From Gonapodya prolifera JEL478 (taxonomy: Eukaryota > Monoblepharomycota > Monoblepharidomycetes > Monoblepharidales > Gonapodyaceae): a stretch of 64,000 nucleotides of DNA. The notes below the pieces were generated by a model, which was given only the letters and a program-made list of their open reading frames with translations, was not told the origin of the DNA and did no database searches. Every line of letters starts with the position of its first letter. Position 1 is the stretch's first letter. The position numbers and the translations under genes were made by a program. Of this stretch, positions 1 through 64,000 are shown piece after piece. The stretch is taken from contig KQ965743.1 in the NCBI GenBank assembly GCA_001574975.1, forward strand, positions 533,308 through 597,307, written 5' to 3'.

Positions 1-134
1 ACTGGACCAAGTGTTGAGAATGGTCTGAATGGAGTCGGGATGAACCGCAACAGTAAAGTGGAACGAAAGATACTCTGAATAAATTCCGGATATTCAACAG
101 CGATGGCATTAGGAATGACCGGACTGAATTCGGG

Positions 135-1138
135 ATGAGCAACATCCGTGAGCCGAAACGAGTATTGCAATATGGTTACTGGTTTGGAGATTCCCCCAAA
201 CGCAACCTCAAACCCTTCCGTCCAGTACCAACACCACCCCTTCCCACACCATTCGTCGCGCCTCCACCCACACAACCAAAGCCCCTCCCACGCACCCCTC
301 TCGCGACTCCCACCCCCGCCACACTCCTCGTCTCCCCGCTGCAACGCGGCAACCCGCTGCTACCCCACCTGCGCAATACACCCTGGGCGTACGCCGCGCT
401 GCAGGGCGCAGACTACCAGGTCGGCGCGAGCGCGGGCGTGCTGTACTTGAGCCTCAAGTACCACCGCCTGCATCCTGAGTACGTCACGGGCAGGGTCGAG
501 GGGATTAAGGGCAAGTACGGCACGAGGGTGCTGTTGGTGCTGGTTGACGTGGTGAGCACAGAATTTGGATGGGGGTTGTTACAACCGTCTTTTTGCCAGC
601 GCGTGGGACTTGACCGCCCACCCCTCTACCCGCTTCAACCACGAAACAACACAGGAAGACCCCGCCTCGCACCTACCCTCGCTGACGTCGCTGTGCCTAT
701 TCAACGCGCTGTCGCTGATTCTCGCCACGACGCTCCCCGAGGCCGCGCGATACCTGGAGACGTTCAAGGCCTACGAGCACAAACCCCCGGACGCTCTGCG
801 CGGGGCCGCGTTTGGCTCCGGAAAGCAAGGCCGCGGAGCACAGGAGGAGTGGTTTGAGCGCGTCAAGGAGTGCGTTACGAGCGTTAAGAGCGTTAACGCG
901 AGGGATGCGGAGACGCTGGTGGAGGCATTTGGGGTGCGTATTGCACGTGCCGCGTGTTTTTGGCGTGTGCTGTGGTATTGAATACCCGCATTGTTTGGGG
1001 GACCCGCCCTCGTCACAGTCCCTCAAAGCCATCGTGGCCGCGACACCCGACGAGCTCTCGCTTCTTCCAGGGATCGGCCAGGCCAAGGCGAAGAAGCTCG
1101 CCGAGGCGTTCAGGCAGAGTTTTGTTGTGAAACGGTGA
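135..1138 (+). CDS. RAD10: ERCC1/Rad10-type subunit of the XPF-ERCC1 structure-specific endonuclease
   Basis: This is the non-catalytic partner of XPF/Rad1, which cuts the 5' side of lesions in nucleotide excision repair and takes part in crosslink repair and single-strand annealing. Three exons, 135-551, 655-933 and 1019-1138, join in phase 0 with GTGAGC and GTGCGT donors and give 271 aa. The central nuclease-like fold is recognisable: VSPLQRGNPLL, then LRNTPWAY, YLSLKYHRLHPEY and the RYLETFKAYEHKP helix. The C-terminal tandem helix-hairpin-helix reads LPGIGQAKAKKLAEAF. The protein lacks a catalytic ERKxxxD motif, as expected for ERCC1. About 90 residues before the core are Pro/Thr-rich and less certain. 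The ATG at 135 sits in slightly repetitive sequence, and an upstream exon cannot be excluded. Confidence 0.93.
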
Positions 1139-1758
1139 TTCACAGAAAGCTGCTTGGGCAAGGGGCCAAGTTCTGTCTCAGGATTGATCTCTTTTTGCTA
1201 TCAGCTGGATCCCACAATTTTTTGTATTACATTTCTTGTTCCTGGATTGTCCAAATAGCATGCTGTGAGATGGGCGACAACCCCACCCCTCCTTCTTCCT
1301 TCCGGTCCAGTACAGAAATGTGTTCAAGGGGACGTTCAACAATTTGGTCCAGGCGGGAAAGCCTTTTAAAGTCATAATTTTTTGTTTATGATCTAAATCA
1401 AATCGTTTCTGCTTCGGACTTGGTCTTACGAACATACTCCGCCAAGACTTCAGAACGGGTCGCTTCTTCGTGAAGAGGGTCATAGGAGGTCAGGGAAATT
1501 CGGAGTGTTCGGTCCGACTCATCAGAACCCGCGGATGTGTCCCCTCGGTGCTTTATTGCGATTTTCCCCATCTAATAAACAATCTGGAGCGATGGTAGTG
1601 TGCGATTGTAGTGTGCGGCTCCCCGAGCCATCGTCGAACGATTTTATTCCATCTCACAGCGGAGGTCGGGCTTAATTAACCTTTGCACCTTCCCTGGGTA
1701 CCACACACTGACTGGCGGCTTGAAAAGGACGTTTCACACCCAGCCACTACGAATCCAA
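1139..1758. other. Intergenic region between RAD10 and the OPT transporter
   Basis: About 620 bp follow the RAD10 stop and precede the transporter start. No reading frame here resembles a known protein and no tRNA-like fold was noticed. It should hold the RAD10 3' end and the transporter promoter, but I could not place a TATA element or poly(A) signal with confidence. Confidence 0.4.
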
Positions 1759-4513
1759 ATGATTGATGAGTCCGAGAAGCGCAGTGACTTCCCTGCTGGC
1801 AGTGAGAAGCATACCTTCATCGACGAGGAGCGGAGCCACGACGAACGAGTCGAGTACCCTGTCCACGACGATGAAGGGTTCGAGTTCACTTGGTAAGGAG
1901 AAAAAAAAAGTACATTCACTTTGACATCCACCAAACCAACTAAACACGGAATCTTACTCGTATTTCTCACGCAGGCGCTCCTCCATTGTCGGCAGTCTTC
2001 TTGGATGCATTGTCGCCGCGTCCAACTTTTATCTTGGTCTCAAAGTCGGATGGACCTTTGGCGCGTCCATCTTCGCTGCTGCGTTCACGTTTGGTATACT
2101 GAAACCCCTCAGCAATGCCCTCCCTGTCGCGTTTGGCGGTCGGTATTTTGGGCCGAGAGAAAATGTCACGGCCCAAACAGCGGCCTCCACGTCGGGGGGC
2201 CTTAGTGTTGGTGAGGCGCTCGAGTGTTGGTCAGCGTGTGAATATGTCTGAGTGGTTTTGTAGGTATGATCACCGCAATCCCGGCCATGTATCGATTGGG
2301 ATTATTGAGCGACGACGTCACCAAAGACACCCTTCGACTCACCCTGTGGACCATAGGTAAGGTTTTCTTCGTTCTATTTTCTTCGTTCTCCTAAATAATA
2401 CACTGCTCCCATCCCTCCAGCTGCGTCCATGTACGGCCTCTGCTTTGCCGTACCACTTCGCAAATACTGTGAGCACTTCTCAACCCGACTAGTCTTCGAA
2501 ATGCAGAGTCAAGCATTTTTTCCCCCCGCAGTCATCATCAAACTCCGTGACAAGATTCCCTTCCCAACTCCTACCGCAACTGCACAAACGTGAGTACTTG
2601 CCGTTCTCCAAAGTAAGTCCACTTTTAAAATCCATTTGCATGCACACATCAGCATCAGAATCCTCCATTCGTCCACCACGGGCGCGAAGAATGCCATGGA
2701 TAGTGTCAAGGCGATGGCAGCTGCGTTCAGTAAGCTTGCTTCCTCTCACTTGGTTGTGATGTGTCACAACTAGAACATGTGTGCAACCTTAGTCGCTTCC
2801 GCACTCACGACGCTCATAAGCTACTGGGTACGTTCATACTTCCCTTATCACTCAAACTCGTTCATAACATCCTCACCCCATTCTACCTTTCTCAAACGCA
2901 GATCTACATCTTTGACAAAATTCACATTACTTACTGGATCGGCCGCGCCACGGGCAGCGCGTTCCTGCAGCGCGCAGACGTGACGTGGGGATTCTACTTC
3001 ACACCGAACTTTGCCTTCTTCGGGGCGGGCTTCATCACACCGCCGAACGTCGTGTTCTCGTTTTTGGCGGGATCCATCATAGCATTCGGCATTGGTGGTC
3101 CTATCATGCTGGATCACGGGTGAGTATTGAATCCACAATGACCTCTCATAACCTCTCCCCGATGGCTCACCCGATCCCTCCATCACCCCAGATACCTCAC
3201 CTTTGCTCTTGGTTGGGGCCGTCCCGGGAACGGCTCTGCCCAAAGCTGGTGGTTCTGGCCCGGTATCTCGCTCATGATCGTCACCGCGTTTGCTGACCTT
3301 TTCTCCAATTGGTCCGTGATGTGGGTGTCCCTGAAGAGCGCGTGGAATGAAGTGACACAGAGCGTCGTGAGAGTGCGAGGAAGGTTGGGTGACAAGATGG
3401 TGGAGGCGGAGGAGATGGACAAGAAGGATGCGAGAGTGGAGGTCGATGATGGGGACGATGGTTTGCCGGGAGTGCCCTTCGCGTGGTGGGGTAGTGGGCT
3501 CTTGGTTTCTTTGATTTCTACCTGCTTCATCATGGGCTTCCAATTCGGCATTCCCGCATACCAGTCCATCCTCGCCGTCATATTCGCCTTCTTCCTGTCC
3601 ATCGTGGGCATCTTTGCGGCGGGACAGACCGATATCAACCCCATCTCGACACTGGCCAAAGTCGTCCAACTTGTGTTCGCGCGCATGCCTGCGTCCTCGC
3701 TGCAGGACCTGCAACGGTCGAACCTGTTGTGCGCCGCGGTGACGTCGTCGTCGGCCAACCAGAGTGTAGACATGATTGGCGACTTGAAAACGGGCCATCT
3801 CATCGGGGCGTCACCGAGATCGCAGTTCTTGGCTCAGCTCGTCGGGAGCTTCTTTGCAGTGATCATGAACGTATCGTTGTTCACGTTGTTCGCGAAGGCG
3901 TACCCGTGCATTACGAATGTCATGGACACGTGCGAATTTGGGTAGGAACTCAGCGGTCTGCTTCCAATTTTGTCGATGTCCCTGTAACCACTGCATTTCT
4001 GTTTAGACTCTCACCGATTCTTTCATGGCAGAACGTCACAGTTTTGCTCACCCAGAACCCTTTCATACCTTTATCATCCGTCGCTACGGCCATCGTGTGC
4101 GCCGTGCTGGCTGTCATCTACGTTTTTGTCACGTCCAACTACATCCCTGACGAGTACTACCCCTACCTTCCCAACCTCAACGCGGTAGGACTCGGGTTCA
4201 TCGTGCCCCAGCCATCTACACCGTTGGCTATGGCGTTTGCAGTCATTGTTAAGCTGCTTTGGCAACGCTATCACAAGTCCAGTAGCGACAACTTGTGCAC
4301 CGCTGTGGCGGCAGGGGCCCTCGCAGGCGTGGGGATCACAGGTATGCACTGATATTGGTGTTCCATTTCGCCCCACCGTTCTCACGCGATTTTTTTTGCT
4401 TACGTATCTCAAAAGCTCTTGCGCGCGCGGGTATGAAACTCGGTGGTGTACCGAGCAACTTAGTAACGTTCAACTGTCCTCTCAACGCGAGTGGTGCCGT
4501 CGCTTGTCTCTAG
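1759..4513 (+). CDS. OPT-family oligopeptide/metal-chelate transporter
   Basis: A polytopic membrane protein of the oligopeptide transporter superfamily, which moves small peptides, glutathione or metal-nicotianamine-like chelates with protons. Eleven exons give 693 aa in frame: 1759-1892, 1975-2210, 2264-2356, 2421-2468, 2532-2589, 2653-2729, 2793-2827, 2902-3119, 3192-3941, 4007-4341 and 4416-4513. The first 40 residues are charged and cytosolic. Then comes the family-typical start of the membrane region, GCIVAASNFYLGLKVGW, followed by many hydrophobic segments. Other features are the GIGGPIMLDHGYLTFALGWG stretch and a charged loop (about residues 340-385) before the second half. The length and short N-terminus fit the YSL-like or bacterial-like OPT clade better than the longer yeast Opt1/Opt2. 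The substrate cannot be read from sequence. Confidence 0.9.
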
Positions 4514-4869
4514 TTCTTGGAATTTTGAAGGCCGGTGGCCTGGGAGAGTTGTGACGTGTGTTTAATAACGGTCATCATCTAAATATTTACCAGAAGTACA
4601 AGTGTTGTCGTGCTGTATCAATTCTATCGCCTTCATGTAAAGTAAATGTTAGAACACAAACGAATCGGGACCTTTCCGGTCCACTGATACTTCCAGATGC
4701 CAATCATAACTCGTCCGCTTCGACCACTCTCAAAGTCGTCCACCACCACGAGTTCATTTGAGGAATGACATGTGCTGCCTGGTTCTGTGGCCACATCCGA
4801 TCATTCGATTCCGAGCAGCTGCGAATCCCGCGACGATAAAAAAAGGTGGAAGATTCGAACGTCGGAAGA
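4514..4869. other. Intergenic region between transporter and enoyl-CoA hydratase
   Basis: A 356-bp tandem-orientation spacer. No supported gene. A run of A bases lies just before the downstream start (around 4838-4844). Nothing else stands out. Confidence 0.4.
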
Positions 4870-5734
4870 ATGTCGGAATCGCTTCTGCTGGTGGAACGTG
4901 ATGGTCCAGTGGTCCTTGTCACGATGAACAGGCCCAAGGCAATGAACTCCCTATCGAAAACCCTGCAGCGAGAGCTTGCCCAGACCCTCGCTCGACTGGA
5001 TGGGGACTCGTCAGTCCGCGCCATTGTTCTGACCGGAAATGGAGATCGCGCATTCACCGCCGGCTTGGATCTTAAAGAAGTGGGGAGCACTGGAATCCAA
5101 TCCAGTGCAGCGGGCGCGTTCGGCGAGGACCTGATGAAAACTCTCGACGGAATGAGCAAGCCAATCGTGGGAGCTGTGAACGGAGTTGCAATTACCGGGG
5201 GATTTGAAGTTGCGCTGGCGTGTGATGTGTTGGTTGGATCGACGAATGCACGTTTCGCTGACACGTGAGTATTACTTTGTGCGGCGGACATTGTGCGTTG
5301 TTTTTACAAACGAGAGGTGTGCCATGTATTCACACACATACCTGCGCAGACACGCCCGAGTGGGTGTCATTCCGTTCTGGGGTCTTTCGCAGCGGCTTTC
5401 TCGCCGAATCGGCATTTCCCGCGCAAAGGAGATGTCATTTACAGGAAACTTCATCGACTCGGATACCGCTCTCGCTTGGGGCCTCCTCAATAGTGTCGTT
5501 GCGCCTGCGGAACTTGTGCCATTCGCCAAGAAAATGGCACACGACATGGCAAGCGATCCCGGCATGGTGCAACGCTACAAACGACTCATTGACAGTGGCT
5601 ATGAGCGCTCGTTTGGTGAGGCGATGGTTCTCGAAAAGGACGTTGCGATGAAAGAGATTGTGAAGGTCACTGCGGAGAGTGTCGAGGGGAAGAGACGAGC
5701 AGTGTTGGAACGGAATCGTGGGCAAAAACTGTAA
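4870..5734 (+). CDS. Enoyl-CoA hydratase/isomerase (crotonase) family protein
   Basis: A crotonase-fold enzyme, likely acting on 2-enoyl-CoA in fatty-acid or amino-acid breakdown. Two exons, 4870-5264 and 5350-5734, join at GACAC|A and give 259 aa. The first real ATG is at 4870; the frame is open upstream to a GTG at 4846. Family landmarks are VLVTMNRPKAMNSL, the first oxyanion-hole strand DRAFTAGLDLKE and the second, AVNGVAITGGFEVALACD. The usual catalytic Glu of true hydratases in the GGG-x2-E helix is approximated by GGFEVAL. The second catalytic Glu position (normally in the PE.G...PGWGG region) reads VIPFWG. This could therefore be an isomerase or hydrolase-type paralogue. There is no obvious mitochondrial presequence and no clear C-terminal peroxisome signal (ends GQKL). 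Confidence 0.9.
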
Positions 5735-5876
5735 TTTATCTACACCAGTTTCCCTCTTGAGGGGGCGTATCATAAATTATTTCTACGTTTGGAGGATGGT
5801 GCAAAGATTCTGCAAGGGGGTTGGTCTGGTGCTACCATCGGCCAAACCCAAAATTTGTATCGGCCGGACACCTGCC

Positions 5877-8800
5877 TCAACTCGGTTCCGAATAAATAGT
5901 CGTTGAATTAATCGTAAGAGGGGCTCCGACTTTATCCACGGGAGATATAATGTCACGCATCGGGAAAAACACTTTGGGTACTGGGTTTAAAGAGAAGGAA
6001 GCCACTTGAGCACTTGCAGCAGCGGTGTAAGAGACTCCCCACGTATCAAACATGGGCCGCATATCTACTCCAATGATGAATGAGGTCGAAATAACCATGA
6101 AATCGTTCCCACTTATACTTGACGGATATGACGTGTTGTACAGTGAAAAGCCCAAAGGAATCGCAGTGGTAACATTCCAAGTGGAGCTTGCAGCGGCAAC
6201 ATTGCGCTCTTGCAAGTAAGAGAGCGTGACGAAACCCCATCCATCTCCCAGACCTGTGCCATAGTGTCGCGCATGCTCAATGAGTTGACGGTAAAACATG
6301 AGTCTCTGCGAATTTTGTGCGGCGTAAGCGGGGTTAGCCCAAACGTTGGTGTATACGGCATTGAAGGGGTCAGACGTGTTCAGGGCTGCTTGCAAGTATC
6401 CAAAAGCAGTCTGACCGATCCCCACACTCCGCGTCTTTTTCGCAGCTTGGCCCTCGGGAGATCGATTCCAGCGAATGTAGACGCTTGTGGGGAAAAGATT
6501 GTTGGACACTTCGGTGGATCTGTCGTCGTATATCTTGTGCCGCCCCACTTGCAGATTATGACCAATCTCGTGTGTTTCGCCCCACCCGATGGGATCAAAG
6601 GGCCAGTTTTCGTCAAATGGATTCCCGCTTGTCCCAGCCCCGTTTATAGCACGGCTATCGCTGATCACATGCTGCACGACATCCCGTCGATGTTGGGAAC
6701 CCACGCAGTCCCACGAACGCGATGCACAGAAGTTGACCACCTCAGGAGACAAGCTCAGCTGCCCTGACGCCGAGTTGAACCCTGCGAGCTCGTAGGTCGC
6801 CTTGATGGTGTATTGCCACGTCAGCTGACCTAGCCAAGTCACGTTGCCGTAGTTCTTCATGCTCTGGTTGAAGTGGTTGAGCCTGGAATGCAAGATAAGC
6901 GTGTCCATGTTGATTCCCACCCAGTTTGTAGGAGTGCTCTTCAACTCGGCCTCGAAGGCGGCGATCTCGGTGGCATTTGTCACGCTGCGCAAGACCGGGT
7001 GCGTGATCACACCGTCCACTTGTACGGAGACAGTTTGCGTAGCGCCGCTGGGGGCATCCACATGCAAAATCAGCGTTCCACCGTGAGGACTTGTGATTCG
7101 AATCGTATTGTTCACAGTGAGTTTGGAGAGTGGGCTGGAGACTAAGTATGGACGGTCCAGCCCTTGCGGCTCTTGAAAAACCCAAGTTGTGTCTCTGACC
7201 ATGTTGAGCCCGAATGTGACGGTCGCAGTCGTGTTGTCGACTCGCGTTATTACCATGGTGCGCCCAGGGATAACGTACAAGCCAGTCATGTAGTCCTTTG
7301 TCCCGGTTAAAGGAGTGTCGACAGATACCAAGCGTGAAATTGTCGGCACCGTTACAGGAATAGTCGGGGCAAAGGTGCCCAAACTTAGAGCCAAGGTCGT
7401 ATTGTCGCGGTGGATGTACGCGACGTGATCTGCAAAGTACGCGCGGTACCACGCCGTGGCGTTTGCAGTCTTACTCAGTGGATACGTGATGTTCTCGCGG
7501 TACTTGTCGCCCAGGAGGATCAGCATGCGCTCCATTCTGTACCTGGACGAGTTCCGAAAGATGGCCGTGTTGGACTGGTCGAGCGCCCTGATTGCATTCC
7601 TGATATTAGCGGCGGGGTTGCCAAACTCGGCCATGAACGTTGCATCGGCCGAGCAAAAATTTCTCGCGACGTTGACGGCGCAGCCGGACCAGTTTGAGCT
7701 GAAGTTTCCTGTCTCGAGACGGGTCAGCAGGGTGCTGACAACGTCCAACGCGTTTGGGGAAAAGGGTAAACCGATGTCGGGGTCGAAAGCGTTCAAGCCT
7801 GAGGGTGTTGTGGAGACGTCGATTGAAACACGATTGAACGAGATGCCGACGAGGCTAAATCTGCTCACCGTATTTGTTCCAGTAGTTTATCGTGACTGAC
7901 AGTGAAAGATAGTCAAGCACCCTACTCGCAAGGTCATTTGCGTCGCGGTAATGGTGCAAGTACAACAGAGGTATACCGCGAGCCTGCGCAGCAAGCACGG
8001 CATTCATTACGAGGGAGCCATTGTACGCAGTGGGACCTTGTTCCCTGCCCAGAATGAGCAGGTCGACTTTCCCGGCGCCAAGGCAGGCATCTAGGAGCGC
8101 CCCGTCGCAGCGGTTGTCGGCTTGGCTCCCGGTGTTGAGTGTCACGTTGTTGATGGTGACGTTGGGGAGTTTGGAGACAAGCCAGGTCCTGGTAACGTGC
8201 GACCAGCGTCAGGGCCACAAGGGAGTAGAAGGTTGAGTGGGATGCGAGGTGTCAGGATCACGAGGTAGCAGGAGGTGGCGCGACGCTACCTTGTCGCACT
8301 CTCGTGAGGAAACCAGTACGTCTCAGATCCGGGAAGATGTGCTACGACCACCCTCTGGGAGGTCAGGTCGCTCTTCCCGGTCAACCACTTGATCACGTTG
8401 ACCATAAACGCATCCATATTTGCGTTTCCTCGCACGCCCAACGGGTTGTTCCCGAAAGCAGCGTAGCGGGACTTGTAGTCGCTGACACCTGCGAACGCCA
8501 AAGGCGCTCCGCTCCTGTCGACGGCGCCAGTTGAGTAGGACCAATTTGCCACCAGGATGGGTTTGTTTTTCATTGTGTCGAGCGTGGTCAACCAACACGA
8601 ATCTTGAGACGGGTTCCACGTGATATTGTCCAGCGTGTTGAGACCACGACGTTGGAGTGTTACGCCTGTGGAGAACATGGTCTGCTTCATTGAACGGTAT
8701 TCGGTCTGTTGGTCTGAGACAGCCGATTGCGCAGCCGCGACAATGAAGCTCGCGGAAATGGTTCCCGGGGATCCGCCTTGCATTGCAGACGCGAACGGGT

Positions 8801-9218
8801 CTGGCGTTGCTGAGGGTGACGGCGACGCCGAAGTGGTAGCACTTGTGGTGGATGAGCTTGCCACCAACGCTGCCGTTGTCCTCGTTGTCGTTGTCGTCCA
8901 CGTCGCAGAATTCGAAGTGAGAGTCGCAGTGGTATATTGCGACGTCGTAGAGCTCGTCCCACCTTCCGAGTCCGGTGACGCTGTGGAGCTGTTCACCTCG
9001 TTTCGGCGCGCAATTCCAACCCCAAGACCGACTGCCAGCGAGAGCGCGACCACACAGGATGCGATCACTGCTATTTTAAGTTTTGCGGATGTGTGCGCCC
9101 ATCTCTGGCGCAAACTTGTGTGCGCGCTCTTGCTCGGGTGTGTCTCTGCGGTGGGCTGTGTCAGGTACGCGTTGCTCGCCTCCTCCATCGTCTGCTGCTC
9201 GATGTCGTCTCGTGCCAT
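5877..9218 (-). CDS. Membrane-anchored M60/ImpA-type zinc metallopeptidase (apparent frameshift)
   Basis: A type II membrane protein. It has a short cytosolic tail, one membrane helix (LKIAVIASCVVALSLAVGLG), then a Ser/Thr-rich, probably O-glycosylated stalk, then a large extracellular enzyme. The frame from 9326 lacks an ATG until 9218, which I take as the start. Exon 1 is 9218-8290 (donor GTAGCG) and exon 2 starts at 8188. The gluzincin motif HEIGH lies at 6558-6572 inside GWGETHEIGHNLQ, typical of the M60-like/ImpA family that cleaves O-glycoproteins. The part before it matches the non-peptidase N-terminal module of ImpA-like proteins. Near 7873 the frame shifts by one base. Dropping one A of an AAA run restores YWNNTVSRFSLVG and gives about 1079 aa, so a sequencing error or a young pseudogene is possible. 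The role is probably digestion or host/mucin contact at the cell surface; that is inference. Confidence 0.85.
7866..7885 (-). other. Frameshift site in the M60 peptidase gene
   Basis: On the minus strand, one frame ends at YWNKYGEQI then stop. The continuing frame, one base off, opens at TVSRFSLVG. No GT-AG pair of reasonable length joins the two frames here. The only pair spanning the site would make a 14-nt intron and still give the wrong frame. Removing one base of the AAA run (plus strand ttt, 7873-7875) gives a smooth sequence. Confidence 0.7.
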
Positions 9219-9363
9219 CCTGCGCTGCGCCTCCGGAGTCTGCTGCCGTGGATCCCTCGCCTGTCGTGTGTGTGCGTGCGAGAGCGAGTGTGTGTCACTC
9301 TTGTTGAAATTCTGCCGGACATCCAATCATATTTGACTACGCAGAAAGAGCTAGTTTGATAAG

Positions 9364-9495
9364 CTAGTAGTTTAACCTTTTCTTTTGTCTTCGTTCTTGG
9401 ACAGAATCATATTGACGTGTGTGGGCCGGCTATAGTTTAACCTTTTCTTTTGTCTTCGTTCTTGGACAGAATCATATTGACGGGTGAGGACCGGC
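9364..9495. repeat. 65-bp tandem duplication upstream of the M60 gene
   Basis: Two head-to-tail copies, about 65 bp each. The shared core begins AGTTTAACCTTTTC at 9369 and again at 9434 and runs through GGACAGAATCATATTGACG. They differ only near the ends (GTGTGTGGGCC against GGTGAGGACC). They lie about 150-280 bp upstream of the peptidase start, in its likely promoter. Confidence 0.9.
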
Positions 9496-9655
9496 TAAAT
9501 TCTAACAACTCTCGCTGCGGTCAGAAAAACCATCGGCAATAATCTCGGAGTCGTTCTTGCCTCGCTTTCCATTTTCAATCTTTTGTAAGTCGTGTATTCA
9601 AAAACATGCAAATCTATGTAATGTCATCAAGTTTAGTTTAATGCAACTAGACTCG

Positions 9656-11599
9656 TCAGTGGGGCATCTCCACTGCAAGTGCTTTCCATTGGGCTGGTGC
9701 CATCGCGTCCTTGGACTTCATGCTCTTCGCCATCCAGTCTCCAACTACCCCCACCATTGGCATCTCGACACGTCCGCCGTTGCGACCGATCATCTAGAGA
9801 TNGTCCTTGGACTTCATGCTCTTCGCCATCCAGTCTCCAACTACCCCCACCATTGGCATCTCGACACGTCCGCCGTTGCGACCGATCATCTAGAGATCCA
9901 CCCATGCGTGAAACAATGAAACTGGGAAAGTGGGACCATTCGTTTACTCACAACCGAACCCATTTGCATCACTCCGCCAAACTCCTTGAGTTTGCTAGAC
10001 GCTGCCTTGAGGAANNNNNNNNNNNNNNNNNNNNNNNNNNNNNNNNNNNNNNNNNNNNNNNNNNNNNNNNNNNNNNNNNNNNNNNNNNNNNNNNNNNNNN
10101 NNNNNNNNNNNNNNNNNNNNNNNNNNNNNNNNNNNNNNNNNNNNNNNNNNNNNNNNNNNNNNNNNNNNNNNNNNNNNNNNNNNNNNNNNNNNNNNNNNNN
10201 NNNNNNNNNNNNNNNGTGGAAACATCCCCGAACGCAAACACTTGCGGAAGCCCCTCGACGTCAAGCTGGAAAGTCTTTTTGCTCCGCAGCTCTCCCGTTT
10301 CCGTGGCGTACCCAGCGGGGAAAGATTCCGCGATGAGGGAACCGTTGAAGCGTCCATTTCCAACACAGATGAACTGCAAAACAATCTTCAAGCTTCGAAG
10401 CCACCTGCAAATCTCACTCGGCAACACACCTGCATATCGGATTCCACTCCCCGTCCGGTGCTCGTTTTGAGCGTCCTTCTGCCCGTGAAGGCAAACTCTA
10501 CCGAGGTGAACTCCTCCCTTGCCAGCTCCACCGCTTCACCCAAGATGACTGTGCAGCCAAGCTCCTCCAACTTGTGCTTGACAGCGTCTCTCATTTTGTC
10601 AGACACGTTGTTGGCTTCAAGGAGTTTCTTTCCTGCGTGAATAAGCGTGACGGGCTTGTTGGGGAAGTCGGTCAAGAGCTCGCCGGCGACTTGAAGATAC
10701 AAGCGTCGTGTTTGTAGGGGGAAGACATTTGTTGAGGAGACGCTCAAGAGTGAAAGCGGTTCAACATCAACTCACTCTCTGAAAACCACGGGAGTACACA
10801 AATTTCAAGCGCAATAAGGTTTGCGAGCAAAGTCGAGGTGGAACAAGGCAATGAGATTTCCCCTAAAAGCTAGCTCAGGTGGAATCGTGGTTACCCACCG
10901 ACTCCAACAGCTCCACCTCCAACCACGACAAACGATTTTGCCGACTTGACGTTTTCCTGAATCTTCTGGTACACCGCCTTTGCCGAAGCCGCCTCTGAAA
11001 CACGAAGCGAAGGATTCCCATCAGTACATAAAGGTATTATTGTCGTCAACTCGCTTACAACTCACTTGGTTTGGTTGGAAACTTCGCAATCTCCCTGTTG
11101 TTGGCACCCGTCGCGAGAACGAGGTAGTCGAAGGGCATGACTTCTGAAGTGGCAGTGACCAAGTGTGTCGCTTCCACAGACTGTTCGAAAGTCTTCAGTT
11201 TCTAAACCACCGATAGCGCAAAGACAATGTGCGGACTTACTTGAATGAAAGTGTTGGTTTTGACTTTGAGGTTCGGCAAATCCTTGGCGACGTTATCGTA
11301 CGGAACAAACAACTGCTTCTCGAATCCGGGCTCCACGATAGCGCGTGGAGATCCAATCGAGTGATGAAACGTATCCCTCCGTTCAATCATTGTAATTTCC
11401 ACCGGGAAATTTTTAAGTGCGCCGGCTAGCTTTTGCGAGGCTGTAGTCCCCGCATCTGCATGTTCATGTTGCGTTTCAGTCTCGTCAGTACTGACGCCAT
11501 CGCCGCCCGTCAGTTTTCACTGCGCCACTCACACCCGCCGCCGACCACCACGATGCGCCGGGTCTGGCCGTCCTTGAAAGATTTGGAGCCGAAGAGCAT
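9656..11599 (-). CDS. AIF2/AMID (FSP1)-type FAD-dependent oxidoreductase, interrupted by assembly gap
   Basis: A pyridine-nucleotide-disulfide-reductase-fold flavoprotein related to AIFM2/FSP1 and yeast Aif1, an NAD(P)H:quinone-type oxidoreductase. Exons: 11599-11533, 11455-11241, 11201-11066, 10994-10899, 10689-10430, then 10373 into the N gap, 10014-9952 and 9889-9656. Frames agree at every join outside the gap. The first FAD Rossmann motif is IVVVGGGYAG, split by intron 1. FDYLVLATGA follows, then the second dinucleotide motif SFVVVGGGAVGV, and LPQVFAFGDVS just before the gap. The C-terminus has the SVVMIGRNGG block. The last exon is present twice because of the 95-bp assembly duplication at 9707-9897; collapsing it gives one clean exon. 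FSP1-like proteins carry an N-terminal myristoylation Gly; here the start is MLFGSK, so that signal is absent. Confidence 0.88.
9707..9897. repeat. 95-bp direct duplication flanking a single N (assembly artefact)
   Basis: Positions 9707-9801 and 9803-9897 are identical as far as I can read, separated by one N at 9802. The repeated sequence is the last exon of the AIF2-like gene. This is the usual sign of two contig ends that overlap but were not merged. Confidence 0.93.
10015..10215. other. Assembly gap (N run)
   Basis: A run of 201 N bases inside the AIF2-like gene. It removes the region after the FAD-binding GDV motif, up to FLKAASSKLK. Confidence 0.99.
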
Positions 11600-11836
11600 G
11601 TTTGATTTGCGTTGAAGTGCAGTATGGATGCGAGAACCTGGGTGTGCGGTGAACCTTTTAAAAGCGGATAAAGCGGGTTTTAACTTGATCACCAAACCCC
11701 AAGGTACATTCGTAAGCCCGAGGTAGCATCTGTACCTTGCCAACGAAACGCAGTCTAACGTTATTGCATAAAATACATTGAGGCGACACAATCTCATAAT
11801 CAAGATCTCGAAAATAGGAACGATATCGTCGGGGCG

Positions 11837-12482
11837 TCAGACTTCCTTTTTGGCCTCGGCGTCAGTCGATTCCGGACTGTGCTGGTGTTCTCTCTCACCA
11901 AAGCTTTTAAGGGGATAGGTTTTATCCATACGGTCGGAGAGAAATTGAAGTGTCGTTTTGACTCACCCAATATAAGTGAACGCCTTCTCCACGGCCCACT
12001 CTACGGGGTGGTCGAAGATAAATGGCAATGCGGGTACAACTGCCAATCCCGCTATAGTTGGACCTGGCGGTTTGGTTCGAGGTATCTGACCAGGAAGGTG
12101 AGACACAGTCTGGAAAATAAACTCACCCCATCGGCGAAGCATAACATTGCGCGTAGTCCGCTTCAACAGGCTACTCGCGAGGTGCACCGTTTGGTGTATT
12201 GTGAACGCGGGCCTTTTCATCGAAGCAGGTGTGGGTTCGTCAAGGTTTGACTAGTGTATGGTCCGCCCAAGCAACGACTCACAGCGCCATACTGGCCAGA
12301 CTTTGAAACATTGCCCTCTTCACCACAACTTCACCCACGTCACGGTTCGTGGCGCCGGGTTTCCGGCGCTCCAGGTATCCCTTTGAGGACAAGTAGATGA
12401 GAAGGTCGACGCGTACTTGAGCAACACGTACCTCAACCCAAAGCGTGACGATGTGCTCGATAAACTCAGGGCGTACGTTGGA
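11837..12482 (-). CDS. MTFP1 (MTP18)-like mitochondrial inner-membrane protein, N-terminus unresolved
   Basis: Matches the C-terminal half of mitochondrial fission process protein 1 and its fungal relatives, small inner-membrane proteins. Supported exons are 12380-12283, 12212-12127, 12063-11967 and 11876-11837. They encode RAMFQSLASMALPAFTIH, then RRWGPTIAGLAVVPALPF with IFDHPVEWAVEKAFTYIG, and end at a TGA at 11837. The upstream piece 12482-12432, spliced to give WVEGYLERRKPG, fits frame and splice sites but is less certain. The expected N-terminal YLAY..VGE.FRP segment was not found; it should lie further upstream, in or near the repeat-rich region. The gene is in tandem with the AIF2-like gene (238 bp apart). 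Confidence 0.7.
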
Positions 12483-12524
12483 CTATAGACAATCTTGCCT
12501 CGATGAGTTCTACGTCCGCATCGA

Positions 12525-13975
12525 GACACCTTCATTCCGCAAAATTGCCGGACGGACCAAACCAATACCATTGCTCCCGCAAGTAAATTACTGTGGTCCT
12601 GTGGCATCTTTGTGTTTGGTCCGTCCGGCAAAAATGGCATCTCTGCGTGGCACTCTTGACTGATTGTTCTCAAGCCTCTCCGAGTATCCTCGCAAACAAA
12701 AAACACACCTGTCCATTGCGCCATCCACAGCGCAGCCACTATGTGAGCGTGCGCAGAGAGTTCTATATTACGAGGGCAAAATCCAATTACTCGGCAGGAC
12801 CTGGAATCACCTGAAACGTTGACCGGCACAAAATCGCCAGACAGACCTCACCCTTCTTGCCATTCTCTATTTGCTGCTAATTATTGTGTACCACGCAGCC
12901 CCCATTGGTCCGTCTGGCAAATCGGGTGTTGCAATAAGCTCTTGGGTTTGCAGACGCAGGCCTGCAAGACGCTGCCAAAATCAGGCCAGAGCGCGTTCCA
13001 ATCCAACCAAAATACTGTTTCTAAAAATAAATTGGGTTTGGAGTATGTCTAGCTCGAAAGCGGGAGAGATCGACTCAGCTCAATGCTTTCTCGAAGGGGC
13101 TTAACAAGACCTTCACGAACTCGGTTCAACCGGATAGGCCTGAGCGCTCACAGATCTCCATCATACATGCCAACGTGCTTGTGTTACACCTTTTCCACAG
13201 GCTTATCCGGCAAAGCTGGAGTGGCTGTGATGTACCGCGACACCGAACTGGTTGAGACACCTTCACCAGCACAAAATTGCAGAACAGACCTCACCTGGAC
13301 TACGCTCCAATCACATACACCATGGAAGCGGTGTTGAGTGTATCCAATGGGCCCGTCCCAATAAAATAAAGTCGCTGTATGCCTGTCTCGGTCTGACGTT
13401 TCCCTCCATCTCACACACCTCGCGGAGTGTTTCAGATCAGAATTGCGCTTCCATCCAAAGCACTAATTGTTCACTGTATTTGCGCGGCCTTTCGTGGCCC
13501 CTGTGAAGGGTAGACCAACGTCAACCCCAAAGTTCAGACAAGGACGTCCACGCAACTTTCCAAACCGCAAATCAGCAGGATAGACTTCACTCTCTTCACC
13601 GCTCCATTGGCAGCACTGCCGATTCGGTGTTTCGCACTCTCGCTAACTCCGCCCAGCTAAATTAACACCTCGGCGTTGCAGTGGTGGGTGGCGCGACTCC
13701 TGTCCTCGCACATAACATTTCCAAAGAAAAAACGATCACCAAATCCTCCATTCACAGCTTGGTTATTAAAGAAACATTGACATGGTGTACCATGGCACAA
13801 ACGCGAACTGGTACGACTCACCGGGCCCATTTCTAAAACATGCCTATTTCCCAGTAACCTTTGCCGCCAAAAATTTGCCGGACAGGCTTTTCCGGCTTCA
13901 TCATCCCCTCAGACATGCTACCCCCTTGGTCTGTCCGGCAGATCTGGCATTGCCGTGTGGTGTTCTTTGGTAGTG
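12525..13975. repeat. Cluster of about six diverged palindromic (foldback) repeats
   Basis: Left arms resembling TTGCCGGACRGACC and right arms resembling GGTCYGTCCGGCAA recur, each pair about 55-65 bp apart. Clear pairs are at 12553-12634 (18-bp arms GTTTGGTCCGTCCGGCAA), 12838-12922, 13133-13214 and 13876-13942. Degraded relatives lie near 13270-13370 and 13560-13625. The flanks also recur: GAGACACCTTCA..GCACAAAATT before the left arm and an AAATCTGGCATTGC-like stretch after the right arm. Left-arm spacing is roughly 280-310 bp for most neighbours. Copies differ too much for recent transposition. They could be an old MITE family, or hairpins that act in DNA or RNA. Confidence 0.75.
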
Positions 13976-14179
13976 GCGACCGCAAGTCCCCTCCAAGCTG
14001 ACCACTTCGTATCAAAGCTCTCGCAAGGCCATATCCCACAGCTCGGTCGAGATTTGGGCTGAACTTTGTAGGTTTCAACTGACTGCCTTATTGTGTCCCA
14101 TACAGTAAAAAGATCAAATTAAAGAGTAAATGCATTGCAAGTGAGCGGCTGCACGCCGTCCAATCGTCCGCGTCGTCGA

Positions 14180-14729
14180 TCAGTACTTTTGTTGTGGAAC
14201 AGGCGCACCGGGCGCTGCCATCTGGTATCCGCCGGGTTGCTGTGTGGTCATGCTGGCCAACGGATACTTTTGGATTTCGTGCTTCTCTTGGGTGAGAGCA
14301 AGAGTCTCGCAGCAGCACGTTGTGAAGCAGTCGGAAGCGCCAGAGCCCTCGATACCACGGTTTGCTCGCACCCTTCCGCGTCTCGAGGTGGCGACGATTG
14401 CGCAAAGACCGACCATGGAGAGGCAGCTGCGTTGAGGAAAGAACGATGAATACGGTGTCTCAACAGGCATCGGAACGTAGTTTGTCACTCACCCATACAA
14501 GAAGCCTTGGTTAAAGCAGCTACCGATGCCCTCTTCCTCAGCGATTTGTCCGTGAACAACGCAGGGAAGGTATGAGGCGGTGAGGCACAAGTCAAGGTTG
14601 TCGAAGCACGAGTAAAGGCCCTTGTCAAAGTCACGTCCAGCCTGAGTCATGCAGCCGAAGTAAAGTCAGTCGATGAAGCGAACAAGAAACAGATGTGGCG
14701 TCGTATCCACTGCACAACGAGCTCACCAT
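14180..14729 (-). CDS. PLAC8 (cysteine-rich, cornifelin-like) family protein
   Basis: A small cysteine-rich membrane-associated protein of the PLAC8 family; members include plant PCR cadmium-resistance proteins and animal cornifelin. Exons are 14729-14727 (only the ATG), 14641-14493 and 14426-14180, giving 132 aa in frame. The signature runs MAGRDFDKGLYSCFDNLDL, CLTASYLPCVVHGQIAEE and GSCFNQGFLYG. After the intron come CLSMVGLCAIVATSRRGRVR, DCFTTCCCETLALTQEKHEI and a Pro/Gln-rich tail ending QQKY. The CC and CCC clusters and the QEKHE motif are diagnostic. The start codon stands alone before the intron GTGAGC...CTCAG. Function in this organism is unknown. Confidence 0.9.
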
Positions 14730-15321
14730 TTGATTTGTGGGATGAGAAGCGTGTGGTGAGTGAAGAAGATGAGTTGAGACAATAAGTCGAGGTGAGTGCT
14801 CTGCCCATCCGAGAATTTCTGGCCTTCTTAAACGTCTCGAGTTGGTATGAACTGTTCCACGGCGTTTTGGTTTGCGCCATACACAGTTCGGAGAACAGGT
14901 ACTTGTGTAGGGCTTTGTGTACCCGGTCCCTTGATGTTGTCTCTGACCGCCAAAACACAAAGCCACAAAAACCGTTCTCATAACTCGAAATCAGTTATAA
15001 TATACATACAGTCATCGGTATATTTCTTTTCTCTTTTCGAAAGCCATTCGGTCCCATTCGGTCAGCCACAAAGTATTCCGCTTCAAGTAACTTCTTGTTT
15101 ATTTTTTTGTTAGTGCAACAACTCGTCTTTCTTGTCTTCCCATGTAGTTGCATCATCTTCCATCCGAGTCGACTGCAGACTAGCATGCTTCCTTCTTGGC
15201 TCAACAAAACTTTAAAGGTTGAAAAACAAAAAAAACGATGTTATTGACATATACATATTTCCTCTTGCACACGTGTTCCCGGGTATCAATAATATTTCCA
15301 AAGCAAGGTCGGGCAGACCCC
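14730..15321. other. Intergenic region between PLAC8 and UBE2H genes
   Basis: About 590 bp upstream of PLAC8 and downstream of the UBE2H stop. Only short unsupported frames occur. It should contain the PLAC8 promoter. Confidence 0.4.
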
Positions 15322-16373
15322 CTACAACTCTAGTCCCGCCGCCTCATCCTCCTCGAAGCTTTCCCTCTCACTCTCCTCGTCCGATTCAGAAGAGTCGCTG
15401 TCATCCCCATCCACGACTTCTTTGGTGGCGTAGCGTTTGACATAGTCTGGGCGACGAGGACGCGTTCATGAGGAGAGAAAATAAGCACGCCTTTGCAACC
15501 ACCACAAATGCCCACCTTTCACTTTCGTGTCGTATCCTTGCGGGTCCCTCATAAGCAGAGCAGCTGCCTCGCCGTTGAGAGGGTCTGTCGGGTTGGGGTA
15601 CCGGAGAAGTTGAGGGAGAAACACTTCGAAGATGTTGATCATATCTTTGTGGTGGTGGTATGTGGGGGCACCTCGTTGGGATGTGCGCGCTCAACTCATA
15701 AGAAGGGCTACGTACCAAACATTGGGCTCCACGTTTGGTTGATGACATCAAGACAAACAGAGCCGGACCTAGTGTGAAGGTATGGAAACTGTAATGTGAC
15801 ATTTGCATTGCACTCGCTGGACCACGAGGTTCACGCACCGCTCGTCGATGTTGGGATGAAAAATACGGTTCGTAAATCCAATAGATGGGCTCTTGTAGGG
15901 ATACTGGTCCTGCAGCTCGACGTGGATTTTCCAGACCCCGTTGGCAAACGGTGCTGCGACAATGCGAGATACGGAAAGTAAGTACGGACTCAAGAACCTT
16001 TGTACGTGAAGCTAGAAAATGGGACGCAACAGTCGTTCCATCTCGTCCTAAATTTCGTTGTAGAAGAACGGAGTGTCCAACTTCTCAACTGTGAGCTTGC
16101 CACGGACGCTCATGGACACAATGTGGATTCATACACTCCCCACTTATCAAGAGATTTTCATTTGAAGGCAGTGGATGCATCTCGATCCCCACTTTACGGT
16201 TTTCGTCCACCCGCGAACGGCGGTGACTTGTACGTACTGTCTTTTGGTCCATGGAACCTCACGTAAAACTCCTGCATATTATCGTTCACGAGCGTCACTT
16301 CATAGTCCGACATGAGAAGCTTCATGACGTCTGTCTCGATCCTGAACAACGGACGCCAACAAGAAGCAAGCAT
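15322..16373 (-). CDS. UBC8: UBE2H/Ubc8-type ubiquitin-conjugating enzyme E2
   Basis: An E2 enzyme; in yeast Ubc8 is the E2 of the GID/CTLH ligase that degrades gluconeogenic enzymes. Exons 16373-16238, 15953-15839, 15768-15716, 15644-15516 and 15446-15322 sum to 185 aa, matching the ~183 aa of UBE2H. Landmarks are [51 protein letters not shown] and the active-site segment [13 protein letters not shown] with its catalytic Cys. [17 protein letters not shown] follows, then the acidic Ser-rich C-terminal tail ending AAGLEL, as in UBE2H (..DMEL). The first residues (MLASCW..) may be wrong, because family members start closer to KRRIxTDV and a short 5' exon may exist. Confidence 0.92.
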
Positions 16374-16768
16374 CTGTGGTGAGCGCTCCAGTCTGATGAT
16401 CGACGTACACAGCAAACAGAAATAGCGCACCTCCGTCTCGGAGAGCTGATTACATGGAGGAGGCCGCGTGGTGAAATTGAGGCAGGTAATGAAGACCACG
16501 GGTCGAAATGGTTGCGATGTGAGCGCGTGCGTGAGCTGATGTACCAAAAGAACTATTCAAGAGCATGGGCAATCCTGACCTCATCTTGGAGTGGTTCCTG
16601 GATCGTACGACGGGTGTTAAGTTTCGTAAGTGGGTCACGCGACTGGGGATGTTGGGGTTGCCTGCCCGGTTCGATGAAAATGGAACTCATTTTACATTCA
16701 TGCACGAGAATAACCTCCGATATTCGGTACACATCAACATCATCGGGCAATAAACCGAGGATTATTTC

Positions 16769-18329
16769 TTACGATCCCACCCGGGCTCCCGCAGCAGCCA
16801 AATGTTCCCCAAGTCTGTACGATCCAATCTTCGCCCAATCTTCCATACACAACATGAATTTTAGTGCGAGTTGTGGTAACGGGACTTTGCAAACTCGTAC
16901 CTATTTTGTTCCTTGTAATGGGCAACGCCCTTCGGAGTTGCCTGAACGCAGACTCTGACGTTCCCGTCAAAGCTTCGTTGAGCGATTGCTGATGTTCTTG
17001 CTCGAAGGTGCGGATAAGTTTCAGAGCTGCCGCTGCGAGGGAATTCGCGTCCTGAGGTGTTGTCAAGTGCAGTAGTGGCACGCATTGAGAGTCGCACAGT
17101 GTTCGCAAATTAGAATTTACATTTCGTCCCAAAAAGGCAAAAGGGTGAAGTTATGCAATCATTTGGCGATTGAGAATCGTGTCGTTGACGCACCTTCCCT
17201 TCAACTTTCCCCGCGTCCACATCTTTGGAAGACTCGAGTTGCACATTTCCATCTTCATAGTAGTGCACGTAGGCCGATAGGGTGCCCCGAAGAGTACCAC
17301 CAGTGACGGGGACACGCCATACTGAGCGCCAGAGACCCGTCCTTTGAATGGAACAAGTTTGGAGGGATTATAAGAGAAGAGTCCGCCGCGTCCCAACGTT
17401 GAGATGGTGTTTCTCGACTTGTGCAATAAAGCAAACCTACCAATAGTTGCTCGCCGAGTATCTCCCACTGTTCACACACGCCACCAGCTCTCCATCATGC
17501 ACGAACACTCCGGATCGACCCTCGGGGAAGTGCTCGCGAACGTACTTTTGGAGGGCGGTATCCAGAGCAGATCTACGTGGGAGAAAGTGGCGTCAAGACG
17601 TGGTTATATCTTTGCTGGGCCAATGCAAAGAGCCCGGCTTCGCTCACAACCGAGACATTTGACATCTGCGATGCCCCCAGATTACGTCCCCCTTGTCATC
17701 ACCGATTCACGCATTCTTACGAGTGACTCTGCACCTTCCTACGTCCGACCATTCCTTTCATTTTGCTGTTCTCGCACATGGGCGACGCACCTCGCCTCTT
17801 CATCTTGTCCTTCCGCCACCCCGTTTTCTAATGGTCCCGCCTTTCGGGCGATGTGGTCATATTCAAAAGTGCTTGATGTCCGCGGGTCGAAATAGCGCGA
17901 GGAAGAATCATGGTTATATTGGGTAAGAAGGACCTTGGTTGGGGCATTGGCATCGGCAGCGTAGTGGAAGACATCAGCTCAGCGATCCAAAAATATAAAG
18001 CTCGAACAAAGTTCGCAAGGAATGCCACAGAAGTGCTTCTCTCCCAGGCATATGAGCTCACCTCGTCCGATGCTCCTTCAGGTTTCACTGGTGTGAGTTG
18101 CTCCGTATCGTAAGTGCTAAAAGCACCACCGATCCCACGCTGCAGAAGGTCATCATCGTTCAGGAGGGCGCGAACGTCTGACGGCAAAGGAATGAGAGCT
18201 TCACTTTTGCTGCAATTGCTCTTGCTGCATTCAAAACAATAGCGCACCATTGAACACGTCATTGAGCTCTCCCGGCGGGGCTTGAAGCAGGAAATTGGAC
18301 GCAATTTTCAGCCGCTGGTCTGCGGACAT
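16769..18329 (-). CDS. CAP1: F-actin-capping protein subunit alpha
   Basis: The alpha subunit of the heterodimer that caps actin filament barbed ends. Seven exons sum to 280 aa: 18329-18248, 18177-18062, 17933-17791, 17572-17441, 17341-17194, 17051-16901 and 16839-16769. Landmarks are [77 protein letters not shown] and the C-terminal [17 protein letters not shown]. The tail after IDW ends ARVGS and is the part expected to hold the mobile actin-binding tentacle. The gene is divergent from the PINCH-like gene, with 99 bp between the two ATGs. Confidence 0.95.
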
Positions 18330-18428
18330 TGTTTTGGATGCCGAATCTGCACAAAGTTAGTGGCACGAGTTGGAAGTGCAAGGTGTTCATCTCCGTCGTC
18401 CTCATTTCCTCCCTACCCCTCCTGTTAC
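18330..18428. promoter_or_regulatory. 99-bp bidirectional promoter of capping protein alpha and PINCH-like gene
   Basis: The two ATGs (18329 minus, 18429 plus) are only 99 bp apart and face away from each other, so transcription start sites of both genes must lie in or near this spacer. No specific element was recognised. Confidence 0.6.
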
Positions 18429-19996
18429 ATGTCGGTAAAGGTATCGAGCAATCAACCAGAATTATCATCATCGATGCTTGGATCAGGCTGTGCGGTGTGT
18501 TCCGGATCACTTTCGACTGCTGATCACATTGTGTTTGCTGGAGACAATAGAATGCGGATACATAAGGATTGTTTTCTGTTCGTATATTCGGAGATGATAT
18601 TTCATTGGTTCTCTCAGGGACTGTATCTCTCTCAACTGCTTCAGATGCTACCAATGTCTACTACCGTTCGCCGCAGGCGTCTATTTTGAGGAGCGAGGTC
18701 GATTCTTTTGTGAAGAAGATTACGGGATTATGTACGGGTGAGTTTTCTTCGCTATCTGTCGAGAGTGGCGATCTATGGAAATGTCGATCTATTCGGGAAA
18801 ACATCAATGATGGTGGACTCTGTCATGTTGAAGCCCGGTTTGTTCCCAAAGCTTCCACATATTCATTATCGTACTGAAACTGTTCCCTCGCACCCTCTCA
18901 GTCCGCGTTGTGCCCAGTGTGGCGAGCTCATCAAGGGAGCAGCTCTAACAGCCTGTGATCTTCGCTGGCATCCAGAACATTTTGCATGCGCTGTATGTTC
19001 CTCACCTCTTCAAGGTAGAACTTACGCTAAGAGGGATGGTAGACCATGGTGCAAGGGGTGCGTTGCCAAAGAGAAAGAGGATGGTGAGACTCGAATGTCT
19101 TGCATACAGTGAGATTCCATATTATTCCTCAACTCTTCCACCAGAAAATACTTCGAAGCTTTCCTCTTGTCATCGGTGTAAAAAGCCAATCGCACAAGCG
19201 GCGCTGCTCCTCCATCGCGGCCTTCGTTATCACGCGCACCACTTCTCCTGCACATCTTGCCGGTGTGAGCTCACACCCGACGCTCGCGAGCACGAGGGAA
19301 AGCTCTATTGCAAAGAGCACTACGAGAAGGCAGTCGCACCAAAGTGCTTCGCGTGCAAGGAAGCGGTCGTGGGAAGGAGCATTGTCGGGATGGGGAGGCA
19401 CTTTCATCCTGAGGTGTGTGAAAGGCTCAAGTGCAGCAGAAGATGGGCAGTCCTGAAGCCGTGTTCTTGGATACTGAACTGGTTTTCCTTTCTGCTTGTT
19501 TGCTCGATACCCCTTATGAATCAAATCACTTTTTCCAATCGCCATCATCACGTCACAGCATTTCGTCTGTGCTCGCTGCGAGATGCCTTTTCTTGATTCA
19601 ACCTACCGGGTCTGGCGCGACATGCCTTACTGTGCGAAACATTACAATGAGGCCGCTGGAAATGTCTGCGCAAGATGCTTTGAGGCGGTGGAAGGAGAAC
19701 GTGAGACATTTCTTATTAGTGCACACGCTGGCGCAGGTTACTCATCACGTCACATACATATAGCTGTCACTGCTGTATCCAAGACATTCTGCGCAGACCA
19801 CTTATCCTGTGTGTTGTGTGAGCTTCCTTTGAATCCTAGATCCAAATTTGTTGAATGGGATCTGCGACCTGCCTGCTCCGACTGCTGGGAGAGTCTGCCG
19901 ACTGAAACTCGCCGGAGAGCGAATAGATATTTTGAAAATGAGAGAAAGGCGGAGAAAGAAAGGGAGAAAAAGGAAGGAAAGCGGGAGACTCCTTAA
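18429..19996 (+). CDS. PINCH/LIMS-like five-LIM-domain protein
   Basis: Five LIM zinc-binding domains in the order and spacing of PINCH (LIMS1), the adaptor that joins ILK and parvin at integrin adhesions in animals. Exons 18429-18577, 18645-18737, 18902-19083, 19145-19413, 19559-19700 and 19764-19996 sum to 355 aa (human about 325). LIM1 begins CAVCSGSLSTADHIVF. LIM2 begins CAQCGELIKGAALTA. LIM3 begins CHRCKKPIAQAALLL and contains CELTPDAREHEGKLYC. LIM4 begins CFACKEAVVGRSIVGMG. LIM5 begins CARCFEAVEGE and contains KFVEWDLRPACSDCWE. The last resembles the PINCH block KFVEFDMKPVCKKCYE. A basic, Glu/Lys-rich tail follows. Intron 1 uses an unusual GTTCGT donor that restores DCFLCYQC. Paxillin-like proteins have four LIMs and different linkers, so PINCH fits better. 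Confidence 0.88.
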
Positions 19997-20253
19997 AAAT
20001 TGAATAATCAATTGCTGCAATGAAATTGGGAAGGTGACTGCACCTCAAAACCTCACCAACAGTGGACATTTAACTCCACCCTATTGAAACAACCCATTGC
20101 ATTGGCCCATCCACCTTCAGTATCTGTGGGGCTCTGTTGTTCTTTGGATTTTGTGGAAACCGAGGCCAACTCTCCCAGAGTCCACGGGAGGAAAGCCTGA
20201 CCATCCACGAAGCAGAGAGTGACCAACGGAACTGGTGGCGCTATAGGCCATGA
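19997..20253. other. Intergenic spacer before the HECT ligase gene
   Basis: A 257-bp tandem spacer with no supported gene. It should hold the promoter of the downstream HECT ligase. Confidence 0.4.
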
Positions 20254-23200
20254 ATGTCGTCGCACAGATCTAGAAGCAGTCACGGCAACTCGCAGGGCGG
20301 ATCTCACGAGGACTCTCGGCTCCCAAGCTCCCATCCATTCACTCTTCGCAAACCTAACGCCCACACTGCCGGAGCAGCCGGCTCTCCCAATAGTGGTATT
20401 TCTACCCGCATATCTACCACTGTGGCAGACACTACGCTCTCTGCCCCACCGTCTTCCCCTTCAGTGGACCAAAGTCAGAAATCGGGAAGATCCACAAGAA
20501 GTTCTCGCAAGGCATCATCATCATCTATTGCTTCACAAGCTTCTGCCATTTCCGCAACTACCTCTTCTGATTTCAACGTAGAGACACCTTCCACGGTCGC
20601 TTCATCGAGGTATGTGGATCCAAGTTGACCGCACTTCCATTTGCGGATATTTATTCGCTGTACATTTGTCTTCGTACTGATTAATTCCATCTGCTTTTAT
20701 TGGTTGCCCAATTGACTGTATTCTGGTATCTTCCTTCAGTCGGAAGCGCCCACGACCAACATCCATCACTTCGCAAGAGTTGTCAGAGCAGACAGCGGAA
20801 GAAGACAAAGGATCACAAACCCACAAAAGCCACCAAAATTTGTGAGTAAACGGTACGAAACCGTGGAAAAGGCAATGGATGCATTCTATGGACAATTCCA
20901 AACTGGAACATTTCGGTATCGCTCGTGGTCATTAATTTTGCGCTGATTTGCCTAACTGCCAACAGGAAACGCGCCCGTCGCGACTACACGATGGCCAAAG
21001 ACAAATCTGACAAGCACCTTCCGACTTCCTCGTCTCCTCAACCTCCATCATCTCACTCCAACCACCCATCTGTTGACTCGACGCCACATTCCCCACCTCC
21101 ATCGTCTCCAAGCCGGCGGCAAAAGAGATCGAGTCGCGCGCAACGTCCTTCTTCCCCTCACGTCGGCGTTGATGTGATGGATGTCGATGCAGAAGCGGAC
21201 GACACCCTCTTGGCAACTTCCTCGGCTGGCCGCAGAAGGAGCAACAAACCCAACCCTCTGCTTGCTTCAGGCTCCAACACTTCGGAAGGCTCCTCAGATA
21301 CCCGACAGAAGAAAGGCAGACGCGGCCGCAAGCAAGGAGAACCTGAGACTCTCTCCACATCTGATCTTCACAAATCCGAGGGGATAACGAAATGGGAACC
21401 ATCTGACACTGGCGCCAATCCCAGTGGAGTACCGCTGCGAGGCGAGAGTGTTCACTCTGGTGGATCAGGAGATGAAATGGCATCAAGTTCCCAGTCCACT
21501 GGAACGAATTCAAAAGGCTCGTCATCCGCGAGCACCGCAAAGGGTAAGAGTAGCAAAAACAAGAAAGCAGTAGAAGATCAAGGACAAGGAAGTCCAGTAA
21601 CCGCCGAAATGCAACTTCAACAACCAGAGGGAATAGCTGCTGTGGACAATGGTGCATCAACCTCGAGTTCAGAGCCACATCAGCGTTCAGACATGAACAT
21701 TGACGAAGAAAATAAACACGATCCACCGAATGGTTCAGCTTCAGAAGCAGAAGCAGAGACACCCATTGCTCCTCCCCCGCACGTCGCAACGCCTCCACCC
21801 TCCTCTTCCACCACTCCACCAACAAACCCCACCGCCCCCCCAGCAAATGTGAACAGCTTTTTGTACGGAGTGCAACGCACTACCGGCAATTCGAGTGGAC
21901 GATTCCGCGAAATGCTGAACAACCTGAAAGAAAGCGAACCGACTATGCAAATGGTCGCTCTTCAGGAGTTGGCTGAGGTCTTGAGTATCGCCACAGGTGC
22001 GTGCATCATAAACCTCTTTATGCAAGATCCACAAAACTAATACGTTTAATTGCGTAGAGGATCAGTTTCTTTCATCATCGTCTTCGCGGATGTCAGGATT
22101 TGACGTGGACGAATTTGTTCGTGCGCTTGTTCGGATAATCAAGGGACCGGAAACAAAGAATGTTGATATCCGAGAGCGACTTCGCGCGGCGGGTATTCCA
22201 GACGACTTCCCGTTGGAGTTTGTTGATGAAGGGGTTCTTCAAGATTTGGGTATAGCGAGCGGAGGAGATCAAGGCGATAGAGGTATGTTCTTCCAGTTAA
22301 ATGTTGAGCCTGGCATTTTAATAACGGTGAATACTTTGTCTAAGCAATGCTCCCTGAACTTATTCTTCTGGCGTGCCGTTGTCTCTCAAATCTGATCGAG
22401 GCGCTGCCATCATCCACTTCTCACATTGTTCAAAATGGAGGAATCCCTGCACTTGTTTCCAAACTACGGGAGGTTGAATTTATTGACCTAGCTGAACAAG
22501 TTCTAGCAGTCATCGACAAATGTGCCCATGACTATCCGACGGCGGTGCTACGAGCAGATGGACTCTGCGCTTCCCTTCAATATGTAGACTTCTTCGCTCT
22601 TGGGACTCAAAGAGTTGCAGTCAATATTGCAGGCTCTGCCTGCCGTGGCCTCCCAAGTTACTCATATAATTCGGGTGCAAGTTCATCGGCTGGTTCTGGG
22701 GGTGAAACGAGCAATCAAAGTAAACAACCGGACCGTCCTGTTATGGAAATGGTCAAAGAAGTCATGCCAACTCTAGAAAGGCTACTGCAATACGGAGACG
22801 CGAAACTTGTTGATGGAGTGGTCCGATGCCTTGGAAGAATCGTCGATTGGGCTTGGAGACTTGGTGGAGACCAACTAGAGGTGAGCAAAATCAGGCGTAT
22901 AGAGAGAAGGACTCAGTTGGCTGACCCTTTTCGCCTTTGGACCCCAAGGAAATAATAACCCCAACGTTCCTTCAAATAATTGTCCAACTTGTCACCCCTT
23001 CGAGCGGACCTGGTGTTGGTACTGGTCCATCAAATATCAATCAACCTATCTTCGTCCCACTGTTGAGGCTTCTCGCCAATGTTTCGCGCGGCTCAGCCAC
23101 ATTTGCTTACAATTTTACCGCTCAGAATAGCCTTGTCCCTGTTTTACGGGGCACACTCTGTGGTGGCACCGTTCCAGACGACCTCTTCTTGGAGGATGAC

Positions 23201-26200
23201 GAGGGAGTTCCGTTGCAAGGAAAGCTCGGCTTTTCCTTATCGGAGCGAGTTGTATCTTCCGTGGGTCGAATGTCATCCGAACAAGTCACAGAATCTCTCG
23301 CACTTGCTGGGGAAGTGGTGATGGGACTTCCGAAAGGTTAGAGCAGCGTTCATTTAGCTGATACTGCGTTTTGCTCAAACATAAATTCTCTTTAGTGGGT
23401 ATATGGGCGTTGGATGATGTCGCCCAAGAGATGCAACCGCAGGGCCCGTCCACGGAAACTCTGGATACATCTGAGCCAACAGATGGATCAACGAGCAATA
23501 GGACACCAGTAGGGGAGAGTCAAGTGGGAGGCAAATCAACCTTACGTGAGGATGTGGAAATGAAGAACGCGGAGTCAGCTCACACAGCGACCGAAGGCGT
23601 TATAGTCGAACCTGACATTGATAAAGAACCCCAGAAAGAGATCCAACACGGTGAAGAGGGATTGGGGACGAAAGTGGATGATGGTGATGAAGACGACGAT
23701 TATGAGGATGAGCCTGAAGAGGAAAACGTGGAGGCTGCCAACGATCCCGCGGGAATTGGAAGACGCGGTGCAGGTCCTGTGTCGCTTAGTGTCGCTGAAC
23801 AGATCAGTATCCGCGACAAAACGCTTTTCGGGCTGTATCAAAATGATCCGTCAGCTCTGACCACGTACAGCGCTGACTTGATTCCGATTCTTATTGAAGT
23901 ACATGCCGCTACCGCTCAACAAAGCATTCGCCGGTTGTGTGTACAAATCTTGCTGAAGTTCCTTTGGTGGTGTGGGAAAGTATCTGGAGCCAAAGGTCTC
24001 AACAATGTGTTGCAACGATCCAAAACTGTTGGAGCGTTCCTCTCAAACTTGATTGGTGTCGGCCGAGACCTTGCGTTTACTTCACCTACCCAGCCACAAA
24101 CTGGGAAGCATCAATCGCAATCTTCAGCTGATCAGAGACGCCTGGAAGCACTTTCTAGTCTCTTAGCTGGATTGCAGGGTGTTATCATAGTTATGGAGAA
24201 TGGTCCAACGGAGTATCGCCAGAGTTTCGTGAGAGAAGGCGTCGTGTTCGAGGTTTTAAAAGTGCACGAAGCAGTTGAAAAGAGGCTGGAAAAATCCTTG
24301 ATCCCAAACGAGAGCGATTCCGATTCTTCGCCAAAGGAGGAGCTGAAAATTATTGTTGATCCACCGGCGCCTGTAAAGTCTGACGATCCATTGATAGCTT
24401 CGAAACGCGACGATAAGAATGAAATACAGCGTGCAGGAGATCATTCCCCGGATGTTGATATGGTCGATGGAAATGACGAGAAGGCTAGTTCTGCAGATTC
24501 TCCACGGCGCTCTGCGCGTCTCAAGGGAAAAGAGAAGTCTTCGTCAGGACCTGGAACCGAAAGCACACATGCTGATAGCACTATTCCTGCTCCCCCTACC
24601 GCCACAACCTCGACGATGACTTCTGCTATCGATGGTGTCGAGGCAAAACTGCAAGAAGCAAGTGACCCCATGCTTCGTCTATTGGATCGTCTGAGTGGCT
24701 CAGGTGCAAGATCAGATGGTGCTTCTGCTACAGCCAACAAGGCCTTCAACTCTTCACACAGGCTGCAATCAGTTTCAATGGTGTTGGCCATGAATGGCGA
24801 ACGCTACCCAGAGTCCAGCGTTCAAAGTCAAATCTTCAATATTTGTACCAAAATTCTGAGCTTCTACAGCACTGAAGCGAAATCCGGCGAAGGCGATATA
24901 TTGATGGATCTGAAAGCACTAAATGGAGCACTGTACATGGATTCTCGATGGAAACCCCTTCAAGAAGACGCGAATGATCCAGCGAGAGTGCGAATATTGA
25001 CACAGCTTGCGAAGCTTTTTGCAGGAACGGTGGTGGGAGAAGCTGGTCGAGGCGTCACAACATTCGAGCTGGCAGAAAGCAAGATCGTAGAAGCTCTTTC
25101 ATCTTACCTCCAGACTACTATCGACTCAGATGCCGCCCATTCCAATTGGTTGTCAGGTATCACTCAACCACCTCACATTTCTGAACGCATCAAAGCCTTC
25201 ATTTATGTGTTCATGAACGGTCCGAAACCATATCCCCTTGCCGATGATCGTCTATCGCATGTACCTGATGCGTTCCGAAGTTTGGTGAAGCGCCTTCACT
25301 CATTGGTTTCTCGAACTGAAAAGTTCGATGTTGCGACCGCGTTCACTGGTAGTGGATTGGGCAATACTCTCAGCTCGTTGTATGAGGGGATGCTTTCTTC
25401 CCTTGGCTCTGTCCAGAGCCCTGCCCTGCAGCTTGCGAAGCAGATCAAAATTCGTATAATGGCCGAAGAACCGCAAAATGTGCCCAAAGGCTATCAAAGT
25501 TTAATGATCAGCATCCATGCTGTTGCGACGTTTCGCTCGTTGGAGGAGTACTTGAAACCGAAAGTGGGGGATATTGATTTTGGGAAACAGTCCCCACTCT
25601 CTGGAGGTAACATACCGGAAAAAACAGCGACCGCAAGCAGCTGCGGTCTGCCGGTCGAAGTCAACAAGGCAGACACCGTGATGGACTCCACTATTCAACA
25701 TACCCCTGCCCCGGCGGAAGAGTCAGAAAGCGCGGATCACAACATACGAAGTGAAGCCATGGATATAGATAGCGGTGAGGAGGTACTGAAGCTGAGTACT
25801 GCAAAAGGAGAAGTCGAGGAAACGGGAGAAGACGATGATCCCAACGAGTCACCTGAGAGTGAAGAAAGTGATGAAGAATTAGAGGAGCACCCTGACCAGG
25901 AGGATCCCGATGAAGACGGATACAGTGATGAGGAAGGAGAGGTGAGTGTATTTGAATAGGATAGTCTCATTGCTTCAGCATAATGATGTTTTGGGTTCAG
26001 GCCATGGATATGAGTGACCTTCTGATTCATGCAGAGGAGGAACTGAGAAAGCACCGCTCAACGAAAAAACGCAAGAATGGGAAGGCCCCGGAAGCTCTTA
26101 GCGCTGATGACAGTGCCAAAGAACAAGCGCCACCAACAGCTCTTGATTCCGACGAAGTTGTGGATATCGGTGACAAAGATGATAAAGAACCGCTAACACC

Positions 26201-28813
26201 GGCGTCTAGCGCTCCGACAGATGCGCCGATGTCCGATATTGTAAAAGGTGAAGTGGTGGAGCCCACACAAGGCAACTCGGGCTCTTTAGGCGTCGCCCCA
26301 CCGCTTCGTGGAAAGGAACCCGCAAGCAATGTTGGCTCCGCCACGGATGCTTTGTTGTCAAAAACTTCGCATCAAGATGCCCATGTTGATAAAAGCCAAA
26401 GCAACCACTCCTCTGGGGCGGTTGCCTGGTCGGCCAATCCCTCAATTTCGCAACAGGCTGTCGTGGGTGATTCGGATGTCAAGGTTGAATCTCAAGATTC
26501 GGGTGCGTCGGCATCGAAATCGTTCAGAATCGAGTTCACATTGGGGGATCCCCAACGTGGTCGACCAATCCCAGTAGGGAATGAGTTGACAATATTTTCT
26601 GCCTGCTGGCACTACGAGGAACAGAATGCCGTGCATAAATTGGAGCATGAACGGGCCTCTCAAGATACCGCAGAAGCAACCAACTCCTCCAGCCCAGTAA
26701 CTTCGCCAATCAACGTTTGGGCGCAAACGTACACAATTTACTACAGGAAGGTGCCCGAGGCTACAGCTGCGAGCTCCGAAGACAAACACCCGGATTGCTT
26801 GGGTGTTTCGGCCCACGACGACCATGAAAACCAAGAGAATACCCAACTTCAATCAGTGGCACAACACGATGATCTTTCCACTGCGAAAGTCCAACTGCCG
26901 TATTCCCAACAGCTTGTTCCTGGAATTTCGCAAAATTCTCCGAACGGACTTGCATTATACCTGTTGCGTGCACTGTACGGTATCAACCACTCTTGGGAAC
27001 ATGTATACATCCGAGACAATCCCTCTACTCCTCACATGAGTGTTTCGGCAACTGGTGCCGTGGACAATCTGCCTAATGAGGAGCTCTTACTTGCTTCCGG
27101 AAGCCCTGGAGGTGTTGCAGCGCTCCCTGATAGTGCATTTATAAATTCAAAAATCACGGCTAAGGTTGCACGGCAGCTGGACGAACCGCTCATAGTTGCC
27201 AGTCATGTACTTCCAGACTGGTGCAAAGCAGTGGCCCGAGAGTTGAGCTTCCTCATCAACTTTGATACCCGTTGGACGTTTTTCCAGAGCACTTCATTTG
27301 GCTACAGTCGAAGCATGATGCGATGGCAGCAGCAGCAAAGCGGTCAACAGACAGGATCTTCATCCCGCGAACCACAAACACTTGGACGTGTCCAGAGGTC
27401 AAAGGTCCGAATAAGCCGGAATAGACTCTTGGATAGTATGTTGAAGATCATGGAGCTCTACTCCAGCAGCCAAGCACTGCTGGAAGTGGAATTTTTCGAC
27501 GAGGTTGGAACTGGCCTAGGTCCAACTCTCGAATTTTATAGTCTCGTTTGCAACGAGGTCCGAAAGAAAAGTCGAAGATTGTGGCGAGACGACGATAATC
27601 AACGGCATATGGAGGGAGAGTATGTAAATTCACCAAGAGGATTGTTTCCAGCGCCTCTGAATGCCGCAATGAGAGACACAGTCAATGGCAGGTGGGTCAC
27701 ATGATCATTTTGTAGCACCTTTCAGCTCTCACACCAAGTGTTTGCGCCAGACACAATGTGCATCTCTTCAAAATGCTTGGCGCTTTCGTTGGGAAGGCCC
27801 TCTTGGACAACAGGATTATTGACTTACCGTTCCATCCCCTTTTCTTGTCTGCGGTAATTTCAAAAGATGGCGCCTCGAATTTCGGTGAAGAAAGGTCCGA
27901 CTGGTGGGAGTTAGAGGGATTGCACTACCTCAAGGTTTGTGTTTTTCCACACTGTCATTGGTACCCAGCCTAATTATTTGTTTTTCCAGGACATCGATCC
28001 CGCTCTTGCTCAATCGATCAACCATCTTTACAAATACATCAAACTGAAGCATCAAATAGAGGCTGACTCGTCAATTTCCACCGTGGAGAAGACTGGAAAA
28101 CTTTCAGCCCTCGCAGTCGACGGCGCAACAATCGAAGATCTTACGCTCGACTTTACTTTACCAGGATATGATACCATCGAGCTTTGTAGCGGCGGGAAGG
28201 ATAAGGTTGTCAACATCGGCAACGTGGAAGAATACGTGAAAGGCGTCATGGATCTCACTTTGGGTTCTGGTGTGCGCAGCCAGGTGGCAGCATTCCAACA
28301 GGGATTTGATAGCGTTTTCCCGGTCACCGACTTGAAAATCTTTACACTTGATGAGCTCGGACTTCTGTTTGGCGGTGCCCAAAATGAAGACTGGAGTCCC
28401 GAAAGTAAGTTTTCGATGATGTCGTAATGACATTGTTCATAGTCTAACCTGCAATATGTATCTCAGCGCTCTCTGATGCTGTGAAGGCGGACCACGGCTA
28501 CACTTCTGAATCACGCGCCATCAAATACCTTATCGAAGTTATGACGGCCATGACCCCAATCGAACGCCGAGAATTTATCCAATTCGTGACGGGATCCCCT
28601 AAACTCCCCATCGGTGGATTCCGAAACCTCTCGCCCCCACTTACAGTGGTGTGCAAGGTACCTGATTCACCATATCAGGCAGATGACTATCTGCCATCCG
28701 TGATGACTTGTGTCAACTACTTGAAACTTCCCGACTACAGCAAAAAAGAGGTACTGAAAGCGAAAATTCAAATAGCGTGCAGTGAAGGAAGGGGTGCATT
28801 TCACCTGTCTTGA
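20254..28813 (+). CDS. UFD4: UFD4/TRIP12-type HECT E3 ubiquitin ligase
   Basis: A giant E3 of the ubiquitin-fusion-degradation pathway. Eleven exons sum to exactly 2606 aa: 20254-20609, 20740-20841, 20966-21996, 22058-22282, 22345-22880, 22949-23336, 23396-25941, 26001-27691, 27751-27934, 27990-28404 and 28467-28813. The N-terminal ~450 residues are Ser/Pro-rich and disordered. Armadillo-like repeats follow, with LPSSTSHIVQNGGIPALVSK and EFIDLAEQVLAVIDK, closest to Ufd4 and TRIP12. Several acidic stretches lie between repeats, including DEDDDYEDEPEEEN. The C-terminal HECT domain starts near LEVEFFDEVGTGLGPTLEFY. It includes KMLGAFVGKALLDNRIIDLP, the SRAIKYLIEVMTAMTPIERR block and the catalytic Cys in VMTCVNYLKLP (about residue 2573). 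No WWE domain was seen, which favours Ufd4-like naming. Confidence 0.94.
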
Positions 28814-29000
28814 TTTCGAACGATGTTGGGCTGATAATCCACGAACTGCAAATTTCACGCTTGGATGTGCCAAGCTGCATGTAAATCATCAACTGTAATA
28901 CATTTCTTCTCATTTCCCAGTGTCGTCGAATGAGAATCAAATGAATTTCTTCTCGTTTGCACATTCACTGTTGTGACTGCGGACAATCACCAAATTCACA

Positions 29001-29900
29001 ATGTCGTCGAGTGAGAATCCCATCGTATTTTTCGATGTAGCGATTGGTGGTGCTCCAGCTGGAAGAATTAAGATGGAACTCTTCGCGGACGTGGGTAGGT
29101 GGTGAGCGGATCTTCCCAGGCAGACCAGATGAGAATCTGTCTATCGCGCATTGCATATTCTGACAGTAATCCAACCCGACTCGCTTTCAAACCGACGACT
29201 ACGACATCCCATGAATCATACGTAACTGCTGATGACTTATCGTGTGATCAGTTCCAAAAACTGCGGAGAACTTTCGACAACTCTGCACAGGAGAACATCG
29301 AAAGAACAACATTCCTCAAGGCTACAAAGGCGCCCAATTTCATAGGATCATCAAAGGTTATTTCTGTTTCGTCGCGCCTGAAACACCGCAAGACGTGGCT
29401 GATGTTCTTTTTGACACAAACCTACCTCGAAGACTTCATGGTGCAAGGAGGTGACTTTCTGAAAGGCGACGGCACTGGGTCCTTCTCGATCTACGGTGAA
29501 ACGTTCGAAGATGAAAGTTTCTCCATCAAGCACACGGCCGCTGGGCTTCTGAGCATGGCGAATGCCGGAAAGAACACCAATGGATGTCAGGTGTGTCTGA
29601 GACGGAATGCTATTCCAATCATGAAGCAGGGGACTTTTATGAAGATGCTTGGTCCAAATTTCATGTTTTGGCTGAGGATGAGTTTTAAAGCTCGCAGCTA
29701 ACTTTAATTGTGTCATCATTTCATGAACCACATAGTTTTTCATCACCTGTGCCCCTGCCCCCTTCCTCGATGGCAAACATGTAGTTTTCGGCAAATTGAC
29801 GGACGGTCTTCTCACTCTGCGGAAAATCGAGAACGTTCCTACTGGTGCCAACAACAGACCGAAGGTCCCAATTGTAATCACGGAGTGTGGACAGTACTAG
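29001..29900 (+). CDS. PPIH (CypH)-type cyclophilin, spliceosomal peptidyl-prolyl isomerase
   Basis: A cyclophilin closest to PPIH/USA-CyP, which binds Prp4/hPrp4 in the U4/U6 snRNP. Exons 29001-29094, 29252-29356, 29433-29590 and 29736-29900 give 173 aa. Landmarks are [50 protein letters not shown] (with the catalytic Arg), [39 protein letters not shown] and the PPIH-like C-terminus [20 protein letters not shown]. The residue at the cyclosporin-binding Trp position ([10 protein letters not shown] in PPIH) is Phe here. It is convergent with the sulfite reductase gene, with 94 bp between the stops. Confidence 0.95.
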
Positions 29901-29994
29901 AAAATTATCACCCCTTCATCATTGAGAACGAATAACGAATGTCACAAGCATTTTTCTATTGCATCATTCAAAATTTGATTGCAAAGTCAAAAAT

Positions 29995-32900
29995 CTAGTA
30001 AACTTCTAGGACAAAGCGTTCTTCTTCCTTCATCTCTTCCAAGTACGCCTCTGCTTGCGCGCGACTTAATCCCCCATGCTCGAACGCACGAAGAATGGCT
30101 TCGGTAACATCCGGGACTGGCCACACCTGCAAACAAATTTCCAACAATGTTAGGATATTGACGAGTGACTTTTGAATACAAAGCAAGAGTACCCACAGGT
30201 CCGCAAAGATAGAAGCTTCCTTTTTGCTTCACCAACATGTTGTATAGCATTTCTGCATCCTCATGCATCTTGTGCTGAATATAGACTTTCTTCTTCTGAT
30301 CACGACTGAAGGCCAGCCGTAAATGCGTCAAAAGACCGTCTTCGTGCCACGCATCCATTTCTTCTCCATAAAGATATTCCTGGGACCGGTGGCGAGCACC
30401 GAAATAAAGAGTCATAGGACCAACGGACTGCTTGGAGTGCTTTTGAACAGCACGAGCCTGAATAAACGTGCGGAATGGTGCCATTCCCGTTCCTGTCCCA
30501 TGAAGATGATAAGCACACAAACATCGAGGGAGACTCATTTCGAACTCACCAAGTCCGGACATGACAACAGGTGCCAGGGGAGATGCCGGTAGTTTCATAA
30601 TTGACGGTTTGATGGAGACAGCAATTCTCTGTCCAGGTTTCAAGTTCGACAGGTATCGCGTTGCCTGGCCTTGCCGAGGACGACCAAATCCATCGGTCCA
30701 ATCCACAAGGACGATCAAGAGGTGGACTTTTGTTGGATGCATCGAGGCCGCGGAGGCGATGGAATAGGCGCGTGTCTTAATTGGTGGTATCAGCTGCACC
30801 AATTGTCCCAAGCTTGGACGAGCCGTCTTGAACTCCCGCAAAATATCCGCAAATGTGACAGTGAGTTCTGCCCGCCTGTCAAACTCGTGCGCTCCATCTG
30901 CGGATCCAAGCCATGACAACTTGTTGCGTTCTCCAAGATCCTTGGCGTATGACGAAAGGTCCTGAAAGGTGGAGACCTTTCAGATGGTTTCCAACATCAT
31001 TTCACAAAATATGACAAACCTTGTAAAATCCTTTGCCAGGCCTCCCAAATATGTCTAGCACTTGCCCGAACACTTGTTCAGCTGTGCGGCTTTCGATGAC
31101 TGTATTGCCATCAGAGGATTTCTGTTCGGTCTCAACAATTTCGTGAGGATGAACTCCGTATTCGTTAAGGAAATGTGCAACTTCTTCAGGGTCGTTGTGA
31201 GCGTAAACGCCCAGGGCTTCACCGAGACCATTGTACGTCAGTCCAGAACCGGCCAGATCCACTTCCATGTGGAAGATGTTTCGATCGTACGAGTCTGGAG
31301 TAACCCGAATACGCTCGCTCACCACTGCGGAATGAGCGTCGCCGACATCGGGGCGGAGGCTGTACTTCACCCCGAAAGCCTCCGAGAAAACCATTTTCCA
31401 TCCGGCATTAAACCAGGTGCTAACGTGGGGACCATTGTTTAACGATCCTGCCCCAGCCTGAGCAACCGACTGCGAGAAGGGCACCGATTTGTCCTGGACG
31501 TGGATACGTCCCCAAGTTGCAGGAATCGCGACCTTGTGAGCAACTTTAATTGCTTTTCGAACAGCTCGCACAAGACTTCGGCGCACACCAAAGTGGTCGA
31601 AAGTTTCGTGAATTCTCGAGATCAACGCCTCCACATTCTCCTGGGGGTGAGAAGTGCCAAAGTGATAGAACAAGCCTTCGAGAATGATGTGCGCGTATGT
31701 CTTCTTGTCGCCAACAAACTGAGTGAAGGCTTGAGCGATCTTGTCGGCATCCACAATGTAAAGCTGGGCCTCCTTGGCCGCTAACGTCTTCAAAACTTCG
31801 CCGGTGAGGTCTTTCTCAATCTCTTCCAATGATGTCCAAGTAGCGTTGACCAGGACGTGCCCCCTATGTTTCAAAGAGGACAGGCTGTCATACGCGGCAA
31901 CAAGCCTGGAATCGTGGAATGCGATGTAATCGGCTGCGAAGACAGGGAGGCTTGGAGAATCGCCATGTCCGAATCGCAGGTCAGTTCGAACAGCTGGTTC
32001 CGGTACTAATGCGTCAACGCTGGCATGGAAGGCGACTGTCTCCGAGCCAGCACTGTAGAGGCGGTGTACAGCATGCTCTGCAACGATCTGGCTGCCCTTG
32101 GCCTCAATGTCGAAGAAAATTGCTTGGTGTAAACCCTCGGGAGAGTAAGGCGACGTTGGTGCCCCAGTCGCGATGTCACTGTCAACGACGATAGTTCTGT
32201 GGTGTGGGGCAGCCTTCGCAACGATACTGAAGAGTTTCTCTGCCACTCCGGGATTGAGCTCGATGCCGTTTTCGACCTTAACGTCATACAGATTGATCGA
32301 TTTCCGGTTCTGAACGCTCGTTGCAACGTATGCAAACACGTATCCATGCGCTGCACCGACATTCCTAGCGATTCTCGACGGGTCAACCACAGCCACCCGC
32401 TGTGCGGAGTGCGGCAAGGCCTCTGCGAAGTGTTCCGATGCCCAAGGGCTCAGAAGTCGAGCCTTGACAAGTCCTACTTTGTGTCCGGTCGAGACAACCT
32501 TGTGCACCGCAGCCTCCACTGCAGTCGCATCCACGGACAGAGCGACAATCACCAATTCAGCTTTCGGGTGACCGATGTATTCGAAGGACTTGTAGGATCT
32601 ACCAGAGGATTTCTGGAGTGCAGAAAACGCCGCTTCCACATCTGAAACGGTGCCTGAGGTTGCGTGGTCTCTGTCGTAGACTTCGGTGATGTGACGAATG
32701 TCGGCAGCAGGGAGTGCGAGGAAAGATTTCTTTTCCGATGCAAGGAAGGAACCATCATATGCATTGATGAAAGGAGTCCCGCTGGCGTTGGAGGCCAAGT
32801 GAGCGGCAATCGCCATATCGTAAACCTACGTCCGATTCACGTTAGCACTCAAAAAGGAGAATATCATGTCGAGGGGCAATCACCTCCTCCAAAGAACCTC

Positions 32901-35099
32901 CCACAACGACAGCTGCTCCAACGTGTGCTGCCTCCCAAACTCCACTGAAATCCGCCTTAACGCCAAGTACTTCACCGACTCCCTTGGTTTCCACATGAAG
33001 CACACCTGCGTTGCGACCGTGAACCATGGCAGCCAATCCATCAACCATGAATGGCAGGCTCAGGTTCTGTACTAATGCAGCAACGGATGCTCCCGCGGAT
33101 GCTACACCATGGATGGCTGCACCGGAGGAGGTACGGGTAGGAAGCGAAATGACAGTTGCCGGGAGTCCACGAATGTTCACCGAGTCCACGAGTTGAGCGA
33201 CCCGGGTGGATCCAGTGACAAGGACGACGTCTGAAACAAGTGTCGCCACGTGCTCGATAGCTTCAGTTGCTGTCGCAATAGTGCGCGTGCCCTTTCGGGG
33301 AACTTTTGGCCTGGTTGGAGTTACTGCCGGAGAAGCTTTGTGGACAGATGGTGTAGGAGTAGGTGGCACCACCTTGGCAACGACTGGCTCAACATGGACA
33401 TGATGCGAAGAAACGATCTGAGTTGAGGATGTAATTTAGCAAAACGAACATTTTCGAAACAGGTCACCTCAATGACAAACCTTAGTCGTTACTCCCTCGC
33501 CTTCCAACCAACTTCTCACGTCCTCCGCCTCGGCGTCATGATGGTCAACAACAATCCATGTAACTTTGACACCCTTGGACGCAGCGGCGACCACAACGGA
33601 GCGAGCTGAGTCGGCCCTGCCAGGCCGCACAGAGAGAAGGTCACCAGAGACGAGAGTTTGGTACTCTGTCGATAGGGTTGTGGGACCAGCAACCAAGTCT
33701 GCGTCTGAATGCGAGGAGAAGGCGTCAATTCATGAACAATGAGTGAAACGTTCCTACTTGTTTCAACCCACCGACAATCGCTTCGTACACATGCACATCA
33801 ATGTGTCCAATGTCACTGACGTCTGGTGCAACCTTGACAATGTTTACGACCGCTTTTGAAGAAGAAGACGACGCGGTGAATTTGGTCGTGGTCTCCACTT
33901 CTCCGTCGCTCCCAGTCTCCGTCGCAGAATCGCTCTCAACCTCCTCGCGGGACGAGCGCAGCGGCTGGGGTTCTTCACCGCGAGCGAACGAGCGAGTCGC
34001 GAACGTGAGCTCAGCGTCGGATGCGAGAGCGAGGGATGCAAGCGAGGATTTCGCAATGATGTGGGAGAGATGCTCTTCCAGGCCGGATGACTCGGTCGAG
34101 TGTCCTTCAAGTCTATAAAAAATTCCGTGTGTTTGAAAAGAAGCACAAAGGACCGCTTATTGAATGCCAGTTACCTGTCGCGCAGTTTGTCAATGTTCTC
34201 GGCGGCTTTTCCAAGCCCGTGTGGCAATTGCTTCTCCAGAGTAGCCCGAATCTTGTTGACGATATCAACGCCTCCGACACCGTTTCCGGTCACGCCAATC
34301 TGGACAGAGCCGTCTTGGATTCCACCGAGCAGGCGGAAGCTGGAGAGTTCGGGGTGTCCAGCCACATTGATGGGGATACGTCTGTGAGCACACAGCGAGA
34401 CGACGCGCTTGGAAGTAACTGCGTCTTCGACAGCGCAAAGAACAAGAGCGGTGGAGTCTGAGAGGTCGACGTTTGGGAGCAGGTGGCGGGTCTCGAGGGA
34501 CACATGCACATGGGCATGGGATTCCGTGGAATCGACAAAGTCAGACAGGGTCGCCGAGGGCTTCAATCCGCCCGTGACAATACGAAGGACGCTCGGTCGG
34601 GCAGCAAGAGCGATTGAGGCTCGGAAGGCGGCGAGGTCAGAACTGTTGTGGAACAGAAATCGTGAGAAACCGGAACATCAACCGCGAGAAAAAGATTGTC
34701 TTCCGTGCACAAGTTTTCTAGACCGTTGCATTCTCTTGCGTTGAAAACTTACCTTCCGACGACAACGACGGTTTTTCCTTCCAGGTTCCACCCCACCAAA
34801 AGGGACGCCTTTGCTTCTCCGATTGGGCCAGCGACTGAGACGGACGCACGCACGTCCTCCTCGTCCTGGCGTAGTGCTTGTGCATGGTCCGGCGACCCGT
34901 GGGCTTCAGCCTTGCTTGAAACTGCAGCAACCATTCCGTCTCCGATGAGGTAAGCCGCCGAGAGGAAGGCCGAAAGTTGTAGAGCGTACGACGCAATCGT
35001 CCAGGGATCGGATGTGCTCACACCTGAGGGCGGTGTAGAAGCCGTTTTGGTGTGATGAACGGGGGGCGATTGCTCGACAGATGGCAAATGGGGAGCCAC
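29995..35099 (-). CDS. MET10: Sulfite reductase flavoprotein alpha subunit with N-terminal siroheme-synthase-like domain
   Basis: The C-terminal ~1000 residues match fungal Met10, the NADPH- and FAD-binding subunit that feeds electrons to the siroheme sulfite reductase. They include the pyruvate-ferredoxin-oxidoreductase-like region, TYNGLGEALGVYAHN, FAD motif TRAYSIAS, NADPH motifs SGLGTGMAPFR and YLCGPVWPVPD, and the end RFVLEVY. Upstream, all in phase through GT-AG joins, lies a Met8-like block. It reads LEGKTVVVVGSS, STALVLCAVEDAVTSKRVV, RIPINVAGHPEL and GSVQIGVTGNGVG..IVNKIR, like precorrin-2 dehydrogenase/ferrochelatase. Its Gly-rich loop and the acidic residue of the NVxDxP motif look altered, so it may be inactive. 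The following ~130 residues, including LVSGDLLSVRPGR, are of unclear origin. The 5' end is unresolved. The frame is open to 35099 without ATG, the first in-frame ATG is 34934, and an acceptor-like CCGCAG lies just upstream. Confidence 0.9.
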
Positions 35100-35416
35100 A
35101 AAAACTGCGGTGGCAGGAAGAATTATTGCGCAATTTCATGGCAAGGCCACAGAGGAAAAAAAAAGTTACAGAATCCAGAACATTCATCAGAAAAACTGTA
35201 GGATAGATGGGGCCCTCGCCCAAAGCTTGGCTGCGTCGGGCTCTAGCAGTAATGCAAACTGCGCTGCGGATCAAAAAGTGAAATCGTTGTTCCCGAGTTT
35301 GTATTTGCGGAAATACATCAAGATATGGGGGTGCTGTCTCCAAATGAGTATTTAGTCCATGAGGTTTACATAGCATTGGTTTCATAATTGGCGACCGCGA
35401 GTCGAGGTGTGTCGCA

Positions 35417-35444
35417 GGGGGGGTTGGGGGGGGGGGGGGGGGGG
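35417..35444. repeat. Poly-G tract
   Basis: Seven G, two T, then nineteen G in a row on the plus strand. The tract is upstream of the sulfite reductase gene and of the coding-like region that follows. Exact length is unreliable in any assembly. Confidence 0.9.
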
Positions 35445-35636
35445 TGGAGTGCAACGGCAGCGAGCGTATAGACGACGCAGAAGATTCGCATAAGACTCGG
35501 CACAGCACTCGCTTCGTGTCCTGGGAACCAAAAGAAGTGCAGTTGCTTCCGAAGTGATTGGCTGTGGTCACGGTGCCTCTCGAATTATTGTGGACTGAGA
35601 GACGATTGCGAAGTCAGTGCTTTCTCTTCTCTTCAG

Positions 35637-36528
35637 ATGATTTCTTTGAATGCGCCACACGATGGAGAAGACGGCCGTGAAAGCCTTGGCGATGGAGGCA
35701 GCGGGGACGAGGCGGACGCGTCAGCGACGGTGGACATTTCAATTGAGGAGAGGTGAGAATGATCAACACTCAACAGCAAGCAACGAGCGCGAATTGAAAT
35801 TTATCGCCATACGAAGGACGACACTAGTTGGGCGAATGACACGGAAATTAGTAGAGTGCCGTCAAATCGTGTTGAACAGAACCGCCGAATCCGAGTTGGA
35901 CTTTGTCGTGGGACCGGGAGAGCGAGGAGCAACTATTGCGTCCATTCACGCCACTGATGAAGATTCCGGATTGGTCTCCCACCACTTTCGTGAGCATCTG
36001 ATGACGTCACGAAGTGGGACGCATTTGTTCACGATCCTCGCTACAGTTAGGAGATTTGCGATGCTAGACGAGCTGCTGACTATTTCGGAGAGTTGTTTGC
36101 GCACGGGAGAGCTCCGGCGTTGAACCGTCAGTGGCCTATGGGACACATTGAAGGATTTCTTTGCAAGAGTCGAGGATGTTCGCAAGGTGAGGACTTATTT
36201 TTTTGAAACATCGTCATTCGTCAAGAATCATCTGCTGCGGTTCACTTTCTTTAGGAAGTACGACTTCTTTCTTCGTGGCTTGGGACGTCCCCGTGGAACT
36301 TTGATGTTGCTGGAGTGAAAGGCGTCGGTTCTGGAAAATCAAAAATCAAAATTTCGTTGATTACCAACAAATGGTTGGACATCTCCCAATTTCACAAGGT
36401 ACGAGCTCTCCATTATTACACGTTCGCGTAACATTTCCCCACTGTCACGCCCTGCAGGCTCTGATACCATGCTCGAAAGCAATGAAGGAATTCGTGGGTG
36501 TGCGTTCGAGACACGAAGAGAGTGTGTG
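35637..36528 (+). other. Coding-like region, gene structure unresolved (possible pseudogene)
   Basis: Several coding-like pieces are visible on the plus strand but do not join cleanly. An ATG at 35637 opens MISLNAPHDGEDGRESLG followed by an acidic run and a GTGAGA donor at about 35753. Later frames give LDFVVGPGERGATIASIH (near 35900), WDAFVHDPRYS then a stop (near 36015), and GLWDTLKDFFARVEDVRK (36130-36185). The last runs through GTGAGG...TTTAG into SSWLGTSPWNFDVAGVKG and ISLITNKWLDISQFHK, and ends with HEESV stop near 36528. A TGA at 36121-36123 interrupts the otherwise continuous frame. I recognise no family. Either introns were missed, or this is a decayed gene. Confidence 0.4.
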
Positions 36529-36728
36529 ATAGTTGTCGCTATTAGACTAGAGGATTTCGAGCACAACTTGGAAGAATAAGAATTCTTTTCGAGAGACGAT
36601 TTGCATGCTTTGTGCAACAGTACCATTTCGCAGGAAATGGCAAGAGATCCTCTCTCTTTTTTTTTTCAGATTCCGGAACATTCAGAAAAACTGTACAATG
36701 TAATATGGTGTTCGCAGCTCGCTCTCTA

Positions 36729-38326
36729 TCATACCCTATATGCATCCCTGTAAAAAAACATTGAAACACTGTTATGAGATACAAAACAAAAAGCGGTCAC
36801 AATGATTACGTACTGGGGGTTCTTTGAGTTACCAGCATCGTAGTGTATCAAATAGCCAATTTTTTCTTCCGCTGCAAGTCCACAGACTTGCTTCAATTGC
36901 TTCCCGAGCTGTTCTTGCAGATCTTTGTCATTCTGATGGAGACAAAAATTGATGGATGTGTGGCGATATTACCAGGACGCACGGCGAGTACAGTTCACAC
37001 CACCGTTAGCAAACTGTCAAAGCGTTGGGACAAAGAAACAATTCCAAACCCACCGCAGTCTTGGTCCACACTGCAACTCGATCACCCCTGGCGCGAACAC
37101 TCGCTACCGCTCCGCAAATATCAGTTGGAGAGTCAAGACTTTCGCCGACCATCGCAAGGAGCTTCATGAAAAGGAGTAAGGGCACATGCGAAAGCATGAG
37201 GTTCAGTTATTTCCGAGCCCAAACAGTCTCTGCAACGCCCGTCCGCATCCTTCTGCCTCAATGTTGATCAAAATAGCGCGTCAGCATCCATCCATACTTG
37301 CTCCACACAGTACTTCAGCCAGCAGTTGGACATATGTATGTTTGGTTCATCCGTCCCGCCTTGCAGTCAACCGCAATTGGATTCCCGCAACCCCTCCTTA
37401 AAAAACTAGTTTTACTACTTACCACATTGAGCCAAATGTTATCTGTGTCCGGTTTCTTCTTTGCGGGGATCGTCCACTTTCCACCTTTGCCGTTCGCAGG
37501 ATCCTCTGTAACAACGTTTCGATTTCAATCTCATTCGGTACTGCTCGTCCAAAGCAGTAAAACATACCCCACGCCTTCGAGACATGTATGGACAGTACGA
37601 AAACAGAAAAGGTACGTTGTCAGCAACTTGTTTGCACGACACTGCCCTCCCATGACGCCATCACGGCACGATCAACCATGCGTCATGCAAGAGAACTGAC
37701 CGGCTGGATTCCCGCCCGGAAGACGTGGTAATTGGATCCGGGTGCGAGTTCCGACGCTTTCAGCACGTTGTTAAATACCCCCCAGAAATCCTCAACAGTG
37801 TCGAAAGTGACGAGTTTTTTGAGAGACTGTGACAGAAATCGAAAGGCGATTATCGTTAGAACTCGAGGAACACGGAAGAATCGGTCGAAAGCCCTGCTTC
37901 CTCCCAGTACATGCAACTCGTAGTGACCATCCTTGGTGCACTTTCCACGATCGAAACTGGCATCATCGCTCATCCGTGGGGAGAATTTGCGTAGGCTTGG
38001 AGGATATGCGCATGCTTCTGTCCTCCTCATGACAGCTGAAGCGACATTCCCGTGATATGTTCAAAGGACAAACTTACCTGCTGCCAATTGGAAGCATTCG
38101 CACGCTTTTGCCCCGGCGTGTCGTACCATAATGTCCACGGAGTATTCAGGGGGTGCTTGACGTCGTATGATTCGGGATTTGCGAGGATTGAGGTGTATTC
38201 TGAATGATCTGTGGAACTGGACTCGGGTGCTTCCAGGTGGGCTTTCTCGAGAGAGACATCATCGCTTGGCTCGGTAGCGTCAACCGGAGCGGTGGTGGGG
38301 ACAACTGCGTCGTCTTCTGAAGCCAT
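36729..38326 (-). CDS. Eukaryotic translation initiation factor 4E
   Basis: The mRNA cap-binding subunit of eIF4F. Seven exons sum to 236 aa: 38326-38078, 37826-37701, a 7-nt microexon 37574-37568, 37505-37423, 37161-37054, 36932-36814 and 36747-36729. The N-terminal ~55 residues are acidic and variable. The core contains HPLNTPWTLWYD, NWQQSLKKLVTFDTVEDFW, LAPGSNYHVFRAGIQP, AWEDPANGKGGKW, LLAMVGESL, GAVASVRARGDRVAVWT and EEKIGYLIHYDA. The microexon encodes A, W and the first base of E. That Trp is the cap-stacking residue of the MWE motif (Met is replaced by Ala here). The first cap-stacking Trp lies in NWQQ. The last exon encodes only the tail ending DAYRV. Confidence 0.95.
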
Positions 38327-38414
38327 GAGTCTCTTTCTCTTTGAAAACGGGACCACAGTACAAATTCTCATACATATCTTCATTACATACAAAATTCATC
38401 TTTTAAAATACTAT

Positions 38415-39829
38415 TCACGACCGGTACTTTGCCTGTGCACGAAGTGAGTTGGGTCCATGGCGGAGCGGGTCCCACAGGCGATACTGGAGCAGAAAGCCAA
38501 TTACGGCGAGTATCGCCGACCCGACGAGCATGCCAACTAATTTTGGAAAAGGTACGATAAGGGCGAACAGTTTTAATGCACATAGAATTGTGAAACCGAC
38601 TCAGCTTATTCGTGACATTGTATGTCACAGTGCCGCCAGCAGCAAAGTCCGACCATGACTGAAGAAGCTGGTAGAAGCCAGTTTGAGCGAAGAAACTGGG
38701 GATTGTTTTACATCGTGTCAGAAAAAACTGTAGTCAAGACAACCGCAACTTTGCAAAACTCACTCAATTCCGGTGAAAACTGTGATTGAGCCAGCAATCG
38801 AAGTTGCAAGGATAATGATAAATCGCTCGAAAAAGATTGCCAATATTCCTCCCAATATCGCAAGCTGAAATCAAATTGACAAAGAAGTGTCAACGCGCAA
38901 AGGTTGATTGGAACCCACACACAACCACTAGAGACACTAAACACTAATACCCACAATGATGAGAAATATTCCAAATCCAGTTGGGAAAGGAAGCAAACCA
39001 CCGCTCTTAAGTCCTTGGATGAAGAAGGCGAGGAACGCTCCTCCAATGAAACCAAGGAGAGCGATACCGACATTCCAAAGAAAGAACGCAAAGAAGCCGC
39101 CGACAATGCCCGCAACAAACATGATGATGAGGTAGAAGGAATCTCGCGAAAGAGAGCCTATTTGGTATCCCGTGGCAGGTTCCAAGTTAACCAAGAGAAG
39201 GTCTGAGAAGAAAGAGTGACATCAATAAATCATCATCCCAGAATGACGTGAGAGTGGATTGCCCTGTTGCAACTTACACTTTCAACAGTAGTGTGAGTTG
39301 AGGGGTGGTCCAAAATGATCAATAATCCCCCCGCAGCAGGTAAAAGCTCATATGAAACTCACAGCAATTGCTGCAAAGAACATCGCTCCTGTAACGAACA
39401 TCACAATCCGGAAAAGTCGGTAGCCGAAGAACACAAACAGCTTTCAAGGCGAATTTGCGTTGTCAGCAAGGGTTTAGAAGAAGACCAAAAGAGAAAGGTC
39501 CGACGCCATCGAAGAAAAGAGTGGAGCACCTTGAGTGCACAGTCTATTTCGAGCTCTGGCTTCTGCTCCATCTGCCGCTTTGCAAGCCCTGTCAAACTCT
39601 TCTCTACACTCACGATTCCGGCAAGCATACAGAGGATGGCCATCACATAATTGGCTGGTGCCGACGTGTTGTTGAAAATGGCAGAAACTCCTTTCCCAGC
39701 ATTTTGGGCGATGTTCTGGGCATCTTGGCCGATATTCTGGGCATTTGCTGAGTGAAGGAGCGCCAAGAACACCGCAATCAAAGGTGAAAGACAGTGGGTG
39801 ATGGATCGTGAGTTATGTCGTCCGCTCAT
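38415..39829 (-). CDS. TMEM198/DUF4203-type multi-pass membrane protein with signal peptide
   Basis: A predicted secretory-pathway protein. The N-terminus after MSGRHNS has a hydrophobic signal core (LIAVFLALLHSANA) and an Asn/Gln-rich lumenal stretch, followed by several membrane helices. These include ANYVMAILCMLAGIVSVE, LFRIVMFVTGAMFFAAIA, FYLIIMFVAGIVGGFFAFF, ALLGFIGGAFLAFFIQ, FERFIIILATSIAGSITVF and KLVGMLVGSAILAVIGFLL. The Gly-rich helix pairs and the FGYRLFR block are typical of TM7S3/TMEM198-like (DUF4203) proteins. Supported exons are 39829-39530, 39440-39363, about 39207-38957, then shorter ones down to the TGA at 38415. The join between the second and third needs an extra small exon that I could not place. 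The gene is divergent from COX10. Molecular role unknown. Confidence 0.75.
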
Positions 39830-40335
39830 TGTGGAGGTTAAAGAAGATGGTACGAGAGGTGAAGGTTGTTCACCTTTTTGTACACCCTCAATCAGTTTGT
39901 GGCTGTGCGGTCACAGCTGCTGAATCCTCATCACTGTGACCGCATCGAATTGACATCGACTCAGCGGTTCATTCTTCCTTGACGCGACCATTGGAGCAGA
40001 AATCATACAACGTGACAGTCCCCTCGTGTCTGAATTTCGATGGTGCAAACTTCTTGGGAAATGTGAACAATGGAAGTCCCCATTATGTACATGTTCCATG
40101 CAGTGAATGGTCAGGCAGTAGAAAATATGCTGATGTCAATTAATGGCGGGGGTTTGAAAGCAGTTAGTGTACCGTCTCGCTATCTTCCTTGGGAAAAATG
40201 CCAGTCAAGTGCTGTTGGGTCACGGAAAAGAAAATGCGCTTCCAAATGAAATACGGTGAAGCGGTCATTGTAGGTGAAGTGAAACAAATTAGTGACTCAT
40301 TCCTGGGAGTAAAATCGCGGTTTCTCTTCTCACAA
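39830..40335. promoter_or_regulatory. Divergent promoter region between the TMEM198-like gene and COX10
   Basis: About 500 bp between two outward-facing starts. The COX10 frame is open back to about 40189 and holds upstream ATGs (40198, 40234, 40246), so part of this stretch could be coding. No defined element was recognised. Confidence 0.45.
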
Positions 40336-41784
40336 ATGATCACACTTGGCCGATGGTCCGCGACGTCTCCACGAAGATCACTACAATCTGTTGCATCAAC
40401 GGCCCGTGATCACAGATGGCTCCTCTGGCGGAATCGGGAACTTGTCTCTCACCAGATATGCAGCTTTCACCTCCCTCGCACATCGTCTCCACGACACGCA
40501 TCACCTGTTCGCGGTACTAGGACTGCCTTCTGCAACATAGCTCCAAAATCGAATCTGGACCGAGTTGAACTGTGCCAACGCTTCATATCGGTTTCCAACA
40601 CACCGACACCGAAACGATCGGTAGCGACAGCCACCCAACCTTCGTACACCGCTGAATCGCCGCGCCAACGGCTAGAAGTATCGACCGGCTCCCAAGGGGC
40701 ATCGTACCGGCCAAGCGAACTGCCATCTGAACTACAGGAATCTGTAGACCTCAATGGGACATTGGCCACCACCCCACCTTCCAATGATTCGACTCCCCAC
40801 ACTCTCCGCTGGGCACCTCCACCGCGATTCACATTATCCGTCTACTCCTCACTTTCAAAGGCGGGGCTAGCCGTCTACGTCGTCCTAACTGCTGCCTGTG
40901 GCTACGCACTGGCTCCCACAGCGGCTAGTCTTTCGACACTGTTATGGTGCACGGTTGGCACATCGCTTTGCGTTGCTAGCGCAAACTCGTTCAACCAGTG
41001 GGCAGAGTCCCCATTCGATGCTCAGATGCGTCGGACACGAGGACGTCCCTTAGTGCGTCACGTCGTCAGCCCTGTGCACGCATGGCTGTTTGGGGTTGTG
41101 TCGGGCCTCAGTGGTGTGGCAACGCTTTGGACTCTAGTGAACCCAGCTGTTGCTGCGCTTGGGGGACTGAACATTGCCCTGTACGCTGGAGTTTATACTC
41201 CTTTGAAGCGTGTTTCAATCGCCAACACCTGGGTAGGTGCCGTAGTGGGAGCCATCCCACCAGTCATGGGATATTTGGCAGCAGACCCCGGAGCACTCAC
41301 CACCAGCTTCGCACCATGGGTTCTTGCTGCCGTACTGTACGCTTGGCAGTTCCCACACTTCAACGGATTGAGCTGGAATCTTGTGGCGGACTATTCGAAA
41401 GCAGGCTATCGGATGATGGCAGTTACTGATCCTTCACTCACAACCCGTGTTGCGCTGAGGCACTCCGTCGGTTTGATTCTTTTGGGCTGGGCAGCTCCAT
41501 TAACGGGCGTAGTTGGACCCATGTTTGCGATTACATCGACGGTTCCGAACGGGGCTTTAACCTACCTCGCGTTTCGCTTCTGGAGGAATCCAGATGAAAA
41601 GTCGGCACGGAAACTATTCTTTGGGAGTTTATTCCATCTTCCAATCGTCTTGGCACTAATGATGGTACACAAACCACCAAAGGTGAAGGAAGATGGAGAA
41701 CACGAGATGGAAGCTAGTGTGTGGGATAACATTACAGAGAGGGCGAAGAGGGTCTGGAGTCACACGAAAGCAACATTGTATTAA
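40336..41784 (+). CDS. COX10: Protoheme IX farnesyltransferase (heme O synthase)
   Basis: An inner mitochondrial membrane prenyltransferase that farnesylates heme b to heme O, on the path to heme A for cytochrome oxidase. I chose the ATG at 40336 because MITLGRWSATSPRRSLQSVA is a good mitochondrial presequence; the open frame extends upstream to 40189. The product is 482 aa with no intron. The UbiA-fold core begins at LSVYSSLSKAGLAVYVVLTA. Conserved blocks are ASANSFNQWAESPFDAQMRR (first Asn/Asp-rich motif, with TRGRPL following), YAGVYTPLKRVSIANTWVGA, AIPPVMGYLAA, AWQFPHFNGLSW and the second Asp-containing motif DYSKAGYRMMAVTDP. A long linker of ~150 residues precedes the core, as in other fungal Cox10. 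Confidence 0.95.
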   Translation: MITLGRWSATSPRRSLQSVASTARDHRWLLWRNRELVSHQICSFHLPRTSSPRHASPVRGTRTAFCNIAPKSNLDRVELCQRFISVSNTPTPKRSVATATQPSYTAESPRQRLEVSTGSQGASYRPSELPSELQESVDLNGTLATTPPSNDSTPHTLRWAPPPRFTLSVYSSLSKAGLAVYVVLTAACGYALAPTAASLSTLLWCTVGTSLCVASANSFNQWAESPFDAQMRRTRGRPLVRHVVSPVHAWLFGVVSGLSGVATLWTLVNPAVAALGGLNIALYAGVYTPLKRVSIANTWVGAVVGAIPPVMGYLAADPGALTTSFAPWVLAAVLYAWQFPHFNGLSWNLVADYSKAGYRMMAVTDPSLTTRVALRHSVGLILLGWAAPLTGVVGPMFAITSTVPNGALTYLAFRFWRNPDEKSARKLFFGSLFHLPIVLALMMVHKPPKVKEDGEHEMEASVWDNITERAKRVWSHTKATLY

Positions 41785-42093
41785 ACCTATTGCAAATGAA
41801 AAAATGGCTTCCGAAGTTTCGTGGCAGCCGTCAGTCCAACAGTTGTAGATACGTTTTCTTGTTTCCTTTCTTCGAGCACTCCGCCGTTACTCTGTGCATT
41901 TATTGGGACTCCTACCGATCCGTTATTTGAAACCCGCCCAGTGTCCGCTGGATATTGTACTTCCCAATACAACTCTGACGTCGCATTTTCGACTGTTCGA
42001 TGTTCGTTTGAGTTCCGGTTTGGAGACTTTTCATCTGACGGGGGAAACAGATCTTAGCCTCAAACACAAACACGACAATAGGAGCCGACATAA
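41785..42093. other. Convergent spacer between COX10 and RAD18
   Basis: A 309-bp tail-to-tail spacer with no supported gene. Both genes end into it, so it should hold their poly(A) sites. Confidence 0.4.
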
Positions 42094-43834
42094 CTAACGG
42101 AGTTCCAAGACTTCGTCCACATCATCTAAGTTGGGATGATCTGCTTCGGTGGTTGAAAGCGCCATTTCATCTTCCTCTACATCAACGCTTTCTATTTCTT
42201 CTTCAGAAATATTGCCATCAGAAAATGTCCTTTTGTACTTGTCCAAGGTCGCCCTCGCCTTTTCAACAAGGTCCGCATAATCCTCTGCGTACTTGCGTTT
42301 CCAAATGCCGGGATCGAATTCAGACGATCCCGGGTCCAACTTCCCTTCGGGTAATCCTTCCAAGATGGCGAGAAGTCCACCTGCCACACCGGCAGTTGTT
42401 GTCTTTTCCCAATTCGCAATCTCTTCAACTACCTTGCGCCGAGGCCGAGGTTGTGCAAGATCCAAGTTCGCATTCCATCTCGTCACGAATTCCTGAAGGC
42501 GTCGACCTTGCTGCGAACGAGCACCTTCGAGTGAAAGGCCATGACGCCTTAGATGTGCACGAAGCTGTGGTCCGGTGAGGAGTGGAAGAACAGGTGGAGG
42601 AAGTCTGCGAGGAGGTGACTTCGTAGCGCTGAACATTTGATCGAGAATGTGAGAAGATAGTGAAACAGCATCACAATATGGCGAAAAACTCACCAAAAAC
42701 TACCGAAAGAGGGTTTGCCGGCGGAAGTCAAGGAAGCGGCCGCCCGAGACGGAACCCCAGTGTCGGTGAACGGTGCAGAAATTTTCCCTGGCTGCCGCGC
42801 TTCCGGCGCGTCATCTTCTTCAATCAAGTCGGGTTGCACGTCTTGTTCGGCAGAGTTGTTAGACTCGTCCCTGATCGTTTCCTCGAAATCCGTTTTCCGC
42901 ATTTGTGGCATGCGAATATCGCGCATATCAACTTCAAATGTGGAGCTTGGAGCCAATTGATTCATGTCATAATGTGGTGCCCCCGCTCGAGTGTTGGAGT
43001 TCACATCCTCGGTAGAGATCGATCCCGCTTCAGACTTTTCAGCTCCTCTTATTCGATTTTTAGGCACCACTGACTTTGCTGCGGGAGCTTTCTTCGAATA
43101 TCCCAAAGCGGAGGCGTCCCGTTTGAAAATTGAGGCCAAACCACTGGAGGGTTGTTGTCCGCCCGATATTTGTGGTTCGGGGTCAGGTGGGGGACAGCCC
43201 GCATCAATATGAGAATTGAGTCGAGAGTAGCGAATCATGGAAGTACAAAGGGGACATGCCACCTTGTCCGACGCTGCACAAGGCTTAGAAAGAAGCGAAA
43301 AGCCTATTAACTTCTGCACCCACGTTTCAATTGCTGTTCTTTATCTTCGTCTTCATCAACGTCAATAACATCTTCCTGATTTTTCGGCTCCGTTTTTTTG
43401 GTGTTCATTACTGGGTGTGTGGTTTGGACAGAAGATCCGATGCGAGTTGTGTCCAGTTGATTCTCCAAAATCGTCAATCGCTCCTTCAAATGACGACTCT
43501 CGATCACTTTTTTTGATAGTGTGAGAGCTTCCGACCGCGCTGCAGTCCACCAGGCGTTTGCAACGTCTGCGAGCGCTCGGCTCACGGACAGCAAGGCCTC
43601 CTCAGTCTGTTGTCTGCAAGTAACACACTCGGAGCGTTCAGCGACGTGACGACGAACGCAGAGGGAGCACGCGACATGCCCGCATGCACCCGCGATAAGT
43701 GGAGGGTACTGGGTGTAGGGGCGAGCGCAAGCGGGACACTGGAGCAGGGCATCTAGCTGAGCAAGCGACGGCGGAAGGACATCGTCTGGATCGGCGTCCA
43801 ATCTTTGCCGCTTAGCTGGGCGAACAACATCCAT
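42094..43834 (-). CDS. RAD18: RAD18-type E3 ubiquitin ligase (RING, UBZ, SAP)
   Basis: The E3 that with Rad6 mono-ubiquitinates PCNA to start translesion synthesis. Exons 43834-43324, 43273-42694 and 42628-42094 sum to 541 aa. The start is the first in-frame ATG (MDVVRPAKRQRL). The RING finger is near residues 33-80: LLQCPACARPY, GACGHVACSLCVRRH and CVTC. The UBZ4-like zinc finger lies just after intron 1: VACPLCTSMIRYSRLNSHID then AGC. The SAP DNA-binding helix pair is near LTGPQLRAHLRRHGLSLEG, followed by SQQGRRLQEFVTRWNANLD. This RING-UBZ-SAP order is diagnostic of Rad18. The tail is acidic. The Rad6-binding segment was not resolved. Confidence 0.94.
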
Positions 43835-44132
43835 CGCAGACGTTGCAAACGCCTGGTGGATGGTGACGGAATTGTCTTCGCATTGTGCCAAAGTCTGGGC
43901 ATATGTTCATATCTCGAATCTCATTTCATATTACTGCAATAATTGTACCATATACTTTCAATCCAAATAACATAACCACTTTTGACACTAGTGTACTTTG
44001 AAAAGACATAACGATAACGGTATGAGAGTGAATGTTGTATGTACGTGTGCTTCAAAGGCGTGCCAATGTCTGTCGTAGCCCTCGCCGCGCCATTTCTCCC
44101 AGCTCTACCTCGCCATTGTTCTTGTTCCTCCG

Positions 44133-44547
44133 TCATTTTCTGCCGCCACGACGTCTGCGTCCATTGTAGTCGCCGGAATTCGACCGCGCCGTTGAAGAAG
44201 ATGAGGAGATTGATTCCGCGATGTGTCCAAGGAGGGATACATGACGGTCCAAGGCCTGTTTGAGCATGTCATGCTGTTGGACAGCTTTGATTGTTGCCTC
44301 TTCGAGTTTGTCCAGCGTCTAGCAACGATGCTGAGCGACATTCCTTCGCGGAAGAGGTGCTTACAGCTACAGTACTCACCAGACGCAGTTCAGACACCTT
44401 CACGGGGGCGGTGGACTTGGACTTGGATGTTTCGAAGGACGGAAGATGATGGGCTCCGCGGAACAGCGCCATGGAGACAGGGGCTGCGCTCCGACATGCA
44501 AATGAAGCGATCAACCAGTTGTAGCGAGGGGCGAGGAGCGTGTTCAT
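44133..44547 (-). CDS. Small uncharacterised protein with possible mitochondrial presequence and C-terminal helix
   Basis: Two exons, 44547-44380 (donor GTGAGT after CTG) and 44318-44133, give 117 aa. The N-terminus (MNTLLAPRYNWLIASFACRS) is basic and hydrophobic with no acidic residues, like a matrix-targeting presequence. The C-terminal half (LDKLEEATIKAVQQHDMLKQ and ALDRHVSLLGHIAESI) is probably one amphipathic or coiled-coil helix. It ends in a Ser-rich and Arg/Gly-rich tail. I do not recognise the family. It lies 110 bp beyond the end of the DUF1295 gene on the same strand, so a longer fused or misjoined model is possible. Confidence 0.5.
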
Positions 44548-44659
44548 TGCAAGGAGAGGGATGGGTATGGAAAGTGTGGTGGCAAATTTCTCGTTTTGGA
44601 AAGTTTTGTAGGCCGGGAAGCACAATTACTGTCCCCTTCATCTCATTCTCCTAGTTACA

Positions 44660-45915
44660 TCACCATAACCTTGGCCAGAAAACTGGAGTATTCTGAAACC
44701 ATTTCTGGAATTCCACGTCTTTGCTATACCGCCTGACCCACCCTTTCTCCACCATGGGCACACCAGAAAGGTTGCGCAGCAAAAAGTAGGAGAAAATCGG
44801 CGAGAGGAATGTAAAGTACTGCCAGGATTTGAGCGCTGGTGCCGCCGAAATGGCAATGCCTGACAACGACGATACGGTCAAACGACGGTGAAGCGGAGAG
44901 ACAGTGTGATTGTAGTTTACCAGTCCAAAGAAGAACTTCCCCAACGTAATTGGGATGTCGACTCAAAGCGTAAAGCCCAGTCCTTGGCCCATGTTCGTTG
45001 GGGTTTATCAGTTTAAAGGTGGACTTTTGGTAGTCGGCGATAGCCTGGTTGCGATTCGTGAGATCGTCTTCGCACATCCCGCATCGTGTCAAGACTTGCC
45101 CACCTCCGTGACAAACCCGAGCACCCAGAGAGCCCTCCCCACCATATCAACAGTGGAGGTTAGTGGCTGCTCTGATGGTGGTATGGTGTTCACGACATAA
45201 ATTGGCGATCCCACGAGGAAAATCCTTGATAATTCCATTACGGACAATTCAATTTAAAACTTCATCCAATCAACCCACCAAACGGATTGCATAGCCCATG
45301 CAAACGCAAAGCGTGCCACAGAAGGTTTTATGTTATCAAACTATTGGCGCCCGCCGTAAACATTCAGGTGAATGCAACGATTTAAATATCAGACTCACAC
45401 GCTCGTCCTTTCCGTGCTGCAAGATGCGCTCTAACAAATATGTGCCAAGTCTCGACGCCCACATCGATCCCATCGCACTTGAGAACAGCTGCCTATCGTT
45501 GGGAACTTGCCCATCTTGTCGCGAGAGAAGCGACCAAGCGATGCAAGCGAGGTAGGTAACACTACCACTGAAGTCGTAAAACTTTGCGTGGGTTATTGAA
45601 TGTAAAGTACGTTCAGCACTTGTCGTTAGCATACCATCTCAGTCTTCAAGGCATTCGCAATGACGAAACAAGCTGCTTGGATCCCAACATCCAACGCCAA
45701 CACCTGCAAGATTGGAGAGAAAGAAAAAGATTGCAACTTTGGGAAATCATTTTTGTCCACCCTGGCTTTGTTCGCCAGCTGAAGAAGCCTCAGATACAAC
45801 AGTGCAACGGAACCTGATGCCACGAGAGGTTTGCTGACGAATGGGAACGGTCACATTCGCGATTCTAGTCTGGACCAATGTCGCGTGAAAAATCCAGTTA
45901 CCTGGCGGCTGTCAT
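44660..45915 (-). CDS. DUF1295/steroid 5-alpha-reductase-like membrane protein
   Basis: A polytopic membrane protein of the DUF1295 family, related to the C-terminal domain of 3-oxo-5-alpha-steroid 4-dehydrogenases and sterol reductases. Exon 1, 45915-45902, holds only MTAA plus two bases. Further exons are 45833-45635, 45581-45399, a FDNIKPSVARFAFAWAMQSV exon near 45320, one with FLVGSPIYVVNTI, one with IADYQKSTFKLINPNEHGP and a last exon ending at 44660. All joins I checked keep frame. The key motif is TGLYALSRHPNYVGEVLLW, the NADPH-binding SRHPNYxGE block of this fold. Early blocks FYDFSGSVTYLACIAWSLL and GTYLLERILQHGKDERFD also fit. The end is VFWPRLW. The physiological substrate is unknown for most fungal members. 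Confidence 0.88.
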
Positions 45916-46299
45916 CGTGAATGGATTGCTCGATTCGATTTGCGGTCAGTATAATTCGGCGGTCGGTACATTTCGGCGAGGATAAATGCGATTTGCCCTT
46001 TCTTTCCCGCGATCTGGGATGTACTGGTACAGAATAATGTTAATGCACAGAATGTAAATGTATTTGTTGTATATGCTGTCACCAACGACAACGTAGCATA
46101 TTCTGGGTCCTGGGCTGACCTGATCCAGCATCCCGCACCCAGCTTTCCAATCTCACAGAAGACAATAAATAATGCATTGATTCACGCTTTTACAGAAAAT
46201 GGTAGAAAAAATAAATGCAAAGACTGCAAGATTGGAGTTTTCGTGGAACAGTTGTCAGAGCATAGCACAGAAACAGATGTGCATATAAACACTCCTCAC
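45916..46299. other. Intergenic spacer between DUF1295 gene and coiled-coil gene
   Basis: A 384-bp spacer in tandem orientation with no supported gene. It is AT-rich around 46040-46080 and 46160-46210 and should carry the DUF1295 promoter. Confidence 0.4.
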
Positions 46300-49200
46300 C
46301 TATTCAAACTTGCGACGCTTCAATGCAGCGATCTCACTCGCCAACGACGTTTTTGCCACATTCAAGTCGACTTTGCTGATCGTGTCAATGAGTCGTTGGG
46401 TGTGACTGTCATACTCGTACTGCTCCCTGAGAACACCCAAATACTCCAAGAGGCGCCGTTTTCCGTTAATGTGAGTCCGGTGTCTGGCCTTCTTCTCTGA
46501 ACTGAACGCTGCCCGCCAGGTGTCACGTTCCTCCTCTGCGCATTCCTTCACGTGATACAAATGCGAAATAACATCCTGCGCAGCAATGAGGGTTTTCTCC
46601 AATAGCCTGACCTGATGCTCCGCGTTACGCCGCCGACGAGTCTCCATTTCGACAATAGTGTCGTTGATAGCAGCCAGATTACGAAGGCGGGTCTGTACAT
46701 CTCGTAAGCTGATGAGATCGTCTGAGAGTTCCGCAATACTATCCTCCATCCGTTCTAACCTCGCTTCCGCCTGGCTGCTTACGAGTTGACTATTTTGTAG
46801 TTGTCGCTTCTCAGCATCAAGCTGCTCTTGCAAATCCAAAAGCAACTGTGATCTTGCCGCGATCTCTTCTCTCAATTGCGACTCTCTCGAAAGTATGTCG
46901 TCCCTTGAGGCTTGCAGGCCCTTCAGTGATCCCTGAAGCTCATCTTTCTCCTGCTGCAGCGCATCCAGATCTGCCTTCAAGCTTTCGATTGCTTGACTGC
47001 GGCTTTCGATTTCTCTCATGTGGTGTTCCTCCTTCTGTGCCAGCTCTCCCTCATGCTTATGGGCTTGCTCTTCCAAGTTTCGTCTGAGTAAGTCTGATTG
47101 CAACTCCAAATCGTTGACTTTCTCCGTTAGCCGTTCACTTGCGTTGTTGAGTCCATCTAATGCAGTCTTCTGTTCGTCCAGCAACGAGTTCTTCTCCACG
47201 AGAAGAACTTCAAGATTTCGAATCTTTGCCGCTTGCGCCTTCAGAATACCACCTGCATCAGTGAGAATTGACGTGACCTTTGGTCTGTCGGAGAGATCGC
47301 GAGATTGTGAGCTGACAACTGGTTCATCCCTTGAAATTGGAGGTCTTATTTGAGCGTTCATACCGATTGCACTCATGAGGGAAAACATATACTCACTTAA
47401 CAGACGCAACATCTGCAGCAAAAGCATGGGCTGCATTCTCGTATTCGGAAACCATCTGCTCCGACTCGGAAAGTCTTGCAATGAGATTATCCCGCTGCTT
47501 CACAGCAGTTTCCAGCTCCTTCTCTTTGGAAGATGATACAACGCGAAGTTCCTCGAGTAATTGGTCGCTTCTCGCAAGCTCGTCTTCAAGCTTGCTTAAT
47601 CGACTGGACATTGTGGCCTGTGTTGTCTCAAGATTAAGACGGAGAGATTCCGCATTGGATGATTCCAATTCCATTTTCGATTGGAGCTCCTTCAATGTAA
47701 CGTTTTGAGCTTCTTTATCGGCATTGAGAGCTCTGAGAGTAGTGGATAAGTCCATGTTGCTATCTTCCATTTCTCGCAATCGTCCACCATGTTCTTTGAG
47801 GTCCTGCGTAAGGGAAGCAACAATATCCTGGAAATGTAACTCTTTCAATTGCAAAGACTCCCTCAGCTTTGTGAGTTCGGTCTCTTGTATCGCAACCATC
47901 TCCTCGAGACCAGAGATCGCAGAATTGAACGCTTTTATGACGCCGTTTGTTTCCGCCAGATGAACTTGGCGGAGTTCGAGTTCGGTTTTCTTCTGACTTT
48001 CCAACGCTGTGCGCATTGCGTCTAAATCTTGTTCATGCTTTGAAACAGCGCTTCTTAGAACATTGGCTTCCTCTTCATAAGTCACTACTTTTCCGTGTAG
48101 CAGAGTGTTCTCCTGAATAAACTGGATTGCGTTCGCCTTGGCAGCCTCCAGCTCGTTGGATAAACGGTACCTCTCGCCTTCTGCGTCCGCAATCCTACTA
48201 GTGTGCGATGCTAGCTCCCCCTGAAGTCTTACAACAAGCTCTTCGCGCTCTTGCATTTTATCAGCAAGATCTCTGAGCTCTTTTTCACCTCTCTCTTTTT
48301 CGGAGAAGAGCTGTGATTTGAGGTTGTCGTGTTCATTCTGTTGTTCCAAAATGGTTTGCGTCAAGTCCGAATTTTCAACACGGAGCTTTTCTCCCTCTAC
48401 TTCATGGCTTTTAATGAGGTCTTTCAGCAACTGCAACTCCGCTTCACGTGAGGTAAGCACTTCCCTCGTCGATTTTAGATCGGACTCGTGCTGGTCGACC
48501 GTGATGGCCAAAGTCGACTTTTCCTCCCCGAGTTTGGCAATCGTCGATTTGAACTCATCTGAATGCCTCTCAAACTCCAACTTCTGATTTGTGAGTAGAG
48601 CTGTAATCTCGGCGATTTCATTGTTCTTGCTTTGGAGGTCCTCCGCCAGCTGCCTTTGCAATCCTTCGATTTCACTTTGCAGCTCAGCGATCTTATCAAT
48701 GTGTTGCTGGTTCTGCTGGCTAGATTGTTCTAGGTCACGATTTCGCACTTTCCGATCCTCGACAGTCATTTTGAGTTCGGTACCGAGAATTTCCACTTGC
48801 GTCTTCAATTTCTCGATCGTCCTATCTCTGGTCTGAAGTTCTTGTCGGGTCTGTGCGAGATCTTTCCGTGCTTCCTCATAGCGATCAGTCACTTCTGACA
48901 GATTCTGGAGTATTTGTTCTGATGCCTGTGGTGGAGAGCAATTCCAAGTCGCCAGAGTAAGCACTGATCAGGAGCACCAACTCACGCGTAACTTACCTCA
49001 TCCATGTCTTGTTCTTGCAGCTCCATTTCCTCTTTAAGTAATTGTATCTGTGTCGCCTTTGAAGCAACGAGTTCCTCAAACTCTGCCCGCAGTTTGGAAA
49101 TTGCTTGGTCTGCTCTCAGTTGCTCGGACACTCGGATATCGCGAAGTCGGCGAATCTCGCCGTCTTTGTGAGCAACCATGGCAGCCATCTCGTCACGGAC

Positions 49201-52200
49201 TACCTGCATTATTGTGGAATACTTGTCCTCTTGATCTCGCAAAGTTTGCGCAGTCGTTGCCTCTTTCTCCAGGGCGGCGTTCTGAAGGGCTGCAACTTGC
49301 TCATCAAATTGTTCCCTTGCCATCGTAATTTCTTGTTCGAGTCGTTTAATCTCCTCCTTACCCAATCCAATGCGTTCGGTTGCAACAGCAAGCTCTCGTG
49401 CGTGACCTTCCTTAATTGCCACAATATCTGCTTTATGTTGTAAGAGAATGCTCGCAGTGCTCCGAAGTTCGTCTTCTGTTGTGGCCACAGATTCCTGGAG
49501 ATCGAGGATTTCCTTTCTGAGTCCGACTTCAGTTATTTTCCGTTCTCGCAGTACGGCCGCTACTTCTGCTTCGCGATCCGCAAGCTCTCGCAACAGATCG
49601 TCGATCTTCTGCGTTTGCAGTTGCAACTCTCGAGTGAGTGTCACCTTTGTTTCTTCCAGGGAAGTCTTTGCATTTTCCAGGTTGCGCATTTCTCCGCGCA
49701 ATGTCGCCAAGTCAACGTTCGCAATTTCAAATAGCTTCTCCTGTGCAGTGTGAGACTTTTGGAGTTCCAAATAATTTGACTGTGAGTTTTGCAGTTCACG
49801 TTTAAAGGAATCTCTTTCGGCTGCGAGTGCTGCTGCCGTTTCAGCAGATTGGGTTTCGAGTTGGGCCAACTGCAAGCGCGTGTCGTTCAAATTCCCGCTC
49901 AAAGTAGAGGCATGAGCATCTTTTGCGTTGAGTAATTCTGTCATAGAAAGCATCGCGGCTTGGTGTTCTGATTTCGCATTTTCGTGATCTGCGAGGGCCC
50001 TACTGTGAAGATTCGTGCCTTCTGAGAGGTTGACTTCCAACGATGCAACACGTGACTCCAAAGCCTTTCTTTCTTCACCGTGTAATGTCAAAGCCTTCGA
50101 ATGTTCGGCTCTGAGTGCTTCGAGCTCCCGAGCATTCGCTTCCATGGCTGAAGTGCTGTGTAGAAGCTTCACCTCCAATTCATCAATCTTCGCCAAGTCT
50201 TCGGCAGATTTGGCCTTCCAGATTGACAGCTCCTCCTCGCGGAGACTACTTGCGTTACTTATGGTAAGCTCGAGGTCCGAAATTGCTTTCTCAAGCCGTA
50301 ATCGTTCTGAATTCAAAGTATCCATCTTTTGCTCGAGTGCTGCACGCTCTGCACTGAACGAGGCGGTACTGACGTCCTTTTCTTCCGTAAGGCGATTCAG
50401 GGCGTCTCGAGCGTCCGCCAACTGGGATTCCAGAGTTGTGATTTCATCGTCTTTCGATGACATCGAATTCCGGAGTGCTGTAAGTGTATTGAGGTGTTCC
50501 AATTGGATGGCCTCACGCTCAACGACAGACTTCCCATACTCGGCCTTGTGACCTGCAACATTGTCTTCCAGCTCTTTAAGGCGAGCTTCCAACGACGCTC
50601 GAATGTCAGCATGCAGATGTATTGCTTTTCGGTTCTCCTCGTGAAGAGACTCAAGCTCGCGAGCTCTATCAGCCAAAACGATGTTTTGTTTTGCAAGTTG
50701 TTCTTCCTTCTCTTGAAGAACGCGAGAATCTTGAGCTGTCTGGGTTTGAAGGTTGGCTATCTCCTCCTCATATTTCGCCTTTGTGGCAGCAAGTGTTGCT
50801 TCTAGTCCATCAAACTTCTCTTTTATTCCCGCAACTTCACGCGTGTGGCGTAAAGACGTCTCGGAGGATGCACTTTCCGATCTTGAACGCCATGTGTAAG
50901 TATCCCCCCCACAGTGAACCGCTCATCACATCACTCACTTTGCGATCATTTCGTGGAGGTTGGCTATTTGCGCTTCCGTGAGACTCAAAGTCTCTCGGAG
51001 CTCTGACTCTCTCTTATCTGCAGATTCCAGTTTTGATGTTGCTTCCGCCAATGCTTCCTGTAGGTCCTGCAGAGTCGTCTTCTTCAAAGCAATTTCATCT
51101 GCCAGAGCAAGAACTTCGCGCTCTTTGGCGGAAAGGTTGTCCCGAAGCTCCTTCTCCAACAGCGCGCGCTTCGAATTCTCCTGCGAGAGTTCTTCTTTCA
51201 GAACCTGAACTTCCTTTTGAACTTCCAAGATAACGGCATCTTTCTCCTTCACCGCTTCCTCCATCCTCTGAGCAGTGGCTGTCCGTTCATCAAGTTTAGC
51301 GGCCAATTCAGATTGCTGTTGGTTAAGCATCGTCTTGAGGCTCTCCACCTCGATCTGCACTTGATTTATAAAAGCTTCTTTGTCTTCCAACCTCTCCTCA
51401 AACTTCTCTCTCTCCTCGTTAACGGCCTCCTGTGCTTGGCTCCAGCCCACCATCGCCTCCTCCAGTTGTTCTTTTAGCACAGCGATCTGGTCTTCGTAGT
51501 TTTGAGAGTCGGCACGCTCTTCCTGTCGCTGTGCGTCAAGCTCCTGGAGCTCCTGAGTGAGGCGTTCAATTAGTTCCGAGTGTGCGCGATTGTCGATTTC
51601 AGAGCGGACTTGAGAATCCTCTGCTAATGACGCCACTTGAGAACGGAGGGTTGTTCGCTCCTGTTCCAATTCCCTCAAGTCATCTTCCTTCGTTTTGATG
51701 ACTCCCTTAAGTTGCCGAATGACCCGTTCTCGGTCTTCCACCTTAGCAGAAACGTCGGAAAGCTCGGCGTTCAGGGACTTTTGGAGATCGTTTTTCTCTC
51801 GATTAAGGCGCTGCAGCAATGCTTAGTTGGCCGAATCCACAAAGAGACGGCACCGGCAATAGCAAACTCACCAAAACTTCCCCTTCTTTGTACTTGACAG
51901 CCGCCTCATTCTTTCTGATCTCTTCTCGCAACGACTCCCTCTGCTGATGCCACTCATACGTAGCTCTATCCATTGCCTGTTCCCCAAAGCGCAGCTGCTG
52001 CTCCTTCTGCATCAGTTTCAGTCTGAGGTCTTCCAAGTCCGCCTGATATTGCGCTCGGATTTGCTGCTCTATATCCCTGTTCGCCCTTGCAAGCTCTGTA
52101 ATCCTTACATCGCGTTCTGCCAATTGGAACTCCAGGTTTTCTCGCAATGCACGCATTTCTTCTGTGGACACGGCTCCTTCCGCTAAGGATGCGGCATCAG

Positions 52201-54836
52201 ACGCAGCATAAGATGAAGCATCACCAGCGGCCGACGACACTGCACCGGCGGAAGCGGCAAGGTCTACCAATGCACGGACGCGCTGCTCTACGGATTCCTT
52301 CTCAGTAAGAAGAACTTCCCGTCGCTGGATAGCCTCATTAAGTGTTTCCTTCAGATGCTTGACACGAGCAAGAAGCAAGTCCTCCGGGGATTGAGGGATA
52401 TCCACAGGCGGTAAGTGTGGGACGAGAGTGCCATCCGGTTGGAGTTCCGCGTTGAGCGCAGTTACAAGTGCAGAGTAGCCCTAACCGCAAATTAATCACC
52501 GACGAAGGGACAAACACTCATAAAAAACCAGTGCTCGTATTTTTATCACAACGCATCATTTCCCTCACCTCCTTGGCGACTTGCAAGCGGGCCTCCGCGT
52601 CGTCAACTTTAACCTTCAGCTGCTCCATCACATCCTCATCTTTCTCTCGTTCACCTTCCACCTCCGCCAGCCTCTTCCTGACCTCTTCCACCTCCTTCTC
52701 CAGGTCCAATTTCTCCTCCTCCAGCTCCATCCGTCTCTTTTTCTCCCTCTCCAGCTCGACTCTCATTTCTTCCACTTTCGCCTCAGCTACCTCCACTTCT
52801 GCTGCCACACGCGCCGCTTCCGATCGCACTTTATCAACTTCACCAGCCGTCCGTCGCTGCTCGTCTCGCGCAACCCCACGCATTCCTTCCATGGCTGCCT
52901 CATGTGACTCAACGAGACCACGCAAACGAGACAGCTCTGCCCGTAGTTGAGAGAGATCAGCATCCGCATCAGAGAGGGCCAGGTCCAGGGCAGACTCTCG
53001 CGACTTCAAGGCAGAAAGGTCGGACTGGAGTAGTGATATTTGAGAGTCTCTAAGAGACAACTCCCGTTGGAATTGCGCATTCCTAAATTGCGAACAAGTC
53101 CGTGAGTCAAGCGTCCAGGAGAAAATTGCGGAAGGGCCAGACCAGACACAGCATATCGATTCTTGTGTCTGCGTGAGAGCGGTAAAGTTTGCCTTCACCT
53201 TCTCCTCACCTTAGCTTCAAATCCTCTTCTGCCGCCTCTACGCGCTTCTCTGCAACCTTTGCCCTGTACCCCACCTCTTCCACCTCCTCCTTCAACTCCG
53301 ATTCCCTATCTTGCATCTCTGCCCTAATTCTCCCAATCTGCAGTCCTCTCTCTCTGGCCGCCCGCTCAAACTGCTGTTTCACCATGGCGAGTTCGTCCTC
53401 AAGCCGGGTTACCTCGGCGGCACGATCAGAGAGAAGAAGGTTATAGCGGGACTCGAGCTTCCGGTGCTGGTCACGGCGCTCACGGGAAGCCCGGCGTGAG
53501 TGCTTAGAGAGTGACGAAAGCTGGTGGGTGAGGTTTGTGATTTGTGAGTCCTTTTCGCGGAGAGTGGCCTGGCAGAAAGGCAGCCTTAAGGTTAAAAACA
53601 ATCGCGCAGAGAAACTCAAACCAATCTGATGTAAATTCATCATATCCTCATCGTCATCATTCAAGAAGCCGCATTCGCTCCCTCCCCCGTTCCCAATAAG
53701 CTCCCTCCCAAATCAGCGATAATTACCTCCATCTCTTCTTCCCTCCTTTTTGCTTCGATCCGCAGCTCTTCGAGGAGACCTTCTCTCTCCATCTGTGCCG
53801 CCCGCAGCTCGGCAGCCCATGCCGCAACCTCAATGCGACGAGTGCGAGCCAGTCGCTCTCCCGCATGGCCCGACGTCGGCGATGTCGGGGAGGTAGGGGA
53901 AGTTGGGGAGAGGGGTGGGTCGGAAGGAGACATGGTCGGCGAGCGCGGTGTCGGGGTAGTGGAAGTTGGGCGGAACCCTGGGTTGCTATCGGAAGCAGCG
54001 GCTCCAAGAAGGGTTTCCGCAGCAGAGTGGCGCTCATCCATGGCACGCCTCTCCGAGTAGGCGCGTTGAAGTCTGGAGGTGTTACGTTCCAGCTCGTCCC
54101 GGAGCCGGAATACGAAGGCGGCGAGTTGTTCCTCTGCGACGAGGAGGGATGCGGCAAGTTTGGTGGACTCAGATCGAAGCGAAGAACGCTCAGCGAGGAG
54201 AGGGGCGATCGAGGGGTGGGAGGAGAGGTGGGAGGGCAGCTCATCGGATTTAAATCGGGGTGAAGGTGCGTCAACGACGTCTCCGTGCCCAAGAGCGCCC
54301 GCGTTCGCGAGTGTGCCCGAGGAGGACGATATTGAAAGCATAGAGGAAGTGGAGGACGATGTGCGGTGTCGGCGAGAAAGTCTGACCGGGTGGATCAGGC
54401 GCGATGCCTTTTCGGGTGACGGTGGACGTCCCGCGGCCGAGGATGGGCCTGGGACTGAGACTTCCGTAGAAGCATCGTCCTTGAGCGTAGCGTAAGATGC
54501 GGCGGGGGAAGACGCTGGTGAGTCGGGTGCTCCAGCCAGTCCGCCATGTGTCCCTTGTGCTTGCGAAGCTTCTATGTCCGCCGCCTTTGCAGAAATGTTG
54601 GCCTCTACTTGTTGCAGGCGAGAAGCGAGCTCAGTCTGTGATTTTCTGATATCATCGACGTTTTTGTGAAGGGAGGAGATGGTGGAAGAGGAGGTATTGA
54701 TGGCACGTAAAGCAGGGGTGTCAGACACCGGAGGATGCTGCAGTGAGAGCCGCAGAGGAAGCGCGGATGACGCGGGTTGCTGGGGGGATGGGGGAGGGAG
54801 GTGAGCTGTATTGAAGGGATTTGTCTCCCCTTCCAA
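46300..54836 (-). CDS. Giant coiled-coil protein (about 2650 residues)
   Basis: Eight exons stay in one frame for about 2649 codons: 54836-53727, 53568-53210, 53082-52569, 52480-51872, 51810-50939, 50881-48997, 48925-47397 and 47371-46300. The N-terminal ~390 residues are Pro/Ser-rich with a low-complexity SPTSPTSPTSPTS run. From about residue 390 onward nearly everything is heptad-like coiled coil rich in Glu, Leu, Lys and Gln. No motor, GRIP, FHA or membrane segment was seen. The C-terminus (HINGKRRLLEYLGVLREQYE to IAALKRRKFE) is a short basic region. Architecture resembles Golgi tethers, spindle-pole/centrosomal scaffolds or Mlp/TPR proteins, and sequence alone does not choose. The 54836 end is a TTG with an in-frame stop just upstream, so the true ATG must lie in a 5' exon that I could not place. 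Confidence 0.85.
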
Positions 54837-55900
54837 GCTTTAAACAATGCCCCAGACACAAAGAATCGGGAAGATTCCAACAGAACTCAGTGGATGAGAC
54901 AGACGATACAGTGATCGTCAAGAAAATCGGGAAACGAAAGCTCCATCTCACCGCAATCTGGTCCCGATACTTTCAACAAGGCGGCGATCGAACAAGCTCT
55001 CCTTGCCCTGCCATCCCGTGTCGCTCCCGTCATTGTATATCGTCTCTTTCCTGCGATCCCCGAATGCTGTGACATTTCCCCTTTCCAGCTGGGTTCCCTG
55101 CTTCTTGCTCCCCTTGCAACCCTTCAGCAGTATTACTCACCACCCGCGCAGTGACACCGGCCATCCACCAATTTTCCCGGCTCTCAATTTCCTGAAGTAT
55201 CCTGTTGGAGAGGGGAGGCCGCCGGGGATGGAGAAGGGAAGGTGTGGCGCTTGTGAAAGAGGCTGCACTCAAGTGGGGTGGGTCTTTGTTGCAGGGAATG
55301 AGTCAAGTTATGCACCAGAGAAGAAGAATTGCTTTTCAAATTAATTTAGCAACCGCATTTCTGAATTGATAATGCGTCTAGTAAACATCCAGACTATTCC
55401 GAAACGTGAAGCCTTTAGTGAGCGTACCCGAACGTTACGTGTTCAAATCTTTTGGTCTGCGTGCATGAGATGAAATGCCGCACTTTTTGTCTGTCTGCCT
55501 GTCCGTGCCCGTTGCCAAACGGATGGTCTGCACCCTGGCCATACAAAAGTATATATATACCATTAGATTTGATGGTGGATACCGGCGAAGTCCTTGAGGA
55601 ACTAAGCCCACCATCAAAAATTGCTTTTTCTCAAATTGTCAAACGACATACACTCCTCCAGGTTCCAGGCACATCTCCCAAACAGACGACCCGATAGAGC
55701 CTCAGCACGTCCATTGAAGCTGGGCAAACGCTGCAGCGCACAAAGACACCGACTTCCTAGTCGTCAAGGCAAGGGGCGTGAAAGGGGTGCCGGAGAGCAG
55801 GGAGGAAAGGCGGAGGCAGTGGCTTGCGGAGTAGGGAAGATATTGCATAAAAAATGAACTTACACGTAACACGCATCACCCCTCAACCTCAAACATTGTG
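54837..55900. other. Upstream region of the coiled-coil gene
   Basis: About 1 kb with no supported gene. It should contain the missing first exon and promoter of the minus-strand coiled-coil gene. A short TATATATAT run is at 55549-55558. Confidence 0.4.
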
Positions 55901-58900
55901 ACCCACCATCAGTTATCCCTTGATTGGTCTCTTCATCACCACGTGCGCTCACTTTTCGGTGGGGGCCGGTAACCAGGGGGCCGATGCCACGTCACCTGCT
56001 CGTGCGCATATATTTGCAGACCGAATTCGTGACCCTGTTCCAAGTTATGCTCTCATGAGCACAATATTTGAGCCCCCATGGTCGTACAGTCTTTGTGACC
56101 TTTGCACCGTTGATGTAGTTTGTCACAACCTTTGGAGAGAGAAACCGATGACACGAGCTGCACAGCGCGGAGGAATTGTATTCATCCAGTTCAACGCATG
56201 AAAATGGGACATTCCGGTTGAAGACTTCTCAACTCTGCAGTCCTGTCAAAGAGGGAGATCTCTTGCTTGAAAATTCCGCCGTGACTGATTGCATTTGCTT
56301 CATCAGATCTCTGAATTTATTGTGCTGGCTGGGCGCCTGGCCCCGTGTTGATACGCCACATCTGGCGTTTCCAAAATGTACTTGGATTTTTTCCAATCTC
56401 TGCGCAAGATGGTACTGTCATCGGTTTCAAAATGAGCAAATAGTCGGCGTATTATACGTGCTAGTTCCCGTTGTGTGCGAATGTATGTGCGAAACTCCAA
56501 ATGATGAAAAAAGTCATTGTTGTAAAAAGTCAATAGATTGCTGAAATGGGGCCCAGTTGCTCTCAAGTACTGGTCCAATTTTGCAATTTTACTTATCTGC
56601 TTCAAGGGAAGTTTTGCTTCAAAGTCAGTGATTGTGACAGAGTTCCCATTTTGATTTTGATCAGACCTTTCCTTTGACACAGAATAGAATGGCCAGACAT
56701 CACCATGTTGAATTTTTCCAACCCATAGAGCCAAGGAAGCAGGGTCACCAAGACAAACCCTGCTGGGTAATAAGTTGACATTCCACTGTCTCGGGTTGTA
56801 TCCACAGTGCTGGTAAACTTCTTTGGTTGTAATAGAGGTAATAACTTCAGCCTCCTGTGGTGATACTTTGTCTCCATTTTCATTGACATATGCCTAGTCC
56901 TGTCCAACTGAATGGGGCCACATCACATTTTTCAAGCTTGCACTGGCCATTTGCTGAGGGAGTCTTTGCAATTGCTCCTCAAGACTAATGCTCTTCTGTT
57001 GCTTTTCCTCATCTGAGGGTAAGTGGACCTGGATATGAGGCTTGAGGGACAAGCAGACCATTGGCCTCCCCCTATTCAGGTCAACGAACACATTATGAAC
57101 ACCTGTGTTAGCAAACAAATCCAGGATTATTTCCCTGCTGAGGGGAGTAGATTTTGGTACAAGGGGCACTGTGAGCAGTTCATGCTTGCACAGAACCTGG
57201 TTTGGTTAGATGATGCTGATGGGTTGTCAAAAGAAGGGGCAGTGGAATCAGCAGTGTTCCTGTGACCATGAGTATTAGAACCACCAGCAGCCGCAAAAGC
57301 CAGGGGCACTAATAGTTGTATAAAAAGGTGTTGTAGTGGGTACTACAGACACAAAGACACTCACCTGCCCCCAATACAGCAGCATTAGCCAATGTCCTCT
57401 TTTGCCTGAGCCAGAACAGGATATGGACTGTTGTGCAATCAATAAGTACTATCATGGATTTATGGGCAACAACATTGTCACCACGCTTTTCAGGCTGTAG
57501 TGTGTGAGGGCAAAAACAAAAGGACCAAAACATAGATTCATTGGTCTTGTATCCAAACAACAAAAGTGTTTCATACAATTTACATCTGAAGATTTTATGA
57601 GTGTCATTGGTTGGGGTTTGTAGACTTCAAAACAAGGCAGATGAAACATACTGTTTCAGAAGCTCCCAATGAATTATGCAAGTAATGATGACTGGATTTG
57701 GTGTAAGTTTTGGCAATGGACACAAATGCAATCTCTCTATCTAATCCTTTCTTTCCTTTCTTGTAGTCTCCTCTGGGGATTCCTGTTGTTATCAACATCC
57801 ATAGCAGCTTTCTCTGCATCCTTTGACAATGCTACCATGGCAGTAGGTGTGGCAATTTCTGCTTTCCAGTGTACTCCTCCCTGGGTAATGACACAGAAAA
57901 CATAGACTCCAAGTTCTTGGAGATACTGGAGTAAACATAATCAGCTAGCCCAGGTGTATCAGGGGAAATTATAATTGCATTGGTGCTGTGCCCCAAGTTT
58001 TTGTATAAGTCCTGTAACCTTTCCCAGCAGGCAGCATTACAGTGCCTCCTCATGCACCCCATCCCAGCAAATTTGGGATTTGCAGCCTGTTTATCTCTGT
58101 GCAAAAGATTCTCAAGCACAATTGCTGCAATCTTATACTGGACTAATCTTTTGAGACAGATACCTCTGGCTTGCAAGAGTTCCACATTTTCTTCTTGGCA
58201 TAGCTGATCTGAACGGATACTATCTTCACTGACCATGTTGATAGGTGTCTCTTGCAGCATCCTTTCAACAAGAACTTCAATGGCACCTTTCAAGCCCTGC
58301 TTTAAGTGTTAATAGCTGCTGACTTGAGACAATCCAGCCTTCTTCTGTCGATGGGCATTAGATTCAAAATCTCTGTTTCTCTTCCTATCCTCATGTCAGG
58401 CACCTTGTTCATGTCTTTTCAACAAATTGACTACCTTCTCCAGGTCACAATGTAGTGCTGGGTCCTGGGCAAGCATGTCCTCTGATGGGAAGATTGGGTG
58501 TCTCCCACTCCACCAAACACAGAGTGAATAATGTTTTTGCCAGGCTTGAGGCAATTGAATACCTCAGTCTGTAATTCAGCTGGCAAAACCCAACTCTGTG
58601 ACTGATGTTTCAGCTTTATATCAGGAAAAAGCTCCCTGAGCTTCTTGTACACAGTTGTCCTTGTGTTTGATAATTGGTTCTTCACATTGAGAGGTACTGT
58701 GCAAAGAGCATACATGATCAACAAAGCAATAGTTTGATCCACAATCCTTAAAGATAATTTTCCAATAATTCCTTTCCCTGAATTTGGAGAAGATGAAAAT
58801 GGAGGAGAAGGAGGGGAGGATTTGTTGATTGCAGCAGGAGCAGGAAGAATTTCAGACAATGTATGATTCAGAGGTGGTGCAGGGTGGCATGGAGCACTAA

Positions 58901-59863
58901 AGGTATCCTGATGTGAGGTGGATGGTAAGGTTGACTGACATCTTGTCTGATGCATCCTAGAGTTTGTGTGGGTTATAAGAAGAGGATTCATAGGACTATG
59001 AAGGTTATGAGACATACCATTTCCACTTTGGGGACTATATCCAATTGTATTCTACTCTGCAGTCTCCCCTGTTTAGTTTTCTCAAGAAGTTGTGCAACTT
59101 CTGCCACCTGTCTCATGTTTGCAACCAATGCATTCACTTGAGGTTCCTCCATCAAACTTGATACATTAAATCCATGACCAGAAAATTCACCAAGAAGATG
59201 TGAAGAAATGTCATTGACTTGTTGCATAACATTCTCCACCACAATTGCTGATTGTGTCAAGCTCCCATTAACTTTTTCTGTGTGGTGTTGAAGAAGCAGG
59301 TGAACCCTTGTTGATATGCATTGTATGAAATCCTGTGCTAACATTCCTGATCCAATCTCAAACACAGCTCCAGCAGCAGTGTTTGCTATTCTGTTTGCAA
59401 GATGACCATCTCCACCAATTGGCATCTTTAACAGGCTACTTTCAGGTTGGTCTCTGATAAGAACTTTTGTCAAAAGTGCCAATGCTCCTTTCAATTTTGT
59501 TTTAAGCTGCTTCTGGAGCATAGAGTCATTTGTAGAATCATTGACTGCCAAGATAGTTTAATAAAATGTTCTGAGAAATTGGAGCACACCTACTGCAATT
59601 GAACCTTGTGAAAAGTCCAGCAAAAGATTGTGTTGCCAGTAATCAATCTGAATCTGCAAAGAATTAAGGACCACATCTGGAAGAGTGATTGGCCACTCTC
59701 TTTTGATCAAGATATCTTCTAATTTCTCATGCTTCCCAGACATGAGCAAATCAGCCAGAAGGCCTTTCAGCTGTGTCCACACAGCTGCTTTTGGTGCCTG
59801 CACTGACATGGCATTATCAACCAATACTCCCAAGAGATTCAGCAAGTTTGCGTTGATGGTATT

Positions 59864-60083
59864 TGCTACACAACCTAGGTGAGCTACACAAGCCTGTAAA
59901 CTGCAGGAACATGCTTATATCATTAAAAGTAGTTAATGAGTTGGTTTACACATGGAACTCACCAGCAGGAACACAACACCAAACTCAGGGTGCGTCCTGC
60001 AGGTGCACACATCTAATCTCATGACCACATTAGTGGCACAGCACCTAACACCTCACACTATATACCATGTCAATGGATGTCAC
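59864..60083 (-). repeat. Repeat unit A (inverted copy of B and C)
   Basis: Read on the minus strand, this matches units B and C. It has ATCCATTGACATGG, GCTGTGCCACTAATGTGG, TGCACCTGCAGGACG, then a GTGAGTTCCATG donor-like site, later TTCCTGCAGTTTACAGGC, and ends CAGCTCACCTAGGTTGTGTAG-like. It lies head to head with unit B, 197 bp away. Confidence 0.8.
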
Positions 60084-60280
60084 CTGAAGCTATGGTGACA
60101 GTATTAATGCTATCTTTCTTCCAATTAACAACAGCTTGGGAAAAGGCCTAAACATTTCAGAATTGAAAGATATGTGGGTGGAAATGTGATTGCTTTTTAA
60201 CAAGAGGCAAACACTCACCAAGGGGGGGATTTAACAAAACTCTGGTAGTTTTTTTTCATACTGATTTGTCACAATACCCA

Positions 60281-60523
60281 TCTTGTCACACTGACATCCA
60301 CTAATGTGGAGTATATAGTGTAGTATGAGTGTTGGGTATTAGCTGCTGTGCCACTACTGTGGCCGCGGNTTTAGATGTGCACACCTGCAGGACGTGCCCT
60401 AAGTTTGGCATCACGTTCCTGCAGGTGAGTTCTATGCACATTACGTCTTGCTATGTACATCTGATCATATATACACGTTCCTGCAGTTTACAGGCTCGTG
60501 CAGCTCACCTAGGTTGTGTAGCA
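60281..60523 (+). repeat. Repeat unit B
   Basis: Plus-strand copy beginning CTGACATCCACTAATGTGG and containing TGTGGCCGCGG (with an N at 60369), CACACCTGCAGGACGTGCCC, TTCCTGCAGGTGAGTTC and GCAGCTCACCTAGGTTGTG. It is about 85-90% identical to unit C by eye. Confidence 0.85.
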
Positions 60524-62983
60524 CCACAGTGGAGATTAACTTACTGAATGCAGCACATCCCCAATAAACTGATCTGTCAAAGAAATGGCCCATTCAGGAT
60601 TGTTCATCATTTGCATGATGATTCTGTTCAAGAAAAGTGCACCATACTTTTCCATCCAAGACCCATGGTGTATGTATGAGAGGATATTACTGAAGAGATC
60701 TGGCATCAAACGTCAGATATTCTGCAGCTGCTTATCTGCACCTCCAATGATGGTAGAGATCCAAATGTAGGTTTTAGGATTTGATGGTGCTGTAGTATTT
60801 GTAACATCTGGTACAAGCTTTGCTTGTTTGTGCTGTGCAGCCTCGGGGGTCAATGTGCTAAAGTCAGGGTGCTATTTGGCAGGAGTTAACAATCTATGTT
60901 GAGTTGAACATTGCATTTTCCCTGCAAACACTCTTTTACAAAAGCATCACTCACATTGTCACTATCTGCTTCATTATTATCATTGGAAACAGCAACAGAA
61001 TCATAGCAAGTCAGAGGGATGCATTGCACATTCTCATGTAATTGTTGGGCTTCTGGGCACCAGCGCTCATCAGCTTTTACATGGTGGTATTCCCTGCATA
61101 GTCCACATCAGAGATATTTAGGAATTGTCTTTCCAGCAAATGCTGCTGCAGAGGTCAGGGGAAGTTCTGCCTCCCTGCCAGATGCCAGAACAGTACCAAA
61201 ACAATACAGTGTCTTCTTCCTTGTTGATGTCCTGGCTTTCTTCTTCCCTCCTTTGCTGGACTGCAAAGGTACCTTCTTCTGCCTATTTATGCAATCCCAT
61301 GTCTGATAGCATATGGTTGCTACCATCATCACTGCTGACATTGCTCTGCATATCAACAGATCCAGCAGCATCATCTTCATCCACTTCTTTCCCAGCATTT
61401 GCAATATGCTTGCAGTAAGTGTCCTTAAAAGAAACGTCAACAACAGGCACATTTTGACTTGGAATGAAGTCAAAACATCCATGCTCTCTTGCCTCCCATA
61501 CACTACATGCTATTTCCATTACTTCCTCAACAGTGTCCAAGGAGGCACCACAACGTACATTGGGTAGTCTCCTGTGCACTGATACTGTACTGGATTGCGC
61601 ACTGCCATTATCAGAGTGCTGACCACCAACCCTCAATTTCAAGTCCCATCAAATCTTCCTGATCTGCTTAGTCTTGTCATCATTTAGGCCAGCAGATATG
61701 CAAAATATTTTGGTCACATCAGGGTCTTCTTTGAGAAAATGATATGACACATGCCTGTGGTGATCAATGAAATCCTCCCACAGTTCTTCCTGAATGTGAC
61801 AGTTTGAAAGTAGTTGTACAAGGTTGGGGATAATTTCCCAGTGTTGATCCCTCTCAAATGGTGGGAGCTGGAATTGCATGAAAGATTGCCCAGCAATTGA
61901 GAGCAGGTTCTCAAGTCTTGACAACCTTTAAGTACATTGCATTCTTACTACATGAGCCTGTCAAACATATTGTTTCACATACTGCTGGATCAAATCCTTT
62001 TGGCCTTGGAATGTTGTTTAGCTGGTTTTTTGAAAGTCCACTGTGGTGTGCAAATGCATTATGTGATCAGTAAGTAAAATTCAGGGGCTTGCAGCTTAAA
62101 CTTGTACTTGCCAATTATGGGTTTTGACAATGAGGTAGAAGACCCCAACACCTAGGTTGTAAATGCCCCAGTAGTTGCATGAGAATATATTGTATCTGCA
62201 AAGAAGTGATTTGATTGATCAGAATGACAGACCATTGGCATATGCAAATTTCTAGGCTGTTGTCTCACCTCAATTCTTGATAAGCCAGTGTAATTTTTAA
62301 TCTTGGCTGTGTTGTTTGTAGCACCAAACCTGAGAAGCAACACAAGGCTTGTTGCAGTGCAATGTCACATCAGATGAAAGTCATCTCAGTGCACCTATCA
62401 CTCCCATCAACCAATTTCATAACAACTTTCAGTGATATTGTCTTGTTGGGGTAGACAGAGTGGCAATAGACTGTTGAATTGGCTGTGATGGATTTTCCAC
62501 ACCAGCACCTGTGTTTCAAGGGTCTGGTATTTGGGGCTGTGAAAGAGTGACAGGGTCCTGCAAAACATTTGTGCAATTGAAATGACATCAGAAATGTTCA
62601 TGGTATCTGTGTTGTGGAGCAATGATGTGATGCCAAAAAGACTGGACAGAATGAAGACTTACTCTACTGTCCAAAAAGTTCTGGACTTCATTAAAAACAT
62701 TGGTTACACTGTTGCAGTCCAAGGATCCAATGATTTGACAAGCATCAAACAACTTGGGGCACACATTTTGCCACTCTGTGTGGGCATCAACAATTCTTTG
62801 TGCTTTTCCAATGGGCATCTCATCTGCTGGCAAGCCCTCCATTGCCACTTTGATTGGTATGGGAGTTATGCCTTTTTTTTGAAAACAAAAAGAAACTTCA
62901 AGCTTACGCAGATGGATGAATGGGCTGATTGCACCAAAATGTGACAACTATGAGTGCATGGGCTGGGAGCAATCAAGAGTTGC

Positions 62984-63224
62984 ATGTCACACTGATATCC
63001 ACTAATGTGGAATATATAGAGTAGTATGAGTGTTGGGTATTAGCTGCTGTGCCACTTCTGTGGCTGCAGGTTTAGGTGTGCACACCTGCAGGACGTGCCC
63101 TAAGTTTGGCATCATGTTCCTGCAGGTGAGTTCCATGTGCACTACAACTTGTTATGTATATTTGATCACACATACACATTCCTGCAGATTACAGGCCCAT
63201 GCAGCTCACCTAGGTTGTGTAGCA
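62984..63224 (+). repeat. Repeat unit C
   Basis: A second plus-strand copy with CTGATATCCACTAATGTGG, CACACCTGCAGGACGTGCCC, TTCCTGCAGGTGAGTTC, TTCCTGCAGATTACAGGC and CACCTAGGTTGTGTAGCAC. Together with the inverted unit A it flanks about 2.9 kb that includes unit B. Confidence 0.85.
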
Positions 63225-63514
63225 CCTTCCCCCTTCACTTTGGGTTTCTTGAAGCAAGCAGGTAGACCCTTCTTAGAATAGCCATATTGAGGTGCTTCAT
63301 CAAGTTTGAAGCCACTCTCGTCCATGGCCATCTCCTCCTCAGTATGCAACCAGTTGTAGATGGTCTTGCAGGTAATGTCAAATGCTTCTGCCAAAAGATC
63401 CACCTTTACATCTCCTTTTGCTTGAAGTAGTTTGCAGCCCTGGATGCACCTAAGCATGTGTCTTGTTGGTTTCATGGAATGTGAAGGAAATTTGGTTCCC
63501 CCACCTGTCAGCAA
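63206..63514 (-). pseudogene. IS630/Tc1-mariner-type DDE transposase fragment
   Basis: An open stretch of 102 codons without a reliable start. It holds a helix-turn-helix-like piece (LLAEAFDITCKTIYNWLH) immediately followed by MDESGFKLDEAPQYGYSKKG. The latter resembles the second catalytic block (DExxF..YGY..KG) of IS630/Tc1 transposases. In intact proteins more than 80 residues lie between the two, so this copy looks internally deleted. Its 3' part overlaps the end of repeat unit C. Confidence 0.6.
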
Positions 63515-63770
63515 CTGCAGCTGATCATCACAAACCCTTGTCAGTCCCTTGTCTCAGTCTGCTCACTAGGCAATTCCAGCCTGGCTTTGTTCCAAATTCT
63601 TGCTGCCTGCTCCCCACCCCCATTGCTGTTCCAACTGCCCAGCTCAAGCAGACCCTCAATCTAGTTCAATTCACACTGCTGTTCCTCATCTCCACTGCAG
63701 TATTCAAAAGCAAACTTTGTGACAGTTCCGCAAAGGGAGTTGAAACAATCCCCAGAATCAGATGCACGTA

Positions 63771-63963
63771 GTGTGGCGGAACTACTACAGTCCGCCAGGG
63801 AGTGGTCCGAAGGGATTGGCGTTGTGGGCGCCGGTAGGCGTCGTGACCACAGTAGCCCTCGGAACCGGTCAATATATAGCACATGTACTAGACGAACAAC
63901 AGAGCTATTCCATACTCAAAACTAATCTTACCCTAACGACTAACTCCCGTAGTAACCCTACTA
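63771..63963 (+). mobile_element. Possible solo or 5' LTR
   Basis: The stretch starts TGTGGCGGAACTACTACAG and ends AACCCTACTACA, that is TG...CA. It contains a TATA-like CAATATATAGCAC before a CT-rich, AAC-rich leader and is followed by TTTGGGGAGACGACC, which could be a primer-binding region. Window end prevents finding the partner LTR or the polyprotein. Confidence 0.3.
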
Positions 63964-64000
63964 CATTTGGGGAGACGACCGGAGGACTCGTAGCAACGAG

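What the first reader, a model, noticed from the sequence alone, without database searches (positions are those of the whole stretch)
33700..35099. Siroheme-synthase-like (Met8) domain fused to the N-terminus of Met10 sulfite reductase
In the fungal systems I know, Met8 (making siroheme) and Met10 (the flavoprotein half of the siroheme enzyme sulfite reductase) are separate genes. Here GT-AG joins keep one frame from a Met8-like NAD(P)-binding and dimerisation region into full-length Met10. The Met8 part seems to have lost its Gly-rich loop and the conserved acidic residue of the NVxDxP motif. It may therefore serve as a siroheme- or partner-binding module rather than as an enzyme.
Basis: partly seen in the sequence, partly recalled or inferred. 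Interest (0 to 1): 0.8.

Follow-up and report, generated by a model that had tools for sequence, protein, structure and literature searches.

The report
Sulfite reductase with siroheme-synthase-like N-terminus
A fungal-type gene for the flavin half of sulfite reductase reads in one frame with an upstream, apparently worn-out copy of the enzyme that makes siroheme, the cofactor that sulfite reductase needs, which hints at a physical link between cofactor making and cofactor using but proves nothing yet about function.

Summary
On the minus strand nine exons joined by eight GT-AG introns give one open frame of 1,464 residues, from ATG 34934 to a stop at 29995. Residues about 48-227 are homologous to the dehydrogenase/chelatase half of siroheme synthase; residues from about 450 on are a full Met10. 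No in-frame ATG lies between residues 1 and 529, so Met10 has no obvious start of its own. The key Asp is gone (D104 to Gly), as are P133 and both glycines checked in the Gly-rich loop. Residues about 305-412 may be an eroded methyltransferase half; that signal is weak and mixed. Best reading: a non-catalytic CysG/Met1-type module fused to Met10, probably a dimerising or docking part, possibly only a relic. No transcript, fungal relative or whole genome was available. Seven literature searches showed no such fusion in the listings and passages seen.

The parts
34753..34934 (-). exon 1 as modelled from ATG 34934 (frame open up to 35135; a 5' exon further upstream is possible)
   Evidence: GTAAGT donor at 34752
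34175..34642 (-). exon 2: core of the siroheme-synthase-like (CysG-B/Met1-N/Met8) module, residues 61-216
   Evidence: six-frame profile hit E 2e-13; Pfam/NCBIfam; Foldseek's first eight PDB rows are CysG and Met8p, at weak scores
34753..34757 (-). Gly-rich NAD loop site: G60 kept, the next two positions are Ser (codon 61 is split by intron 1)
   Evidence: alignment
34357..34359 (-). codon 156, Gly in place of the catalytic Asp (CysG D104; Met8p D144 in the paper's numbering)
   Evidence: PMC7018833 passages
34270..34272 (-). codon 185, Gly in place of CysG P133 (tetrapyrrole platform)
   Evidence: PMC7018833 passages
33772..34112 (-). exon 3: end of the dimerisation-helix region, acidic/Ser-rich linker, start of the possible methyltransferase relic
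33481..33704 (-). exon 4: possible eroded SUMT-like stretch (residues about 305-412 span 33847-33397 with introns 3 and 4)
   Evidence: weak: first of 151 windows in one test; hmmsearch and hhalign not significant
32884..33417 (-). exon 5: Pro-rich linker, then start of Met10 proper (POR_N match from residue 475)
31020..32825 (-). exon 6: end of POR_N, PFOR_II, POR and start of the FAD-binding domain of Met10
30550..30961 (-). exon 7: Met10 FAD-binding domain
30197..30492 (-). exon 8: Met10 NADPH-binding domain
29995..30126 (-). exon 9: Met10 C-terminus and stop codon

Best explanation
One gene encodes a sulfite reductase flavoprotein subunit (Met10) with an N-terminal extension of roughly 430-450 residues. 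The extension is a siroheme-synthase module of the CysG/Met1 type that has lost the aspartate needed for dehydrogenase and chelatase chemistry, and other active-site residues (shown by alignment); a worn-down first half of the methyltransferase domain may follow (weakly supported). Inferred: it no longer makes siroheme. The stretch that matches PDB CysG best (residues 121-222) takes in the dimerisation helices, so the likeliest role is structural: it holds Met10 subunits together, or pairs with the same fold in Met1/Met8 and brings the siroheme-making enzymes near the siroheme-using reductase. Residual tetrapyrrole binding is possible, because several contact residues remain (N101, R140, R162 identical; K27 as Arg).
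For: Continuous spliced frame without internal stops. No in-frame ATG between 34934 and 33048. Homology. Losses: read against PMC7018833 (passages): D104A CysG has zero activity in both assays and does not complement; P133G falls from 47.4 to 2.7 (dehydrogenase) and from 203 to 14.2 (chelatase). CysG/Met1 type rather than Met8p. Order module-then-methyltransferase as in CysG.
Against: No transcript, expression or binding data; no relative with the same fusion could be searched for. P133G CysG still complements (++ in the same table) and S128A CysG is more active than wild type, so those two losses alone would not mean a dead enzyme. No separate Pfam hit to a dimerisation model, and in the exon 2 model the dimer-helix part has low confidence (blocks of 43-68 pLDDT). 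Methyltransferase relic: nothing by hmmsearch; 35 of 200 shuffles reach the hhalign score with a first profile, 6 of 200 with a deeper one, at 2% probability, where windows starting at 381-457 score almost as high. The tree joins window and Met1p at only 66/32, both long branches.
Confidence: 0.5

Rival explanations
1. The fusion is real but the N-terminal module is a passenger: a leftover of a fusion with a decaying MET1/CysG-type gene, tolerated but with no present role.
For: Loss of the catalytic Asp and of P133, both loop glycines changed, long branch, erosion of what follows.
Against: About 450 codons stay open in frame with coding-like codon use and residues 121-222 still match PDB CysG at E 4e-6, which suggests selection; no dN/dS could be done without relatives.
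Confidence: 0.28
2. Two genes are read as one: a decayed MET1/MET8-like gene and, just downstream, an ordinary MET10 with its own first exon.
For: No RNA evidence. A 10-nt exon from ATG 33798 with a weak donor (GTACGA, 33788) could join exon 4 in phase.
Against: The second in-frame ATG is at 33048, already inside POR_N. Of 12 ATGs in any frame between 34650 and 33250 only two (33798 and 33792, sharing that donor) could be spliced in phase to a modelled acceptor under the simple donor and intron-length rule used. Exons 3-5 score as coding in the same frame.
Confidence: 0.12
3. The module is still an active siroheme synthase (dehydrogenase and/or chelatase) physically tied to its client.
For: Fold family is clear. 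The monofunctional dehydrogenase SirC has a serine at the aspartate position (PMC7018833 passage). P133G and S128A CysG keep function. 3 of 7 bacterial rows also deviate in the Gly-rich loop.
Against: D104 to Gly, P133 to Gly, both loop positions Ser, R175/W179 not found; D104A CysG is inactive in both reactions (PMC7018833).
Confidence: 0.05
4. The architecture is ordinary in the lineage of the source organism and already sits unremarked in sequence databases as predicted proteins. (Compatible with the best explanation: it bears on novelty, not on mechanism.)
For: The gene looks intact. No fungal protein database could be searched here.
Against: Seven full-text searches gave no mention in what was listed and read; this tests print only.
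Confidence: 0.5

Closest known systems
Bacterial siroheme synthase CysG (dehydrogenase/chelatase half CysG-B followed by SUMT half CysG-A)
   Same: Same Rossmann plus dimer-helix module (hhalign 98.99%, 22% identity over 170 columns); a possible SUMT-like stretch follows in the same order.
   Different: Catalytic Asp and Pro133 lost, both loop glycines changed, S128 is Gly; SAM-binding GAGPG and GGDP motifs absent; second SUMT half absent; fused to Met10.
Yeast Met1p (Met8-like N-terminal domain plus uroporphyrinogen III methyltransferase)
   Different: Met1p keeps a full methyltransferase and is a separate protein; here the methyltransferase is at best a half relic.
Yeast Met8p (PDB 1kyq)
   Same: Same fold family; NVA-x-x-P loop.
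   Different: Weaker similarity (z 8.2); Met8p keeps the Gly-rich loop, the Asp and the Pro.
Fungal sulfite reductase flavoprotein subunit Met10
   Different: In a global alignment yeast Met10 (1,035 aa) begins near residue 434 here; the N-terminal extension has no counterpart in it.
Fused ATP sulfurylase and APS kinase of fungi
   Same: Also sulfate assimilation, also a fused enzyme domain whose role is regulatory rather than catalytic (PMC2275785, passage).
   Different: Different pathway step; no siroheme component.

Membership tests
Siroheme synthase dehydrogenase/chelatase (CysG-B, Met8p, SirC) | Sequence family of the NAD-binding domain (Pfam NAD_binding_7) | tested here: met
   48.3 bits, cut-off 22.1
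Siroheme synthase dehydrogenase/chelatase (CysG-B, Met8p, SirC) | Full N-terminal family model (NCBIfam cysG_Nterm, cut-off 62.3) | tested here: not met
   56.6 bits, E 2.7e-15, positions 4-165 of 205
Siroheme synthase dehydrogenase/chelatase (CysG-B, Met8p, SirC) | Dimerisation / central helix region | tested here: inconclusive
   Aligned to PDB CysG 69-169 at E 4e-6 and in hhalign, but no separate Pfam hit and low pLDDT there
Active dehydrogenase/chelatase | Gly-rich NAD loop | tested here: not met
   G-S-S against G-G-G in E. coli CysG and Met8p; 3 of 7 other bacterial rows deviate at one position, the window at both
Active dehydrogenase/chelatase | Catalytic aspartate D104 of CysG | tested here: not met
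   Gly156 in the window; Asp in E. coli CysG, Met8p and 7 of 7 bacterial rows
Active dehydrogenase/chelatase | P133 platform | tested here: not met
   Gly185 in the window; Pro in E. coli CysG, Met8p and 7 of 7 bacterial rows
Active dehydrogenase/chelatase | Enzyme activity | not testable with these tools
   needs protein
Uroporphyrinogen III methyltransferase (SUMT, Met1p C-half) | Recognisable TP_methylase domain with GAGPG and GGDP motifs | tested here: not met
   No Pfam hit, motifs absent; only a weak positional signal
Met10 sulfite reductase flavoprotein | POR_N, POR, FAD_binding_1, NAD_binding_1 in order | tested here: met
   All four above Pfam cut-offs; PFOR_II 26.1 against 27 just below
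Met10 sulfite reductase flavoprotein | Near full-length match to a known Met10 | tested here: met

The most novel reading that the evidence does not exclude
A catalytically dead siroheme-synthase module has become a permanent docking or cofactor-handling arm of sulfite reductase: it pairs with Met1/Met8 or holds siroheme or sirohydrochlorin, and so couples cofactor making and delivery to the enzyme that uses it.
Probability: 0.2. Interest if true: 0.75.

Novelty: new variant of a known kind. Interest (0 to 1): 0.5.

Why it matters
How siroheme reaches apo-sulfite reductase is, to my knowledge (recalled, not from a call), not settled. A natural fusion of a siroheme-synthase fold with the reductase's flavoprotein points to a direct physical link and gives a concrete object to test. 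It would also be a further case in sulfate assimilation of an enzyme domain kept as a non-catalytic partner, beside the fungal APS kinase domain of ATP sulfurylase (PMC2275785, passage).

Tried and rejected
Whole-genome search for separate MET8 and MET1: no genome is held for the window. Inside the window a six-frame search finds no second CysG-B and no methyltransferase; that says nothing about the rest of the genome.

Eukaryotic relatives as contaminants: viral contigs with Met10 exon 6 (2 pattern stretches, none a relative) and with the N-terminal alignment (183 stretches, none); genome contigs with the same alignment (202 stretches, 36 loci, all with bacterial record titles); plasmids by tblastn (14 records, all bacterial). 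No fungal sequence was obtained from a collection.

Methyltransferase relic: hmmsearch with a CysG-A profile, nothing. hhalign, single sequence: score reached by 35 of 200 shuffles; with 36 more sequences picked by motif, 6 of 200, E 0.025, probability 2%. Pairwise z against 5 non-redundant SUMT halves (of 33): global 1.4-3.6, local 0.35-3.85. Sliding windows (151, 60 shuffles each per reference): the window starting at 307 is first in global mode (mean z 2.95), but windows at 55 (2.67) and 1036 (2.55) come close; in local mode the seven best all start at 262-316. hhalign sliding windows (72): best at 267, 286, 305, 248 (19.3-19.0), then 419, 400, 438, 381, 457 (18.7-18.4), so the region is not clearly singled out. 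Kept as a lead only. Exon 4 folded alone: pLDDT 44.6, useless.

Tree of the module: window with Met1p, 66/32, long branches, not used as evidence. Structure of exon 2 with 18 of the 36 bacterial loci as alignment: pLDDT 76.2; Foldseek's first eight rows are CysG and Met8p, but E is 3e-3 at best, TM-scores to the query 0.37-0.47 in those rows and rmsd about 10, so it is no good superposition, and the alignment itself held CysG rows.

Residue numbers start one codon before the ATG and are one too high.

Changed after checking against the calls: open frame upstream 201 nt (not 198); loop variation in bacterial rows, S128A/P133G function, TM-scores and near-tied windows added; place of the N's beside the repeat and the possible 5' exon coordinates mended.

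Full report
What is there. On the minus strand of the window nine exons (34934-34753, 34642-34175, 34112-33772, 33704-33481, 33417-32884, 32825-31020, 30961-30550, 30492-30197, 30126-29995) join through eight GT-AG introns of 57-110 nt into one frame without an internal stop (ATG). The protein has 1,464 residues. The frame has no stop for 201 nt further upstream, so a 5' exon may be missing from the model. In each exon the modelled frame has the best codon score of the three frames on its strand; the codon model was trained on two other long ORFs of the window, 23362-25956 and 25965-27701, the second of which is UFD4-like. On the opposite strand one frame of exon 2 scores 0.10 (with 2 stops) against 0.07. 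The only N's of the window are at 9802, 10015-10215 and 60369, none in the gene.

One gene or two. The second in-frame ATG is at 33048, inside the POR_N domain of Met10. Between 34650 and 33250 there are 12 ATGs in any frame; two of them (33798 and 33792, sharing one weak donor at 33788) could be spliced in phase to a modelled acceptor under the simple rule used. An ordinary Met10 start is thus not found in the obvious place, which favours one fused gene. No RNA was available.

What the N-terminal part is. Residues 49-164 match Pfam NAD_binding_7 (8e-12 in the full protein, 1.6e-12 in the first 442 residues). NCBIfam gives siroheme synthase CysG (6e-17, residues 48-237) and cysG_Nterm (2.7e-15), both below their curated cut-offs. 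In the PDB, ten distinct CysG sequences match at E 3.8e-6 to 4.1e-5 and a ribosomal protein at 0.67; Met8p is not among these 11 matches at E <= 1. A profile of bacterial CysG-B from the loci matches at E 2e-24 for a search space of one protein and in hhalign at 98.99%. In the whole window exon 2 is the only significant such hit. A model of exon 2 made with 18 bacterial rows finds CysG and Met8p in the first eight PDB rows, but at E 3e-3 or worse, TM-scores under 0.5 and rmsd about 10.

Which kind. Met1p scores 10.0 against CysG L004 and 2.9 against Met8p. The recalled Met1p has NAD_binding_7 (21.2 bits, cut-off 22.1) and Sirohm_synth_M (24.5, cut-off 25) in front of TP_methylase (137 bits). 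A tree cannot decide: window and Met1p join at 66/32 as two long branches.

What it has lost and kept. Aligned to E. coli CysG, Met8p, Met1p and seven bacterial CysG: Gly-rich loop G-G-G to G-S-S (three of the seven bacterial rows also deviate at one of these two positions); D104 to Gly156; S128 to Gly180; P133 to Gly185; R137 to Asn and K166 to Glu (both variable in the other rows); R175 and W179 without a recognisable partner. Kept: N101, P106, R140, R162; K27 is Arg, as in Met8p. PMC7018833 (passages, section 7) names most of these as tetrapyrrole contacts. It reports D104A as dead for both reactions; P133G as strongly reduced but still complementing; S128A as more active than wild type. 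[quoted passage not shown] Recalled Met1p has also lost the Asp and the Pro.

Behind it. Residues about 305-412 align by MAFFT with the first half of the SUMT domain that follows CysG-B in CysG. The statistics are weak: hmmsearch nothing; hhalign 35 of 200 and 6 of 200 shuffles; global z 1.4-3.6 and local z 0.35-3.85 against five SUMT halves. In favour: among 151 windows along the protein the one starting at 307 ranks first in global mode (though 55 and 1036 come close) and the seven best in local mode start at 262-316. Against: with hhalign, windows starting at 381-457 score nearly the same. The SAM and GGDP motifs are gone either way. I put the SUMT-relic reading at about even.

Met10 part. 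POR_N, POR, FAD_binding_1 and NAD_binding_1 pass Pfam's cut-offs and PFOR_II just misses. PDB relatives in the 60 of 110 rows shown include P450 reductases, the sulfite reductase flavoprotein and pyruvate:ferredoxin oxidoreductase. So the extension is about 430-450 residues.

How it may work. Shown: fusion in sequence, family, losses. Inferred: no siroheme-making activity; a structural role through the dimer-helix region, either joining Met10 subunits or pairing with Met1/Met8; possible leftover tetrapyrrole binding. A mere relic cannot be excluded (0.28).

Known or new. Seven full-text searches listed 20 of 41, 6 of 6, 20 of 19,442, 12 of 15, 14 of 14, 10 of 10 and 1 of 1 papers. In the listings, and in passages of five papers, I saw no fusion of a siroheme-synthase domain with the sulfite reductase flavoprotein. 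PMC4102429 (passages) gives the Met8 architecture for 125 proteins of 96 fungal species; PMC6240589 (passages) describes separate Met1, Met8 and two sulfite reductase subunits in Aspergillus fumigatus; PMC5922974 (passages) treats MET1, MET8, MET5 and MET10 as separate genes in Rhodosporidium toruloides; PMC2275785 (passages) discusses other fusions of the pathway. No fungal protein database was searchable, so the fusion may well sit unremarked in predicted proteomes.

Noticed in passing
5880-7886 (-): A 669-residue frame with an IMPa helical domain (4e-38) and a Peptidase M60 (enhancin-like) domain (3.5e-12).
   Followed up: no
22344-28813 (+): UFD4/TRIP12-like ubiquitin ligase gene in several frames: TRIP12 N-terminal repeats at 22344-22952, UFD4 match at 25965-27701; the rest by eye.
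   Followed up: no
40168-41781 (+): UbiA prenyltransferase frame (1.7e-51), possibly COX10-like; the COX10 label is recalled, not tested.
   Followed up: no
42097-43906 (-): A frame with RING-finger matches just below Pfam cut-offs (43310-43906), followed by frames that look RAD18-like by eye; the RAD18 label was not tested.
   Followed up: no
29000-29900 (+): Cyclophilin-like frames by eye, just downstream of and convergent with the Met10 gene; not tested.
   Followed up: no
9637-10467 (+): The same peptide appears twice in one frame on either side of the single N at 9802, with an assembly gap (N 10015-10215) close by; it may be an assembly duplicate.
   Followed up: no
35105-35385 (-): The frame upstream of ATG 34934 stays open to 35135 and scores coding-like; by eye a short exon from an ATG near 35385 (donor near 35369) could splice in phase to an acceptor just before 35104, which would lengthen the N-terminus. 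Not tested.
   Followed up: partly
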